From a virus: a DNA stretch of 58,353 nt. A program made the position numbers and the translations under genes. The notes beneath the pieces are model-generated. The model had not been told where the DNA came from and did no database searches. It saw only the letters and a list, made by a program, of their open reading frames with translations. Of the stretch, positions 1 through 58,353 are shown piece by piece; position 1 is the stretch's first letter, and the number at the start of each line of letters is the position of its first letter. Location of the stretch: the IMG/VR virus record IMGVR_UViG_3300020283_000004, positions 1-58,353 of that record, one strand, 5' to 3'.

Positions 1-89
1 TTGCTTAGCAACCTGAAACGCCTTCGCAATGGCAGTCTTGACACGAGTCTCCTCTTGCCTGATCTGTTCTTCAGAAAGACCAAGACCAC
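1..89. repeat. Direct terminal repeat, left copy (circular-map overlap)
   Basis: The first 89 bases match 58265-58353 with a single mismatch (C at 13, T at 58277). A coding frame continues correctly through the join, so the repeat looks like an assembly overlap of a circular or terminally redundant genome rather than a functional repeat. The mismatch could be a real population variant or an error at a contig end. Confidence 0.93.
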
Positions 90-648
90 CCTTGCCATTC
101 TGCTCACCATCACCATCACCATCGGATGGGTTGTCACTCTGCATCGGGGGCATCTCACACAAACCAGTAGAGATCTCACTAGGCTCAGGTAGATCTTCAG
201 GGTTGTAGTTGCCACCAAGGTAACGAACAGCTTCTTCAAGACTCATGCGAGAGATCTTGAAGTATTCTTGAACCCCACCCTCCCATGTCTCAGGGAGTAT
301 CCCATCAGATGGGAGCTCAAACTTGTGCTCAAGACACATCGCATTGACGATAATATCCGCAGCAATCTGAGCAATCTTGGGGTCCATCCAAGGGGCAAAC
401 ATACGTATGTGGTGCATGAGCATGACATGGAATATCTCATGAGCCATCACACCAGTTTGTTCCTTGCGAGTCAGAGACTCGTAGAACTTTTCATTGACAC
501 CGATCTCATACCCATTCGTGTATGCCGTTGGTTTGTCGTTATCGATCTTCAAACCAAGACTTGTTGCCAGAGTCCCAATGAAGGGGTTGTCAAGCAACAA
601 GCCAACACGAACTTTAGTGAGAGTGTCAACGCTCACCTTATCAGCCAC
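1..648 (-). CDS. DUF2201/VWA-like metallopeptidase, N-terminal part (continues at 58264)
   Basis: This is the N-terminal 216 codons of a gene that continues across the circular junction into 57692-58264, for about 406 residues in total. The start is GTG at 648, the only start after an in-frame TAA, with an AGAGGA sequence just upstream. Around residue 70 the segment HEIFHVMLMHH has the HExxH zinc site seen in DUF2201-type putative metallopeptidases. The stretch near position 100 is Asp/Gly/Asn-rich and looks like a flexible linker. The C-terminal part carries a VWA-like domain. It lies directly downstream of the MoxR ATPase gene. MoxR plus VWA pairs are known chaperone-like or remodelling modules. 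The substrate here is unknown. Confidence 0.8.
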   Translation of the reverse strand, partial: MADKVSVDTLTKVRVGLLLDNPFIGTLATSLGLKIDNDKPTAYTNGYEIGVNEKFYESLTRKEQTGVMAHEIFHVMLMHHIRMFAPWMDPKIAQIAADIIVNAMCLEHKFELPSDGILPETWEGGVQEYFKISRMSLEEAVRYLGGNYNPEDLPEPSEISTGLCEMPPMQSDNPSDGDGDGEQNGKGGLGLSEEQIRQEETRVKTAIAKAFQVAKQ

Positions 649-660
649 GCTTCCTCTTGA

Positions 661-1710
661 TTAAAGGATTGTTCTTGAGTGCATCGAAGCCCAATCAACG
701 TACTCAGGGCATTCGGTAAACTCAGGGATTTCACGGGTGCAGTCCCGCATGAGAACGACTGAGAACTCAGCAGGGAGTCTCATCGCATACTTGATAACTT
801 GTCCTGCATTCTTCCCATCGGCCTTGTTGAACAGACCACAGATGATAGCCCAGTTAAGATGGGCATCCTTGACATCATAGATGGGAGCATTCTCAGGATC
901 TTTGATCAGGTCATCAAGATCAGGGAGCTTCTTGAAGTAATCGAGAAACCCAATGAACTCTACCCCTGCACCATCTCCCACACAGTTCTGTATGAGACTG
1001 AGAAACAAGTCATCCTTGAACGACTTACCTTGCGACTCCCATGACTTCATGAGATCACTCACATAAGTCCAGGTTCGCATCGAACCGAAGGTCAGTTCAG
1101 GATTCTTGGGGTCATAGTTCATCATAAGTTCTGGTCTCCATCGAAGGAACGCCATCACTTCTAGACGACAACCCACCTTGAACCCATGGTTACAAAAGTC
1201 ATCCACAGTCGGGTTGACCAGGATATGATTTGCAAACCTGTTGGCAACAGGCCCAGGAACTTGATAGGTAACTCCGTTGTCTTGGTCACGATTACCCAGA
1301 GCCCAGACAGCCCACCCGTCTGGTAACTTGTACTTACCAATCCTCCTGTCAAACAGAAGTTCGTACAGGGATGCCAACACCGCAGGGATTGCGGAGTTGA
1401 GCTCCTCAAGAAGCAAGAGTCCAAACTTCCCATCGCGTTCCTCGTTTGGGAACACATCAAATGGGAGCCAGGAAGATTCCTGCTTCTCAATGTTGACGTA
1501 AGGCATACCCCTTACATCAACTGGGTCCAACTGACTTGCTCTCAAATCAATCAGACCGAAGTTCGGATCGACCTTGCGTTTCTCATCAACGAAGAGGTGC
1601 ATGGTCGTGCTCTTGGCTGCACCAGTCCCACCCCAAAAGAATACTGGATTCTTAGCGGTGAACAGAGCAGGAAGAACATCCTGAACTTGGTTAAGCGTCA
1701 TGCTTTGCAT
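661..1710 (-). CDS. MoxR-family AAA+ ATPase
   Basis: This 349-residue protein has a Walker A motif GGTGAAKST near residues 27-35, a Walker B motif LLLLEELN near 100 and a sensor-1-like GNRDQD near 140. These are typical of MoxR/CbbQ-type AAA+ ATPases. ATG at 1710 is preceded by AAGGAG at good spacing. The family works with VWA-domain partners to remodel or activate protein complexes. The next gene downstream is exactly such a partner (VWA plus HExxH), and a DUF3150-like protein lies upstream at 3568-4488. Together they form the phage version of the ATPase/VWA/DUF3150 triad. The target in infection is not known. Confidence 0.85.
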   Translation of the reverse strand: MQSMTLNQVQDVLPALFTAKNPVFFWGGTGAAKSTTMHLFVDEKRKVDPNFGLIDLRASQLDPVDVRGMPYVNIEKQESSWLPFDVFPNEERDGKFGLLLLEELNSAIPAVLASLYELLFDRRIGKYKLPDGWAVWALGNRDQDNGVTYQVPGPVANRFANHILVNPTVDDFCNHGFKVGCRLEVMAFLRWRPELMMNYDPKNPELTFGSMRTWTYVSDLMKSWESQGKSFKDDLFLSLIQNCVGDGAGVEFIGFLDYFKKLPDLDDLIKDPENAPIYDVKDAHLNWAIICGLFNKADGKNAGQVIKYAMRLPAEFSVVLMRDCTREIPEFTECPEYVDWASMHSRTIL

Positions 1711-1766
1711 GAACTCTCCTTGTTAGGGTTTAGAGTCAATGGCCTATCCATCAACCCACTCGTAAC

Positions 1767-1810
1767 AGCAACATGTTCAGCTAACAGCCTAGACCCTAGG
1801 TCATGTTGCT
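1767..1810. other. Hairpin element in the gap before the MoxR gene
   Basis: A perfect 9-bp inverted repeat, AGCAACATG (1767-1775) with CATGTTGCT (1802-1810), encloses a second small hairpin, CCTAG/CTAGG (1788-1792 and 1796-1800). It sits in the 151-bp gap between the 48-residue gene and the MoxR gene. No U-tract follows on the minus strand, so it is not a typical intrinsic terminator. A leader or processing structure is possible. Confidence 0.45.
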
Positions 1811-1861
1811 TTCGTTTGATGACGAGCGATCTGAGCACTCTCACCAATCGATTTGGTTTTA

Positions 1862-2008
1862 TCATTCATCCTCATCTTCTAATTTCTGCATTGCTAAAGC
1901 ATCAATTTCATCAAGCAATTGAGCTAAAGTTCCTGTGTTTTCATAGCCTAGTTCTTCTGCTGATTCTTGAATAAAATCAGTAGCATTTAATATTTTGTTT
2001 AAATCCAT
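1862..2008 (-). CDS. Small acidic protein, 48 residues
   Basis: This short minus-strand gene begins MDLNKILNATDF and ends QKLEDEDE. ATG at 2008 lies 8 nt after GGAG; another in-frame ATG at 2014 is too close to that site. The protein is acidic and probably helical. It was found by reading the gap between the ATPase gene and its upstream neighbour. Function is unknown. Its position, strand and ribosome site fit the early operon. Confidence 0.65.
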   Translation of the reverse strand: MDLNKILNATDFIQESAEELGYENTGTLAQLLDEIDALAMQKLEDEDE

Positions 2009-2022
2009 TTTCATTGCTCCAC

Positions 2023-2286
2023 TCAAAGTAGACATATATATCCTGTCTTATGTAATACAGTTGGGGGTTTCAACCTATGGTTTTTAAACTTCTCCATGTC
2101 CTCTGTCTTGTATGAGATGGACCATGATTGTTTGTTGACATGTATCACCATTGCTTGATCGAACTCCACATCATGATACTCAGCAAGGTAGCAATGCTTC
2201 ATTAACTGATTCAGTAACTTGTCCTGCTCATCTCTGAGCTTTTTCATTTCTTTGATCTTGGCTTTGATAGCTTGAACATCAGCCAT
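2023..2286 (-). CDS. Small protein with N-terminal coiled coil
   Basis: This 87-residue protein opens with a charged helical stretch (AIKAKIKEMKKLRDEQDKLL) that looks like a short coiled coil. A more mixed C-terminal half follows. ATG at 2286 overlaps the end of the upstream gene by 8 nt and is served by GAAGGAG about 9 nt upstream, which suggests translational coupling. No family was recognised. It is part of a run of small early genes. Confidence 0.7.
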   Translation of the reverse strand: MADVQAIKAKIKEMKKLRDEQDKLLNQLMKHCYLAEYHDVEFDQAMVIHVNKQSWSISYKTEDMEKFKNHRLKPPTVLHKTGYICLL

Positions 2287-2461
2287 GTCTCATCACTCCT
2301 TCGATTGCATCTTGTGGATCTCTTGCCTTGACTTTCAGTACCTTGATCTCACCATTCGCATATTGGACTGTAACGTCATGATCAACGAATTCAATCGCAT
2401 CAGTCTCAGGTGTATTCGGTTGACTGACACAGGCATCCAATACTAAGTCAGGTATTCTCAT
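2279..2461 (-). CDS. Small hypothetical early protein, 60 residues
   Basis: The start at ATG 2461 has AGGAGA just upstream. The sequence (beginning MRIPDLVLDACV) contains a short strand-rich middle with VTVQYANGEIKVLKVKA. No known domain was recognised. It overlaps the next gene by 8 nt, as expected for a compact operon. Confidence 0.7.
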   Translation of the reverse strand: MRIPDLVLDACVSQPNTPETDAIEFVDHDVTVQYANGEIKVLKVKARDPQDAIEGVMRHG

Positions 2462-2469
2462 GGCTCTCC

Positions 2470-2670
2470 TTATTTATTCATTTCATCATAAGTTAATATG
2501 GAATGACCTTTTCTAATGACTTTCTCCCATGCTTCACCCTCGTAGTAAGATGTGAACTCATCAGGATCTGGTAAAGCATCCTCAGCTTGCTGTTTCATTT
2601 GCTCATAGTGATCCCATTGAGTCACCATCTTCTCATCACGTCTTAACTTTTCTTCATCTTCTAAAGACAT
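2470..2670 (-). CDS. Small acidic hypothetical protein, 66 residues
   Basis: The start chosen is ATG 2670 (MSLEDEEKLRRDEK), which has GGAG 5 nt upstream. An upstream ATG at 2724 lies inside a G-run hairpin and lacks a ribosome site. The protein is highly charged, with many Glu/Asp, and is probably helical. Function is unknown. It is the first gene after a 389-bp structured non-coding gap. Confidence 0.7.
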   Translation of the reverse strand: MSLEDEEKLRRDEKMVTQWDHYEQMKQQAEDALPDPDEFTSYYEGEAWEKVIRKGHSILTYDEMNK

Positions 2671-2694
2671 ATTATCTCCGTAACATGTTTGTGT

Positions 2695-3050
2695 TATGGG
2701 GGACAGTGGCCTACCATCCCCCATGATCAGGTTGAGCCAAGTTGAAAGCCAAGTAACCCATGAATGCTACATCAGAGTGCAGAGGTGGAACGAGCATTAA
2801 CTTACGAGCGTTTCCTAGGAAAACCAAGTAGGTCAACCACGAACTCTTAACTTATCGTTCAGGATCATATCATGGTTGCTATAACAGGACTGCAACCCTA
2901 TGGAGCAACCAAGCGGAGACAATAGCTAGCAATATGTCACACGCTAGTTGCAACCAATTCAACAACCTATATTATATGTATATATATTTAATTATAATAA
3001 TATATATAAATATAAGTAGGTTGTTCAGAGGGGCTAACATGTAACCCCTC
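2695..3050. other. Structured AT-rich non-coding gap, possible replication origin
   Basis: No gene was found between 2671 and 3059. The gap holds a chain of inverted repeats: ATGGGGG/CCCCCAT (2695-2701, 2718-2724); AATGCT/AGCATT (2763-2768, 2793-2798); the 12-bp palindrome TTTCCTAGGAAA (2811-2822); TGGTTGCT/AGCAACCA (2873-2880, 2904-2911); CTAGC/GCTAG (2926-2930, 2943-2947); AACAACCTA/TAGGTTGTT (2961-2969, 3017-3025); GAGGGG/CCCCTC (3028-3033, 3045-3050). The 47 bases inside the 9-bp pair are almost purely A/T. An AT-rich unwinding region bounded by inverted repeats fits an origin, but a structured RNA or transcription pause site is also possible. Confidence 0.4.
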
Positions 3051-3059
3051 GAAACAAGA

Positions 3060-3542
3060 TCACCCGAAGCTATCGAAATCTTCAGGAACCCTAGCAAGAT
3101 CAGCATAGTTGCTTACAAGAGTAGTCCAACTCTTGAGCTCAGGATCTTCAAGTCCAGTCATGTAATCAATGATCACCTTACCGACTTGTTCTGGAGTCAT
3201 ACCACCCTCAATGTTAGGGAGTCTGGGCTTCTTCAATGCTGTCCCTTTCTCGCTCATGTGGATCTTATGACTCTCAAGGCATATGGAATCGAAGAACTTC
3301 AAAGCGTTACGCTTCGATTTCTCTTTACCAAGAACCCAATTGCACTTGTTAAGGTAGAGAGCATCAACCAACTTGCGTTGGATGAAACGCTCTCTTGCCT
3401 GGTCCATGGTATCAGCAGGTTCTTCAATCTCATCAACATCAAAGAGCTCAGCTTGATCAGGCTCAACGTCATCCATGACATCGAGTGTATCCTGCATTCG
3501 CATATTGAACTCCTCAACTGTCTCAACATGTTGTTCTGACAT
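3060..3542 (-). CDS. Hypothetical protein with acidic N-terminus
   Basis: This protein has 160 residues. The first 50 are rich in Asp and Glu (for example DVMDDVEPDQAELFDVDE). The rest is mixed, with a Lys/Arg-rich patch near residue 75. No family was recognised. It is transcribed just after the DUF3150-like gene, so it may belong to the same ATPase/VWA module. No strong ribosome site precedes ATG 3542, so the exact start is less certain. Confidence 0.7.
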   Translation of the reverse strand: MSEQHVETVEEFNMRMQDTLDVMDDVEPDQAELFDVDEIEEPADTMDQARERFIQRKLVDALYLNKCNWVLGKEKSKRNALKFFDSICLESHKIHMSEKGTALKKPRLPNIEGGMTPEQVGKVIIDYMTGLEDPELKSWTTLVSNYADLARVPEDFDSFG

Positions 3543-3567
3543 GATATTGTATGAGTTGAGTTATGAA

Positions 3568-4488
3568 TTAAGCAGGTTGGCGTTTCATACCATACCCACC
3601 CATCTTAGAGAGAACTTTCTTAGCCCCCTCAACCGCTTCTTCCCTGACAGCAGGGTCGGTCTTGAGATCATCGACTGACTCAATACTCGAAGTCAGATCC
3701 AAAAGATCCTTGCGGATCTCCTCAAGTTCACCATTACCCCTGAAGTTCAACCCTGGTAGAGCATTGGCAACATCAACTAGGTTGGTTACCAAAGTCCCAT
3801 GGAACTTCTTGCTATCTTCAATGGGAACCTTGAGAGTGTCGTGCATCTTCTGCAACGGCTCCAAGATTCTCTCCCAAACATGTTGAGTGGCATAAGTTTC
3901 AACGGCATCCATTGATTCCTTCTGTTGCTTCTTCAACGTAGCTAAAGTCTCAGGGTCCAGAAATGCACCCCCTGACTTACTGAAGTCCCCGAAAGCATCC
4001 ATGCTATGATGAATGTTCAGGTTCTTCTCTACGTCATCAACAGACGGATAGTTACCCTTGTCATACTTGCTACCAAGTCTTGCTTGACAACGTGCATGCC
4101 AACTCTCTTGATCCTGATAGGATCTTTTGAACTTCTTCATACCATCTTGAACATCCAAGAGAAGCTGATCGAATTCTTTCTTGAACTTATTCAAGTTCAT
4201 TGTTGAAACAATTCGGTGCGGTTGCTTGCCTTTACCAATCGGTAAAGTGTTCTCATAATAGAACTTCTGCAACTTCTTCAGGGGATCTCTGTAAACATCA
4301 ACTGATGAGTCATCAACAATCTTGATGCTCACAGAGACTGTCCCATCAGCCATCTTGTTTGCCTCTTGAATAGCGGAAGCTTGCTCCTTGTCAGGAACTG
4401 ATTTCCTCAGAGGATCTTTGACGTTCAAAGATATCTTGAAAACAAGTTCATCCAAACCCAACGGATTAACAACACTCTTGTTTTGCAT
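3568..4488 (-). CDS. DUF3150-like protein of the MoxR/VWA module
   Basis: The 306-residue protein begins MQNKSVVNPLGLDELVF. A start at 4533 in the same frame would add 15 residues overlapping the promoter leader. An N-terminal strand-rich half is followed by a long helical region with RSYQDQESWHARCQARLG and then KGNYPSVDDV. That layout resembles phage DUF3150 proteins, which commonly accompany a MoxR-type ATPase and a VWA protein. Both partners are present downstream on the same strand. The family role is unknown. The assignment is by pattern and gene context, not by a database match. Confidence 0.55.
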   Translation of the reverse strand: MQNKSVVNPLGLDELVFKISLNVKDPLRKSVPDKEQASAIQEANKMADGTVSVSIKIVDDSSVDVYRDPLKKLQKFYYENTLPIGKGKQPHRIVSTMNLNKFKKEFDQLLLDVQDGMKKFKRSYQDQESWHARCQARLGSKYDKGNYPSVDDVEKNLNIHHSMDAFGDFSKSGGAFLDPETLATLKKQQKESMDAVETYATQHVWERILEPLQKMHDTLKVPIEDSKKFHGTLVTNLVDVANALPGLNFRGNGELEEIRKDLLDLTSSIESVDDLKTDPAVREEAVEGAKKVLSKMGGYGMKRQPA

Positions 4489-4539
4489 AGTATCAATGGT
4501 CAAGAGATGGATAATTACTGATCTTGATAACAAGACCAG

Positions 4540-4589
4540 AGAACAACGCCATTGTTGTTCTAATATGTTGACTCAATCGAATCAACATA
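4540..4589 (-). other. Two tandem leader hairpins
   Basis: There are two perfect 8-bp hairpins just downstream of a near-consensus minus promoter: TATGTTGA/TCAACATA (4564-4571, 4582-4589) and AGAACAAC/GTTGTTCT (4540-4547, 4554-4561). They would form the start of the RNA leading into the DUF3150-like gene. They may stabilise the transcript or bind a regulator. Confidence 0.5.
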
Positions 4590-4611
4590 ATGGAATAACA
4601 AGGTATGAACA

Positions 4612-4640
4612 AGTATACTATGTTAAATATAGGTTGTCAA
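4612..4640 (-). promoter_or_regulatory. Near-consensus sigma70 promoter
   Basis: Read on the minus strand: TTGACA (4640-4635), a 17-nt spacer, then TATACT (4617-4612). This is almost the ideal sigma70 arrangement. It overlaps the end of the upstream 74-residue gene and would start RNA near 4605, driving the DUF3150/MoxR/VWA part of the early block. The same boxes with the same spacing recur at 53744-53772. Confidence 0.75.
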
Positions 4641-4861
4641 GTCTCACCCAATCCCATACCTTCCAATCTCTTTTTCATCGGACCATACCACAAATTCGAT
4701 TTGAACTTGTAAGGCCCATCATATTTTCTTTGGATCATATCGCCCATATTGTTATGGAGTTGATTGATCACTTGCTCTGGACACATCTCTCGCCCTTTGA
4801 CTTGATCGAAAGTATCAAGAATGACTTCATGTATCGCATTCATTTGCTTTGCATGAAACAT
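4637..4861 (-). CDS. Small hypothetical protein, 74 residues
   Basis: ATG 4861 (MFHAKQMNAIHEVILDTF) was chosen because AGGAG lies 4 nt upstream. A longer form from 4903 would run into the structured RNA element. The protein is mixed and weakly basic at its C-terminus, with no recognised motif. Its 3' end overlaps the -35 box of the downstream promoter. Confidence 0.65.
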   Translation of the reverse strand: MFHAKQMNAIHEVILDTFDQVKGREMCPEQVINQLHNNMGDMIQRKYDGPYKFKSNLWYGPMKKRLEGMGLGET

Positions 4862-4884
4862 GTTGCTCCTATGTTTTAAGTTGT

Positions 4885-5062
4885 GGACAAGCCCACTACC
4901 CATTCAGGGAAAGGCATGAAACCCGAAAGGGTATCCATAGCATGAGCTTGTCCGAGTTACCCATCGAGATAACTCTAAGAGATGCTCAGGTCGTATCACC
5001 AACGCCAGTGATACATTGCAGACCCCCGTCACCCAAGCATCTCTCAGGGCTATCTCACCCTG
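4885..5062. ncRNA. Compact multi-hairpin structured element
   Basis: This is a gene-free stretch with four adjacent, almost gapless helical domains. Domain 1 is GGACAAGC/GCTTGTCC (4885-4892, 4946-4953), enclosing an ACCC-GAAA-GGGT tetraloop hairpin (4921-4932). Domain 2 is GAGTTA/TAACTC (4954-4959, 4970-4975). Domain 3 is AGAGATGCT/AGCATCTCT (4978-4986, 5036-5044), enclosing GTATCAC/GTGATAC (4993-4999, 5008-5014). Domain 4 is CAGGG/CCCTG (5045-5049, 5058-5062). Abutting helices of this kind suggest selection on an RNA fold. The GAAA tetraloop appears if the RNA is read on the plus strand, antisense to the early block; on the minus strand the loop is UUUC. No known RNA family was recognised. 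Confidence 0.5.
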
Positions 5063-5096
5063 CTGATTTAAATTTTTCTACTAAGCTAAAGCCACA

Positions 5097-5267
5097 TCAT
5101 GTTGTTTTCCTTTCATGTATTATCTTAATCTCACGATAAATCTCATTATCCAAGAGCATATCGACTTCACGCATTGCACTCTTGTAAGATGGGAAAATCC
5201 CAATCAAAATATTGGTATCATTATCAATGAGATGATAACGCCCCTTTCTTGATTTCTTCCTTATCAT
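5097..5267 (-). CDS. Small basic hypothetical protein, 56 residues
   Basis: This short gene begins MIRKKSRKGRYHLID and ends IIHERKTT. Its ATG overlaps the stop of the upstream zinc-ribbon gene (ATGA) and is preceded by GGAGGG, a strong sign of translational coupling. The protein has a basic N-terminus and a helical, acidic/basic C-terminal half. Function is unknown. Confidence 0.7.
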   Translation of the reverse strand: MIRKKSRKGRYHLIDNDTNILIGIFPSYKSAMREVDMLLDNEIYREIKIIHERKTT

Positions 5268-5446
5268 CTTCCCTCCAATTTATGAAGTTCAGTAATGTGA
5301 TATTCAACGTGACCTTCACAATCGTCGCACCAAGCACCCTTCTCATCGATGTAATCCACTAGGACTCCATCCTTGCTTACCCATGCTCTGAATTGAAGAT
5401 TGTCACCCTTGCACTCTGGGCATATAAAGTTCTCAAGGTTCTCCAT
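5264..5446 (-). CDS. Small zinc-ribbon-like protein
   Basis: The 60-residue product from ATG 5446 (MENLENFICPECKGDNLQF) has two CxxC knuckles, CPEC near residue 9 and CDDC near residue 43. This is the pattern of a small zinc ribbon. Such proteins often bind nucleic acid or other proteins. The ribosome site GGGAAGA precedes the start. It follows the 68-residue gene almost directly and overlaps the next gene at ATGA. Confidence 0.65.
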   Translation of the reverse strand: MENLENFICPECKGDNLQFRAWVSKDGVLVDYIDEKGAWCDDCEGHVEYHITELHKLEGR

Positions 5447-5447
5447 A

Positions 5448-5654
5448 TTATCTTCCCAAGGCATTAGCGAAGTGATCGAACATAGCATCAACTTCATCAG
5501 ATAAAGTTGACTCTCTGTAACCATATTCATCCATCATCATCAGGATTGATTGTCCATCATACCCATCCCACCAGGGATCATCAGCATCATGCCAAGCAGA
5601 TACTGGTATCATCTTCAACCCAACCCCAATGATGTATATCATCATTGTACTCAT
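5448..5654 (-). CDS. Small acidic hypothetical protein, 68 residues
   Basis: The protein has a short hydrophobic N-terminus (MMIYIIGVGLKMI) followed by an Asp/Trp-rich segment (HDADDPWWDGYDG) and an acidic tail. No family was recognised. No clear ribosome site precedes ATG 5654, so translation or the exact start is uncertain. It ends one base before the start region of the zinc-ribbon gene. Confidence 0.55.
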   Translation of the reverse strand: MSTMMIYIIGVGLKMIPVSAWHDADDPWWDGYDGQSILMMMDEYGYRESTLSDEVDAMFDHFANALGR

Positions 5655-5870
5655 TTCAAAGATCTGATTATGGGAGATTTGATTATCTCCAAGACAAGTT
5701 GGTGAGCTATGTTTTTCGTTTCGTCATCACTCAGGTAGCATCATTAGCTTTGAAGTGAAGCTCGCCTCGATATCCCACTTAGGGCATCTCTCCAACATGT
5801 CTTACAGACAACCAAACTGATCTATCAGAGTCGAAGTCAACTTAATGTTTTGTTAATTGATTAAGTTAAT
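5655..5870. other. Gene-free gap with inverted repeats
   Basis: No convincing gene is visible. The gap holds AACTTAAT/ATTAAGTT (5839-5846, 5860-5867) just after the stop of the 112-residue gene and GGAGAT/ATCTCC (5673-5678, 5685-5690) near the next gene. Neither is followed by a U-tract on the minus strand. Confidence 0.4.
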
Positions 5871-6209
5871 TTAGACGCAAAGTTTACTCATAAGATCGGT
5901 AAGAACTCTGTTCTCATTCCAATTGATAGACTTATAAGTTTCCTTGAACTTATGTCTTTCATCAGGATCAAGATGATTTTCCAGTATCTTTTGAGAATTC
6001 CATGAACAAGAACCATTCTTCCAATTCTCAAAGAATATCTTGAAATGATTAACCATCTCACCATCATCAAGATTATTGAGTTGTTCAAATAATTCCTCAA
6101 CAAAATCCCGGCATCCGTTATTTGTGTCGAGTTGGTCATGGACCTTTCGAACTATCTCAGCATCGGTTTTATTGATGAGCACACTCACCATTGGTTCACT
6201 TGTAATCAT
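5871..6209 (-). CDS. Hypothetical acidic early protein
   Basis: The 112-residue protein begins MITSEPMVSVLINKTDAE, with AAAGG 5 nt before ATG 6209. It is mostly helical-looking and acidic, with a Cys/Trp-containing middle (WKNGSCSWN). No family was recognised. It is the second gene of the minus-strand early block, a position where host-takeover proteins are often found. That role is only inference. Confidence 0.7.
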   Translation of the reverse strand: MITSEPMVSVLINKTDAEIVRKVHDQLDTNNGCRDFVEELFEQLNNLDDGEMVNHFKIFFENWKNGSCSWNSQKILENHLDPDERHKFKETYKSINWNENRVLTDLMSKLCV

Positions 6210-6315
6210 AGTTGCCTTTCCAAGCTAACCCCGACCCTGAAAGATCAGTCTGACTTTACACAGACTTGTTACTGATAAGAATGTCAAAGAACTAAACGAT
6301 AACTATCTGATAAAA

Positions 6316-6816
6316 TTACTGATACTCACGATAGGTTGTGTGTCCAGAATAAACTGGAGCTAAACGCAACATATCGGTTGGGATCAAACTACGTTTTTCA
6401 TCCCTGGAAACTTGTCTGGAACGTTGAGTCCATAATTTGTTAAAGACCTTGGACTCCCTTTTAGGTCTTTTACCTACGCCATGAAGATGACCAACTCCTC
6501 CGCTTGAAGTCAGACCAGTAGTCCAACCTCTTTTGTAAACAGATGAGTTCTTCATTGGTCCAGTCGGCAACTTAGATATGTCAACTGGGACCAACTTTAT
6601 CACCCTGGGAGCCGAAGTGATCTTGACTTGCTCAGGGATTGACTCGAAAGTCTCCCTCACTTGGGCCTTGATTCTCCGACTTGCTCGCTCAGGGTTGACC
6701 TTGCGATCAACCATCTGATGAGCCATCTTCATCGCTTCCGAATGAGTAACATCAGAAGTTCTGAAGATTTGCCAAGACATCTTCATGACAAGTCTAGATC
6801 TCTCCGACCTTGTCAT
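6316..6816 (-). CDS. Basic hypothetical protein, first gene of the early block
   Basis: The start chosen is ATG 6816 (MTRSERSRLVMKMSWQ), because GGAG lies 5 nt upstream. ATG 6831 would place this site inside the gene. The 166-residue protein is rich in Arg and Lys throughout, with a Gly/Ser-rich middle (TSSGGVGHLHGVGKRPKR). Nucleic-acid binding is plausible but no domain was recognised. It lies about 60 nt downstream of a likely minus promoter. Confidence 0.7.
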   Translation of the reverse strand: MTRSERSRLVMKMSWQIFRTSDVTHSEAMKMAHQMVDRKVNPERASRRIKAQVRETFESIPEQVKITSAPRVIKLVPVDISKLPTGPMKNSSVYKRGWTTGLTSSGGVGHLHGVGKRPKRESKVFNKLWTQRSRQVSRDEKRSLIPTDMLRLAPVYSGHTTYREYQ

Positions 6817-6876
6817 AATGTCTCCATTCATTTATTTAAGAACATCTAAACCTTACACCCTGATCATCCGAAGTGA

Positions 6877-6906
6877 TCTATACAGATGTATATGTTCCCC
6901 CGCCAA
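6877..6906 (-). promoter_or_regulatory. Candidate early promoter, minus strand
   Basis: On the minus strand TTGGCG (6906-6901) is followed after 18 nt by TATAGA (6882-6877). It lies in the divergent gap 6817-7139 ahead of the first early gene. The fit to sigma70 is moderate. The gap also contains a GC-rich patch and CCCA/TGGG around an AT run, which could be operator-like. Confidence 0.5.
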
Positions 6907-7064
6907 GCCAGTGACTTGACTCATCACCATTAGACCACGCCACCCCCCACAGTGATCCTGGCTTGAAAAAATGGATAAGGATTCGCGCGCGTATAGAGGG
7001 GGGAGGGGTCGCGCACCCCCGTACCCACATATATATGGGACTCCTAAAACATTTCCACACAACC

Positions 7065-7094
7065 TTGACTTTCAAATAAAAACGGTTGTATAAC
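7065..7094 (+). promoter_or_regulatory. Candidate late promoter, plus strand
   Basis: TTGACT (7065-7070), an 18-nt spacer and TATAAC (7089-7094) form a good sigma70-like promoter. RNA would start near 7100, about 40 nt before the small terminase start. It faces away from the early promoter, making 6817-7139 a divergent control region. Confidence 0.65.
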
Positions 7095-7139
7095 GTTCGT
7101 AACGCGTTCGTAGAACACCAAAAGACACCATTAGGGCTT

Positions 7140-7691
7140 ATGCAACCAATAAGAAAGTTGACAAAGCAGAAGCTAATTAGACTGCAAGAGGACTATGAGC
7201 AGGGTATGGGCTCACAAACCAACATAGCGAAACGTTATGGTATCAGTAGGGCTAGGTTATGGCAGATTGCCAAAGAGTTTGATTGGGAGTTTGGGGGCAA
7301 GCGTAAGGCTGATTTAAAGAGGTTTTCAGAGATATCTTCCGCTAGGCTGAATGCACAACGCACTGAGGCAGTTGAGTCTCATGCTTTAGAGCTACAGCAT
7401 TATAGGGAAGACTTAGATGCGGTGAAAACTTTAGATGAGGCTTTATTGCTTGAGAAGAAGGTCCACATTCTTGAGAAGCTTATCAAGAGTGAGAGGACTG
7501 CATTTGGGTTGCCTAATGAGATCAGACAGCTTGAATCAAAGCAGGATGTAAATATCCGTGTTGAGGACATGCTGAAGACTCTTGAGGCTAAAAAGAAGGA
7601 CATCACATATGAGGTCATAGATGAAGCCGATCCAGCGAGACTACTCACGAATGAACAAAACGGAGCAGAAGTATGCAGCACACCTGTATGA
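7140..7691 (+). CDS. terS: Terminase small subunit
   Basis: ATG 7140 (MQPIRKLTKQKLIRLQEDY) was chosen over an upstream TTG that falls inside the promoter. The 183-residue protein has an N-terminal helix-turn-helix (SQTNIAKRYGISRARLWQIAKEF, residues about 24-45) and a central coiled-coil region, the usual build of a small terminase. It would recognise the packaging site on phage DNA and hand it to the large subunit, encoded two genes downstream. The gene overlaps the following nuclease gene. Confidence 0.75.
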   Translation: MQPIRKLTKQKLIRLQEDYEQGMGSQTNIAKRYGISRARLWQIAKEFDWEFGGKRKADLKRFSEISSARLNAQRTEAVESHALELQHYREDLDAVKTLDEALLLEKKVHILEKLIKSERTAFGLPNEIRQLESKQDVNIRVEDMLKTLEAKKKDITYEVIDEADPARLLTNEQNGAEVCSTPV

Positions 7692-7983
7692 TCTGTATGA
7701 AAGCCGTGGAATAGTAAGATATGATTTTGAGCCTTTTGGGTTAAGGCTCGCAGAAGAGAAGTGTTACTACCATCCTGATTTTTTAGTTACTTATCCTGAT
7801 AGATTCGAGATCCACGAGGTCAAGGGTTTTGATAGATCCAGAAAAAGACCTAGAGTAGAGGATGATGCAATGGTGAAATTTAAAGTTGCATCAGCTTTAT
7901 TTGATTTCTGGGTGTTTAGAATGGTTTGGTTTGACACAGATAAGAAGGAATGGGACTCCAAGGTATATAAGCCAGGAGCTTAA
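7621..7983 (+). CDS. DUF1064-like nuclease
   Basis: This is a protein of up to 120 residues. The core YYHPDFLVTYPDRFEIHEVKG contains the PD...(D/E)xK-like pattern of small phage nucleases in the DUF1064 group, which resemble Holliday-junction resolvases. ATG 7621 has GAGGT upstream, while ATG 7651 (MNKTEQKYA) would match the usual family length better. It lies between the two terminase genes, where a resolvase could clear branched DNA before packaging. Catalytic function is inferred. Confidence 0.65.
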   Translation: MKPIQRDYSRMNKTEQKYAAHLYDLYESRGIVRYDFEPFGLRLAEEKCYYHPDFLVTYPDRFEIHEVKGFDRSRKRPRVEDDAMVKFKVASALFDFWVFRMVWFDTDKKEWDSKVYKPGA

Positions 7984-9758
7984 TGGACCCGTTAGCGTAC
8001 CAGACCTACCTTAATAGCCTGCTGAGTGATGATGAGCTCTACTTCTATGAGTGTTTGAAGATTGTAGAGTTTGGTACAAAGCAGTTAATCCCCTTTAAAT
8101 TGAATAATGTGCAGAAGATCCTGCACGACATGGCAGAATCCCAGAAGAAGGATGATGACCATATACGCATGATTGTGCTGAAAGCACGTAGATTTGGAAT
8201 ATCTACCTACATACAGGCACGTTTGTTTAAGAAATGCGCCACTCAGTATAACAAGACCGTCCATATTGCCACGCATGACCGTTCAACGTCTGACACCATG
8301 TTCCAGATGACTAGGATTATGGAGCAGAATTACCCAAAGCTGATAAAGCCAGAGGTAATGTATAGCGGAAAGCGTGAATTGATGTGGGCCTCAGAGGAAG
8401 GAGGTGGTTTAAATAGTAAATATGGGCTTAGTTCTGTAGGGGGTGCTGAGGTAAGAGGGGATGCTATTGATTTTTTGCACTGTTCAGAGATAAGTAGCTG
8501 GGGTGAAAGGGCTAGAGAGTTCTCTATCGGGTTGCAGAACTGCGTATTATCTGGTTTTGAAACAGAAATATGGCTAGAAAGCACTGCGAAGGGTGTAGGT
8601 AATTTTTTCTATGACGAATTCTGGAGAGCATGGGAGGGGAAATCTGGTTTTAGGGCAGCATTCTTTCCATGGTTCATCTTTCCTGAGTACAAAACCCCAC
8701 TAAATGAGAAAGAACTTCTTGATGACAAGTTTTTGAATAGTTTAGGGACTGAGAGAAGGTATGGTGGTAAGGAAGAGTTAGACTTATTAGGAGTCACTAA
8801 GACGTATAAAACGGATTCTGCGGAATATAAGTTTGAAATTACAGCAGAGCACCTGAAATGGAGAAGAAGGTGTATTGATACGCAGTGCCAGGGGGATCTT
8901 TTGATGTTTAACCAAGAGTACCCAGTAACAGAAGAGAGTGCATTTGTCACTTCTGGGAGATCTGTCTTTGACCTACAGGTTCTTAACAGCATGTTACTGA
9001 GAACTAACGAATTAATGACTACAAAGCCCCCAGAAAAGTACAGAGTCCCAGTAAACGACTACCGCACAAACATGAGTATGCGTGAAATGCGCTATTACCT
9101 CGACCCTGACGACCTTGGGGAGCTTACTATCTGGAGCCACCCTATAGCAGAGAGGGAGTACCGCATAGGTTGTGACGTGTCAGAAGGAATTGAGCGCGCA
9201 AACAGGGATACAGACTATTCAGTAGTCGTAGTAATAGAAGCGCAGACGCTCGAAGAATGTGCAATGTGGCGTGGGAAGCTCGATCCTGACCTTCTCGCGT
9301 GGGTATTGACGACTATCGGTAAATACTACAACGAAAGCTTGATAGGGGTAGAACGCAACAACCACGGATTGACTACGCTAACTTGTCTGAGAAACGTTCA
9401 TAACTACCCAAACCTTTACTATGAGCGAGTTCTTGATGAGAGAACAGCGCGTAAGCAGAAGAAGCTAGGGTGGAACACAACATTGAAATCTAAGCCCCTA
9501 CTTGTAAACCATCTGCGGGAATTGATACGGGAAGAGCAAATTGAGATACGCAGTAAAGAGATTATACATGAACTAAATTCATTCTCTCATCACCCAGATG
9601 GAAAGATGGCAGCACAACAAGGGAGACATGATGATACCGTGATAGCCCTTGGTATTGCTTTAATGATGGCGCAACTGTATCCCCCATCTATGCGCTCAAG
9701 ATTTCTGAAAGAACGTCAGAAGATAGAGAATACGATCCCACTGTTTGAGTACCAGTGA
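7983..9758 (+). CDS. terL: Terminase large subunit
   Basis: The 591-residue packaging motor has an N-terminal ATPase and a C-terminal nuclease. A Walker-A-like motif KARRFGIST is near residue 66 and a Walker B region AIDFLHCSEIS near 160. The nuclease domain opens with GCDVSEGIE near 395 and closes with DDTVIALGIA near 549, giving the usual acidic metal-binding residues. The start overlaps the previous stop (TAATG). It drives DNA into the capsid through the portal encoded at 10628-12745. Identity is clear; the packaging strategy is not evident from sequence alone. Confidence 0.93.
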   Translation: MDPLAYQTYLNSLLSDDELYFYECLKIVEFGTKQLIPFKLNNVQKILHDMAESQKKDDDHIRMIVLKARRFGISTYIQARLFKKCATQYNKTVHIATHDRSTSDTMFQMTRIMEQNYPKLIKPEVMYSGKRELMWASEEGGGLNSKYGLSSVGGAEVRGDAIDFLHCSEISSWGERAREFSIGLQNCVLSGFETEIWLESTAKGVGNFFYDEFWRAWEGKSGFRAAFFPWFIFPEYKTPLNEKELLDDKFLNSLGTERRYGGKEELDLLGVTKTYKTDSAEYKFEITAEHLKWRRRCIDTQCQGDLLMFNQEYPVTEESAFVTSGRSVFDLQVLNSMLLRTNELMTTKPPEKYRVPVNDYRTNMSMREMRYYLDPDDLGELTIWSHPIAEREYRIGCDVSEGIERANRDTDYSVVVVIEAQTLEECAMWRGKLDPDLLAWVLTTIGKYYNESLIGVERNNHGLTTLTCLRNVHNYPNLYYERVLDERTARKQKKLGWNTTLKSKPLLVNHLRELIREEQIEIRSKEIIHELNSFSHHPDGKMAAQQGRHDDTVIALGIALMMAQLYPPSMRSRFLKERQKIENTIPLFEYQ

Positions 9759-9790
9759 TATACAAGTGTAGTTTATTTTTTAGAGATAAG

Positions 9791-9831
9791 TTGACAAATA
9801 TTAAACTTGCTAGTAAAAAAGTATCTATAGT
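9791..9831 (+). promoter_or_regulatory. Possible promoter after terL
   Basis: TTGACA (9791-9796) lies in the gap after terL. A weak TAAAAA sits 17 nt downstream and a better TATCTATAGT sits further away (9822-9831). RNA starting here would begin just before the structured element at 9838. The spacing is imperfect, so this is tentative. Confidence 0.35.
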
Positions 9832-9837
9832 TATGGG

Positions 9838-9943
9838 CGAGGACTCGATGTGCGGAAGTTGGTCTTAACTAAGGCTGAGCTCAATTAACTGACGCATAGG
9901 TCGGGAAACCTAAGTGAGTCCTCGGTTCATTTTTTTTGAACCG
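9838..9943 (+). ncRNA. Structured leader RNA before the first virion gene
   Basis: A perfect 9-bp pair, CGAGGACTC (9838-9846) with GAGTCCTCG (9916-9924), closes a domain. That domain contains a GTGCG/CGCAT pairing, an AGTTGGT/ATTAACT pairing with two G-U pairs, and a TAGGT/ACCTA hairpin. A second hairpin, CGGTTCA/TGAACCG (9923-9929, 9937-9943), has a loop of seven T and follows at once. The ribosome site of the next gene starts about 12 nt later. It could be an expression-control leader for the virion genes. I could not match it to a known riboswitch or ribozyme. Confidence 0.5.
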
Positions 9944-9964
9944 TTCATAATACGAAAGGACAAT

Positions 9965-10555
9965 ATGTCTTCATTGAACACTTCTTTTTGGCATAAGGGT
10001 CAAAGAGATCTTATTGTAAGTCAGCCTCTCGGGAAACTTGGTTTTTCGATGAATGCTTCTGAACAAACTTCATGGTCAGCAATTCCCGTTATGATAGCTG
10101 GTAATATATACACCTTAACGGATGATGCTGCTGGATCTGATACAGTCTTGAATACAACAAACTTTACAGCAGGTTTGCATGCAAACAATCCTGTAAAAAC
10201 TAGAAATGATGACAGTACAAATGGTGATGTCTTTGTTAGACAGAACTTCCTCGGACTATCGGTTCCTGCTTTGAGCCAAGTTCGATGTATTGTTACTATT
10301 TCTGGGGCTCCAACTAATATAACAACGACAAGGGCTGGTATGCACTTTTACGCTGGAGAGATTGTCTCAAACACTGCTACAGCGAAAAGACCTGAGTTAG
10401 ATCTTTCAGCCGAGTGTCCAATTGTTGAAATTCATTATGTCAATACGACAAATAGTGCTTTGGCAGTTGGAGCAGCTACTTCCGCAGAATTAATGGGTGG
10501 AGGTACTTCTACAGCAGGATCAATCACTGACATTGGAAGAATTCCATCTGACTGA
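9965..10555 (+). CDS. Probable virion protein (head decoration or fibre)
   Basis: ATG 9965 (MSSLNTSFWHKGQRDLIV) is preceded by AAAGGA at ideal spacing. The 196-residue protein is rich in Thr, Ser, Asn and Ala with few charges, typical of a beta-rich capsid decoration or head-fibre protein. It has its own structured leader and lies between terminase and portal. A C-terminal Gly/Thr stretch (MGGGTSTAGS) is present. No family was recognised, and the virion role rests on position and composition. Confidence 0.6.
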   Translation: MSSLNTSFWHKGQRDLIVSQPLGKLGFSMNASEQTSWSAIPVMIAGNIYTLTDDAAGSDTVLNTTNFTAGLHANNPVKTRNDDSTNGDVFVRQNFLGLSVPALSQVRCIVTISGAPTNITTTRAGMHFYAGEIVSNTATAKRPELDLSAECPIVEIHYVNTTNSALAVGAATSAELMGGGTSTAGSITDIGRIPSD

Positions 10556-10561
10556 GAAAGT

Positions 10562-10619
10562 TGGGGGTGAGGGTGAACCGATCCCCCTTCAAACCCTCTC
10601 GGTTTGCTAGTAGCCCCCA
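10562..10619 (+). other. Nested inverted repeats upstream of the portal gene
   Basis: TGGGGG/CCCCCA (10562-10567, 10614-10619) encloses AACCGA/TCGGTT (10576-10581, 10599-10604) and GAGGG/CCCTC (10569-10573, 10594-10598). The last two cross each other, as in an H-type pseudoknot. A second C-run at 10583-10587 could compete for the same G-run. The portal ATG follows 9 nt later and lacks a good ribosome site, so translation control is plausible. Confidence 0.4.
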
Positions 10620-10627
10620 CGTAAGCT

Positions 10628-12745
10628 ATGGCTGAAATGCTTAACAACAACGAGATGATGGTTGAAATGGAAATTCCATTTGAGCCTGATAGTCTTGCAG
10701 AGATGGTTCAAAGCTATTTCCAGCAAGCTAAAGAATATCGAGTTGATGAAGAGCAGATTTGGAAAGAAGCACACGATGCGTTTAGGTCTACACATCCTGA
10801 GCGCATTGATGCTGTTCATAGCTTAGCGCAAAAGCGTGGAGTTTTTATTCATCTGGTGAGGCGCAGAGTCAATAGCGCAAAAGTCAAAATATCCTCTTTG
10901 TTATTCGAGTCTGGGAAAGTCCCATTCGATATTACCCCAAACTTGAAGCCTAAGTTCATATCTCCTGATCTTGCTCAGTTACCTCCAGAGCTTATGTATG
11001 AAGAGGTAAAGATGAGAGCAGAGCGAATGGAAAAGGAGATAAGAGATGTACTCACTAAAAGTGATTACGTGGGTGTAATTAATGATTCGATATTAGAGAT
11101 GTGCTTATATGGGACTGGTTGTACAAAAGCTGTAGTCCTTAAAAACCACAACTACCCAGTCTATAAGACAGCGAAAGAAGATCCTATTCTAGTAGAAGCT
11201 GAGGACTTTATTGAATCAGAGCTCATCCCGATGGTTGAGTTTGTCTCTTGTTGGGATTTATTCCCCACTCCTGAAGCGACAAGTATTGAAAATGCAGATT
11301 GGGTAATTCAGAGAGCATTTTATTCACAACAAGAATTAAGAAACCTTTCTGACCAAAATGGTTTTATCCCAGAAGCAATAGAAGAAGCAATCTCTACAGG
11401 CAGTGGTATTGAATACGGATCAGATCAGTCAGAGTCTCCTGTCAGGTATAATAGAAACAGGGGAGAAAGAATTAAAAAGTTTCAGGTTCTTGAGATGTGG
11501 GGAGAGTTTCCCATAGAAGATCTTGAAAAGTACATGGATATTCCTGAAGGAATAAAAGCAAACCTTTCAGTTTGTGTAACAGTTTGTGGTGGTAAAGTAA
11601 TACGTGTGGTTATGAATCCTTTTGATGGAAGGATTCCTTACGACATGTGTTATTGGGAAAGGAACCCTGAGTCTATTTGGGGGGATGGCATTTATTTTAG
11701 CATTAGGGATCTTCAAGACATCACCAACTTTGCCTTTGCTCAAATGGTTGAAGGTAAAGCTCTTGCCTCTAATCCAATGTCTGTCATCGACCCCCAAGCT
11801 TTTGATGATGGTGAAGACTTGGAAGATATACGACCTGGCAAAATGATACGTGTACGCCCAGGAAACGATGTCAACTCAGCTTTTCGCCCAGTCATTATCC
11901 CAGATGTTACATCAGGATTAGATAATTTAATACAGATGGTTGAGAGACAGGCTGATATTGCATCAGGCCAGTCAGCGATAGGGATGGGGGAATCATCTGC
12001 TTATCAAACGAAAACAGCTACTGGGATGAGCATCCTTCAGTCTAACAGTAACAAGTTGACAGCAGAAGTTGTTCGTTCTGTAAGCAACATGATCAGTAAA
12101 AATGTGCAAGCAGTCTATCACTGGTTGATGGCTGATAGTGATGACCTAATGATTAAAGGTGATTATGATGCACAGTCTACAGGGTTTATGCAGTATGTTG
12201 CGAAGGAAGTACACAATACTCAGTTACTAAATCTTTTAAACATACTTGGACAAAATCCAGATCTTAGGGCTCACGTTAAGATGAATGCTTTGGTTCGCCC
12301 AATCTTTAGGGCTTTTTCACTAGACCCAGAAGGAATGGTGATGACTCCAGATGAAAAGATTGAAGAAGATCAAATGCAGCAACAAATGGCAATGCAGCTT
12401 AAGCAATATGAAGAAGAAAGTAAGATGAACCAAAGTGTTTCTGATGCACTTCTTAAAGAAAAAATGGCTGTATCTGCTGATCAAAGAAAAGCAGACATGC
12501 GTGAGCGTGAGATTCTTATGAGTCAGGGTAATGTACTCTCAAGACCTACAGATTATGAAAATGATTCTATTCTGCTCAAAGAGCAAAAGATGCAAGAGCA
12601 GGAGCAAGAGATTATGGCTGAGATGCAGAATCAATCTCAGGATGCAGAATTAGATCAAATGGAGCAGGAGCTCGAAAATATGGAGCAAGCTGGGGCAAGA
12701 ATACCGACTACCCCTGCGGAGGGATCACCTGCGCCCATTAACTAA
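10628..12745 (+). CDS. Portal protein
   Basis: The 705-residue protein matches the size and pattern of podovirus portals. An N-terminal charged helical region is followed by a central mixed alpha/beta core, then a conserved-looking segment (QADIASGQSAIGMGESSAYQ near residue 440). The C-terminal tail is Gln/Glu/Met-rich (QQQMAMQLKQYEEE) and probably coiled coil. Portals form the 12-fold ring for DNA entry and tail attachment. It follows terminase and precedes scaffold and capsid in the normal order. The start region carries stacked hairpins instead of a clear ribosome site. Confidence 0.85.
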   Translation: MAEMLNNNEMMVEMEIPFEPDSLAEMVQSYFQQAKEYRVDEEQIWKEAHDAFRSTHPERIDAVHSLAQKRGVFIHLVRRRVNSAKVKISSLLFESGKVPFDITPNLKPKFISPDLAQLPPELMYEEVKMRAERMEKEIRDVLTKSDYVGVINDSILEMCLYGTGCTKAVVLKNHNYPVYKTAKEDPILVEAEDFIESELIPMVEFVSCWDLFPTPEATSIENADWVIQRAFYSQQELRNLSDQNGFIPEAIEEAISTGSGIEYGSDQSESPVRYNRNRGERIKKFQVLEMWGEFPIEDLEKYMDIPEGIKANLSVCVTVCGGKVIRVVMNPFDGRIPYDMCYWERNPESIWGDGIYFSIRDLQDITNFAFAQMVEGKALASNPMSVIDPQAFDDGEDLEDIRPGKMIRVRPGNDVNSAFRPVIIPDVTSGLDNLIQMVERQADIASGQSAIGMGESSAYQTKTATGMSILQSNSNKLTAEVVRSVSNMISKNVQAVYHWLMADSDDLMIKGDYDAQSTGFMQYVAKEVHNTQLLNLLNILGQNPDLRAHVKMNALVRPIFRAFSLDPEGMVMTPDEKIEEDQMQQQMAMQLKQYEEESKMNQSVSDALLKEKMAVSADQRKADMREREILMSQGNVLSRPTDYENDSILLKEQKMQEQEQEIMAEMQNQSQDAELDQMEQELENMEQAGARIPTTPAEGSPAPIN

Positions 12746-12983
12746 ACCAGATTCTGGCGCGATTGCCAGATTAGACTCTGACCCTCGGTGGTTGGAGTTT
12801 GTTAAGTTTATAGAGTCTGAAGTGAATGAAAAACTTAACCTCCTTGGTACGAGAAAGTTGGTCACAGAAGACGATGTAGCAAAAGCCAATGTGATGATTG
12901 GTGAAATAAAAGCTTTGCGAGAAATCGCAGAGACACCCGCTAAACTAGCGGATAGGGAGATAAAGGGTCTCCCATCTGGATAG
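12729..12983 (+). CDS. Small virion-module protein with unusual start
   Basis: This frame reads RPLTKPDSGAIARLDSDPRW before the TTG at 12792 and ends at 12983. The upstream part looks coding, but no ATG, GTG or TTG occurs there. A CTG at 12729 lies 5 nt after GGAGGG and would give 84 residues. Starting at TTG 12792 gives 63 residues with a poor ribosome site. A +1 shift from the end of the portal gene is a third option. The protein is helical and charged (EVNEKLNLLGTRKLV). It resembles small proteins encoded between portal and scaffold. Function is unknown. Confidence 0.55.
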   Translation: MRPLTKPDSGAIARLDSDPRWLEFVKFIESEVNEKLNLLGTRKLVTEDDVAKANVMIGEIKALREIAETPAKLADREIKGLPSG

Positions 12984-13012
12984 CATGCTAACCCAGGAAC
13001 CATGAAGGGATA

Positions 13013-13930
13013 ATGGCAGAACAAGAACAACAGGAATTTACAGCTAGTTGGGAAGAAACACCTGAATACGGAAACAACGAACCCCCCGTACCCGCAGAGG
13101 AAACTCCGCAGATCGAGGCGCAGGTTGAGGAAACCGTAGCCGAAGAGGTTGAAGAAGAGGTTGAAGAAACTGAATCGGATACTGATTGGCAAGACAGGTA
13201 TAAAAATCTTGAACAATCACATTCTAGGCGTGGGAACGAGCTTCATAAACTGAAGCAAGAACAAGACGCTGCACGACTGGAAAAACTTGAGATGCAACAA
13301 CGCATGCTTGAGTTGGAACAAAAGGTAAAGGATGTTGATAGTTTACGAGAACAAGTTGACAGCAAACCTGACCCACTTGATGAAAGTATTTTCTACACAG
13401 ATGAAGAGAAACAGGTTCTTAAAGACTACCCAGAGTTATTGGGGGTTGCTAAGAAAATGGCTCAACGTGAGGCTCAAATGTCATTTCGTAAGATTGACAC
13501 CAAGCCTACACAAGAAGATGTGTTTAAATACGAAGAAATGCAAAAAGAGGTGGATGAGTTAAAAGCTCATATACGTCTGGAGCAGGCTAAGGCTGAACTT
13601 GATCGAAGGATTACACCTGACTGGAGAGTAATTGATGAAAACCCGAAGTTTTTTGATTATGTCAATAAATCCCCATTGCTTACACAAGCAATGAATCACG
13701 GTACTTTGGACGAGAAGGCAGAGGTATTTAAGATGTATATGGATTCCGAGGAAGGCCAGAAGATCTTAGGTAAGGTAGAACAGCCCTCCCCTACTCAAAC
13801 CCAAAACGATGACCGTAGAAAAGCAGCCCAGGGATTAGTCAGGGGCCAAACTCGTGATACCAAACCTACGGGTTCGTTATCTATAGATGAAGAGTGGGCA
13901 AAAGCTCCTGAATATCAATGGGGTACATAA
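13013..13930 (+). CDS. Capsid scaffold protein
   Basis: The 305-residue protein has a very acidic N-terminal part (many Glu and Val-Glu-Glu runs, residues 20-60). A long coiled coil follows (residues about 65-120) and another helical region lies near 170-200. The C-terminus carries the basic segment TQNDDRRKAAQGLVRGQ. This layout, placed directly before the major capsid gene, is that of an internal scaffold that shapes the procapsid. AAGGGA precedes ATG 13013. The assignment rests on composition and position. Confidence 0.75.
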   Translation: MAEQEQQEFTASWEETPEYGNNEPPVPAEETPQIEAQVEETVAEEVEEEVEETESDTDWQDRYKNLEQSHSRRGNELHKLKQEQDAARLEKLEMQQRMLELEQKVKDVDSLREQVDSKPDPLDESIFYTDEEKQVLKDYPELLGVAKKMAQREAQMSFRKIDTKPTQEDVFKYEEMQKEVDELKAHIRLEQAKAELDRRITPDWRVIDENPKFFDYVNKSPLLTQAMNHGTLDEKAEVFKMYMDSEEGQKILGKVEQPSPTQTQNDDRRKAAQGLVRGQTRDTKPTGSLSIDEEWAKAPEYQWGT

Positions 13931-13959
13931 ACCACTAATGTTCAATATAGGATAATAAA

Positions 13960-15084
13960 ATGGCAGTTCAACCATATCAGGCTGGAACAAACGGTGGCAC
14001 TGGGGTTCTCTCATCGACTTCGGGATACGGGGCGAAATATGGTGAGCTTAGTGCAGCCGATGCGTTCACTATTCAAAAGAAGTTTCTTGCAATCAGCAAG
14101 CAACTCATTACCATGGCTCGTTTTGCACAAAAAGATACCAAGCCTTTGAATGAAGGAAGGGATATCAGGTTTCGCAGATATGAGCGTTTTGCTGTAAACA
14201 CTACTGAAATCAGCGAAGGAGTTACTCCTACAAGCGATAGTCTACAGCAGACTACAATCAAAGCCACTTTAGCTCAGTACGGAGCTTGGGTTCCTGTGAC
14301 TGATGTTATGTTGGCCTTGTCAACTGATCCCATTGTAGCTCAGATTACTGAGCGTCAAGCCATTCAGATGGCAGAGCAGATGGATACTTTGGCTTACAAT
14401 AAGTTCAAAGCCACCTCATCTGTTTTCTATCAGGATGGTTCCACATTTGATGGAGGGTTTTCCGCAGTTGATAAAGCAATTGGTGGTAATACCGCTTATG
14501 TAGCACCAGGAGGAAGTGGGACTGATGCTAAGATTTTGGCTGCGGTAGTTCGTTTCTTGGAAAAGAACAACGCTCAAAAAATTTCTCAGGTGATTAAGCC
14601 AACTTCTGGCTACAACACCGAACCAGTAGCTGAAGGTTACTTCGCTATTACACATCCGGACGCACGTGCTGATATTGAGGCAATGCCAGGGTTTACCCCG
14701 ATTGAGAAGTACGCTTCTTATGGTGCTGTAATGGCAGGGGAGATCGGTAAGGTAGGTCTGATTAGATTTATCGCTACCACACTTGCCACGCCTTATGAGC
14801 AGTCAGAGCAGACTGGAAGCAGCACTGCAAATTCTTTACGAACAAATGCTGATGGTAATGTCAAAGTCTACACAACTCTTGTGTTCGCTCAGGATGCTGT
14901 TGGTTGTGTAAGCTTGTCTGGACAAGACAGCGTTGTCCCAAAGGTGATTAGCCCAACTCCTTCAAGTGAAGATCCACTTGGACAGAGGGGCGCGGTGGGA
15001 TATTCCTACCATTACACCTGTCTCGTGCTCAACGATAATAACATGGCTCGTATCCATCACGGTGTAACTAACGTAGGTGGATGA
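13960..15084 (+). CDS. Major capsid protein, N4-gp56 type
   Basis: The 374-residue protein has features of the N4-gp56 capsid family: an N-terminal helix with KFLAISKQLITMARFAQ, then RFRRYERFAVNTTEISEGVT near residue 70. A later GFTPIEKYASYGAVMAGEIG segment lies near 245. It is expected to have the HK97 fold and to form the shell. It follows the scaffold gene, and its stop overlaps the next start (ATGA). I am confident of the family. Confidence 0.9.
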   Translation: MAVQPYQAGTNGGTGVLSSTSGYGAKYGELSAADAFTIQKKFLAISKQLITMARFAQKDTKPLNEGRDIRFRRYERFAVNTTEISEGVTPTSDSLQQTTIKATLAQYGAWVPVTDVMLALSTDPIVAQITERQAIQMAEQMDTLAYNKFKATSSVFYQDGSTFDGGFSAVDKAIGGNTAYVAPGGSGTDAKILAAVVRFLEKNNAQKISQVIKPTSGYNTEPVAEGYFAITHPDARADIEAMPGFTPIEKYASYGAVMAGEIGKVGLIRFIATTLATPYEQSEQTGSSTANSLRTNADGNVKVYTTLVFAQDAVGCVSLSGQDSVVPKVISPTPSSEDPLGQRGAVGYSYHYTCLVLNDNNMARIHHGVTNVGG

Positions 15085-15506
15085 CCAACCAGGAATCGGG
15101 GGAAAGAATCGTTATTATTAATGATTCTTCTCCTGATTATTCGTTGATAAGGATCACGAAAAGTGATCTTGAAGTACACGGCAAGATTAATCCTCACTTC
15201 AGTAAGGACATCTTGCTACCAAACTATTCTCTCCCCACCAAGATTCGGGTGGTATGCCAGGAGCCTTTTGGGGAGGGAGTATTCATTTCAGTGGGGAGGG
15301 TCTCGCCATTCCGAGAGCCTGGGTTTTTTATAAACGAAACTGAATTGGAATCTCCAAAAGAATTAAACTCAAAAATAACTTCTTTGTTTATCCCACTAGA
15401 TCCCAAAGCTGGGTATCTAAGGCTGGAGATGCACTGCAAGAAAGACCCAATAGGTGGGTTGTTGTGGTGTGAAACAGAGTTCAGATTTCCAACAGAAAGG
15501 TACTGA
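15081..15506 (+). CDS. Hypothetical virion-module protein
   Basis: The protein has 141 residues and is beta-rich in appearance, with a start that overlaps the capsid gene stop (ATGA). It contains two Cys and many Pro/Gly turns (EPFGEGVFISVGRVSPF). Translational coupling to the capsid gene suggests a structural role such as capsid decoration, but no family was recognised. Confidence 0.7.
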   Translation: MTNQESGERIVIINDSSPDYSLIRITKSDLEVHGKINPHFSKDILLPNYSLPTKIRVVCQEPFGEGVFISVGRVSPFREPGFFINETELESPKELNSKITSLFIPLDPKAGYLRLEMHCKKDPIGGLLWCETEFRFPTERY

Positions 15507-15958
15507 TGTCTACACTACCAAAAATAAAAAGCAAATCTGGTAACAAACATTTGGATGATGCTCTAAATTTAGAGTTTGGAATTCCTGTCACAGACAAGTT
15601 AGCAATACCAGTAGAGAAAGATTTAAAAAATGTTCCTGAAGGCTATGCTGTAATTGTACTTGATTACGGTGATCAGCCAGCATACATGTATCCTCAACCA
15701 GTTGCTGTAGGTGGGGAAACTATTTGGATTCCTAGGGCATCACGAAGAGCTATCCCAATGTCATACTTGGAAGCATTGCTTGGGTGTAAAGAAACAGAAT
15801 TATTTCAAGCAAAGCCAGGAGTGACTGGGGTTGAGTATGAAAAGAATCGTTTTAACGTTCAGATCCTCAAACTCCCAGAAGGTAAAGCCCAAGAGATTAA
15901 ATCAAAGAATCAGTCAATTCGTGATAAAGCAGAACAACAACAGATACACGTTGGATAG
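15506..15958 (+). CDS. Hypothetical virion-module protein
   Basis: This 150-residue protein starts on the stop of the previous gene (TGATG). It has a mixed central domain (YAVIVLDYGDQPAYMYPQPV) and a basic, Gln/Lys-rich C-terminal helix. No motif of known function was recognised. It is tightly packed among capsid genes. Confidence 0.7.
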   Translation: MSTLPKIKSKSGNKHLDDALNLEFGIPVTDKLAIPVEKDLKNVPEGYAVIVLDYGDQPAYMYPQPVAVGGETIWIPRASRRAIPMSYLEALLGCKETELFQAKPGVTGVEYEKNRFNVQILKLPEGKAQEIKSKNQSIRDKAEQQQIHVG

Positions 15959-15960
15959 TA

Positions 15961-16236
15961 ATGACTATTGAAGTTGCAGGTGAAAAGTTTAGCGGTTATA
16001 ACAAACCCAAACGAACTCCAAAGCATCCCAAAAAAAGCCATGCTGTAGCAGCGAAAGAAGGGGATAAGGTAAGGCTTATTCGTTTTGGTCAGCAAGGTGT
16101 ACGGGGTGCAGGGAAGAACCCTAAGTCAGCAAAAGACAAAGCAAGGAAAAAAAGCTATTATGCTAGACACAATGCTCAGGGCAAGCCTACAACTAAGCTT
16201 TCAGCAAAATACTGGTCGCATAAAGTAAAGTGGTAA
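15961..16236 (+). CDS. Lysine-rich small protein
   Basis: The 91-residue protein is highly basic, with KPKRTPKHPKKSHAVAA near the N-terminus and KVRLIRFGQQGVRGAGK in the middle. It ends YYARHNAQGKPTTKLSAKYW. The RFG...ARH...AKYW pattern resembles a conserved family of small basic phage proteins whose role is unknown. It is the first of five consecutive basic mini-genes, and DNA binding inside the capsid is a reasonable guess. Confidence 0.75.
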   Translation: MTIEVAGEKFSGYNKPKRTPKHPKKSHAVAAKEGDKVRLIRFGQQGVRGAGKNPKSAKDKARKKSYYARHNAQGKPTTKLSAKYWSHKVKW

Positions 16237-16237
16237 T

Positions 16238-16408
16238 ATGTCCAAAAACGTACCGAATAATCCATCATTGTGGAGCCGTGTAAAAGCTCAGGCTAAAGCC
16301 AAATATAAGGTTTACCCCTCCGCTTACGCGAATGGCTGGGCAGCACGCGAGTACAAGAAACGTGGTGGAACGTGGAGAACCAAAACATCTTCTAAGAAGA
16401 AAAAGTAA
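16238..16408 (+). CDS. Lysine-rich small protein, 56 residues
   Basis: This short gene begins MSKNVPNNPSLWSRVKAQAK and ends KTSSKKKK. The NNPSLWSRVKAQAKAK...VYPSAYANGWAAREY pattern is one I recognise from phage genomes as a conserved small protein of unknown role. It starts 1 nt after the preceding stop and overlaps the next start (TAATG). Confidence 0.75.
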   Translation: MSKNVPNNPSLWSRVKAQAKAKYKVYPSAYANGWAAREYKKRGGTWRTKTSSKKKK

Positions 16409-16539
16409 TGCCTTATAGCAAGTATAGTAAAAAGCAAAAAAAGTTGGCTGCTGTAGCTCCACCCAGAAAGAAAATCACTGGGGCAGACCTAAAGGCGTTG
16501 AGCAAAAAGAATGGCAAGAGCAAGAGGCGGTCTAAGTAA
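16408..16539 (+). CDS. Lysine-rich small protein, 43 residues
   Basis: The short gene begins MPYSKYSKKQKKLAAVAPP, with ATG overlapping the previous stop. It ends GKSKRRSK and overlaps the next gene by 29 nt. Very basic and probably disordered. It belongs to the same mini-gene cassette. Confidence 0.65.
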   Translation: MPYSKYSKKQKKLAAVAPPRKKITGADLKALSKKNGKSKRRSK

Positions 16540-16780
16540 ATGGTTTAAAGAAGAGTGGGTAGACATCTCCAGAAAGAAAAAAGGAGGTGGACACCCGCCA
16601 TGTGGAAGAAAGAAAGCAAAGACTTCGAGTAGTGGATATCCTAAATGCGTCCCAAAAAGTAAGGCCAGCAAGATGTCTGCTTCTCAGAAAAAGAGTGCGG
16701 TACAGCGTAAGCGTGCCAAACCACAGGGGGTAGGAGGGAAACCAACCAATGTTAAAACTTTAGTTAAGAAAAGGAAATGA
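16511..16780 (+). CDS. DUF5872-like basic protein
   Basis: The 89-residue protein reads LSKWFKEEWVDISRKKKGGG, then a CGRKKAKTSSSGYPKCVP segment, then SQKKSAVQRKRAKPQGVGGK. This combination (EEWVDI, CGR, GYPKCVP, RKRAKP) matches small basic proteins of the DUF5872 kind found in phages and large DNA viruses. Two Cys and many Lys/Arg suggest a metal- or nucleic-acid-binding role. The exact function is unknown. Confidence 0.75.
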   Translation: MARARGGLSKWFKEEWVDISRKKKGGGHPPCGRKKAKTSSSGYPKCVPKSKASKMSASQKKSAVQRKRAKPQGVGGKPTNVKTLVKKRK

Positions 16781-16917
16781 TGTACGGAACCCCAATGAAA
16801 AAGAAGAAAAAGAAAACAGGTGTCATGAGTTATATGAAGAAGCCTGTTCGTGGTACTAAAAAGACCATGATGAAAAATGGTGCTAAAAAAACCATGATGA
16901 AGAAAAAAACTAAATAA
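16780..16917 (+). CDS. Lys/Met-rich mini-protein, 45 residues
   Basis: ATG 16780 overlaps the previous stop (ATGATG). The product is made almost only of Lys, Met, Thr and Gly, with an internal repeat KKTMMK (twice). Its stop overlaps the next start (TAATG). The chain of overlapping starts argues that it is translated. It may help condense DNA, though nothing proves this. Confidence 0.6.
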   Translation: MYGTPMKKKKKKTGVMSYMKKPVRGTKKTMMKNGAKKTMMKKKTK

Positions 16918-17927
16918 TGACTCGTAAAGACCTGAGACAAAGAGTCGAGAGACTTTTACAGGATAACGAAAACAAGCGGTGGTCGGACTCTGAGATTAAT
17001 GGGTATCTTGATGATGCTCAGACAGAGTTTTGTAGATTATCTAAAGTACCCAAAGTTTCTGTTGTTCAGAATCTTGTTGATGTAACAAAAAGGTTTACGT
17101 CAGCAAGTCTCTCTATCTCAAGCAAGACTGTCACGGTAACGCTTGGGGGCTCTGACACCCACACATTAGTTGAGAATGATTCAGTATTAATTACTGGGAG
17201 TTCTAACAATGACATAAACGGGGCTCAGGTTATTACGTCTGCGACATCAGGGACGAACACGTTTTCGTTTGTTCTTGATAATGCTAGCTCAGGGACTGAG
17301 ACAGGGATAACCGTACTTGAGACAGGCCCATTCATAGACACACCGTCTTCCATTCTAGAGTTGCAGTCTGTTTACTTGGACGACCGTGAACTAGCGATTT
17401 ATACGGAGTCTCAGTTAAACAATGTTTCTAATCGTAATAATTCATCGGGGAGATATTTGCAGACTGTCCTTGGGGCTACTCCTCACCCCTTTAATAACAT
17501 GTCACTGTATAGAAGCAGTAAATGGAAAAAGGTAGAGGGTGAGATTGAAGGTATAATAATTTCAGAAAGATCTGCTAGCTCTTTTAGATTGTTTCCACTT
17601 CCTAGTAAAGAAGAGCATGTATATTTTGATAAAGATGCCAGTGCAAAAGTTTCTCTCAGACTTGTTGTCAGAGGTGTAAGAGATCCTGATAACTTGTCTA
17701 CAGACACTTCTGTCCCTTCTATACCAGAGCAATATCAGGAAGGGTTAGTGTTTGGTGCTCTTGAAAGAGCATATCTAAAAGAGTCACAACTAAGAAATGT
17801 AGAAAAGTCTGGACTATATAAGACTAAGTTTATGAACTATGTGAGCGATGCGATTAGGAATGAGAATCTTAATTCAACATCGATTACAATGGGAAGAAAC
17901 CAGGCACAGCTTAGAGTTTACAGATAA
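16917..17927 (+). CDS. Head-tail connector/adaptor protein
   Basis: The 336-residue protein begins MTRKDLRQRVERLLQDNENK RWSDSEINGYLDDAQTEFCR, a helical pattern seen in phage adaptor proteins that bind the portal. A beta-rich insertion follows (residues about 60-130), and the C-terminal half is helical. It lies after the capsid cassette and before the fibres, the usual connector position. The family name is by pattern only. Confidence 0.65.
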   Translation: MTRKDLRQRVERLLQDNENKRWSDSEINGYLDDAQTEFCRLSKVPKVSVVQNLVDVTKRFTSASLSISSKTVTVTLGGSDTHTLVENDSVLITGSSNNDINGAQVITSATSGTNTFSFVLDNASSGTETGITVLETGPFIDTPSSILELQSVYLDDRELAIYTESQLNNVSNRNNSSGRYLQTVLGATPHPFNNMSLYRSSKWKKVEGEIEGIIISERSASSFRLFPLPSKEEHVYFDKDASAKVSLRLVVRGVRDPDNLSTDTSVPSIPEQYQEGLVFGALERAYLKESQLRNVEKSGLYKTKFMNYVSDAIRNENLNSTSITMGRNQAQLRVYR

Positions 17928-18319
17928 TGGGTAAAGCAGGTAAATACAACATTGTAATAGAAGAAGGTTCTACTTTTGGGTTGGATCTTCTCTATAAAGA
18001 CTCTTCTGGTGATAGACAAAATTTATCCTCGTATACAGGAAGAATGCAGATCAGAGATTCTCCTGGTGGGGATTTAATAGATAGTACAGATTCAAATATA
18101 AGAATAGGCCATAAAGTACAAAATGGAACATTTGTAACATCTGGTTTGGGTGATGCTACGACCACCCATCAATCTAATATTTCCATAGAAATATTTGCAG
18201 CACACACAGCAAACTATGATTTTGAAAAAGCTTTCTACGACATAGAAATACAATCAGGAAATCATGTAGAAAGAGTCATAGAAGGTAGTGTCACTCTCAG
18301 TAGAGAAATAACTCAATAA
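17927..18319 (+). CDS. Beta-rich tail/baseplate protein
   Basis: The 130-residue protein begins with a basic segment and has strands such as GRMQIRDSPGG and KAFYDIEIQSGNHVERVIEG. It ends with a VTLSREIT motif. This ending is common in small phage tail proteins with an immunoglobulin-like or BppU-N-like fold placed before fibre genes. The start overlaps the previous stop. It probably anchors a fibre. Confidence 0.55.
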   Translation: MGKAGKYNIVIEEGSTFGLDLLYKDSSGDRQNLSSYTGRMQIRDSPGGDLIDSTDSNIRIGHKVQNGTFVTSGLGDATTTHQSNISIEIFAAHTANYDFEKAFYDIEIQSGNHVERVIEGSVTLSREITQ

Positions 18320-19968
18320 TGGGAAACACAGTAACAGTAAATACTACGACTAATGTTGTAGAAGTAAAATCACCTGGGACACCAGGACCAGCAGGATCAG
18401 GTTATATTCTCCCTATAGCAACCTCATCTGTTCTTGGGGGTGTTAAGGTAGGGAGTCGCTTGACGATTAACTCATCGACTGGGGTTTTGGATGCTAACGA
18501 CCAGTCCTATACCTTACCCACAGCAAGTTCCTCAGTTCTTGGGGGTGTCAAGATTGGGAGTGGACTTACTATGGATTCAAACACTGGGGTTCTGACAGCT
18601 AATCCTGGTGGTTATTCTCTACCTATTGCTTCTTCATCAGTTTTGGGTGGTTTTAAGGTTGGCCTCAGACTTTCAATAAATTCTACTACTGGGGTGTTGG
18701 ATGCTGCTGACCAAAGTTACACATTGCCCCCAGCAACAAGTTCAAGCTTAGGTGGTATAATAGTTGGGAGTAACTTGTCTGTGACAAATACTGGGGTGTT
18801 GAGTGCTAATGCCCAGTCATTAACACCTGCAACATCATCTGCTCTGGGTGGGATTAAAGTAGGCAGTAATCTCAGTATTACATCTGATGGGACACTCAGC
18901 GCAGCAAGCTCTTATAGCCTCCCAATAGCAACATCTAGTGTACTTGGTGGTATTAAAATTGGTCAAAGACTTACGATCAACTCTTCTACTGGGGTACTCG
19001 ATGCAGATGATCAAAGTTACACACTCCCGATAGCCACATCATCAGCACTTGGAGGAATCAAAGTTGGGGCAAGACTTACAATCAATTCCTCAACAGGAGT
19101 GCTTGATGCAAATGATCAAAGCTATACTCTTCCCACTGCAAGTAGCTCCGCATTAGGTGGGGTAAAGGTAGGGACAAATCTGACGATAGACGGGAACGGG
19201 GTATTGAGTGCAGGCCCAATAGCTCTTACTACAGTACAGACCGCTTCTAGCCAATCTGCGATGTTGGCCCTTACCACGCAGGAAGGTGATGTGGTTGTCA
19301 GATCCGATCAAAAGAAGACATACATGCACAATGGAGGTTCTGCGGGAAGCATGTCTGACTTTACTGAGCTACAAACACCTGACGATGCAGTAACAAGTGT
19401 TAATGGTCAAACGGGTGTTGTCAGTCTTACAATTCCATCAGGTAATATTGTTGATGATACTTCTCCACAACTTGGTGGGAACCTTGATGTAAATAACCAG
19501 GATATTGTAACTACCTCAAATGGTAATATTGATCTTGACCCAAACGGTAGTGGCAAGGTTGTATTTAAGGGAAATGCTACTAAAGGCTCAGGTCAGTTTG
19601 TTCTTAACTGCGAAAATAATTCGCACGGCATAATTGTTAAAGGACCACCCCATAGTGCAGGAGCTAGCTATACACTGACACTACCAAACAACACTGGCTC
19701 ATCAAATCAAGCATTATTAACAGACGGAAATGGAGTTCTGTCTTGGGGTTCAGTTAGCTCGCTTCCTTCTCAATCAGGTAATGCAAACAAGGTACTGACA
19801 ACTGATGGGACTAATGCTGCTTGGGACGAGTATGAAGGATCAGTTCTTAACCAAACAATATCAGCATCTAAAACAATTCCATCGGGTAATTCATTCGTAA
19901 TTGCAGGCCCAGTAACTGTAGCGTCAGGTCAAACACTAACCGTCAGTGGGACAATGAAGGTAATATGA
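18319..19968 (+). CDS. Tail fibre with eight tandem repeats
   Basis: The 549-residue fibre has a collagen-like start (GTPGPAGSG). About eight tandem repeats of roughly 34 residues with the core SSxLGGxKVGxxLTI follow (residues about 30-300). Then come a region with QLGGNLDVNNQDIVTTSNG, typical of phage tail fibres, and a C-terminal strand ladder (SVLNQTISASKTIPSG). The repeats differ in DNA more than in protein. The gene overlaps the next by ATGA. It most likely forms a trimeric shaft that carries the tip encoded downstream. Confidence 0.8.
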   Translation: MGNTVTVNTTTNVVEVKSPGTPGPAGSGYILPIATSSVLGGVKVGSRLTINSSTGVLDANDQSYTLPTASSSVLGGVKIGSGLTMDSNTGVLTANPGGYSLPIASSSVLGGFKVGLRLSINSTTGVLDAADQSYTLPPATSSSLGGIIVGSNLSVTNTGVLSANAQSLTPATSSALGGIKVGSNLSITSDGTLSAASSYSLPIATSSVLGGIKIGQRLTINSSTGVLDADDQSYTLPIATSSALGGIKVGARLTINSSTGVLDANDQSYTLPTASSSALGGVKVGTNLTIDGNGVLSAGPIALTTVQTASSQSAMLALTTQEGDVVVRSDQKKTYMHNGGSAGSMSDFTELQTPDDAVTSVNGQTGVVSLTIPSGNIVDDTSPQLGGNLDVNNQDIVTTSNGNIDLDPNGSGKVVFKGNATKGSGQFVLNCENNSHGIIVKGPPHSAGASYTLTLPNNTGSSNQALLTDGNGVLSWGSVSSLPSQSGNANKVLTTDGTNAAWDEYEGSVLNQTISASKTIPSGNSFVIAGPVTVASGQTLTVSGTMKVI

Positions 19969-20639
19969 GTTTAGTATTCACTCCCGAAGGTACACCCGCC
20001 TCACCACAAGAAGGCGAAGTTTATTACGACAGCACCGCAGACAAACTAAAGGTGCGGGATGCTTCTGCTTTTAGGGAGGTAGTTTCTAAGAATAGCAGTG
20101 GTGAGATTGATGGTACGTTTAATGGGGCAATGAACACTGGTTCAATAGGCTCAAATGTTACTGGTTTTACTGGAATTAAAATGTACGATAATTGGAGGCT
20201 TGCTGCCAATCTGAGCTCATTAGCAACTCCAATAACTTCAAATATTGAAAGAAATGATACGGCTAATGCTGGTTTTATTGGGTCAGCGATGACAGTAAGT
20301 AGTGGAATTTGGACTTTCCCCCAAACTGGTATTTATCTGATTGGTTTTCACGCTCAATTTTATCTAAACGCCTCTGCACAATACTTAGGATTTGAAATTA
20401 AAAGTGTGATAAGTGGTTCAACCCAGACCCTGGCAAATGGGTATGGTTATATAAACAGAACAAATTCAGCTAGCACTTATGGTAATGCGGATGTATTTGC
20501 TTCTTTTGACGTTACAGATACCTCTACTCATAAAATTAGATTTGATTATGATGAGGCGGGTAGTAATACGGCTGCTTTATGGGGTAGCACTACTTTTAAC
20601 GGAACGCACTTCACATTTATGAGATTAGGGGATACATGA
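19965..20639 (+). CDS. Tail fibre tip with C1q-like domain
   Basis: The 224-residue protein has an N-terminal SLVFTPEGTPASPQEGEVYY segment common in fibre proteins. The C-terminal part has WTFPQTGIYLIGFHAQFYLN and ends FNGTHFTFMRLGD, the pattern of a C1q/TNF-like trimeric jelly roll. Such domains act as receptor-binding tips. It is coupled to the repeat fibre upstream and followed by a chaperone-like gene. Confidence 0.7.
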   Translation: MSLVFTPEGTPASPQEGEVYYDSTADKLKVRDASAFREVVSKNSSGEIDGTFNGAMNTGSIGSNVTGFTGIKMYDNWRLAANLSSLATPITSNIERNDTANAGFIGSAMTVSSGIWTFPQTGIYLIGFHAQFYLNASAQYLGFEIKSVISGSTQTLANGYGYINRTNSASTYGNADVFASFDVTDTSTHKIRFDYDEAGSNTAALWGSTTFNGTHFTFMRLGDT

Positions 20640-20995
20640 TAAGAGATTATCTACAAGAAGCCTTAATGTTATTATTACCTGAAACACCTAATTGGTATAG
20701 TTGGGCTAAAACTGATTCTGATGGAAATAAAATTCCTAATGATCAACGGATGCAGACAAAGTATGTCATTGTTGAAGAATCGCATATTGGGAAAGTAACA
20801 AGGCCAACGGATAAACAAATAAACGATAAGGTCGCAGAACTTAAAGCAGACGATGTAGCTAAAAAATACCAACAAGATCGCATTTACCCACCGATTGGAG
20901 ATCAGCTTGATGCACTATACCACGCAGGCGTTTTCCCTAAAGAAATGGCAGACAAACTAAAGGCCGTGAAAGACGCACATCCCAAACCAGAGTAA
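20636..20995 (+). CDS. Tail assembly chaperone-like protein (copy A)
   Basis: The 119-residue protein ends with RIYPPIGDQLDALYHAGVF, the signature of the phage tail-assembly-chaperone-like C-terminal domain (Phage_tail_APC type). The same YP..xxDQLDxxYHxG pattern recurs in 24916-25155 and, more weakly, in 23983-24294. These proteins follow fibre genes and probably help them fold or attach. The start overlaps the C1q-tip stop (ATGA). Confidence 0.65.
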   Translation: MIRDYLQEALMLLLPETPNWYSWAKTDSDGNKIPNDQRMQTKYVIVEESHIGKVTRPTDKQINDKVAELKADDVAKKYQQDRIYPPIGDQLDALYHAGVFPKEMADKLKAVKDAHPKPE

Positions 20996-20998
20996 ACC

Positions 20999-21436
20999 AT
21001 GCCTTCAGTATTTAAATACAACGGAAACGAAATTATTGATAGTAGTGGAAAGTTAGGTGCTTCCACAATGGATGCAAACCAAGCGTGTGTAAAAACAGCA
21101 TTAAACGCAACTGGGTCTGCCCCAATTTATGCTTGCAGGGCATGGGTGAGATTTCCTTCAAGTTCTACAATAACCGCTTCAGGTAACGTCAGCAGTATAA
21201 CTGACCATGGGGTTGGAGACTTCACAATTAATTTCACAACTGCAATGCAAGACGCAAATTATGCCGTAACAATGATGAGCGGAGATGATGGTTCAAGTGA
21301 AACATTATATGGGGCTATGTTTGGTGCTAGTTCATCAAGACTAGCAGGTTCATTCAGATTTAGAATCATAAGAACCCATCATCAAGCAAGCGCCACAGAT
21401 GACGCAACTTACATTGGTCTAGCAATATTTCGATAA
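20999..21436 (+). CDS. Tail fibre tip protein
   Basis: The 145-residue protein contains CRAWVRFPSSSTITASGNVS followed by SITDHGVGDFTINFTTAM, a pattern widely seen in C-terminal domains of phage tail fibres. It is small and beta-rich and probably forms an alternative or additional tip. It lies between two chaperone-like genes. Confidence 0.7.
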   Translation: MPSVFKYNGNEIIDSSGKLGASTMDANQACVKTALNATGSAPIYACRAWVRFPSSSTITASGNVSSITDHGVGDFTINFTTAMQDANYAVTMMSGDDGSSETLYGAMFGASSSRLAGSFRFRIIRTHHQASATDDATYIGLAIFR

Positions 21437-21444
21437 AGGAAAAA

Positions 21445-21654
21445 ATGGAACAACGAATTATTTTTCCAGAAGAAACAGGAATCGCAGTAATAATCCCAAG
21501 TGGAGATTTATCGGTTGAAGCAACTGCATTAAAAGATGTTCCTAGTGGGGTTAAATATAAAATTATAAATGCTTCAGATTTACCACAAGAACGTGATTTT
21601 AGAAATGCTTGGGAATATGATTTTAATGAAAGTTTTGATGGAGTAGGTGCATGA
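21445..21654 (+). CDS. Small fibre-associated protein, 69 residues
   Basis: The product begins MEQRIIFPEETGIAVIIPSG and contains KIINASDLPQERDFRNAWEY. I recognise this pattern (RIIFP, then IxxASDLPxxRxFRNAWE) from small proteins next to phage tail fibre genes. The role is unknown, probably fibre assembly. AAGGA precedes the start. Confidence 0.65.
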   Translation: MEQRIIFPEETGIAVIIPSGDLSVEATALKDVPSGVKYKIINASDLPQERDFRNAWEYDFNESFDGVGA

Positions 21655-21881
21655 GCATTACGATCAATTTAGATAAGGCCAAAAATATTACTAAGGAACG
21701 TCTTAGGATTGAACGAAAACCTTTGTTAGAAGCACAAGATATTTTGTTTATGCAAGCACAGGAAGCAGGGTTAGACACAACGTCAATCGTAGCAGAAAAG
21801 CAAAGGCTTAGAGACATAACTAATGCAGTCAATTCCTGCACTACTACTGATGAACTAAAAGCATTGTCATGTGAGGCATAA
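21651..21881 (+). CDS. Small helical fibre-associated protein, 76 residues
   Basis: The protein begins MSITINLDKAKNITKERLRI and is helical throughout. It ends with a CTTTDELKAL segment. Its KAK...RLR..RKPLL pattern is common in the partner of the preceding small gene in other phages, and the two overlap by ATGA here too. It probably acts in fibre assembly. Confidence 0.65.
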   Translation: MSITINLDKAKNITKERLRIERKPLLEAQDILFMQAQEAGLDTTSIVAEKQRLRDITNAVNSCTTTDELKALSCEA

Positions 21882-23038
21882 TGGCATCCGAACTTAAAGT
21901 AGACACGATTAAACATACGAACAATACCAGTGCGATCACCCTGGATGCGTCTGGGAATATTACATTAAATGGCGAATTTTCAGGTTACTCCCATTCGTTA
22001 AGCCACAGAAATATGGTGATTAATGGGGCGATGCAAGTGGCACAAAGAGGCAACGTAACTGGAAAAACTTCAGCAACTTATGGTGGGCCAGATAGATTTA
22101 AAACGGAAATTAACGCTTTAGGTACTTGGAGTATAAGTCAAAATACAACGAACACACCAACGGACAAAGGTTTCAAAAATTCACTTAAATTAGAAATAAC
22201 AGCTAATGCTGAGTCTAGTATAGGAGGAGCTAGTGATTATGTTAATCTACAACAGCGTTTTGAAGGTCAAGATTTACAACATATTAGAAAAGGTACTTCA
22301 GAAGCAAAACAAGTAACTTTATCCTTTTGGGTAAAGTCAAATGTAACTGGAAACTATAATATTGAATTAACAGATGTTGATAATTCAAGACACGTTACAG
22401 CTCTTTCGACAATAGATTCTGCTGATACTTGGGAATATAAAACACATACATTTCCTGCTGATACAACAGGGGCATTTGATAATGACAATGGTCAAAGTTT
22501 AAGAGTTTTGTGGTGGCTTGCCACTGGAACTACATTTACAAGTGGGTCAAGACAAACAACATGGGGCAGTACATCTAATGGTGATAGGGGCGTAGGCAAT
22601 GCAAACTTAGCTAGTGCAAATAATAATTATTATGAAATCACAGGAGTTCAACTAGAACTTGGCAGTAAAGCAACTCCGTTTGAGCATAGAAGTTTTGCAG
22701 ATGATTTAAGAAAGTGTGAGCGTTATTATCAAAATAGTTTCAATGACGGAAATATTCCTGGCACTTCAACATCTTTAACAGATTCAGTAATTACAACTGG
22801 TTGGAACGATGGTAATGCTCCTTTTGCAAATCCTTTTCGCACAGTTATGAGGTCTGCACCATCTGCAACAATTAGACCAAGAAATTCTACAACAACTGGA
22901 CAAATAAACAATGGAGGTACTTTTAGAACTGCCGTTGCATCAGATATAGGCAATAAAGGTGTTTCCTATATAGCTGTAACTTCAGGGACTGCAAATGTTT
23001 ATAATGCTTACTCATACGAACTTAATGCAGAATTATGA
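21881..23038 (+). CDS. Tail fibre / receptor-binding protein
   Basis: The 385-residue protein has an N-terminal MASELKVDTIKHTNNTSAIT attachment segment and then NMVINGAMQVAQRG near residue 45. A carbohydrate-binding-like beta domain (VTLSFWVKSNVTGNYNIEL) follows, with ITGVQLELGSKATPFEHRSF near residue 260. This combination is typical of receptor-binding fibres of aquatic phages. A variable C-terminus follows. Confidence 0.75.
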   Translation: MASELKVDTIKHTNNTSAITLDASGNITLNGEFSGYSHSLSHRNMVINGAMQVAQRGNVTGKTSATYGGPDRFKTEINALGTWSISQNTTNTPTDKGFKNSLKLEITANAESSIGGASDYVNLQQRFEGQDLQHIRKGTSEAKQVTLSFWVKSNVTGNYNIELTDVDNSRHVTALSTIDSADTWEYKTHTFPADTTGAFDNDNGQSLRVLWWLATGTTFTSGSRQTTWGSTSNGDRGVGNANLASANNNYYEITGVQLELGSKATPFEHRSFADDLRKCERYYQNSFNDGNIPGTSTSLTDSVITTGWNDGNAPFANPFRTVMRSAPSATIRPRNSTTTGQINNGGTFRTAVASDIGNKGVSYIAVTSGTANVYNAYSYELNAEL

Positions 23039-23226
23039 GAACATTTAAAAACGCAAAATATATAAAAGATGTATATTCTCCTGAAAGCAAGCTAGTAGGA
23101 GTAAACGTAACAATTGATGAAGTTGTTTGTACGATCCCACTAGACCCCGCAAACACAGACTACGCAGAAATCATGCAACAAGTAGAAGCAGGGGAATTAA
23201 CAATACAAGAAGCGGATAGTGAGTAA
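23035..23226 (+). CDS. Small fibre-associated protein, 63 residues
   Basis: The protein begins MRTFKNAKYIKDVYSPESKL and ends with PLDPANTDYAEIMQQVEAGE. The DPANTDYxEI...V..GEL pattern is common in small proteins encoded beside tail fibres. It is coupled to the fibre stop (ATGA). Function unknown. Confidence 0.6.
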   Translation: MRTFKNAKYIKDVYSPESKLVGVNVTIDEVVCTIPLDPANTDYAEIMQQVEAGELTIQEADSE

Positions 23227-23447
23227 TGGCAACAATATCCTTTAAAGACGGAATGGTGCATAACACGCACCAAATCACCGATACAGTCGGAGTATCTGCT
23301 AATGAGCGAGCCATGCTTGTTGGCCCAATCGAATTAACTTCGACAGGCACAATTAACCTGACGGGTAGTCTAACTGTACTGCATGAACTAAACATCAACG
23401 GCGGCACAGTTAATGTTCAAACTGGCGGAACCCTGGACGTAAGATGA
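23226..23447 (+). CDS. Small beta-rich fibre-module protein, 73 residues
   Basis: This short protein is made of regular strands (GTINLTGSLTVLHELNINGG) like a beta-helix cap or fibre shaft unit. The same style is seen at the C-terminus of the 18319-19968 fibre. It starts on the preceding stop (TAATG) and overlaps the next gene. Confidence 0.55.
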   Translation: MATISFKDGMVHNTHQITDTVGVSANERAMLVGPIELTSTGTINLTGSLTVLHELNINGGTVNVQTGGTLDVR

Positions 23448-23983
23448 GCACATTAACATTAGGTGGTAGTACATTAGCGAACAAGACAGGTAGTGTTCTG
23501 TCTTTGGACAGTGGGGTTACTTTCCCTTCGGGAAACATACAGCAAATTCAATCAGTAACTTGCACTTCCCAACAAGACTTTACAAGTGATACGCCAACAG
23601 CAGTAACTGGTTTTAATAAAGCAATAACAGTAGGTAAAACAGGAAGCAAAATTTTAGTTACATTGAATTTAGTTGGTTGGGGTACGAGTAATACAAACAG
23701 TGGAAATAGGTGCTACACAAAAATAACAGAATCAGTAACATCTTTAGATTATTGGATTTCTGACATTGATGGTTGGACTAATACATCAGTAAATCAGTTC
23801 CATACGCTTACTTTTTATTATTTACATACTCATGGTCAAAATGCTGGTACAGCATTAACCTATACACCAAAATTTGCAAATGGATCTGGTGGATCTAATG
23901 GAACAAAATTTAACTATTACTATGCAGGTGCTCATGGTGGAAATAATAGAGAATCCTATATGTTACTAACTGAGTTGGCATAA
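23444..23983 (+). CDS. Tail fibre tip protein
   Basis: The 179-residue protein opens MSTLTLGGSTLANKTGSVLS, a common N-terminal fibre attachment motif. A beta-rich globular part follows, with repeated Tyr and Asn and a Gly/His-rich end (YYAGAHGGNN). It is probably a receptor-binding tip. Coupled to its neighbours on both sides. Confidence 0.7.
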   Translation: MSTLTLGGSTLANKTGSVLSLDSGVTFPSGNIQQIQSVTCTSQQDFTSDTPTAVTGFNKAITVGKTGSKILVTLNLVGWGTSNTNSGNRCYTKITESVTSLDYWISDIDGWTNTSVNQFHTLTFYYLHTHGQNAGTALTYTPKFANGSGGSNGTKFNYYYAGAHGGNNRESYMLLTELA

Positions 23984-24294
23984 TGAATGATAATGATTTT
24001 AAAGTAGAAGCAATTGCTAGATTAGCACCTAATGTTGGGTTTGCTTATAATGAAAAAGATGGAATTTTCCAATGGGAATCTGATACTGCAAAACCTAATA
24101 AAGATCAAATTGAACAAAAAGCATTAGAAGTAAAAAAAGAGTACGATGCACAGGAGTACGCCAGAAATCGATCATCTGAATACCCAACGTGGCAAGAACA
24201 AATGGACATGCAGTATTGGGATGCAATCAACGGAACTAACACATGGCAGGAAGCAATCGAAGCCGTGAAAACTAAATACCCAAAAGGTGAATAA
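23983..24294 (+). CDS. Tail assembly chaperone-like protein (copy B)
   Basis: This 103-residue protein has a C-terminal segment EYPTWQEQMDMQYWDAINGT related to the YPxxxDQLDxxYHxG signature of copies A and C but more diverged. An N-terminal variable part fits adaptation to a specific fibre. It follows the 23444-23983 tip. Confidence 0.6.
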   Translation: MNDNDFKVEAIARLAPNVGFAYNEKDGIFQWESDTAKPNKDQIEQKALEVKKEYDAQEYARNRSSEYPTWQEQMDMQYWDAINGTNTWQEAIEAVKTKYPKGE

Positions 24295-24923
24295 TGCCGG
24301 GGATTCTTAAATTAGAAGGTACTAACATCGCAACAGGCGATGGTAATGGGGCAGTTACGCTTGGTAGTGCGGTTACAGTGCCTGCATCTATTGGTGGTAC
24401 GATGATTTTTTTAGAAAAATTTACTGCATCAAACACCGCAGAAAAGATATTTAATCTAGATTCTTTTACTAGCTACAATACTTATGTTTTTTCTTTAAAC
24501 GGACTTATATCTGTTGCTGATGATGTAACTTTTTTAATGCAAGTTGGAACATCGAGTAGTAGTTTTTTTAGTTCAGGTGGTGATTATAGATTTGCAAGTT
24601 CGCACCCATATTTCGATGGATCTACAGCAGGTGGACCTTATGTAGATACAGCTCAGGCATCTTTGGCTATAGCCCCAAATTTGGGGAACAATGCTGGATA
24701 TGGTATTAACGGAACTATCAAACTATTTAATCCCACAAGCTCATCGCTTAAAACAAGTGTGAGAGGTGAAATAGCATCATTTAATAAAGATGAATTCGTA
24801 CAACCTAGAGCCTTTGCAGGCTATAGATTAGCAACAACGGATGATGCTTATGTAAAAATTAAATTTGATGGTACCTCTATTGCCTCAGGAACTATTACAT
24901 TATATGGAATAAAAGATGCCTAG
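24294..24923 (+). CDS. Tail fibre tip protein
   Basis: The 209-residue protein starts MPGILKLEGTNIATGDGNGA and continues as a beta-rich domain ending GTITLYGIKDA. The N-terminal LEGTNIATGDGNG stretch is similar to fibre attachment modules. The Ser/Phe-rich middle suggests a jelly-roll tip. The following gene is again a chaperone-like protein. Confidence 0.65.
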   Translation: MPGILKLEGTNIATGDGNGAVTLGSAVTVPASIGGTMIFLEKFTASNTAEKIFNLDSFTSYNTYVFSLNGLISVADDVTFLMQVGTSSSSFFSSGGDYRFASSHPYFDGSTAGGPYVDTAQASLAIAPNLGNNAGYGINGTIKLFNPTSSSLKTSVRGEIASFNKDEFVQPRAFAGYRLATTDDAYVKIKFDGTSIASGTITLYGIKDA

Positions 24924-25155
24924 ATTTCGACACATAACAGGATTAGGTAATGTCCAGTTTACCCCTGAAGAAGAAGCAGAAGCAGATGCCCAAGCACTCG
25001 CTGTCGCAGAATATAGAAGACTTAATGAATACAAGGACAAAAGGCAATTGGCCTACCCAAGTTATGCAGATCAACTCGACACGATCTACCATCAAGGATT
25101 AGACGCTTGGAAGGCAGAGATTAAAACAATCAAAGACAAGTATCCAAAGCCATGA
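24916..25155 (+). CDS. Tail assembly chaperone-like protein (copy C)
   Basis: The 79-residue protein ends AYPSYADQLDTIYHQGLDAW, the clear tail-assembly-chaperone-like signature shared with copy A. It begins with PRFRHITGLGNVQFTPEEEA. It overlaps the preceding fibre tip and the following small gene. Confidence 0.65.
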   Translation: MPRFRHITGLGNVQFTPEEEAEADAQALAVAEYRRLNEYKDKRQLAYPSYADQLDTIYHQGLDAWKAEIKTIKDKYPKP

Positions 25156-25334
25156 CTTTAGAAGAATGCGATAGAGAAATACAAATAACACAGAAACAAG
25201 CCACAGACTTGTCTGTGAAACTACAACAGTTAGTTGGGTACAAGCAGGCATTGATGGATATGTCTGATAAAAAGGGAGGTTCTTCAGAAGATGGGGAGAG
25301 GGTATTAAAAGCAATGGGTGGAAACCCAAAATGA
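25152..25334 (+). CDS. Small coiled-coil protein, 60 residues
   Basis: The protein begins MTLEECDREIQITQKQATDL, is helical with a heptad-like pattern, and ends EDGERVLKAMGGNPK. Similar short proteins close the fibre region in other aquatic phages. The role is unknown. Confidence 0.6.
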   Translation: MTLEECDREIQITQKQATDLSVKLQQLVGYKQALMDMSDKKGGSSEDGERVLKAMGGNPK

Positions 25335-25835
25335 AACTGGCTTATAGATACCTATCTCAAAAAAACAACACTGCTGTCTCTCTTTATATTTTTGGGTTGG
25401 GAGATTAACAGTGCAGTCACACTTCTTAAGTCAGATGACTTGAAGTGTATGGCTTTAAACATTTACCATGAGGCTAGGAATGAGAGCACTGCTGGGAAAG
25501 TTGCAGTTGCACAAGTTGTTCTCAACAGAGTTAAATCCTCTCGATTCCCTTCCAACGTTTGCTCTGTCATCTATCAAGGGAAGCACAAGGGAGGACATCC
25601 TGATTTACATAGGTGTCAGTTTAGTTGGTATTGCGATGGTAGGGGTGACAGCCCTCGTGATTTACTTGCTTACAATAATGCTAACGAGATAGCTCAGTGG
25701 ATTTTGATAGCAGGAAAATGGATACCAGATATAACAGATGGGGCTCTATATTATCATGCAGATTATGTAAGCCCTAAATGGAGTAAGTACAAAAAGAAAA
25801 CAGCAAAAATAGATACACACGTTTTTTACCAATAA
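25331..25835 (+). CDS. SleB-type cell wall hydrolase with apparent frameshift
   Basis: The body (from about 25368) has ALNIYHEARNESTAGKVAVA, NRVKSS and HRCQFSWYCDG, the pattern of the SleB/Hydrolase_2 wall-hydrolase family. The intact frame has only a TTG (25392) as a start, yet the sequence before it encodes a good signal-anchor (TTLLSLFIFLGW). ATG 25331 overlaps the previous stop and gives MKLAYRYLSQK in a different frame. The two frames meet at a run of seven A (25359-25365). With six A the gene would be one continuous reading. So either slippage or recoding occurs, or there is a one-base error. It probably degrades the cell wall at lysis. Confidence 0.7.
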
Positions 25836-25850
25836 CAAGTTACAGAGATT

Positions 25851-26210
25851 ATGGATCATCACTTTCCTTCTCATACACCAACACAACCACAAAGTATTAT
25901 GGAAGTAGAATCTTTACTAATGTTGGTTGAGAGAATAGGCTTGCCAGCAGTTATTATTGGGATTATGTGTTGGTATATATTTAAAACTCAGCAAAGCCAT
26001 AAAGAAGAAATAATTCGATGGGAAGAAAAAGATACTAGGGGGGACGAGAGGCTCATTGATGTAATCAAAGAGCAGAATAAACAAAACAGCATTACTTCGG
26101 ATGCAGTCAACGGATTGAGTATAGCATTCAAAGATGTTGCTAAAACCAACGAACGTCTCTCTATGGAGATTAAAGGGATGGCAGAAGCGTTGATATCCTC
26201 TAAACGATAA
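25851..26210 (+). CDS. Holin-like protein with one membrane segment
   Basis: The 119-residue protein has a single hydrophobic segment (LPAVIIGIMCWYIF, residues about 30-46) followed by a charged helical tail (KTQQSHKEEIIRWEEK). This resembles BhlA/UviB-type small holins. It lies between two wall-degrading enzymes, so a lysis role is likely. An inner ATG at 25899 is a possible alternative start. Confidence 0.6.
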   Translation: MDHHFPSHTPTQPQSIMEVESLLMLVERIGLPAVIIGIMCWYIFKTQQSHKEEIIRWEEKDTRGDERLIDVIKEQNKQNSITSDAVNGLSIAFKDVAKTNERLSMEIKGMAEALISSKR

Positions 26211-26554
26211 TGGCTAAAGAAACAACTACCACAGTTAAAGAAACTCCAGATCCACCAAAACCGTCAAAACCAGCTATGACGGTTAATGAAAGGATACAAG
26301 TGAGCAGGTTCATAGCTAGATTTTTCATCGCTATGAGTGCTCTAGCGATATTCGCATACATCGTACATGTTATGCTTGGTAGTGCTACCGAGCTTCCTGT
26401 ATCGAGCAAAGATCTCCTGAACATTTTGATAGGGGCTTTCATCCCGATCATTGCTGGGATAGCAAAATTTTATTTTGAAAGTGGGGGCGATTTACATCAG
26501 GAGGAGGAGAAGAATCCAATCCCACCACCTAAGAAGGCAGACGAAGATGCTTAA
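26210..26554 (+). CDS. Holin-like protein with two membrane segments
   Basis: The 114-residue protein has a Pro/Lys-rich N-terminus and two predicted membrane segments (FFIAMSALAIFAYIVHVML near residues 38-56, and LLNILIGAFIPIIAGIAKF near 69-87). An acidic, Pro-rich tail follows. The layout fits a class II holin. It starts on the previous stop and sits in the lysis cluster. Confidence 0.65.
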   Translation: MAKETTTTVKETPDPPKPSKPAMTVNERIQVSRFIARFFIAMSALAIFAYIVHVMLGSATELPVSSKDLLNILIGAFIPIIAGIAKFYFESGGDLHQEEEKNPIPPPKKADEDA

Positions 26555-26798
26555 TTGGTTGAAACAATTGTTTAGTAAACCCTTAGATAAGGTCGATGAT
26601 ATGATACCACCTGTACTTATGACAATGGCTGCGAACTTTGTGATGGATTTAGTCAAAGACAAAGCTCAGTCACTAGCTTCGGAGCATATTGAGAAAGCTC
26701 TTGATAATGCCCCAAAGGAGCTCAAAGAAGCCCTGGATAAAGCAGTCAATGATGACGATGCACACGAACACAAATCATTAATGGATTTGATTAAGTGA
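26547..26798 (+). CDS. Hypothetical amphipathic protein in the lysis cluster
   Basis: ATG 26547 (MLNWLKQLFSKPLDKVDDMI) was chosen. A longer reading begins inside the holin gene. The 83-residue product opens with an amphipathic helix, has a weakly hydrophobic stretch (VLMTMAANFVMDLV), and ends acidic. It may associate with membrane. No family was recognised. Confidence 0.55.
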   Translation: MLNWLKQLFSKPLDKVDDMIPPVLMTMAANFVMDLVKDKAQSLASEHIEKALDNAPKELKEALDKAVNDDDAHEHKSLMDLIK

Positions 26799-27277
26799 AG
26801 CTTACCAGGAACTTTTCACTAAAAGAACTCACTGCCTCTTCCTCAGCGAAGAGGCTTGGGATCAAGAACGAACCTAGTCATGAGCACATCGCTGCTTTGA
26901 CTGCGTTATGTGTTTGTATTCTCCAGCCTGTGAGGGAGGCGCATGGTATCGTAACCATCAATTCTGGGCTCAGAGTCCCTGAACTGAATGCTGTCATAAC
27001 GGGCAACCCAAAGTCTCGTAGCCAACACCAATATGGCGAAGCTGCGGATTTTGAGTGTATTGGGGGAATCAGTAACTATGATCTAGCAGTTTGGATTAGA
27101 GACAATCTGGAGTTTGATCAACTGATATTAGAATACTTCAACCCAAAAGAAGGACCGAACTCTGGTTGGGTTCATTGTTCTTACAGACGTTTGGGTGAAA
27201 ATAGAAAAGATGTTAAAACAGCACTGGAGGGGCCTGGGGGTAAAGTGAAGTACGAATCAGGTCTACCAGATGGCTAA
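26795..27277 (+). CDS. M15-type peptidase (endolysin)
   Basis: The 160-residue protein has TINSGLRVPELNAVI, then SRSQHQYGEAADFEC and later SGWVHCSYR. This is the HxxxxxxD...H zinc-site pattern of the Peptidase_M15_3 group that cuts peptide cross-links in peptidoglycan. The start is GTG overlapping the preceding stop (GTGA). With the SleB hydrolase and holins it completes the lysis set. Confidence 0.85.
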   Translation: MKLTRNFSLKELTASSSAKRLGIKNEPSHEHIAALTALCVCILQPVREAHGIVTINSGLRVPELNAVITGNPKSRSQHQYGEAADFECIGGISNYDLAVWIRDNLEFDQLILEYFNPKEGPNSGWVHCSYRRLGENRKDVKTALEGPGGKVKYESGLPDG

Positions 27278-30200
27278 GTTTAGCATAACAAGTTTTTTAA
27301 AAGGAATTAACACTAGGGTCAACAAGTTTAGAATACAGTCTGATGAGTCTGTTAATTCTGAAGATGTTGACCTTTCTAACCTAGAGATCAAACCACAAAA
27401 AGGTTTGGATTCTAGCGATAGCACCTTTGATGCAATCGACTATAAGTTCAAGGGCTATAACGTAACTGATGCAACAGCCGAAAAGTTTACAGAGGCTGGA
27501 GACTATCTTATAAAATCATACTCTAATGCTGATGCAGAATTTGATCGCATTTGGTATGACTCTTCTGGTAATTCTCAGGGACTTGTTGGGAGCTTAGATC
27601 TCGGAGTTCCTTCACAACCACCTACTCCTTCTTCTTCTATTGTATCCTCTGGATCTGCTGGGGGTACAGCAGAAGCCTATAGCGTAGTTAAGACATCCTC
27701 ATACAGTAGCGCAACAGTTAACTCAAATGCTGTTAATTCTAACTATGATTTCTTGCCATCAGGGAGCGCAACAAACCACACAACAAGTAGGCAGTTTACT
27801 TTGTTCCAAAGATACGGGAACACGGTCTGCATGTTTGATGCTGTAAACAAAAAGCTACGAAGAGTAGATGTCACGACAGGTAACGCTCCGTCAGGTAATG
27901 TAAATTCAGAAGTACCAATAACCTATGCAGATGAATACTTTTTTGTAGGAAGCTACTTCGTAGGTTTGGATTCTAATTACAATAATGTAAGTGTTGTAGT
28001 AGCAGCCACAGGTAATACATCAAACGATTATCCAATCAATGATGTTCCCACTGGGTATCAGGCTTATAACTCATCAAATTATACACCAGGAATCTCTTCA
28101 CTAACTGAGATAGATAAAGATTTTCATGTTAATGATCAGTATCTTTTTGTATCTAAAAATTACAAACCGACTAGATACAGTTACGGTGCAAGAGAAACCA
28201 CCAATAATAATACGGGGAGTTCATATTATTATCCATACAGTTATCCACGATTAGATAGACCTGTTATGTATATCTATTCTGATTGGATGCGACCTGCTGC
28301 TTCAAATACTGTTCATGACGTACACATGGATTCTAATATTACAGAGAATATAGCTCCTGGCTGGCTGTATTTTGGAGGATATTATGAAGGCCAGTATTAT
28401 GGGAGTGGTAGATATGTTTATATGAATGGTGCTCAAACAAATCACCCTGGTAGTGAGTATCTTTTTTTTGATATTGGTGGTGTTCAATACACATGTATGA
28501 TTGTCAGTTACCTTGAGGCATATGGTTATGGTGGTGGTACGACAATAAGAGATGTTGTTGCAAGCCCATCAAATTTTACTAATTATGCTTATTTGTGGAG
28601 ATTACAAAAATTACATCAATGTTGGATATCCCCAATTAACCCAGGCACAACAACTTCTGGATCTAATTTTATTGGGAATACAGAAATATATGCTAGAGCA
28701 ATAACTGGGGTCAGTGGGACTTTTACGGATCAAGGTGATCATACTCCAGGCACATATAATAATGTACCTCTTATAGATGCTTCTGGTAACTATACTCACG
28801 GTGGTGGGACAAGTGGGTATCCTAGATATTCAGGACAAAATACACCCACCATTACGAACACAATGCCAGGTAGCAGTAGTAGTGCTCAGTATGGATTTGG
28901 AGCATTAGCAACTGTTGTTGTGAATTCAAGTGGTAATATACAGAGTGTCACAATAACTGATGGAGGTAGGGGTTGGAAAGTAGGTGATGTTTTTGAGATT
29001 CCCACATCATCAGGGGTTCCGCACTATAGCGGTTTCAGTAGTGGGAATGTGGCAATAGGAGGATCTGTTGGGGCTTACGGAACAGTTACATCAGTAGATA
29101 GCACATTTAAAGTAAACGTCCAGGGGGTAACAAATTATCAATTGGATTTATCAACTGGACAAATACAAACATATACAAGTGCTAATTCTGGTGGTAATAC
29201 ACAAAATGTCGTTCCTAGATCTCATACTTGGCTATATCCAGGTTTATCAAAATCTATGGGAAGTATAACCAAGCTAGATTTATCAAGTGGCTCAAAAACA
29301 TTTAAATCATTTTCTGATAACGTTACTGACATTCCTCAGCAATATGGTAATTGGGGGTCACGATATGGTCAGGGGGGTATTAATACATACAAGCCTAAGT
29401 ACCCCGTAAATAATAGATTGAATGGCGCAAACTACCCACCTGCCAGAGACAATTTTTTGCTTGCTGAAAAAAATTACAGTTATACAGCAGAATCAAGTTC
29501 GTACTATGTAAACTCAAATAATTGGGGAACTGTACAAGCACCCATACACCTTGTTTCTGATATTGCGTCAGAGTTTAATAATTCAACATTCTCAATCCCA
29601 ACATCAGCCCCATCTACATCTGGTGCTGGTAGCACTAGCGAAACTATACACAATAGTAGTGGTAATGCTTTATTAGATGGATGGTATACGATGGAAGCAA
29701 GTGGTGTTGCTTCATCAAATGATAGAGTGTTTAATAATCCTTTTGGTTCTTCATCAGTTAATGTTTACAGCAATATTCTTGCTTCAGGGGCGACTCAGTT
29801 TGGAACCATACAGGCCACGTTACAATTATCAAATAATGGTTATGACCTTGTAAGACAAGATGGTGCAAATGCAGTTTTCATAAATACAGGAGGTAACGGT
29901 GAAACTGTTAATGTGGTTAGTCTTCAGAACTTGTCTGTGAGCACTGGGACTCAGTTTTACGGTTATGGTACAGATGTAAAAGATATATATAAGGAAGGAA
30001 ACTACGTTGTAGCAAAAGTAGACACTAATGAATCGTTGATAATAGACACTGCTAACGGCAACGAAGTATCCCCAATAAAACATTTGTTTGATTTTGTTAC
30101 AAAAGTTGACACGAGCAACCTTCTTGTATATGGGATAAGGATATCTTCGCTTTCTAATCCAATAGCTTTTTACTTAACAAAAGCATATTTCTTTTTTAGA

Positions 30201-32483
30201 CATGAGATTCTGGCCCTAGGTACTGGGGGAATTAGAGAAAATGAAACAAATAGCGCAAATACAAGAAACGTAGGTGTTGTATTTCAAGAGTACGCAAACA
30301 ACGCAGCTACAAATGTCTATCATATAGGTTACACCTCTACGTCAGGCACATTCGATAGAACGCAGAGCACATATAACCTCGGCATCTCGACTACACGCAG
30401 ACCTCAAATTACGGCTGACGCTTTTACTGAGCAATTTACCGCAACTTGGAACGGCTCAAATAAATTAACGGGAGTTCCTAATGCGAACATGTTCTCAACT
30501 ATTATTGACGATTCTCTTTCCTTTGGTGGTGTATCGGCTGCAACGGTGTCTGGGTATAATAGTACAGATGAAATTACGGTTACTGGGGTTACTGGGTCAC
30601 AAGGGAGTGGATCAGTTACAGTTACAAGAACAAGAAGAACTCACAGAAACAGAATATTTGTACCACAAGCAGCTTCATCAAACTTAGGTGTGCCATCACT
30701 CCCAGCATTTAGTTCCACTGGGAATTACTCTAATATAGATGAGATGATCACATTTGCTGATCTACCATCAACCGCTAAGTTTATACCTCATTCGAGATCG
30801 TCAAATGATAATGACTTCGTTAAGTCAGGATCGTTTTTCTTTAGTGCGGATTTAGACAGAAGGATTGTTGACCCATCATCTCCTGATCAAGATATTGCTG
30901 ATAGTTCGTTTACTTTTGGAGGTGTAAATATTTACAACAATCAGGGTGCAAACATACCATTCCAATATAAGATCTCCTACCTCAGAGATATAAGAGCTAC
31001 TACTGATATAGCTGGATCTACATCGAATGAGGCAGAACCAGTATTGATCGAAGGCCCAACATCAGGGGAAACAGACGCGAGAACTCTTAATGCTGTCACC
31101 GAATCTTTAGAACTATCTTCATTAGGATCTAATTTAGCTTCTGATATAGCAAAAGTAAGGGTTTACAGAGTAGGTGGGGATTATGCTGAATATTACTGGT
31201 TGGCAGATTTAAATGTATCAAATGGTTCCGTGTCTAATTACAGTGATATATCTTTAGAAGTTGGGTCAACATTAATTACACCCAATGATGCAACAAGTCC
31301 TATCGATGACAAGTTGACAAACATAGTCCAGGTCAATGGTTTGTTTGTCGGGAGCCATGGTAGTTATGTGTATTTTAGTGAGTTTGCAAACCCACATAGC
31401 TGGCCTGAAGATGGTAAGTATGAGATTGATGGGAATATAAACAACATCGTAGAGAGTGACGGAGAGGCAGTAATATTTACAGACAACGCTATATTCAGAG
31501 CGCGTGGCTTTTCTTACGACAATATCAATATCGCATCAATACCTCAAAGCCAGGGTGTGAGCTCATCAAATAAAGGATCGGTTACTAAATATCTGGGCTC
31601 TATATTTTTTATCTCTAATGATGGTCTTTGTGAATACAAAGCTGGAGTGGTTAGGTTGATATCTCAGGCTAAGTTTTCAAGCTTTCCTGCTATTACAACA
31701 CCAAGATCTGTATTCAAGGATGGAGTTCTTTACATATTTGAGGGCTCATCCTCTGGGACAAACAAAGGAGTGAAGGTAGACTTCAGATTAGGTGAACCAG
31801 TCTTTAGTAGAATCAATCAAAAGGCAACAGTAAGAGCTTTATACAACCAAGCGAATGACACTCTATATGTGAAGAATGCTACAACTGCAACCACAGGTTC
31901 GTATGACGGATCAGGTTCTGATTTACCTGTACTTCATGAAAGTGGTGAGATCGGTTTTGGTGATTTCTATTCCACCAAAGCATTGTTCAAAGTCATTGTT
32001 AAATACAAGACATCACTCTCTTCTGGGTCTAATGCAACAATTAAGTTCTATGCAGATGGAAGTGGTTCTGAGTTCTTTACAGCAAGTCTGACAGATTCTA
32101 CATCAGAAACGTGCTTGTACTTCCCATTGCAAAATTACGAGTTGCTTAAATACCTTAGATACAAAATTGAGGGTAAGGTTACTGTCTATGAGATCAACTA
32201 TGATTTTGAGATGGCTGAATCTTTTGTCAACAAGTTGAGAATAAACTATGTAGATGTCCAGTATGTTGGTCAGCTAAAAGTAGATACTTATATAGATAAT
32301 GGTATAGTTGATAGCAACCCCGTCTATGCGACTTCAGGGTCTACCAATCTACCAAGCTCTGGCTCATCTGTAAGAACAGTAAGGCTTTACTACCCTAAAG
32401 ACACGACTGGGTATATACCACACATATATTACACAGGGACTGGTAGGGTTATCTCAACAAGTTATGGAACTGAGGATCTATGA
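27270..32483 (+). CDS. Large tail protein (stabilisation / tubular type)
   Basis: The 1737-residue protein begins MAKFSITSFLKGINTRVNKF. It is dominated by Ser, Gly, Tyr, Asn and Thr, giving a long beta-rich middle. The C-terminal third has VNGLFVGSHGSYVYFSEFAN, then a PHSWPEDGKYEIDGNI segment and GVSSSNKGSVTKYLGSIFF, typical of propeller-like podovirus tail proteins. It probably forms part of the short tail or a projecting spike. A large insertion (residues about 150-950) is unlike ordinary tubular proteins and may be an enzyme or adhesin. The next gene repeats its C-terminal domain. Confidence 0.7.
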   Translation: MAKFSITSFLKGINTRVNKFRIQSDESVNSEDVDLSNLEIKPQKGLDSSDSTFDAIDYKFKGYNVTDATAEKFTEAGDYLIKSYSNADAEFDRIWYDSSGNSQGLVGSLDLGVPSQPPTPSSSIVSSGSAGGTAEAYSVVKTSSYSSATVNSNAVNSNYDFLPSGSATNHTTSRQFTLFQRYGNTVCMFDAVNKKLRRVDVTTGNAPSGNVNSEVPITYADEYFFVGSYFVGLDSNYNNVSVVVAATGNTSNDYPINDVPTGYQAYNSSNYTPGISSLTEIDKDFHVNDQYLFVSKNYKPTRYSYGARETTNNNTGSSYYYPYSYPRLDRPVMYIYSDWMRPAASNTVHDVHMDSNITENIAPGWLYFGGYYEGQYYGSGRYVYMNGAQTNHPGSEYLFFDIGGVQYTCMIVSYLEAYGYGGGTTIRDVVASPSNFTNYAYLWRLQKLHQCWISPINPGTTTSGSNFIGNTEIYARAITGVSGTFTDQGDHTPGTYNNVPLIDASGNYTHGGGTSGYPRYSGQNTPTITNTMPGSSSSAQYGFGALATVVVNSSGNIQSVTITDGGRGWKVGDVFEIPTSSGVPHYSGFSSGNVAIGGSVGAYGTVTSVDSTFKVNVQGVTNYQLDLSTGQIQTYTSANSGGNTQNVVPRSHTWLYPGLSKSMGSITKLDLSSGSKTFKSFSDNVTDIPQQYGNWGSRYGQGGINTYKPKYPVNNRLNGANYPPARDNFLLAEKNYSYTAESSSYYVNSNNWGTVQAPIHLVSDIASEFNNSTFSIPTSAPSTSGAGSTSETIHNSSGNALLDGWYTMEASGVASSNDRVFNNPFGSSSVNVYSNILASGATQFGTIQATLQLSNNGYDLVRQDGANAVFINTGGNGETVNVVSLQNLSVSTGTQFYGYGTDVKDIYKEGNYVVAKVDTNESLIIDTANGNEVSPIKHLFDFVTKVDTSNLLVYGIRISSLSNPIAFYLTKAYFFFRHEILALGTGGIRENETNSANTRNVGVVFQEYANNAATNVYHIGYTSTSGTFDRTQSTYNLGISTTRRPQITADAFTEQFTATWNGSNKLTGVPNANMFSTIIDDSLSFGGVSAATVSGYNSTDEITVTGVTGSQGSGSVTVTRTRRTHRNRIFVPQAASSNLGVPSLPAFSSTGNYSNIDEMITFADLPSTAKFIPHSRSSNDNDFVKSGSFFFSADLDRRIVDPSSPDQDIADSSFTFGGVNIYNNQGANIPFQYKISYLRDIRATTDIAGSTSNEAEPVLIEGPTSGETDARTLNAVTESLELSSLGSNLASDIAKVRVYRVGGDYAEYYWLADLNVSNGSVSNYSDISLEVGSTLITPNDATSPIDDKLTNIVQVNGLFVGSHGSYVYFSEFANPHSWPEDGKYEIDGNINNIVESDGEAVIFTDNAIFRARGFSYDNINIASIPQSQGVSSSNKGSVTKYLGSIFFISNDGLCEYKAGVVRLISQAKFSSFPAITTPRSVFKDGVLYIFEGSSSGTNKGVKVDFRLGEPVFSRINQKATVRALYNQANDTLYVKNATTATTGSYDGSGSDLPVLHESGEIGFGDFYSTKALFKVIVKYKTSLSSGSNATIKFYADGSGSEFFTASLTDSTSETCLYFPLQNYELLKYLRYKIEGKVTVYEINYDFEMAESFVNKLRINYVDVQYVGQLKVDTYIDNGIVDSNPVYATSGSTNLPSSGSSVRTVRLYYPKDTTGYIPHIYYTGTGRVISTSYGTEDL

Positions 32484-33781
32484 TTAGAGAACAGCAGATA
32501 CTCAGAGGGGTTCTTGCTCACTATGAAGGAGCCCCAACAATAAAAGTTTCTGTAGATGGGGGTAATGAATCGATATCAATTACTGCACCTAATCATGCTA
32601 GCTATAGAACAAGGTTCTTAACAGCAGAGCAGGGTAACATCGGGTACATATTTAAAGCAGAATCTGACTCAGAAAACAGAACTGATTTATCAATTGTTTC
32701 AGAACAAGTTTCTGATTATTCAGTATTAAGATACTGGGATTATTATGATATCACATTTGTTGGGACAATAAGCGTAACGATATATCTAGATAACACAACA
32801 ACACCTGTTATATCTGCGACAACGTTGACCGCAGCAAATGCACAAGATACTCAAAGAGTTTATTTCCCATCAAACTCATATGGCAGAGTGCCTTATCTTG
32901 TTGTCAATACAAGCAACACAAACGATGGGTATCTAGTCTCTCAAAAACCAATTGCTAAGACAGCACAAAATCTTACTGATGCACCATTACAGATAATAAG
33001 AGGAGTCACACTTTTATACAAAGGTAGCCCTCAGTTTACAGTAAGCCTTGATGGGTCATCTATATCTGCAACGAATGCAAGTGTAATCCCAACTCAGACT
33101 AAGTTTGCCCCAAGGAATATTACCCTTCCTTCAGGGCATATTGGATATTTTCCACATTTTAATTCTACAAATACATCTGATATTGCTGACTTCAACTTTA
33201 TAACGGATGCAGCAGCATTATACTCAGATCAAATTATATGGCATTTTTACGAGATTACTTTTAATGGAACTGTTAATGTATCTTTATATTTGGATAACGA
33301 TCTTCTTGTTGGCGATGGAGATGATGCTTCTGCTACTACTTTGAAGAAGACACTTACGACAAGCAAAATACAGGAAACGACAAAGGTTTATCTGCCAGCA
33401 TTGAGCTACGGAAGAATACCTCATGTTCTCAATGACAAGTCTGACGCAGGTAATATACTGAGGTTCAACCCAGTGGCACTCCCAGTAAGATTCTATAAAA
33501 CCCTGGAAGGAGTCAGTGAATGTCAGATTACTTACAAAGGTGATGTCTTTGTGGACTTCTTTCTTGATGGGGAACAGCTTGGGGATACCTATCAGTTTGA
33601 TGCTCAGTATGATGGGAATGGTAAAAGCATCTATGGTGTACAGAAGTTCTTACTCCCAGAAAACTCTGGTGGTTATGTTTTTCAGTATTCGCAGATCAGT
33701 GGGGATGGGGACATTATCTCAGTAGAGACAGATGCTCACCCACTTGAGTTTGAGCCTTCTACCGAGACAGCACCAGGATGA
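32480..33781 (+). CDS. Repeat-domain tail protein
   Basis: The 433-residue protein carries three related beta domains. Each begins like QILRGVLAHYEGAPTIKVSVDG and contains segments such as RVYFPSNSYGRVPYLVV and KVYLPALSYGRIPHVL. The same ending occurs in the 1737-residue protein upstream (RLYYPKDTTGYIPHIYY). It therefore shares a domain with that tail protein and may have arisen by domain duplication. Starts at ATGA overlap. Confidence 0.6.
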   Translation: MIREQQILRGVLAHYEGAPTIKVSVDGGNESISITAPNHASYRTRFLTAEQGNIGYIFKAESDSENRTDLSIVSEQVSDYSVLRYWDYYDITFVGTISVTIYLDNTTTPVISATTLTAANAQDTQRVYFPSNSYGRVPYLVVNTSNTNDGYLVSQKPIAKTAQNLTDAPLQIIRGVTLLYKGSPQFTVSLDGSSISATNASVIPTQTKFAPRNITLPSGHIGYFPHFNSTNTSDIADFNFITDAAALYSDQIIWHFYEITFNGTVNVSLYLDNDLLVGDGDDASATTLKKTLTTSKIQETTKVYLPALSYGRIPHVLNDKSDAGNILRFNPVALPVRFYKTLEGVSECQITYKGDVFVDFFLDGEQLGDTYQFDAQYDGNGKSIYGVQKFLLPENSGGYVFQYSQISGDGDIISVETDAHPLEFEPSTETAPG

Positions 33782-34038
33782 AGAAAAAATTTGGAAGTCT
33801 CCCAACAGGGCAGTTATCTGCTGACAACAATGTAAGGCAAGCTTTTGCAATGACAGAAGAAGGACTTGGCAGACTGAATAAGTCTATAGAAGATACTGAT
33901 ACGATAGTTGCGGATCTTAAACGCAAGATTTCTGCTGACATTTTAACTTCTGTAGCAACGCTCGACCCCAATTCAAGCTCGCTTGCTGATGTGATCAACT
34001 CGCTGACAACTCTCTCTAAAAAACTCAAAGAATTATAG
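33778..34038 (+). CDS. Small coiled-coil virion protein, 86 residues
   Basis: The helical protein begins MKKKFGSLPTGQLSADNNVR and ends LTTLSKKLKEL. It is coupled to the repeat-domain tail protein (ATGA overlap) and precedes the internal virion genes. No domain was recognised. Confidence 0.6.
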   Translation: MKKKFGSLPTGQLSADNNVRQAFAMTEEGLGRLNKSIEDTDTIVADLKRKISADILTSVATLDPNSSSLADVINSLTTLSKKLKEL

Positions 34039-34046
34039 AGGCCCCT

Positions 34047-36326
34047 ATGCCTGGTAAAAGAAAAAAGAATAAGAAGCAAAAGTTCTCTGCACTTGAGTCG
34101 ATGGTCAAAGCACCTCGCAGAATAAAGCCTGAAGGGAAACCTGAAGAAGAACTGATCTATGCAAATCAGGAAGAGATTCAGATGCTCAAGAGGGCTGGGG
34201 GTTCAGGGACACCTACACAGTTTGGTGTGAGGAGTTATGAGGAGAAAGGAGAAGAATTTGAGAGCAATACTCCGAGTGAGAGTAATCAAAACAATAGACA
34301 AGAAACCAGCTTTAGTTCGGATTATGGTTTCCAGCCAGATGGTTCATACAACTATACACCATCAGAACAAGCAGAAGTAAACCGTGTAATTGAACAATCA
34401 CAAAGAGATAGCGGTTCTGACAGAAATGAAAAGCCTACATTCAACACAAGCAATATAACTGAGACATCAGCATATACTGGGAAACCTCTTACTTTAAAAG
34501 AGCTCTATGATAATCAGGATGATTTATCTTCTCTTCTCTCAAAGAAGCAAAGCTCAACACGTACTGAGACACGAACAGTGCCTGCTGGGTATACTAACTC
34601 TGGCGAAAAATACACAGTCACCATTAATGAAGAAGGTGACCCACTCGCTGATACAGTAGACCCACAAAATTTTGAGTTTCTCAATGATAAAGAGGGGAAT
34701 ATTATTGGGTGGTATGATGGTGATGGTACACCTCAGTTTGAGAAGAGAGATGAGTGGTATGTAGACAGTGATGGTAACTGGTTCTTTGTGGGAAAAGGGG
34801 CCATGGAAGGTGTGGGTGCTGGAGGTTCTGGAGAGACTACAATCCTCACCGCAGACGGTTCTACGAAGACAGTAGGGGCTAGAACCTATGCAGATCTGAT
34901 TGGGTTTGAGCAGACACTTCTTGATGATGCGATAGCAGACAGACAGCAAAACATTGCTGAGCTCAAAGCTAGAGAAGAAGACTATGGTGGAGTGTATCAG
35001 GACTCAAAAGGTAAACGTCCTGGTGAGTCTGGCTTTGATGCAAGCACCGCAACATTCAGAGGTGGTCGTGCTCAGGAGATGTACGACAAGGCCGATCAGT
35101 ATACGTCTGCATATGATCAGATGTTGGCTGATGCTACTGGGTATACAATAGACCCAGTAACTGGGGAGTACAAAAAGACAGAAACCACAGAGTTTGACAG
35201 GCTTACTGGGAAAGCTGAGGACGAGTACACAAGACTATCTGCTGATGCAGAGTCAAGGCTCAGAGAAGGTGATAGAAGAAGTGAGGAGTATGCAGGTCAA
35301 GCCAGAGATCAGGCAATGCGTGCATCACAGCTTGGTTCACAGGCTGCCGACCTTGCGATGGACTCTGAGTTCTATGGTGGATTGCAGAGGCAAACAGATG
35401 CAATACAAAGAGATCAGCAAGCATATCGTGGTAGAATCCAAGAGATGGCAGACTCTGCTGGGGTTACCCCAAGAAGCAGACAGAGTGCATTGTATGCCAT
35501 GAGATCTGAGCAGATTGATAGAGACTCAGACGCACAAAGTAAGCAAATGCAACAGATGCTCACGGAAAGAGGTATTTCTCCAACATCCCCAATAGCTCTC
35601 AGAATGATGAATAACATCAAGTCTGGTACAGCTACACAAAAACGGGAAGCTAGGAGACAAGCACTGTTTGATGCAATGCAGATGCAGGATGCAGAAAATC
35701 AGCAAAGAGCAGGACTGTTTGCACAGGCTTCAGGCATGGCAGGACAGGAGTTGGGTACAATCGGGCAGAAGGCTGGTATACGATCTGGAAGAATAGGGGA
35801 TATACAGAGAGCACAGTCAGGAGTACTTGGTTCTAGTGAGGTTCTGAGTAGACTTGGGGCAGCATCAAGTGCAGATGCACTAGCTAGAGCACAGGCATTT
35901 CAGGGACTTGCTTCTGACAGAGGGCAGTTCTATGCAGGATTAGGATCTACAAAGATGAGCACTGCTCTACAAGGTGCAGGAATGCAAGCTGCTCAGAGTT
36001 CTCAGATGTTCTCTAGAGGGACATACTTTGGGAATCAAGCTCAGAACATTAATCAGCTTAGACTTGCTGATGCTATGGATCGTCAGGCTGGTCAGGAGTA
36101 TAAGAAGCTTACTGGGATGTCTATGGATCTTTCTAAGTACGGAATAGACAAGCAGGAAGAAATACAGAAGAAGCTAATGGACTTACAGTCTTCATATAAA
36201 TCAGGAGGATCTGGTAGCAATCTGATTGGGTCACTTGTTGGGGGTGCTGCTGGGTACTTTCTCTCTGGGGGTAACCCATACATGGCAGGTTTAGGTGCTC
36301 AAGCAGGCGGATCTTTTATTAAATAA
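34047..36326 (+). CDS. Internal virion / ejection protein
   Basis: The 759-residue protein has a basic start (MPGKRKKNKKQKF). Long Gln/Glu/Arg/Ala-rich coiled-coil stretches follow (residues about 370-700), and the end is Gly-rich and hydrophobic (LVGGAAGYFLSGG). This layout matches podovirus internal proteins that are ejected with the DNA and help it cross the envelope. GAGG precedes ATG 34047. The role is inferred from composition and position. Confidence 0.6.
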   Translation: MPGKRKKNKKQKFSALESMVKAPRRIKPEGKPEEELIYANQEEIQMLKRAGGSGTPTQFGVRSYEEKGEEFESNTPSESNQNNRQETSFSSDYGFQPDGSYNYTPSEQAEVNRVIEQSQRDSGSDRNEKPTFNTSNITETSAYTGKPLTLKELYDNQDDLSSLLSKKQSSTRTETRTVPAGYTNSGEKYTVTINEEGDPLADTVDPQNFEFLNDKEGNIIGWYDGDGTPQFEKRDEWYVDSDGNWFFVGKGAMEGVGAGGSGETTILTADGSTKTVGARTYADLIGFEQTLLDDAIADRQQNIAELKAREEDYGGVYQDSKGKRPGESGFDASTATFRGGRAQEMYDKADQYTSAYDQMLADATGYTIDPVTGEYKKTETTEFDRLTGKAEDEYTRLSADAESRLREGDRRSEEYAGQARDQAMRASQLGSQAADLAMDSEFYGGLQRQTDAIQRDQQAYRGRIQEMADSAGVTPRSRQSALYAMRSEQIDRDSDAQSKQMQQMLTERGISPTSPIALRMMNNIKSGTATQKREARRQALFDAMQMQDAENQQRAGLFAQASGMAGQELGTIGQKAGIRSGRIGDIQRAQSGVLGSSEVLSRLGAASSADALARAQAFQGLASDRGQFYAGLGSTKMSTALQGAGMQAAQSSQMFSRGTYFGNQAQNINQLRLADAMDRQAGQEYKKLTGMSMDLSKYGIDKQEEIQKKLMDLQSSYKSGGSGSNLIGSLVGGAAGYFLSGGNPYMAGLGAQAGGSFIK

Positions 36327-36341
36327 ATAAAGAGTAATACA

Positions 36342-37808
36342 ATGGCAGTTCGATTCAGAAATCTACAAGGTGGCAACCCTTACCAGGGACTTGCTAACAC
36401 TATGGAAAGAGTAGCAGGTCGTGTAGGTGCTTCTTATATGTCTTACGGACAAGCCGTAAGGCAAAGAAACGAAAGACGGGATGCTCTGAAAGCTCAACAA
36501 GAAAAGTCTCTCACAGATGCAATCACAAAGCTGATCCCTGCTGCGGTTGGGTATGAACAACAGAAGGATCGCTTTGAGTATCAAAAGCAGATGGATGAGA
36601 AGAGATTTGGGATGCAAGAGGAGAGGCTTGGGCTTGAGAGGGATCGATTTGAAAGTCAGTCTCAATTCCAACAGGACAGCTTGGCAGAGAGAAAAAGGTC
36701 GAGCCAAGTAACAGAAGGACTTGCTAAGCAAAGACTTGAGGAGCAGGTAAGACAAAGAAAGGTGGCTGAAGAGTCTGCAAAAAGTGCAGAAAGTTTTAGA
36801 CAATATATGAAACAGCAGTCTGAAAATCTTGCCAAAGAAAATCGTGACTGGAGAAAAGTTCAAGCAGGATGGAGAAGAGAAGACGAAAAGATGTCTAACG
36901 AACTCCAAAGACTTCGGCTTGAGAACGAGGGCAAAAAGCTTAATCTGGCAAAAGATAAAGTAAACATGACCGCAATCGAGCAAGCCAAGGTGGCTGCTAC
37001 TATTGCAGGGATAGAAAACAAATATAAAGATGGTTTGCTCTCAGGGTTAAGAAGACAGTGGGCTATTCATTATGGAGCAGAGATAGGTACTTTTGGTTCG
37101 GACGACTACATAGCTGCAAATCCAAATGCTCCAGGCTATAACGCTGAGGCTAAGGGTCAGGATGGTAAAGTTGTTGGGGGACCAGGAAGCACCTTTGACC
37201 AGTTTCTTGTAAACATGGGTTACAAGAACGGAAGGGCTGATGAGGCGTTTCAGCCATCAAGAACAGAAGATATTCTCAGAATGTATGGATCAGAAGACGC
37301 GATAAACTCACTGAATAATACTGGTGGCAAGTTACCAGAACCCATCGTAAATCAAGAAGATGAATTTAAAAGTGAAATTGCTCAAACAAACCTGAGATTA
37401 GGGAATGAGGGTGGTAATCAAATTGCTGAAAAGCAGGGTGACGGTAGCGATATATCAAGAGATGGTGAGTTAAGTGTACTCACTGCCACAGATCAAAGAA
37501 GAGCAAGTAGAATTACAACTCAACAAAGACCTTCTATGCTTGAAGGCACAGCAACTGGTACTCAAAGAGTAGGTCAACTAGCTGCTTCTGAACTACCAGA
37601 TCAAACAGCTAAAGATATGGTGGTGAACACCAGAAAAGGTAGAAACCTCAACATACGAAGTGGGCCATCTTCAGATAGCGAAAGAATAGGGACTATTGCT
37701 AAAGGGACATCAGTGAGGGTCATAGAGACAAAAGGCAAATGGTCCAGAATAGAAACAGATGACGGACAGGTTGCTTGGGTCGCAACTCGTTTTCTTAAAT
37801 CGATGTAA
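36342..37808 (+). CDS. Internal virion protein with C-terminal SH3 domain
   Basis: The 488-residue protein has a long charged coiled coil (residues about 40-230). Its C-terminal bacterial SH3 domain contains GRNLNIRSGPSSDSERIGTI followed by GTSVRVIETKGKWSRI. Such SH3 domains bind cell-wall material or help target wall-active proteins. Position between two other internal proteins suggests a role in DNA ejection. Confidence 0.65.
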   Translation: MAVRFRNLQGGNPYQGLANTMERVAGRVGASYMSYGQAVRQRNERRDALKAQQEKSLTDAITKLIPAAVGYEQQKDRFEYQKQMDEKRFGMQEERLGLERDRFESQSQFQQDSLAERKRSSQVTEGLAKQRLEEQVRQRKVAEESAKSAESFRQYMKQQSENLAKENRDWRKVQAGWRREDEKMSNELQRLRLENEGKKLNLAKDKVNMTAIEQAKVAATIAGIENKYKDGLLSGLRRQWAIHYGAEIGTFGSDDYIAANPNAPGYNAEAKGQDGKVVGGPGSTFDQFLVNMGYKNGRADEAFQPSRTEDILRMYGSEDAINSLNNTGGKLPEPIVNQEDEFKSEIAQTNLRLGNEGGNQIAEKQGDGSDISRDGELSVLTATDQRRASRITTQQRPSMLEGTATGTQRVGQLAASELPDQTAKDMVVNTRKGRNLNIRSGPSSDSERIGTIAKGTSVRVIETKGKWSRIETDDGQVAWVATRFLKSM

Positions 37809-37823
37809 TTATTGTTTGTAAGC

Positions 37824-40800
37824 ATGTCTAAACTCACTGATTACCTAAATACTCTCCCAAGAGGTACAAGACCTTGGGATGCCTGGAAGACAAGAGAGCT
37901 CTATCTTAGAAGACTTCTTGATGACGATCAGTACAGTGAACAAGAGAAGAATCGTCTGATAGGGCATTACATTGGGCAGGAGCCTGAGAATGTAGACGTA
38001 TCGAACACAGTTGCTGGGTACTTAGATCGCACGGCTGCGATGACTAAGAACTCTGCGATGATTGGGGTAAATCAGTTACGTCAATATTTCAATGAGCAAG
38101 AGTATTTTGGTGAACGGGATGAAGTAGACGCAAAAGCTGCTAGAGAACAAGTCACCAAATATAGAGGACTTCAAGAGTCGATCCCAAGAGATGAAGGGGC
38201 ATTAGGTGTTGCCCAAGATGTTGTTTCATCACTCCCATCCTTGATAGAAAACTTAGCTGCATCAGTAACAGCAGGGTATGCAGGGGCTAAGGTAGGTACA
38301 GCTATCGGTACTATGATTGCCCCAGGTGCAGGTTCTGCCATAGGGGCAGCTACTGGGTTTGTTTCTGGGATACTTGCAGGTTTAGGGGTCAACGCTGCGA
38401 TGGAAGCGTCATCTGCATTTGATGATAACTCCAGAAATGAAGAAATTAGAAAAAGACTTGTCAACAAGTATGGAGATAATAAAGACCTAGTTAACCAGGC
38501 ACAGAGAGCTATCGCATTAGAAGCTGCGGAAGCGGTTATGAAGGGTAACGTGTTTGACCCAACGAACATAGCTGTTGCCATGGCTAACACAAAAGGTGGT
38601 CAGCTATTCAAAGGATTTCTTCTAGGTAAGGCAGGCATTAAGCCTAACAAGTTTAGAAATAAATTAAGGGTAACTAAAGACACGATAGGGGGTGTAGTAC
38701 AAGAAGGAGTCCAGGAGAGTTACCAAGATGCACTACAGCAATCACAAACACTTTATCAGATAGCAAAGCTCGATGCAGAAGCAGATCCAGACTCACAAAA
38801 AGTCCCAGACATCCTTGATGTCGTCAAAGATATCGATTATGGACAGACTGCATATGCTGGCTTGGTCGGTGGTATTGCTGGGGGTGGTTTCTCTGGCTTG
38901 CGGTCTGCTGGTGGGAAGTTTGCTGATCGTAAGCGTGAGAAGATACGTCAAGAGATTCGTGACGCAATAGACAGTGGGGACTTAGATCGGTTCAATGACA
39001 CTCGTAATTTCTATCCTATTGACTCCGCAGAGAGAGTTGTTATTGAGCAAGAGATTAAAGATGTTCGTGAAGGTATTCACGTTGACCATAGAGTCGATAA
39101 AGACCTCACACGCTATGACATGCGTAACCAACTCGCTAATGCCATGGCAGAAGGTGAGAAAGCTTTCGATTCCTTTATAAGAAAGAACAGAAATAATCCT
39201 CTCTTCTCTGATGTAGTTAACGACTACTTCGATAAGCTTAGATCTGCACAGGCTACAGCGCAGTCACAAGCAGAGATTGACAGAATTCGCAATCAAGTTC
39301 TTATTGGTTATAACCCAGGTGAGTTTAGTCTAGAAGATCTCAAATTTAGAGAGGGAGAGGGCGGGATCACGGATCTTGATGAAGCGAGAAAAGTAACCCC
39401 AGGTGACCCATCAGGCAGGTTTGGTGGGAATCAGGGTATTGTTGTTGATCAGGCATACACACCTCCAGAGTTTGCACAGAGAACCCCAAGAGAAAGAGGG
39501 CAAAGACAGCTAGAGGATCTGACAATTCCTCTCAGCCAAAGACAACAAGCTAGAGCACAGGAAGAAAAAGCAACCATAGATCTAGATAAAGCTACTAAGT
39601 CTCAACTTATTAGCTATATCAACGATGACAAAGTTTCAAAAGGCTTAGAGATTACTGGGGAGGACACTAGATCTTTAATGAAACTCAGGAAGGCTAAGCT
39701 GAAAGAAATGGCTAAGTCTATTGAGGCCCAGAACGTAACCCCAACAACTGATACCCAAGAAACAACAGCATCTACTCAAGAACAAGTTGATGAGAATGTA
39801 GAAACAAGTCAGAGAGAACCAGAACCAGCACCTGTCCAGACGGAGGAGGAAAAACAACAGATAGAAGAGTTAAGAGAACAATTCTTAACAGAATACAATG
39901 AGAGTGATTCTCAATTTAGACGAAGGGATCGTGATGTAAAGGGAAATCCTTTCAAAGAAATCAGTTTAAGAAAGGGAGATGAGGAACAAGTCTACACAAG
40001 AGAAGACCTTAATGAACTAGGCTACCTCACTGATACTGGTGAGATTATAGATGCAAAAATACAGAATGACCTAAAAGAAAGATTTCCCGAACCAGAACAA
40101 ACGCTCGATCAAGGGGATCAGCAAACAGATACAGAACAACAACCTGAGCAACAAGTTACAGAACCAGAAGATGGTGATACCACAGCGCAAACTGAAGATG
40201 TTGTTACTGAGACTACTGTAGAAGAGGAACAAGACCAAGCGGAACCAAGTCTTACCGCAGATGATATTACAAACTTCATATCAATATTAAGACCCGACCC
40301 AAACACATACATTGTAGACGCAAGAAAGACAAAAGATGGAACAGATCTGGATGCGGTTGAAGTTGCCGTTTTTAACGATAAAAAACAAGAGTATGACCAA
40401 TATGAGATTGATCCGATTAAGGCTAGAGCACTTGGAATTGTTAATCAGGAGAATGAAATTGATGAACAAGCTGTTGCGGATTATGCCAGTCGATCAACTG
40501 AGCCCGAAACGGCACAAGGAGATACTCAAGCAACTCGTACAGAAACTGAAGACGCAGAGGGGGTGACAGTAGTACCTGTACAGAGTTCTGTACTTCCTGG
40601 TCAAGCTGAGATTGATGAGGATGTTGAACCTGAAACAAGAGAGCAGAGAGCGCGAACTGAGAACAATGTAGCTTACATCAATGAAAGTGGGAGTGCCGTA
40701 GTCAACGAAGCTCTTGGGATTAAGAACTCTCAACAGCGTGCTTCACTGGCAAAAATGGCTAATGACCTTAATCTTCAGGAGCTAGAAGATCTTGATGGGG

Positions 40801-43800
40801 TTATTTTTATTAAGTCAAAGGGTAAAAAGAAAGATCAATTCAGATACAAAAAAGGCCAACTTGAATCAGGTAGAAATGATAAAGGCAATAACATCACAGT
40901 CTCAAAAAGCCTTGTCAATCGCCTCAAAGAGTATGCAGATCAGAATGATATAAAAGTTATAGTCATAGATGATGATGCCCCACTTCCTACTCTCGGTGCT
41001 GATTATAAGACTGAGAACTACCGTGTTGCGGTAGCCCAAACTTTCCTGAAAACGTTTGGTTCACTATCTGGGGAACAGTTTATAAGCAAGACAGATACTC
41101 AAGGACCAAAAATCTTCTCCGTTAATCCTGGAGAGACCCCTGTTGCTGGTGAATCTGTTCAAAAGACTGGTGGGTCAGATAGCCCAATGGCAGAAATTAT
41201 TGAGTTGGTTGCGAGTCAGGGAATACGTGATGGATATGTTGCCCCTGCTGAAACTGAAGGTGAGTTTGTTGTTAATCTTTACCTTGACGAAGAGCAAAAT
41301 GTTTCAGGTGTGGAAGGCCCAGCAATCAAGGCAATAAGAATCCCAATTAAAGGTGTAAGCGAAAGCAATCTTGTTGATTTTGTTGAGACACTAAAGAACC
41401 CAGAGTCTAAGACAGAGGTAAGAAGGGAGTCCCCACTCTTCAGCATAGCACCAAGCTCTGAAGTAGGTTCAGGTCGGTATGATCGCACAGTCGTTGATGA
41501 AGCCGTTGCCCAGTTCACAAGAGAATACAGAGGTGGTGCTCTACTAAACTACAAAGTCTACGATACCCCAGAGCAAGCACAGGCAGAAACAGGTATCGAG
41601 TTCAATGCTAATGCTAGGGGTGCGTTAGTAGGGGATCAGGTCTATCTGTTTGCTAAGAACCTCAGAGACTTGCAGACAGCAAGAAAGGTTATCTTTCACG
41701 AATCAATTGGTCACTACGGAATCAGAAACGTTCTTGGGGATGATGACTTTAACAGCTTTCTTGATCGTGTCATAGCGGAGAGAAAGGTTGATGTTGATGC
41801 CAAAGCGAAGAAGTTGCTCAAAGCTAAAGTTATCAAGCAAATAGACAATGATGGGCTCAGATTAGCAGCAGAAGAACTTGTTGCTGAGGCAGCAGAAGGA
41901 AGGGCGAACAAGAGCTTCATTGATAAAGTCATTGAGATCATCAGTGACTTCCTATCCAAGCATTTTGGAAGAGTACAGCCTGATGAGATTCGGTCCATGA
42001 TTCTCAAAGCAGAGAGAGCCTTCAAGACTGGGGAGCTTTACTTTGGTGCAGATCGATCTGCTTATGGTGACTTCTTCAATGCTCAGTATTCACTAGGAAT
42101 AGTGATGGACAAGGGGCAAGTACCCACTGAGTTGCAAAGAGCCTTGGACTATGTAGGCAGGGAACTCGCAATAGATGGAAATCTAGATACATGGGAAAGG
42201 CTTAGGGACACCTATAGCAAAGCTATAGAGCAGAGAGATATGAACGTTCAGGATAAAATCAGAGACTTACTGAATAAAGCCACATATCTTTCAATAAGAA
42301 AAGCATCAGAGAATGGTGGGTATTATGTACTTCCAGATGGGGTTTGGAGATTCCATGTCAACGACTTTGACAATGATGGTAACTTGTTATGGGACTTCAA
42401 GACTCTCCCAAAAGACTGGATTACTGGGGCAAGGGACAATGACTTTGCTTTTGACAACTTGTTTGAGTCAGAACAAAAGATAGTAGAGCTTGCCCAGCAG
42501 GGGTTGATTAAATACAACAAAGCAGAACCACACCCAAGGTTTGAAAGATACCCACAAGATGTTATTGCAATAAGACTTAGTGATTTTGTAGGGCATAAAG
42601 AACTCGAAAGGTTATACCCAGATCTCTTCGAGAGTGCAGAGATCGTATTCAAGATGCCTACAAGCAGACCTGTTAAATTCCTAGGCACTCCTGCTCTCGA
42701 AACTAGGCTTGGATCGGCAGGTTCAGCAAAATCAAAATTCGCAGAAGATGGTCGTGAAGTCATAACCTTTGAGATCAATGCAGAAAGCAACATCACTGAT
42801 GTTATGAGTACATTGGTGCATGAACTTACACATGGTTTCCAAACAGTAGGGAATGCTGCCATGGGTGGTTCTAGTGCAGTTGATTATGAGGGTCTTAGAG
42901 TATCAACCTACTCAGATATTTTACGTGCAGTCAATGAATCATTCGGCGCTCTGACTCCCGAAGAGAGAACCAGTCTTATTGACTACATAAAAAAACTGGA
43001 AGCCAATACAGAATCTCCACGCTATCAAAGAAAAGCTATCTTCAAAACTCAGGTTGGCGAAGAAATAAGACTTAGGACTGGTAGGTCATTCGCACTTGAC
43101 CAGGAGGTTGCTACGTCCTTATGGAATATCTACAACACTTTTACTGGGGACAAGACAGATAAATCTGCGTTCTGGTTTTATCAGTGGGCAGCCCAAAATA
43201 AAGCAACAGCAAAAGAAAGATTTGGTCAAGATTCTGATGAACACAATAGAGCAAAAGATGTTCATCGTCTTCTAGCAAACACATTCAATCGTGGTAACAG
43301 GTCTATATTTGATAGAAGATCACTGCTTCAGGCTCGTTCAGAAAACCCAATGAGAAGCATGGAGAACTACCAGTCTCTTCTTGGGGAAGTTGAAGCAAGA
43401 CATCACCAAAACCAGTTTCGTCAGTCGATCATAGCCCTGAGAGAAGGTGATATGGACACCTTCAGAAAGACTAAGGACGCTGGGGCATTGGCTCTTGGCA
43501 GAAGGTTGAGAATAAAGTTCAGTCCTGATGAAGAGCTTCAGATGCTTGGAGAGCAAAGCCAGCTAGTAGACCAGCCTGTATTCAAGATAGAGGATATGCT
43601 TGTTAAGTATCCTGGTCCTAACAAAAGCAACCCATCTCGTGAAGAGCAGATTCGGTACAGCATAGCAGAGAACGAAGATGTCCCGATCAGGTCTGAGAGA
43701 GAAAGCGGATCAGCCCCAACCTGGATGTCCCCAGAAGAGAAAGCCGTATGGATGAAGTTTGGAGATCCACATGCTGGTAAGAGTATAGGGGAGAAGTTTG

Positions 43801-46454
43801 GGAAGTGGAGAGAAAACTGGTGGACTAAAGTTCGTCAGGGCATGTTCGACAAGTTTGCCCCACTCAAGAATCTATCACCTAAGTCTTACATTTTAGCAAG
43901 AATGAGCCGTTCAACAGACGGACCTTTCTCTGCAATGTTCTCACTCGGTCATATCTTCATGGATGAGGATGGTGCGATTGATGTCGATACCTCCAAGAAA
44001 TCATTCGTAGAAAGCATGCGACCCCTTGGTCAAGACCTTGAAACGTTCCTACGTTGGGTTGCCTCTAATCGTGCCTACGACCTAAAGAAAGCACCCAAGT
44101 CAAGGGATGCCCTACAGTTTCTGAATGATGATGAGATACGAATAGGGATGAACTTCAATCGTGGGACTACAATCAATGCCGTAACTGGGCAGAAGGTATC
44201 TCGAAAGAAGTTGTTCGATGATGTGCTCAAGGACTTTCAAGCGGTTCAATCATCAATACTGGATCTCTCAGTCAAGGCAGGAGCAGTCAGTAAGAAGGAT
44301 GCCGACATATGGAGAAACCAGTTCTACGTACCTTTCTATCGTGTCTTTGACGAAGCCCCAACCAGAAGAAATGGTCCTGCTACTTTAGACAGTCTTGTTG
44401 GTCAGGATGCAGTTAAGAGACTCAGGGGGTCTGACAGGGGCCTTGCTGATTTATTGCACAACACGTTGATGAATTACCATCATCTCATTGATGTGTCGAT
44501 GAAGAACAAAGCAGCAACTCAGTCTATTAGAGATTTGGAAAAGATTGGTGGTGCAACAAGAGTTTCAAAGAAAGGCTTTCCACTTGAGGAAGGAGACAGG
44601 CAGGAGTTTGCTCAGGAACTAAATGATGCGGATGATAAACTAGAGTTTATCGCTGAACCAGATGCAGGGCAGACAGTCTACATACGAGAAGATGGGAAGC
44701 GTGCTTACTATAGAATCAATGACCCATTTGTATTGGAGGCATTGATGTCTATGAACTCGATTGAGAAAGACAACCCAATCTACAAAGTGCTGAGAACAAG
44801 TAAACGATGGTTTACTTATGCAGTAACAGCAGACCCTGACTTCAAGGTAGCTAACCTGATTCGTGACTCTATTGGGTCAATCGCAGTGGCCCCACTTGGG
44901 TATAACCCTCTTGCTAATGTGAAGAGAGGGTGGAGAGGAACGCAGAAAGACTCAAAAACCTACGCTAAACTTGTTGCAGGTGGGGGTTCTTTTATATTTG
45001 GGAATGTATCTGGGACAGACCCAACAAGTGAAGGAGCACGAAGATTAATAGAGAGTGGAGTAAAGTCTGAGTTTATTATCGATAGTCCAGACAAGTTGTC
45101 AGGATTAGAGAGAATGATGAAGACAGGTTGGAATCTAGCTAGAGGAGCATGGGGTAAGTACGAAGATGTGGGTACACGACTAGAGAATGTTAACCGTGCA
45201 GCTTTATACGAAAGACTCACAGACCCAAACAGAAGAGACAAAGATGGTAATAGAATAGCCCCATTGTCCCACCTTGAGGCTAGCTATGAGGCCAGAGATC
45301 TCATGGATTTTTCCAACACAGGAAGTTGGGGAATGATTCAGTACATTGCTCAGTGGAGTCCATTCCTTAATGCCAGACTACAAGGTGCATACAAGTTAGG
45401 AAGAGGTGCAGTTAGTGAGAACCAAAGAGTCCAGTTTGCAACAACGATGTTGGCCTACACAATGGCAGCTTTGGGGCTTTATCTTACACACATGGATGAT
45501 GAGGACTTCAAAGAAAGAGAAGAGTGGGATCGTGATACTTACCACTGGTTTAAGATACCAGGATTTGAACAGGCGATAAGAATACCAAAAGCCTTTGAGG
45601 TGGGTACAGTAACCACTATGGCAGAGAGAATGCTTGAGCAGGTGATCGATGAAGAGGCTACTGGGAAATTGTTTGCAGAGAGAATGCTATTTGCTCTGAC
45701 GAACACATTTGCGATGGACCTAAGACCTCAACTTCTACGCCCAATCATTGATATCTATTCTAATAAGAACCCATTCACAGACAGAGCCATTGAGTCTTTG
45801 AGTATGAATAACCTCAATATAGAGGAGAAGAGAAATGCTTATACCTCAGAGACTGCAACGCTATTATCCAGAATCAATGCAGATACAATAGGTTGGGATG
45901 CTGTGAACTTGTCCCCAGTACAAATAGAATATGCGGTTCAGGGAATGTTTGCCTGGATAGGGACATCTGTACTCGCAGCAAGTGACTCTATTGTAAGAAT
46001 GATAAATGGGAAGGAGCCCCCAGATAATGGGTTCAACTCTATACCTTTTGTTCCTTCAGGGGTGGGAGAGATAGTAGGTAGCTCAGTAAGAAGATTCTTC
46101 CCAGACATGGATAGCCCAAAGAGAAGCACTAAATATACGACTCAGTTCTATGAGCAACTGAAGGAGATGAACCAGACCTTTAGCACAATTCGTGAGCTAA
46201 GACAGCTTGGTGACATAGAGCGTGCCATGGAACTAGAGAAAGAGGAGAGAGTTCTGCTTCAATACAGAACAAGTTACAATAGAATACAGAGAAGAATCTC
46301 TAAGTTGAGGACTCAGATGCAACGTATCGCCAACGATCCGAATATGGATGGGGATCTGAAGCAGATGCGAATAGACCGCATGCAAGCGTTGATTAATGCT
46401 AACATCAAAGTCCTTCAACGTAGAACCAATCAAAGATTAGCAGAAGCTAGCTGA
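37824..46454 (+). CDS. Giant polyvalent internal protein with two zincin motifs
   Basis: The 2876-residue protein starts at ATG 37824 (an upstream TTG is less likely). It has a glycine-zipper membrane-like stretch near residues 150-190 (GTAIGTMIAPGAGSAIGAAT) and long acidic, Gln-rich linkers near 640-960. Two separate zinc-protease motifs follow: HESIGH near 1291 and HELTH near 1666. The second lies in a region resembling a large polyvalent protein domain ending GEVEARH. Near 2342 the segment DFKVANLIRDSIGSIAVAPL resembles the LPD38 group. Such proteins are injected with phage DNA and may carry several enzymes. No virion RNA polymerase motifs were seen. Confidence 0.75.
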   Translation: MSKLTDYLNTLPRGTRPWDAWKTRELYLRRLLDDDQYSEQEKNRLIGHYIGQEPENVDVSNTVAGYLDRTAAMTKNSAMIGVNQLRQYFNEQEYFGERDEVDAKAAREQVTKYRGLQESIPRDEGALGVAQDVVSSLPSLIENLAASVTAGYAGAKVGTAIGTMIAPGAGSAIGAATGFVSGILAGLGVNAAMEASSAFDDNSRNEEIRKRLVNKYGDNKDLVNQAQRAIALEAAEAVMKGNVFDPTNIAVAMANTKGGQLFKGFLLGKAGIKPNKFRNKLRVTKDTIGGVVQEGVQESYQDALQQSQTLYQIAKLDAEADPDSQKVPDILDVVKDIDYGQTAYAGLVGGIAGGGFSGLRSAGGKFADRKREKIRQEIRDAIDSGDLDRFNDTRNFYPIDSAERVVIEQEIKDVREGIHVDHRVDKDLTRYDMRNQLANAMAEGEKAFDSFIRKNRNNPLFSDVVNDYFDKLRSAQATAQSQAEIDRIRNQVLIGYNPGEFSLEDLKFREGEGGITDLDEARKVTPGDPSGRFGGNQGIVVDQAYTPPEFAQRTPRERGQRQLEDLTIPLSQRQQARAQEEKATIDLDKATKSQLISYINDDKVSKGLEITGEDTRSLMKLRKAKLKEMAKSIEAQNVTPTTDTQETTASTQEQVDENVETSQREPEPAPVQTEEEKQQIEELREQFLTEYNESDSQFRRRDRDVKGNPFKEISLRKGDEEQVYTREDLNELGYLTDTGEIIDAKIQNDLKERFPEPEQTLDQGDQQTDTEQQPEQQVTEPEDGDTTAQTEDVVTETTVEEEQDQAEPSLTADDITNFISILRPDPNTYIVDARKTKDGTDLDAVEVAVFNDKKQEYDQYEIDPIKARALGIVNQENEIDEQAVADYASRSTEPETAQGDTQATRTETEDAEGVTVVPVQSSVLPGQAEIDEDVEPETREQRARTENNVAYINESGSAVVNEALGIKNSQQRASLAKMANDLNLQELEDLDGVIFIKSKGKKKDQFRYKKGQLESGRNDKGNNITVSKSLVNRLKEYADQNDIKVIVIDDDAPLPTLGADYKTENYRVAVAQTFLKTFGSLSGEQFISKTDTQGPKIFSVNPGETPVAGESVQKTGGSDSPMAEIIELVASQGIRDGYVAPAETEGEFVVNLYLDEEQNVSGVEGPAIKAIRIPIKGVSESNLVDFVETLKNPESKTEVRRESPLFSIAPSSEVGSGRYDRTVVDEAVAQFTREYRGGALLNYKVYDTPEQAQAETGIEFNANARGALVGDQVYLFAKNLRDLQTARKVIFHESIGHYGIRNVLGDDDFNSFLDRVIAERKVDVDAKAKKLLKAKVIKQIDNDGLRLAAEELVAEAAEGRANKSFIDKVIEIISDFLSKHFGRVQPDEIRSMILKAERAFKTGELYFGADRSAYGDFFNAQYSLGIVMDKGQVPTELQRALDYVGRELAIDGNLDTWERLRDTYSKAIEQRDMNVQDKIRDLLNKATYLSIRKASENGGYYVLPDGVWRFHVNDFDNDGNLLWDFKTLPKDWITGARDNDFAFDNLFESEQKIVELAQQGLIKYNKAEPHPRFERYPQDVIAIRLSDFVGHKELERLYPDLFESAEIVFKMPTSRPVKFLGTPALETRLGSAGSAKSKFAEDGREVITFEINAESNITDVMSTLVHELTHGFQTVGNAAMGGSSAVDYEGLRVSTYSDILRAVNESFGALTPEERTSLIDYIKKLEANTESPRYQRKAIFKTQVGEEIRLRTGRSFALDQEVATSLWNIYNTFTGDKTDKSAFWFYQWAAQNKATAKERFGQDSDEHNRAKDVHRLLANTFNRGNRSIFDRRSLLQARSENPMRSMENYQSLLGEVEARHHQNQFRQSIIALREGDMDTFRKTKDAGALALGRRLRIKFSPDEELQMLGEQSQLVDQPVFKIEDMLVKYPGPNKSNPSREEQIRYSIAENEDVPIRSERESGSAPTWMSPEEKAVWMKFGDPHAGKSIGEKFGKWRENWWTKVRQGMFDKFAPLKNLSPKSYILARMSRSTDGPFSAMFSLGHIFMDEDGAIDVDTSKKSFVESMRPLGQDLETFLRWVASNRAYDLKKAPKSRDALQFLNDDEIRIGMNFNRGTTINAVTGQKVSRKKLFDDVLKDFQAVQSSILDLSVKAGAVSKKDADIWRNQFYVPFYRVFDEAPTRRNGPATLDSLVGQDAVKRLRGSDRGLADLLHNTLMNYHHLIDVSMKNKAATQSIRDLEKIGGATRVSKKGFPLEEGDRQEFAQELNDADDKLEFIAEPDAGQTVYIREDGKRAYYRINDPFVLEALMSMNSIEKDNPIYKVLRTSKRWFTYAVTADPDFKVANLIRDSIGSIAVAPLGYNPLANVKRGWRGTQKDSKTYAKLVAGGGSFIFGNVSGTDPTSEGARRLIESGVKSEFIIDSPDKLSGLERMMKTGWNLARGAWGKYEDVGTRLENVNRAALYERLTDPNRRDKDGNRIAPLSHLEASYEARDLMDFSNTGSWGMIQYIAQWSPFLNARLQGAYKLGRGAVSENQRVQFATTMLAYTMAALGLYLTHMDDEDFKEREEWDRDTYHWFKIPGFEQAIRIPKAFEVGTVTTMAERMLEQVIDEEATGKLFAERMLFALTNTFAMDLRPQLLRPIIDIYSNKNPFTDRAIESLSMNNLNIEEKRNAYTSETATLLSRINADTIGWDAVNLSPVQIEYAVQGMFAWIGTSVLAASDSIVRMINGKEPPDNGFNSIPFVPSGVGEIVGSSVRRFFPDMDSPKRSTKYTTQFYEQLKEMNQTFSTIRELRQLGDIERAMELEKEERVLLQYRTSYNRIQRRISKLRTQMQRIANDPNMDGDLKQMRIDRMQALINANIKVLQRRTNQRLAEAS

Positions 46455-46952
46455 TCAAGTATCTTCGGGGAGCTCTACATTCCTGCGTAGGCTCCTTCGT
46501 TTCTTCTTCATCATACTCCCAAGCATAGCTGTACGTGCCATTGCATCGGCATGTTGCTTTCTCTGGTCATCATCCAGAGCCTGAATGTCTGTATGCTGAA
46601 GCCGAGTAGCTGATCGATCCAAAGCCTTCTTTAGCTCTGCGTGCATCTGGTGTTCAGCCACGGATGCCTGATACTCAGGCTCAACATACGTATACCCAAC
46701 TCCACGTTTGGCTATCAGAAGAATCTTGTGATCAGTCAACAACATCTCCTTAAAGTTTTCAATCATGGTTAAGTATATCAGTTGAGTCTGCTGATACTTC
46801 TGTGTGGTTGTCTCTGGGGTAGGAATCTCCAACCCAAAGTTCTCGTACAACCATTCTTTCGTTACGACATCTCCAGGTTTAAACCCTTCCTCGATGAAGT
46901 TCTGCACTGCTTGTTTCCATTGTGGAAACAGCATCATCGTTTTATCTTCCAT
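46455..46952 (-). CDS. Hypothetical early protein, last gene of the minus block
   Basis: The 165-residue protein begins MEDKTMMLFPQWKQAVQNFI, with AAGGAG just before the ATG. It has a segment HKILLIAKRGVGYTYVEPEY and a basic C-terminus (MKKKRRSLRR). This resembles a group of conserved phage early proteins with an unknown role, possibly DNA binding. Its stop touches the stop of the giant plus-strand gene, with no gap. It is preceded by the GGA-rich region, so its mRNA would carry that long leader. Confidence 0.65.
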   Translation of the reverse strand: MEDKTMMLFPQWKQAVQNFIEEGFKPGDVVTKEWLYENFGLEIPTPETTTQKYQQTQLIYLTMIENFKEMLLTDHKILLIAKRGVGYTYVEPEYQASVAEHQMHAELKKALDRSATRLQHTDIQALDDDQRKQHADAMARTAMLGSMMKKKRRSLRRNVELPEDT

Positions 46953-47703
46953 AAACTCCTTGTGTTAAGTGTTATCCGTTGCGCTCATTTCCTGTCTATT
47001 CAGTTTATATCTGCTCAGATACATTCCTTTCTTTTCTGATGAGATCGCTTACTTTATCTTCAGATGAGCTCCGTTCAAATACGCTCCGTTCAATAAGTTA
47101 AACCGTTCATTTCCAATCATTTGTGGGCTCTTCATTTCGGCTCCTCTTCGGTCAATTCATCTGTTCTCCGATCAATAATTTAAACCGTTCTTTTCCGTTC
47201 AGGTCCACTGTGCTGAAGTGTGCTCCCTTTTTTTCATTTGTGGTCCAATGCAGTGTGTTCCCCTACCCTGCTCTCAATGCTATTCTGATCATCTCCAATC
47301 CACTCCGATCCCTTCCATTTAATAAGTTAAACCGTTCCATTCAGGTCCACTACCCTGCTCTCAAATCGATTCTGATCATCTCCAGTCCACTCACTTCTAT
47401 TCCGTCCTCTTATTTCAAATCCTTTCCGTTTAATAAGTTGAACAACCAATCCGATCCTGTATCATCCACTCAGATACGCTGATTTGCGGTCAAGTCCCCT
47501 GTATTCCCCTGCGGTCCTTTCCCGTCCATTCCAATCAATAAAACATACCATTCCAATCCGCTACGCTCACCTGTATTCAAATCAAATCATCTCCTGTGAT
47601 GTCCAATCCGTTTAATAAAATTAACCGATCCATTCTTCTCACTTCCAGTCCGCTGTCCTCTGCTGTATTGTCCTCCAATCATCTCCCGTGTTTTACAGTC
47701 CGA
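46953..47703 (-). ncRNA. GGA-saturated RNA, candidate Csr-type decoy
   Basis: This 751-bp gap contains no convincing gene. By hand count the minus strand has about 49 GGA trinucleotides, roughly one per 15 nt, while the plus strand has none. Many occur as ANGGA, the core of CsrA-binding sites. At least six diverged copies of a unit reading CCGTTCAATAAGTTAAACC on the plus strand occur near 47086, 47168, 47315, 47426, 47531 and 47608. Several can form a GTTYAA/TTRAAC hairpin. Two blocks are repeated at 87 bp distance (47264 and 47351). The density is like that of CsrB/RsmZ sponge RNAs, and the phage encodes a CsrA homologue on the same strand. Alternatives are an anti-Shine-Dalgarno decoy, origin iterons, or an unrecognised leader. 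Confidence 0.5.
47264..47387. repeat. 87-bp-spaced direct repeat in the GGA-rich region
   Basis: TACCCTGCTCTCAA (47264 and 47351) and ATTCTGATCATCTCCA (47282 and 47369) recur in the same order at an offset of 87 bp, with diverged bases between. This indicates growth of the region by tandem duplication. Confidence 0.75.
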
Positions 47704-48273
47704 TTAAACAACCTCAACAGTGAAACGACCGTAAGAGTTCATGCGGTTCTCACACAACCCTTCGATCTCTCCGCACAACTCAAGGATCTCTATCACCTCA
47801 GACATGTTGATGATCTCCTCATTAACAGTAAGAGTGAAGGTAATCGACCACTCGTGAAAGATAGGACGACAAGTCATCACCTTACTGTTCTTCACGTTGA
47901 CCGATCTCACATCCCTGAACTTCTCGTTAGCCCATAATCCTTCGATATCTTTTGGGCCATCATATTCTATTGGGACTTCAGGTTGAGCTATCTGCACACC
48001 GCGTTGTATCTGTTTACCACGCTTTGAAAGCTTAGCCCCTGAACGGATCATTGCTCTCAATGCGTACCCAGGCATGACAGGTCTTGTCCCATCATGATAC
48101 AGTCCACCTTCCCACTTCAGACGATAGATCATCTCATGATCCTCATCTGTCTTAGTTCTCTTACCAGTATACTGTTTCAACTCTTTAGACAGTGGGTCTA
48201 AAGGGTTAGCTAATCTATCACTCTGCACCATTAACGGACTGACCCCTGTCAGCTTTATTTGCTTACGTTCCAT
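47704..48273 (-). CDS. RAMP/Cas7-like protein
   Basis: The 189-residue protein begins MERKQIKLTGVSPLMVQSDR, contains RPVMPGYALRAMIRSGAKLS near residue 65 and ends NRMNSYGRFTVEVV. The opening (LTGxSPL), the PGxxLRxMIR segment and a Gly-containing final strand resemble the RAMP fold of Cas7-type proteins, where the middle motif is often PGSSLKGxLR. I know similar proteins in phage replication regions, but their function is not established. AGGAG precedes ATG 48273. It sits between ssb and the GGA-rich RNA. RNA or single-strand DNA binding is possible. Confidence 0.5.
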   Translation of the reverse strand: MERKQIKLTGVSPLMVQSDRLANPLDPLSKELKQYTGKRTKTDEDHEMIYRLKWEGGLYHDGTRPVMPGYALRAMIRSGAKLSKRGKQIQRGVQIAQPEVPIEYDGPKDIEGLWANEKFRDVRSVNVKNSKVMTCRPIFHEWSITFTLTVNEEIINMSEVIEILELCGEIEGLCENRMNSYGRFTVEVV

Positions 48274-48300
48274 ATATCTCCTATACGAATGTAGTTAAGA

Positions 48301-48317
48301 GCCCCCATAAAGGGGGC
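48301..48317. terminator. GC hairpin between ssb and the RAMP-like gene
   Basis: GCCCCC/GGGGGC (48301-48306, 48312-48317) forms a 6-bp stem with a 5-nt loop just after the ssb stop. On the minus strand it is followed by TCTTAACT rather than a U-run, so it may pause or partly terminate transcription. Confidence 0.4.
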
Positions 48318-48323
48318 GATTGA

Positions 48324-48704
48324 TTAGACAGCAGGACGCTGACTACGTGGCTCTCCACCAAGATCGTAAGAACTATCCTCTCTTGGTTTTTGTTCTGGGA
48401 ATATGTCTACGACACGAAAGGTTATGAACTTATCCTTGTTCTGAAAACGTGTGTGTACATGCACAACATCACCTTTCCTCAAAGAACGAATCGTCTTACC
48501 TTTACCTTTCCCAAAGTTATCCTTGGACTCGATGAACTCACAGTTCGCCCATGAGGTTTCATTGACCCAAGTGTTTGTGGTTTTATCCATGCGAGGCATG
48601 TCAACAGCAATACCAAACTTCAGGACAGTACCCCAATCGAACTCTTTTACTTCTGGGTCAGCACCAAGCCGACCTGAGAAGATACATAAGTTTTGACAAA
48701 ACAT
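48324..48704 (-). CDS. ssb: Single-stranded DNA-binding protein
   Basis: The 126-residue OB-fold protein reads NLCIFSGRLGADPEVKEFDW, then VLKFGIAVDMP, WVNETSWANCEF and KGDVVHVHTRF. This is the classic SSB order. The C-terminal tail lacks the usual acidic DDDIPF-type tip and ends RSQRPAV, so partner binding may differ. AGGAG lies 8 nt before ATG 48704. It would coat single strands during replication and recombination with the helicase, annealing protein and exonuclease encoded upstream. Confidence 0.8.
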   Translation of the reverse strand: MFCQNLCIFSGRLGADPEVKEFDWGTVLKFGIAVDMPRMDKTTNTWVNETSWANCEFIESKDNFGKGKGKTIRSLRKGDVVHVHTRFQNKDKFITFRVVDIFPEQKPREDSSYDLGGEPRSQRPAV

Positions 48705-48728
48705 AGAATTACTCCTGTAAAAATGAAA

Positions 48729-48754
48729 AGCCCAGGCTCGCTAAAACCTGGGCT
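48729..48754 (-). terminator. Intrinsic terminator / attenuator before ssb
   Basis: On the minus strand an 8-bp stem AGCCCAGG/CCTGGGCT (48754-48747 with 48736-48729) is followed at once by TTTTCATTTTT. It lies only 24 bp upstream of the ssb ATG and downstream of the three-way-junction element, so it could act as an attenuator for ssb or end the XRE transcript. Confidence 0.6.
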
Positions 48755-48776
48755 AAGGAACGAAAATGAAAACGCA

Positions 48777-48870
48777 CGTTTATATCCTGAGCAGGGCCAT
48801 GAGCAACCTGCCTCAAGGGTGACTGAAAAAGGAGAGCAATTCAGCCACCCACAAAGAGGAGATATAAACG
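48777..48870 (-). ncRNA. Three-way-junction leader upstream of ssb
   Basis: A perfect 10-bp pair, CGTTTATATC/GATATAAACG (48777-48786, 48861-48870), closes two inner hairpins. One is TGAGCAGG paired with CCTG-C-CTCA (48788-48795, 48807-48815, one bulge). The other is GGGTGACTGAA paired with TTCAGCCACCC (48817-48827, 48840-48850, one mismatch). On the minus strand the order is XRE gene stop, this fold, U-rich terminator hairpin, ribosome site, ssb. That is the order of a riboswitch-like or protein-sensed attenuator. I could not match it to a known class. Confidence 0.5.
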
Positions 48871-48888
48871 CTGTGCGGTGGTTATATT

Positions 48889-49137
48889 TTAAGTGCCACT
48901 CCCGCTAGGCAACGGACCGAACAAGTCATCAAGACTTGTATTAAAAAAGGTAGCGAGCTTTCTAGCGTTTTGGGTACTGGGAACCCTCACCCCAGTACGC
49001 CAGAATGCAACAGTTACCTCTTTTACCCCTATAGATTTGGATAAAGATTTGTTTGTTATTTCTTTGTCATACATAAGTGCTATCAACTTTTTCTGAAAGT
49101 GTGTTTTCTCTTTCTTAGTTGACTGTGGGATCGACAT
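48889..49137 (-). CDS. XRE-type helix-turn-helix regulator
   Basis: ATG 49137 (MSIPQSTKKEKTHFQKKL) gives 82 residues. The helix-turn-helix reads EITNKSLSKSIGVKEVTVAF followed by WRTGVRVPSTQNARKLA, and the end is FNTSLDDLFG. This is the standard XRE/Cro-type domain. It overlaps the upstream gene by 23 nt. It may control the early block or ssb, since its gene is followed by the structured leader and terminator. An in-frame extension upstream to 49266 is possible but overlaps the neighbour fully. Confidence 0.75.
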   Translation of the reverse strand: MSIPQSTKKEKTHFQKKLIALMYDKEITNKSLSKSIGVKEVTVAFWRTGVRVPSTQNARKLATFFNTSLDDLFGPLPSGSGT

Positions 49138-49426
49138 CTCTGAATGCGACTTTCCCTTCGTCATCTTCAAACTCTTCGACTTCCCTAATATTGACATAAG
49201 ACCCATATATTTTTGCCTGTCCGTAGTTCTGCAAAGCAGTCTCGTGATTGTACCCTTTGACCACAACTCCGATCATGTACAGTTTTTCCTTACCTTCACC
49301 TGGAAGGATCACTTCAAAGGCAGGGTCTTTAGCACCATATATTCTTCGAGACATAATTGAGTTTATATAAATGTTAAGCAAAATAAACATCAGTATAATA
49401 AATAATACATGAGTAATGTCAAGCAT
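49115..49426 (-). CDS. Small membrane-anchored hypothetical protein
   Basis: The 103-residue protein starts with a hydrophobic segment (ITHVLFIILMFILLNIYI, residues 4-21). A soluble part with a Tyr/Gly-containing middle and an acidic tail follows. GAGGT precedes ATG 49426. A shorter form from ATG 49354 would lack the membrane segment and fit a transcript from the promoter-like sequence inside this region. No family was recognised. Confidence 0.6.
   Translation of the reverse strand: MLDITHVLFIILMFILLNIYINSIMSRRIYGAKDPAFEVILPGEGKEKLYMIGVVVKGYNHETALQNYGQAKIYGSYVNIREVEEFEDDEGKVAFRDVDPTVN
49394..49422 (-). promoter_or_regulatory. Possible promoter for the XRE region
   Basis: On the minus strand TTGACA (49422-49417) is followed after 17 nt by ATTATA (49399-49394), with TATACT two bases on. 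It overlaps the start of the membrane-protein gene and could drive the regulator and ssb separately from the helicase. Confidence 0.4.
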
Positions 49427-49432
49427 TTTACC

Positions 49433-50725
49433 TCAGACAAGTTCTCCAAATAATGTGTAGTCTTGAACAAAAGCCATACGTGCAGTACCAGTAGCACCAA
49501 ACCTATTCTTGGCTACCTGCACCTCAGCAATACCCTTGTCCCTACTGTCATAGTCATAGTAGTCATCACGGTATAAAAGAAAGATCCGACTGGCAGCTTC
49601 TTCGATCTTACCAGACTCAGATAGATCTGATATCGCAGGACGTTTACTGGTTCTCCCTTCCACACCACGATTGATTTGAGAAAGCAACATAATATTAACC
49701 CCAAGACTCTTGGATAACTCTGCAAGATCATCAACCACTTCGCCAACCTCAAGATATCTTGCATCTCTCGTTGGGACCTTGATTCTCTGCACATAATCAA
49801 CAACAACAAACTTAACATCAAACCTTCTAACATGTGAACGAATGGATGCGATCACCTCAAACAGTGATCTACTCTTATCATCAATGAATAGTTTCAGATC
49901 CGACAACTCTTCAGCGCATGTCTCAAACTTCATCCAATCCTCAGTAGACATGTCATTGTTTGCGATGTTACCTTCTTTGATCAGACACCTACCTGCTATG
50001 ATCTTCCTGATGATCTGTAGTCTAGGCATTTCGATGCTGATCATTAGCGATGGCACTCCTGATTGGGCGATGTTGTACATCATAGACGTACCAAAGGATG
50101 TCTTACCCATACCAGTTCTGCCTGCGATAATATCAAGTTGACCTAACTGCAAACCCCCATCAAGAAACCTATCGACTGAAGGCCAAGTTGTTGGGAGTCT
50201 CTTGTGTTTCGATCCACCAGTCTGCATCTCTGTAAGTTGCTCAACCAATCCATCAGCAAACTTCGTAGCCTGGAATGTGGATGTTCTCTCCATCACACTA
50301 TCCAATCTCTTCTGTGTAAGGTGGATCACCTCTTCACTGGTCATCCCATCCATGACAGCTTCTTGAATTGACTCACCTACACTTATAAGTCTCCTTGATT
50401 CAGCGTTCTCTCTGACTGACAGAGCATGCTGTTCCAACAACTCAGGCATAGGTGGGGCTGTCAAAGATAAAGTCTCAATATATTCTTGAGACAACCCACT
50501 TGGTTCTCTTTTAATTTTCTTCCAAAGAGTAACGGAAGATACTGGTATGCCTGAGCGTGTGAGATTAACTATCTCAGTGAATATAATCTTGTGTCCCGCA
50601 TGGAAGAAATCATTCTCTTTGACAAGAGAAGTGACCGTATCTACATACTCAGGTCTACTAATGACTGCACTAAGTAGACGTTTCTCCTCGTCTATAGCTT
50701 CCTGGTGTATCGTCTGCATTGACAT
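49433..50725 (-). CDS. DnaB-like replicative helicase
   Basis: The protein has 430 residues from ATG 50725 (a TTG at 50746 is less likely). The N-terminal domain is helical (EEKRLLSAVISRPEYVDTV). The C-terminal RecA-like domain has Walker A GRTGMGKTS near residue 203, FVVVDYVQRI (Walker B) and MLLSQINRGVEGRTSKRP. This is the normal layout of DnaB-type phage helicases. It overlaps the upstream initiator gene by about 56 nt. It would unwind DNA for the host polymerase, since no phage polymerase was recognised. Confidence 0.9.
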   Translation of the reverse strand: MSMQTIHQEAIDEEKRLLSAVISRPEYVDTVTSLVKENDFFHAGHKIIFTEIVNLTRSGIPVSSVTLWKKIKREPSGLSQEYIETLSLTAPPMPELLEQHALSVRENAESRRLISVGESIQEAVMDGMTSEEVIHLTQKRLDSVMERTSTFQATKFADGLVEQLTEMQTGGSKHKRLPTTWPSVDRFLDGGLQLGQLDIIAGRTGMGKTSFGTSMMYNIAQSGVPSLMISIEMPRLQIIRKIIAGRCLIKEGNIANNDMSTEDWMKFETCAEELSDLKLFIDDKSRSLFEVIASIRSHVRRFDVKFVVVDYVQRIKVPTRDARYLEVGEVVDDLAELSKSLGVNIMLLSQINRGVEGRTSKRPAISDLSESGKIEEAASRIFLLYRDDYYDYDSRDKGIAEVQVAKNRFGATGTARMAFVQDYTLFGELV

Positions 50726-51614
50726 CCCATGTAATTTCTTGTTCAAACTGTGAGTAGATTACATCTCTTGTGGCAGGGAGTGACTTCGCTTCATCGTAGC
50801 ATTTTGTAAACTGCTCACGAAACCTGCGGTCACCCATCCTATCGAGACTCTCCCCTAAGAATCTATCAGTCCCCCTCAGTCTCAAGATTGTTTCACCCAT
50901 GTACTTGTCCCCAACAATCTTAATCTTTGCACCACCCTTGAGTATGTTCCCCAAAACAGGAGAGTTGAGGAACTTCCACAAGGCTACGTCTGAGCTAGAT
51001 GCTTTCTGGTATTCATCACCCATGAACCTAGCTTCAGTTGGGTTCCACCATGTAGCTCCATGCTTCTTGTATATATTCATAGACTCGCACTTCGCAACAT
51101 AGTTTATGGTCCCCTTCATGACTACACTTCTCCCATACTTGTTGACAGATTTCATCCAGTTGGTGAAAGCAGGTATCTTATCACCAACTCTTGACGGATC
51201 TTTACCTCTGTAAATCTTCCAGTCCTGTTCAAACTCAGGTGGGTATCCATCCTTAGACTTGCTTACCTGCTTCTCCTGCTCAGGCTTTTTGAATAGATCA
51301 TGACTTAGATTGAGAAACATCTTTGATACATTGATCTTGTGTTTCCCATTCTGGCTCATGGTCTTGTTAGTCTTGATAGTCATGACCCCCATCTCTTCAT
51401 ACCCCTTGAGTCTGGTTCTAAACTCTTGCCTAGTAAGAGAGCACAACTCAGCAGATCTTGTCATAGTAAAAGGAATATACCCAAACTCATCCGCTGTGAT
51501 TATAAAATGAAACAACGGATTCTTATAAACTATATGCTTGTAGTAGGGATGATCTGGTGTAATTGAACTCTCAAACGTAAGCCTACTGCGTAACTGGTTC
51601 CCTGGACTTGGCAC
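50670..51614 (-). CDS. Replication initiator / helicase-loader-like protein
   Basis: The 314-residue protein starts at GTG 51614 with GGAGAG just upstream. The N-terminal part looks like a winged helix (FIITADEFGYIPFTMTRSAE and following). The middle has PPEFEQDWKIYRGKDPSRVG and FTNWMKSVNKYGRSVV, a pattern found in phage replication proteins that load the helicase. It overlaps the DnaB-like gene, its expected partner. The exact origin site is not visible here. Confidence 0.65.
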   Translation of the reverse strand: MPSPGNQLRSRLTFESSITPDHPYYKHIVYKNPLFHFIITADEFGYIPFTMTRSAELCSLTRQEFRTRLKGYEEMGVMTIKTNKTMSQNGKHKINVSKMFLNLSHDLFKKPEQEKQVSKSKDGYPPEFEQDWKIYRGKDPSRVGDKIPAFTNWMKSVNKYGRSVVMKGTINYVAKCESMNIYKKHGATWWNPTEARFMGDEYQKASSSDVALWKFLNSPVLGNILKGGAKIKIVGDKYMGETILRLRGTDRFLGESLDRMGDRRFREQFTKCYDEAKSLPATRDVIYSQFEQEITWDVNADDTPGSYRRGETST

Positions 51615-52449
51615 GTTGCTCTCCTATCATGTTCAGTGCTTTGTCTTTGACAGATGTAGGTTCATCCGATCTGCCAACTTGTTCCTGGCTAAAGTAAGTA
51701 TCAATAAAGGTTCGCGATCTTGTTATCACGCCAAGCATTTTCTCGTAGTCCTCATCACTAAACGAGTCACGTTGAGCGTTAAACACAGTCACAAACTTAT
51801 CAAGAGATGATGAGAAGGCATCTATACTATCCTTCGTTAATCCACCGCGAGAACTTACATGCTGCAAGTTGCTCTTACATTGTGTGTGCAAGGGTTTGAT
51901 ATCCGTATGCTCAGCTTTCAATTCTCTGAATGCTTCTTTCTGCTCATTGGTAGGGGGTTGACCACTACCTGATGGTTCCATATGAGAATCATCCTCGACA
52001 TCGACTCGTGGGTCATAGTCTCCGACATCCTGTCCTTGGACTGGAATCTCGTACTTGAAAAACAGAGCGTTCTTATACCCGTATGAGGAAAACTTTCCTG
52101 AAGACTTATCACCGTTGTCCAACCCCTCACCAGGGGCAACGAATTCGGAATAGTCGTCTGGCTTATCGATGTTGATGATTCGGTATACATTGACTCCTGA
52201 CATATGAATTTTACCACCAGATACATCCCTAATCTGCATGTTGTCAATAGACACCCATGAGAAATCAAGTCTGTATTTACAATGTAGTGCTGACACGCTC
52301 GCAAGGACATCATCCACACCACGATAGTTATACTTCTGATGCTTTTGGAAACGATCCTTGGATATTCCCACTTTGCACAACTCTCTCTTCACGCACCAGA
52401 TTCTCTGGTGTACGTTCATAGCAATAATATCTTCCTCTTCGTTAGGCAT
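51583..52449 (-). CDS. ERF-family single-strand annealing protein
   Basis: The 288-residue protein contains KHQKYNYRGVDDVLASVSAL near residue 37, the hallmark of ERF-type annealing proteins. GKFSSYGYKNALFFKYEIPV near residue 113 is also typical. The C-terminal half is a less conserved, helical region. ERF proteins pair complementary single strands in phage recombination, together with a 5'-3' exonuclease. The exonuclease gene overlaps it upstream. GGTGGAG precedes ATG 52449. Confidence 0.85.
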   Translation of the reverse strand: MPNEEEDIIAMNVHQRIWCVKRELCKVGISKDRFQKHQKYNYRGVDDVLASVSALHCKYRLDFSWVSIDNMQIRDVSGGKIHMSGVNVYRIINIDKPDDYSEFVAPGEGLDNGDKSSGKFSSYGYKNALFFKYEIPVQGQDVGDYDPRVDVEDDSHMEPSGSGQPPTNEQKEAFRELKAEHTDIKPLHTQCKSNLQHVSSRGGLTKDSIDAFSSSLDKFVTVFNAQRDSFSDEDYEKMLGVITRSRTFIDTYFSQEQVGRSDEPTSVKDKALNMIGEQRAKSREPVTQ

Positions 52450-53521
52450 ACTCCACCTTTGTATAAGTTGACATTTGACTATAATCCTGAGCCAACACAG
52501 GGTTATCCTTCTTGAATTGAGATGAATTAAAACGTGTCGAAGTTACCTGTTTCACAGACATGACCACATCCCCCTCATACTCATACCCATCATGATCACC
52601 CAACCTTGACAGCAGGTTGTTCTCTATCTCCTTGATAGACTCTTGTTCTGTTTTGATCTGATCTTTCTTGATCTTGATCCTAGAAATCATCTCCATGACT
52701 TCTTCATCTGCCAAGGCCAACCCGCCTGAACGTTCCTTGTTCCTCAATACTTTCGAGGTGGCATCACTGCCATCAACGGGTGGCTCGGCTCCCTGATGAA
52801 AGAGTTCCCTCATGCGAATGAGGTGGTCTTTCAGTTCAGAGATCACAGTCTCATCCCTACGTACAACATACCAAGACATAGAGTGAGGTACGTCAGACAT
52901 GACATCATCAACTTCTTCCCCACTCAGAATAGCATCTACGGCTAAGGGAATTGTTGATGGGTCTTTAAGAATGAGGACTGGATTTATGCAACCATCAAGC
53001 TCATCTACGAGCATCTGGTGTTGCATCTGGATATAGTATTGGGGGACAGTATCTTCAGACCCTGAAGTCCCAAGTTTCTTCCGTATCTGCCAGTTCGATG
53101 TTGACTTTGTTTCCATAGCCCAACGACCTGGATACTTGTCAGTCTCAACCACATGGAAGTCCTTGTTGCAACAGATCCAAGGATGCTGTCTGTTACCCAA
53201 CATATATGGGTCATTGAAAACATCGATCCCAATCATGCGTGAAGCAAGATCCCCAATCCAGTTCTCAACCAAGTTACCAAATCTAATCTTATCCCAAGAC
53301 TTAGACTTACTAAGATCTTTTGGTTCTTCTCTCTTCATATCATCAAACACTTGAGTCGCTGAAGAATAAATACCAAGCAACCCAGGCGATTGAGATGCAG
53401 AGAAGTAACCCATTCTTGAATACTTCTGCTTGAGATCAGAGAACTCTTCTGGACTCAGATCAACAGTAGAAGCAATGATCTCCCCTCTTGGGGAAAAATC
53501 TTCAGGCGTTGGTATCAGCAT
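52442..53521 (-). CDS. YqaJ/lambda-exonuclease-like recombination nuclease
   Basis: The 359-residue protein has RFGNLVENWIGDLASRMIG, then DKYPGRWAMETKSTSN and QYYIQMQHQMLV. The ETK motif with the downstream QxxxQ is the PD-(D/E)xK exonuclease pattern of the YqaJ/lambda-exo family. The C-terminus has a coiled coil (residues about 265-315). It would resect DNA ends for the ERF annealing protein encoded next. It overlaps both neighbours. Confidence 0.8.
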   Translation of the reverse strand: MLIPTPEDFSPRGEIIASTVDLSPEEFSDLKQKYSRMGYFSASQSPGLLGIYSSATQVFDDMKREEPKDLSKSKSWDKIRFGNLVENWIGDLASRMIGIDVFNDPYMLGNRQHPWICCNKDFHVVETDKYPGRWAMETKSTSNWQIRKKLGTSGSEDTVPQYYIQMQHQMLVDELDGCINPVLILKDPSTIPLAVDAILSGEEVDDVMSDVPHSMSWYVVRRDETVISELKDHLIRMRELFHQGAEPPVDGSDATSKVLRNKERSGGLALADEEVMEMISRIKIKKDQIKTEQESIKEIENNLLSRLGDHDGYEYEGDVVMSVKQVTSTRFNSSQFKKDNPVLAQDYSQMSTYTKVEYA

Positions 53522-53684
53522 TCAGCCCTTCATTTGCAATGCGGTTCACAGTTTCTTCTGAGACTCTTGCTGACGAACCCAACTTGACTACTGGTATCTT
53601 ACCCTGATGAACCCAGTTTCTTATTGTCTGTTCAGCGACCCCCAACATCTCAGCAACCTCTCTATACCTATACAGTTTCGTCAT
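53502..53684 (-). CDS. Excisionase-like helix-turn-helix protein
   Basis: The 60-residue protein reads YREVAEMLGVAEQTIRNWVH followed by QGKIPVVKLGSSARVSEETV, a MerR/excisionase-type helix-turn-helix. No integrase is present, so a transcription-regulator role is more likely than excision. AGGAT precedes the start. It is the first gene after the strong promoter at 53744-53772. Confidence 0.75.
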   Translation of the reverse strand: MTKLYRYREVAEMLGVAEQTIRNWVHQGKIPVVKLGSSARVSEETVNRIANEGLNADTNA

Positions 53685-53743
53685 TGTATTATCCTACTAT
53701 GTTGTTGAACCAATATAATGTTCCTCACATTAACTCAACCATT

Positions 53744-53772
53744 AGTATAACACATCTCAAATCAACTGTCAA
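53744..53772 (-). promoter_or_regulatory. Near-consensus sigma70 promoter for the replication genes
   Basis: On the minus strand TTGACA (53772-53767), a 17-nt spacer and TATACT (53749-53744) match the ideal sigma70 form. The downstream order is HTH, exonuclease, ERF, initiator, helicase. The leader contains GGTTGAG and TTCAAC arms that might be an operator for the HTH protein encoded next. Confidence 0.75.
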
Positions 53773-53798
53773 GTATAAAATATCATACTCTCATATAA

Positions 53799-54164
53799 CT
53801 ATACTTGTGTCGGGTCATCCATATTCCCATGATATATTTGACTGAGTTCTGCATCATTAACATAACAGACTTTACCTCTATTCAACTTGCTCCCAGGATA
53901 CTGATAGATCGCAAACTTACCTTTGTTTGCAGGTGCTTTACCCTGCTTTCCTTCTGATATAAGGGCAGGTCTTATGTCTTTTGTCTTTTCAAGATTCTCA
54001 ATCCTTGCTTCAGCTTGTCTGCATCCACAAGAAACAATCTCACCTTGTTGGACATGATCCATCCTGAGCTTCTTCTCATTACCACAATCACAACGAAATA
54101 AATAAATACTCTTTTTATTTACAGTATGACTGTATTTGACCACAGTTAAACGAGTTCCTTCCAT
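53799..54164 (-). CDS. Zinc-motif DNA-binding-like protein
   Basis: ATG 54164 (MEGTRLTVVKYSHTV) follows AGGAGG at 9 nt. Near residues 24-50 the segment FRCDCGNEKKLRMDHVQQGE and the later VSCGC form the Cys pattern found next to AP2 or HNH domains in homing-type endonucleases and related phage proteins. No nuclease domain is visible here, so this could be a stand-alone DNA-binding remnant. The rest is basic. It is encoded directly after csrA. Confidence 0.6.
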   Translation of the reverse strand: MEGTRLTVVKYSHTVNKKSIYLFRCDCGNEKKLRMDHVQQGEIVSCGCRQAEARIENLEKTKDIRPALISEGKQGKAPANKGKFAIYQYPGSKLNRGKVCYVNDAELSQIYHGNMDDPTQV

Positions 54165-54189
54165 TTTCCCAGTCCTCCTCATTTTTTGC

Positions 54190-54372
54190 CTAGGCATAGA
54201 CATCAACTATCTTTTCTCTGTTAATAGAAATTTCTTTTGGCGCATTGATCACCACTCTTGGGTGCTTACCTGAACTAACCAAACGTATTACAACTCTACT
54301 ACCATCTTCAGTAGTTATAGCAAGTTGCTCTGATTTCTTCAGGTTAAGAACCAAACCTCCTATTCTCTCCAT
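54190..54372 (-). CDS. csrA: CsrA/RsmE homologue
   Basis: The start is ATG 54372 with GGAG upstream, giving 60 residues against the usual 61 or so. LVLNLKKSEQLAI aligns with the first CsrA strand (LILTRR..), and INAPKEISINREKI matches the conserved NAPKEVSVHREEI. The key Leu of strand 1 and the Arg of the last strand are kept; the Arg-6 equivalent is Leu and the GE pair is SE, so it is diverged. CsrA dimers bind GGA in RNA loops and block or stabilise mRNAs. A phage CsrA could redirect host translation. A GGA-rich RNA lies at 46953-47703. Confidence 0.8.
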   Translation of the reverse strand: MERIGGLVLNLKKSEQLAITTEDGSRVVIRLVSSGKHPRVVINAPKEISINREKIVDVYA

Positions 54373-54544
54373 CGCGTATCTCCACATAGATTGGGTCTAA
54401 TGAATAAACGAAGTTCCCATTGTCAACAACGATCACTCCATTTGGGTATTGACGACAAGGTTTAACAGTTTGTTTTACTCTCCCACGAACATGCTCACAT
54501 TTACCATTGTACTCTAGTTCAAAAGTTACTTGCTTTCCTAACAT
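54344..54544 (-). CDS. Small hypothetical protein, 66 residues
   Basis: ATG 54544 (MLGKQVTFELEYNGKCEHVR) is preceded by GGAG at 5 nt. The sequence is beta-rich with two Cys and may form a small barrel (RGRVKQTVKPCRQYP). It overlaps the csrA start by 29 nt, which suggests coupled translation. No family was recognised. Confidence 0.65.
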   Translation of the reverse strand: MLGKQVTFELEYNGKCEHVRGRVKQTVKPCRQYPNGVIVVDNGNFVYSLDPIYVEIRDGENRRFGS

Positions 54545-54595
54545 TGAATCTCCATTTTGAGGTGAGCGATCCATCATACATAGCCTCAGTTAAAA

Positions 54596-54898
54596 TTAAA
54601 GGTGAAAAATAATATCTCCTTTCTCACTTTCATCACCGAAAAAATATTTGGTTGAACCCTTGTGAGTACCCTTGACAGTCAGGTATCTCAGCATGTGTTT
54701 AAGTATACTGTAACTAGAATCAGTGGTGTGGAAATGCTGACCAGGAATCCTGCCTGACACCAACATGTTGTAGATATCCAGATGTGAAGTACCTGGGACA
54801 CGACCGATCACACCATTCTTTTTATCGATACATACAGTGTGAAGTAATAATCTGTCAAACAAATGATCAGCAATTTTAGGTGATATAATCATTCTCAT
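54596..54898 (-). CDS. Hypothetical early protein, 100 residues
   Basis: The protein begins MRMIISPKIADHLFDRLLLH. It is mixed alpha/beta, with a His-rich middle (QHFHTTDSSYSILKHMLRY). No family was recognised. Its start lies inside one arm of a 12-bp inverted repeat, which could regulate it. Confidence 0.6.
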   Translation of the reverse strand: MRMIISPKIADHLFDRLLLHTVCIDKKNGVIGRVPGTSHLDIYNMLVSGRIPGQHFHTTDSSYSILKHMLRYLTVKGTHKGSTKYFFGDESEKGDIIFHL

Positions 54899-54950
54899 TT
54901 TAATTATTGATACATGTTTGTATGAACAGCATGAGAAATAAAATGAGAAT
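54891..54950. promoter_or_regulatory. 12-bp inverted repeat, possible operator
   Basis: ATTCTCATTTTA (54891-54902) and TAAAATGAGAAT (54939-54950) form a perfect inverted repeat with 36 bp between. One arm covers the start codon of the 100-residue gene. A further ATGAGAAAT lies between the arms. It could be an operator or a large RNA hairpin. Confidence 0.4.
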
Positions 54951-54954
54951 AATT

Positions 54955-55602
54955 CTAAAATGGAATTGTTTCATACTCATGTTGCATCTGCTCAAGGTTA
55001 AACCCTTCAAGTCTAAGTATTACTTTTAATCTTTCATACTCCATCAATAACTTCTCTCTCCCGACTTTCCACTTCTTGATAACATGTGTCTGAGTTCTAC
55101 AATGCTTCATGAGTTTAGATATCAAGTCAGTGGGTTCAGCCCAGACTTCCCATTGACGGAGTGCTTTGTCAGACAGTGAATCAGAACCACCTGATGCCAT
55201 GATCTTGTCTATAAATGGTTGACAACACTCAGCACCTTCATGCTCTACAAATGGTTGCTCGTATCCTAGTTGCCACGGATCTCTCTTCACCCCAACAAGC
55301 TGATCCATTTTAACTCCGTAGCAGTTGATCATGTGTCTCCATGTACACGGATATTTATTGACGAGCAGTTGTGCAGCAGCAGAACGCAATCTTGTTTTCT
55401 CAGGCCACTCTCGTATTCTTTGTATCGATGCTTCATGTGGGTGTATCAGCATATTTCCACTCTCCGTTAAACCTATTAATAGAAGTTTAGTCTCCTTGTA
55501 AAACTTCTCTCTTGGTAATTCCGTAAGTTCACACATTATGTGGTTTCTAATGTTGTCCACAGTAATGCCTTTCTTAGTTGCAGTTGGGTAGGGGTCAGCC
55601 AT
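54955..55602 (-). CDS. Hypothetical early protein, 215 residues
   Basis: The protein begins MADPYPTATKKGITVDNIRN. It is mostly helical, with a Cys pair (ECCQPF) and a long C-terminal helix (WKVGREKLLMEYERLKVILR). No family was recognised. It overlaps the upstream gene by 8 nt and belongs to the unknown early group near 55-57 kb. Confidence 0.7.
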   Translation of the reverse strand: MADPYPTATKKGITVDNIRNHIMCELTELPREKFYKETKLLLIGLTESGNMLIHPHEASIQRIREWPEKTRLRSAAAQLLVNKYPCTWRHMINCYGVKMDQLVGVKRDPWQLGYEQPFVEHEGAECCQPFIDKIMASGGSDSLSDKALRQWEVWAEPTDLISKLMKHCRTQTHVIKKWKVGREKLLMEYERLKVILRLEGFNLEQMQHEYETIPF

Positions 55603-55957
55603 CTATCATCCTGTTAATTATATCCAAGCAGACCTTGACTGATTCCGTATCATGGAACCAATCGTCAAGCTCATCAGGGTTCATTCGTCTTGTTACAAAA
55701 TAAGTTCTAGCATGCTTGAGAACTTCAAGCGGTAGTGGAATAGCATGTGTCTCGCAGACTATTTCAAGTAGTATTTTGAGTTCTCTTTCTGCTTCTATCG
55801 AAGTGACGGGAGCACCAAACTTCTCATACATCTCCTTGCCTGCTTTCCTAATCCTTATCTGAAGAGGACAACGAGTTGTATATTCTGGATGATCAGAGTC
55901 CCATACAGCACGCTCATACCCTGCTTTCTTATGCCTAGTAACTCTCGATGTTGGCAT
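55595..55957 (-). CDS. Basic hypothetical early protein, 120 residues
   Basis: ATG 55957 (MPTSRVTRHKKAGYERAVW) overlaps the previous gene by 23 nt. A longer reading to 56098 would be embedded fully in that gene. The N-terminus is basic and the C-terminal part helical. No motif was recognised. Confidence 0.65.
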   Translation of the reverse strand: MPTSRVTRHKKAGYERAVWDSDHPEYTTRCPLQIRIRKAGKEMYEKFGAPVTSIEAERELKILLEIVCETHAIPLPLEVLKHARTYFVTRRMNPDELDDWFHDTESVKVCLDIINRMIDG

Positions 55958-56684
55958 CTTTTGATTTCTCCTTCTGATAGAACCACTGAATATCTGAGGG
56001 GCAATCCTCATTGTAGATGTTTGGATCTTCCTGAGTAGTGAACTCCGTGGCAAGATCAAGCATCCATCTTGGTTTGTCTGCTCTGCGATACCTAGCAAAC
56101 TGAGACTTCTCGTACTTGTAGAAGTTTCGATAAGCTAGGACTGGGTTATCTTTGACCTTGTACTGATCGGGCATACATTGGGGAAAATCGTAATGATCAT
56201 ACAGCCCAGGTTCCTCAACAAACATTTGACGAACAGTATTGGATCGATGCCACCCAAGAGGTGGGGGAGCGTCTATCTGAAAAATAGTTTTGCCAAAGTG
56301 AACATGCAATCTAGTATGCCCATCATAAGCAAAGTGTTCAAATGTGCCGTGTGTTTTCTTGTACCTTCTTGAGTATTCACTACAAAGACAGTCAAACAAG
56401 CGTAAGAGTTGAAGGTAGTTACCTTTCCCACTTCTTGCCCAGATTGCTGAGGGATGATTCTCGTGTGTCTTTTTATAAGACCTATCAAGAATGGTTTTGT
56501 ATTGTGGAAACTTCGTCCAGTTGATTTCACCATCATTGGTTTCAACCACTGGGCATTTCTCAGCCCACCATCTCCATGTGGTCGATAACAGTTGAGCATA
56601 CTCAACCACCATCTTCACAACATGTTGGTCGCAATGATAGCGAGCACAAAAGTATGGGTCATAATCTAAAAGGAAAATGTTCAT
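55935..56684 (-). CDS. Conserved phage protein with MNIF...HCDQHVVKM motif
   Basis: The 249-residue protein begins MNIFLLDYDPYFCARYHCDQ followed by HVVKMVVEYAQLLSTTWR. This opening is one I recognise from many phage proteins of unknown function, often in T4-like and aquatic phages. Later segments include a conserved-looking NHPSAIWAR equivalent (ENHPSAIWARSGKGN). The His/Asp/Cys set suggests an enzyme, but none is established. It is coupled to the upstream gene (ATGA). Confidence 0.7.
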   Translation of the reverse strand: MNIFLLDYDPYFCARYHCDQHVVKMVVEYAQLLSTTWRWWAEKCPVVETNDGEINWTKFPQYKTILDRSYKKTHENHPSAIWARSGKGNYLQLLRLFDCLCSEYSRRYKKTHGTFEHFAYDGHTRLHVHFGKTIFQIDAPPPLGWHRSNTVRQMFVEEPGLYDHYDFPQCMPDQYKVKDNPVLAYRNFYKYEKSQFARYRRADKPRWMLDLATEFTTQEDPNIYNEDCPSDIQWFYQKEKSKDANIESY

Positions 56685-56986
56685 TCAAAATCCTCGATAT
56701 CGTTTGATAAGTTATAGTCCACGTTGACTCCCTCAAGGACATCAAACTTGTGGGCTACTTTTTTCTCAGTTGGGTGGGGTGCAGTATCAATCTTTTTAAT
56801 TGATCCCCCTTCCCTTAAATACTTCTCAGTAGCACGTTGTATTTCTTCTCTCGTTACCCCCTTCTTTTTTTTAGATTGCATTGGTTCCAATGTTCTATTG
56901 AACACTATCTTCTTGTCCCTCTTCCCTCTGATCTTCGCTAACTTTTCGTCTATATTCCTCCAAGATATTCTTTCCGAGTTTGTCAT
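56681..56986 (-). CDS. Basic hypothetical protein overlapping its neighbour
   Basis: The 101-residue protein begins MTNSERISWRNIDEKLAKIR and is Lys/Arg-rich (EPMQSKKKKGVTREEIQR), ending with an acidic tail. AAGGAG lies 2 nt before ATG 56986, a start that overlaps the preceding gene by 92 nt. ATG 56881 would avoid overlap but has a weaker ribosome site. Both frames look coding in the overlap. Confidence 0.6.
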   Translation of the reverse strand: MTNSERISWRNIDEKLAKIRGKRDKKIVFNRTLEPMQSKKKKGVTREEIQRATEKYLREGGSIKKIDTAPHPTEKKVAHKFDVLEGVNVDYNLSNDIEDFE

Positions 56987-57689
56987 AGCTCCTTCCCTCT
57001 CCTAAATCCCATTGAACATGTTCACGTACTTCATCCAAAGTCATGCGAGCAGGTGATGCTTGCCTGATCCAACATCTATCAGGTGATCCAAGTGAATTGT
57101 TCACGCTGAAAAAATTATTTGTATGCTCAGAATATATAATGCCTCTGGTATCCTTGTCTCTCATATCTTGAAGAGGATCATCAGGTATCCAGAACAGAGA
57201 AGCATTGCCAGCTTCATCACGATAGTCATTGGTTCGGTAGATATTTTTTTGCCTCAAGTATATGTAGAGTTGATCCCATGCCTTGTTGATAGCAAAAGGA
57301 TTATCTTCCCAACCCACTCCGAAATCATTAACAATCATTTCCTGCACCTTTCTCCCAATGTTGAACCCAATACAAGCATTGAAGATAGTACACAGTCTAC
57401 TGTAGCTAGCGTTAGTGATTTTCCCTGACTTACGCATCCTGGTTACGGCTGACTTCAATCCACGTATCGACTTAGATTGGGACGTATGATACACCCCACC
57501 ATAGAAGTGTATGTTGAACCCATAAGACTTTAGGTTTCTAAGATCATCTTGATAATCAAGATGGGGTATTGTGTATACAGATACAGTCTTGATAGACCCA
57601 GACAACTCAGATAACTCTGACTTGATCTGGGCTTTCATAGTTTGAGCACGCAGGTCTTTCTTCAAGACCTCAGCAATATCAACTCTCAT
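56895..57689 (-). CDS. Hypothetical early protein, 264 residues
   Basis: The protein begins MRVDIAEVLKKDLRAQTMKA and is mixed alpha/beta, with a Tyr/Asn/Asp-rich middle (YRTNDYRDEAGNASLFWIPD). It starts 2 nt after the VWA/metallopeptidase stop, so the two are probably translated together. No family was recognised. Its tight pairing suggests it may work with the MoxR/VWA module. Confidence 0.7.
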   Translation of the reverse strand: MRVDIAEVLKKDLRAQTMKAQIKSELSELSGSIKTVSVYTIPHLDYQDDLRNLKSYGFNIHFYGGVYHTSQSKSIRGLKSAVTRMRKSGKITNASYSRLCTIFNACIGFNIGRKVQEMIVNDFGVGWEDNPFAINKAWDQLYIYLRQKNIYRTNDYRDEAGNASLFWIPDDPLQDMRDKDTRGIIYSEHTNNFFSVNNSLGSPDRCWIRQASPARMTLDEVREHVQWDLGEGRSYDKLGKNILEEYRRKVSEDQREEGQEDSVQ

Positions 57690-57691
57690 AG

Positions 57692-58353
57692 CTATTGAAC
57701 ATAAATGGTTTCACCAAAGGGTGGATTGAAGGGAACGTCATCCCATACAATCCAGTACACATCATAGGGTGGCTTCTCATCTGGGAAGCGATCACAGTGT
57801 CCATCAGTTATGTAGACAAGTGCTCGTATGTTAAGACCTTCCTCAGCTATGTAACGAAACACAGGGCGATAGTTAGTACCACCACCACCTCTCCATTCAG
57901 GGGTCACAGGGAAGTCATGCTGATTAAACTTCTCAACATGTCTGACTTCTGAATCACATGAGATACATGTCACAGTCATCTCATAAGTAGTACCCAACCC
58001 ATTCAACTCAGCATTGAATTCATCGATTGTAGGTTGATCAACTGAACCACTTGTGTCAGTACCCCACCCAATATGACCAAGGCTCTCACCCTGCAATGAT
58101 GGAAGATAAATACCCTGCCAGACATATCGTCTGTTAGGGGGGAACCACTTCGCATCACGCTTTGAGTGACTTGCTAACTTGGCACGGATAATCTCAGTCC
58201 AAGGAACCTTGGGGTTGAGTATGTCCTGAATGAAACGCTCCATGTCCCCAGACATGTCACCTTGTTGCTTAGCAACTTGAAACGCCTTCGCAATGGCAGT
58301 CTTGACACGAGTCTCCTCTTGCCTGATCTGTTCTTCAGAAAGACCAAGACCAC
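57692..58353 (-). CDS. DUF2201/VWA-like metallopeptidase, C-terminal part
   Basis: This is the continuation of the gene that starts at 648 on the left end; the frame is open through the window edge. It carries DTSGSV (a MIDAS-type DxSGS metal site, read after IGWGT) and later ALVYITDGHCDRFPDEKPPY, the VWA-like fold. With the HExxH domain at the other end this makes a two-domain protein of about 406 residues. The family is often paired with a MoxR ATPase, as here. Reading continues into 56895-57689 after only 2 nt. Confidence 0.8.
   Translation of the reverse strand, partial: GLGLSEEQIRQEETRVKTAIAKAFQVAKQQGDMSGDMERFIQDILNPKVPWTEIIRAKLASHSKRDAKWFPPNRRYVWQGIYLPSLQGESLGHIGWGTDTSGSVDQPTIDEFNAELNGLGTTYEMTVTCISCDSEVRHVEKFNQHDFPVTPEWRGGGGTNYRPVFRYIAEEGLNIRALVYITDGHCDRFPDEKPPYDVYWIVWDDVPFNPPFGETIYVQ
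58265..58353. repeat. Direct terminal repeat, right copy (circular-map overlap)
   Basis: These 89 bases repeat positions 1-89 with one difference (T at 58277, C at 13). In both copies the same minus-strand frame is open, which supports joining the ends into a 58,264-bp circle. Confidence 0.93.

Follow-up and report, generated by a model that had tools for sequence, protein, structure and literature searches.

The window analysed here, a virus record of 58,353 bases, carries a folded RNA directly ahead of its ssb gene, and the question is what this RNA does. The element lies on the minus strand, in the gap that separates a small xre (Cro/C1-type) gene from ssb. The initial annotation had described it as a sensor plus attenuator. 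We found that a conserved structured RNA does precede a terminator-like hairpin abutting the ssb ribosome site, but a competing antiterminator was not found.

Genomic setting of the element

The structural genes of the window are mostly on the plus strand. The minus strand carries a replication/recombination operon for a RecE-like exonuclease, an Erf-like annealing protein, a replication initiator and a DnaB-like helicase. The same operon includes genes for a 103-aa protein, for which no family match was found, an XRE protein, an SSB and a phrog_4652 protein of unknown function. The xre gene (48889..49137, minus strand; stop 48891-48889, start codon predicted) encodes a small helix-turn-helix protein of the Cro/C1 type that matched HTH_3 and HTH_26, both over the cut-off, and phrog_8 in PHROG. 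The ssb gene (48324..48704, minus strand; ATG 48704-48702) encodes an SSB-like product of 126 aa, which matched phrog_44 (E 6e-10) and scored 24.3 bits against Pfam SSB, slightly below the cut-off of 26.

Only six IMG/VR contigs were found to contain relatives of the locus; together with the window, they make seven contigs in two clades. Two contigs are nearly identical to the window and share its clade (SSB 99 and 95%). The other four form a second, distant clade, in which identity is about 60% for SSB, 66% for XRE and 83% for DnaB. The 3' end of xre and the bases past its stop (48877..48913, minus strand) are nearly identical DNA in both clades; of the last 9 xre codons, 7 are identical, compared with 29 of the 57 comparable codons gene-wide, which is a modest excess. 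A sigma-70-like promoter candidate, TTGACA-16-TATTAT, lies at 49395..49422 on the minus strand (11 of 12 consensus matches), and L003, a contig of the distant clade, has the counterpart TTGACG-16-TACACT (9 of 12) at a comparable position before the 103-aa gene. Such promoter-like sites are consensus matches only, and their totals were within the range of shuffles.

The Shine-Dalgarno sequence of ssb, AGGAG, was read from the sequence at 48712..48716 on the minus strand, where the two clades share ACAGGAGTAAT unchanged. They also agree in the start of ssb, ATGTTTTGTCAAAAC (window 48690-48704; L003 5001-5015). This start contains the palindrome GTTTTGTCAAAAC, which may serve the XRE protein as an operator or may be due to chance. 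Directly past the ssb stop, a GCCCCC/GGGGGC hairpin (48301..48317, minus strand) is kept in both clades and lacks a good U tail. The gene that follows ssb, that of the phrog_4652 protein (47707-48273), is 94% identical in amino acids between the clades, with 126 of 166 comparable codons identical. This is far above the conservation of its neighbours and points to a recent exchange or to strong constraint. The stretch of about 750 bases that separates the phrog_4652 gene from the phrog_5926 gene (46953-47706) contains degenerate tandem repeats. Among them is a 44-nt unit present six times, and five of these copies match the reference copy at 61-77% identity; this region is possibly an origin of replication.

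A three-way junction followed by a terminator-like hairpin

The initial annotation had claimed a 94-nt three-way junction with a 10-bp closing stem. This was borne out to the base: the element, supported by its fold z-score and by the fold of the distant clade, is exactly 94 nt long and occupies 48777..48870 on the minus strand. In P1, the closing helix of 10 bp, CGTTTATATC (48870-48861) pairs with GATATAAACG (48786-48777). The strand joining P1 to P2, UCCUCUU (48854..48860), is identical in both clades in the alignment. P2 (48817..48850) is a hairpin of 11 bp with arms at 48850-48840 and 48827-48817 and a 12-nt loop that is not conserved. P3 (48788..48815) is a hairpin of 8 bp with one bulge, formed by 48815-48812 and 48810-48807 on one side and 48795-48788 on the other. 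Its letters GAGG...AGGUU...UCAU...CCU are largely conserved, and GAGG sits at the foot of the helix.

A pyrimidine-rich linker (48755..48776, minus strand), alike in both clades and 6 nt shorter in contig L002, leads from P1 to the terminator-like hairpin at 48729..48754. This hairpin has 11 pairs, 6 of them G-C, and the tail TTTCATTTTT; the sequence directly after the hairpin reads UUUCAUUUUU. Its 11 pairs are the most among the 13 terminator-like sites listed in 46300-58353. Junction and hairpin together form a compact unit of 142 nt, and the order junction, linker, hairpin, ribosome site and ssb is fixed. A U-rich terminator followed by the ssb ribosome site had also been proposed earlier. 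The position and a good U tail were confirmed in the window, but the tail is poor in the distant clade. There, the tail score ranged from -10.8 to +11.5 with the point at which the stem was cut, and a terminator scan of L003 did not list the hairpin.

The predicted junction fold has an energy of -39.0 kcal/mol and a z-score of -4.75, with none of 200 shuffles as good, and the whole leader has a z-score of -5.03. As a control across the window, 2428 tiles of 96 nt were folded on both strands; the z-score was as low as that of the element or lower in 19 of them, and the energy in 2. The stability of the junction is thus high for the window and not unique. Because some tiles match or beat the element, stability by itself is suggestive and is not proof.

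Two other places in the window also fold strongly. One is a second structured leader on the minus strand at 4980-4870 (z -5.5), with closing arms GGACAAGC and GCUUGUCC, followed by AGGAG and then an ATG near 4862; no similar phage record was found for it. The other is a long inverted repeat at 4513-4612, close to where the minus-strand reading frame 3568-4533 is listed to start. On both strands, no tile in the window is more extreme than this repeat (z -7.4 and -7.2).

Conservation of the fold by paired changes

The leader letters of the second clade have changed, and MAFFT misplaced parts of the leader. The unforced minimum-energy fold of the second clade nevertheless contained the same four helices, P1, P2, P3 and the hairpin, and such single-sequence folds are independent of the model-fitted alignment used below. 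A covariance model, R1, was built from the window clade alone and searched against 24 sources (248,806 bases). R1 detected the second clade with a score of 44.2 bits (E 2.4e-8), and its seven matches in the 24 sources were all ssb leaders. With filters off and L003 searched alone, the E value was 1e-9 and the next match reached 7.4 bits. A sequence-only profile from the same alignment, run with nhmmer, missed the second-clade leader even with filters off.

In the model-fitted alignment, which comprises three distinct rows from two clades, 14 of 40 pairs were changed on both sides, and none of 500 shuffles reached 14. Cells were paired in 98.3% of cases, while slid versions gave at most 4 pairs and 52.1%. 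In the distant clade, the pairs changed on both sides were 3 of 10 in P1 (1 broken), 4 of 11 in P2 (none broken), 4 of 8 in P3 (none broken) and 3 of 11 in the terminator-like hairpin (1 broken). Since the alignment had been fitted to the structure, RNAalifold was also run with no imposed structure; these helices were recovered, and 15 of 40 pairs had changes on both sides. The covariance search that had been proposed earlier was therefore positive, and the held-out model and the paired changes both indicate a conserved fold. Judged from these sequence comparisons, the fold is kept by selection, since a distant relative keeps the shapes with changed letters, and the comparative evidence is the decisive support for the element. 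Folding without function, to which the 19 window tiles of equal or lower z-score would be congenial, is contradicted by the paired changes and the held-out model test and is hardly credible.

Narrow distribution of the element

An Rfam 15 scan of the window gave no match at the gathering score; the best match below threshold was L10_leader, with 18 bits against a cut-off of 44. The element is single-copy in the window by model R2, for which the best other match (12.7 bits, E 0.42) is at chance level and overlaps the structured leader at 4980-4870. A pattern of its conserved letters hit 103 stretches in IMG/VR, of which 6 were the known contigs. When R2 was run on 74 of the 97 others, one match was obtained, L101 (20.9 bits, E 0.064). 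L101 was rejected as a relative, as this match was only partial and covered arms and hairpin without the junction core. The remaining 23 loci gave none, so that no new relative was found among all 97.

Searches with ssb alone, with an ssb alignment, with alignments of xre and the 103-aa gene and with a DNA pattern returned the same six contigs each time. In further distant loci brought in via phrog_4652 and DnaB, R1 detected no element; the L032 contig ends inside dnaB, which places its ssb leader outside view. The SSB protein search found no isolate phage, and plasmids gave nothing beyond one 29% match. In one open-access library, judged by titles and the beginnings of abstracts, no description of the element was found. 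We present it as a new candidate cis-acting RNA motif with a narrow, lineage-restricted distribution of seven contigs including the window.

Junction and hairpin are predicted to coexist

For both clades, full ensembles and growing transcripts were searched for an antiterminator, and none was conserved. Within one ensemble, in both clades, the pairs of the terminator hairpin had probabilities of 0.88-1.0 together with 0.66-1.0 for P1. In growing transcripts, the 5' arm of the hairpin made only short, differing upstream contacts before the hairpin closed. On these folding models, a classic expression platform, that is, a refolding switch, is not supported.

A strand exchange, in which CCUC of the joining strand takes GAGG from P3, would cost 1.2 and 1.3 kcal/mol in the two clades. 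It was rejected as evidence for a switch, as a permuted joining strand paired GAGG at least as well in 316 of 500 cases (window) and 329 of 500 (L003), and controls of random letters were equal or better in 190 of 500 and 285 of 500, respectively. With the joining strand masking the ribosome site, the energies were -6.6 and -5.1 kcal/mol, which is weak and without a control. A frame in the window, ATG GCC CTG CTC AGG ATA TAA (48800-48780), stands behind an AGG; it was dismissed as a leader peptide, L003 having ATA where the window has ATG.

The ligands named by the initial annotation were SSB, the XRE protein or a metabolite, and the evidence singled out none of them. The element occurs only before this ssb in the searched sequence, which speaks against a metabolite riboswitch. 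A classical riboswitch of this kind would account for the conservation of the junction and of its unpaired letters and for the terminator-like hairpin behind it. It is very unlikely here, given that no competing antiterminator, no Rfam match and no occurrence before other genes was found in the loci searched. As a name for the element, "riboswitch" is an unproven label.

A scan that covers sigma-70-like sites only found none from the hairpin to ssb. The hairpin ends 12 nt from the Shine-Dalgarno sequence and 24 nt from the ATG, which leaves no room for a promoter of ssb's own. With neither room nor site for a promoter, ssb transcription probably arrives from upstream through the hairpin, or else the ssb message is made by processing.

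Possible functions of the leader

Taken together, the most likely reading, which we hold tentatively, is that the cis-acting structured RNA in the xre-ssb gap serves as a transcription-level gate in the early (replication) operon of the phage. The hairpin would end part of the transcripts that come in from xre. The three-way junction, transcribed immediately ahead of the hairpin, would set the number of polymerases that read through into ssb. The junction would be a module in its own right, contacting the elongating polymerase or recruiting a protein, with no refolding into an antiterminator. It is read as a separate module because junction and hairpin coexist and the strand exchange was no better than its permuted controls. 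We infer that the hairpin terminates, that the junction affects the hairpin, and the direction of this effect. The fold conserved by paired changes, the predicted coexistence of hairpin and junction and the lack of a promoter-like site from hairpin to ssb all support a gate. The shallow depth of the covariation (three distinct rows, two clades) and the weak hairpin tail in the distant clade count against it, as does the hairpin kept past ssb, which suits mRNA processing equally well.

Processing and autogenous control by SSB are serious rivals that explain the anatomy nearly as well as the gate, and the probabilities of the three partly overlap, because SSB could act on the gate. If the leader serves mRNA processing or stability, a ribonuclease would cut in or beside the junction; candidates are RNase III, acting on the stacked helices, and RNase E, acting on the pyrimidine-rich linker. 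The freed ssb message would carry a 5' hairpin just before the ribosome site and be closed by the hairpin behind ssb, and the output of ssb would exceed that of the neighbouring genes. The long helices P1 and P2 (10 and 11 bp) adjoin the pyrimidine-rich linker, conserved hairpins stand on either side of ssb in both clades, and no switch structure is needed. However, the identical UCCUCUU and the conserved loop letters of P3 exceed the needs of a double-strand cutter, and the first hairpin has a U-rich tail in the window clade. We regard processing as a possible function, though one less probable than the gate.

In the case of autogenous control, free SSB would nucleate on the junction, spread over the linker and the joining strand, and lower the readthrough or translation of ssb, as T4 gp32 does. 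The element was found only before ssb, as all seven hits in the 24 sources were ssb leaders. The gp32 system of T4 and RB69 offers a precedent that combines a folded 5' element with an unstructured run reaching the ribosome site and keeps its structure in diverged operators (PMC535899). However, a stable hairpin and not an unstructured run lies between fold and ribosome site in our leader, a reading of this stretch shows none of the UUAAA/UAAA repeats seen in the T4 operator, and the linker is 6 nt shorter in L002. Autogenous control is thus somewhat doubtful, and we place it just behind processing.

A further and rather improbable reading is that the junction is an antitermination RNA that needs no protein and is unrelated to put. 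With its invariant joining strand UCCUCUU, it would fold on the emerging transcript, bind the elongating host polymerase and let the polymerase pass the hairpin. If so, later terminators would perhaps be passed too, and ssb and the genes behind it would be switched on as a block.

Still less probable is a small RNA or a stable 3' end, in which junction and hairpin would end the upstream transcript or form a short RNA acting elsewhere, ssb being reached by leaky readthrough. A compact unit with a terminator-like tail and the near-identity of the DNA just upstream in both clades would suit this, but no promoter-like site was found just upstream of the junction, and the fold is tied to ssb in 7 of 7 contigs.

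Comparison with known RNA elements

The element has parallels at the same kind of position. In lambdoid phages, nut sites lie after a Cro-like gene and before a terminator (cro - nutR/putR - tR1), and putR of HK022 lies between cro and the terminator ahead of the replication genes. This is much like the order xre - junction - hairpin - ssb. The joining strand CCUCUU (48859-48854) is partly like the boxA core of lambda nut, and the exact boxA GCTCTTTA is absent from the window. The boxB of lambda is a short hairpin, whereas P2 has 11 bp and an unconserved 12-nt loop.

The put RNAs of HK022 (putL and putR) act in cis on the elongating polymerase with no dedicated protein and promote readthrough of terminators (PMC9378689). 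Their action goes through the zinc-binding domain of the beta' subunit. The put RNAs are about 70-73 nt long and form two stem-loops in a V with no closing helix, whereas our element is a 94-nt three-way junction with a closing helix of 10 bp. Compared by architecture and not by sequence, the element does not have the anatomy of a put RNA.

Structured leaders ahead of terminators are also known from the rplJL (L10 leader) attenuator of B. subtilis (PMC4538822). Attenuators of the rplJL type rely on overlapping antiterminator and terminator, in contrast to our element, for which no such overlap was found. The STAXI motif was reported near ssb genes (PMC2864571). STAXI consists of tandem repeated pseudoknots, whereas our element is one junction that matched no Rfam family, and we rejected this identity.

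A structured leader ahead of a phage single-strand binding protein gene has been described for T4 and RB69, where the gene 32 operator is a folded RNA whose sequence has diverged while its structure is kept (PMC535899). That operator is a pseudoknot with an unstructured UUAAA-rich run, whereas our element is a nested three-way junction with a terminator-like hairpin. By reading of the leader up to the ribosome site, which has a stable hairpin in place of the run and no UUAAA/UAAA repeats, it is not a T4 gene 32 operator. Perhaps the element works like put or like the gene 32 operator; by our comparison, it shares the defining anatomy of neither, nor that of the rplJL attenuator or STAXI. Few RNAs are known to influence termination with no protein involved, and the junction, if it does so, would be an additional class of them. 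These comparisons point to a differently built RNA, absent from Rfam and with paired changes in two lineages, at the same control point as the T4/RB69 leader.
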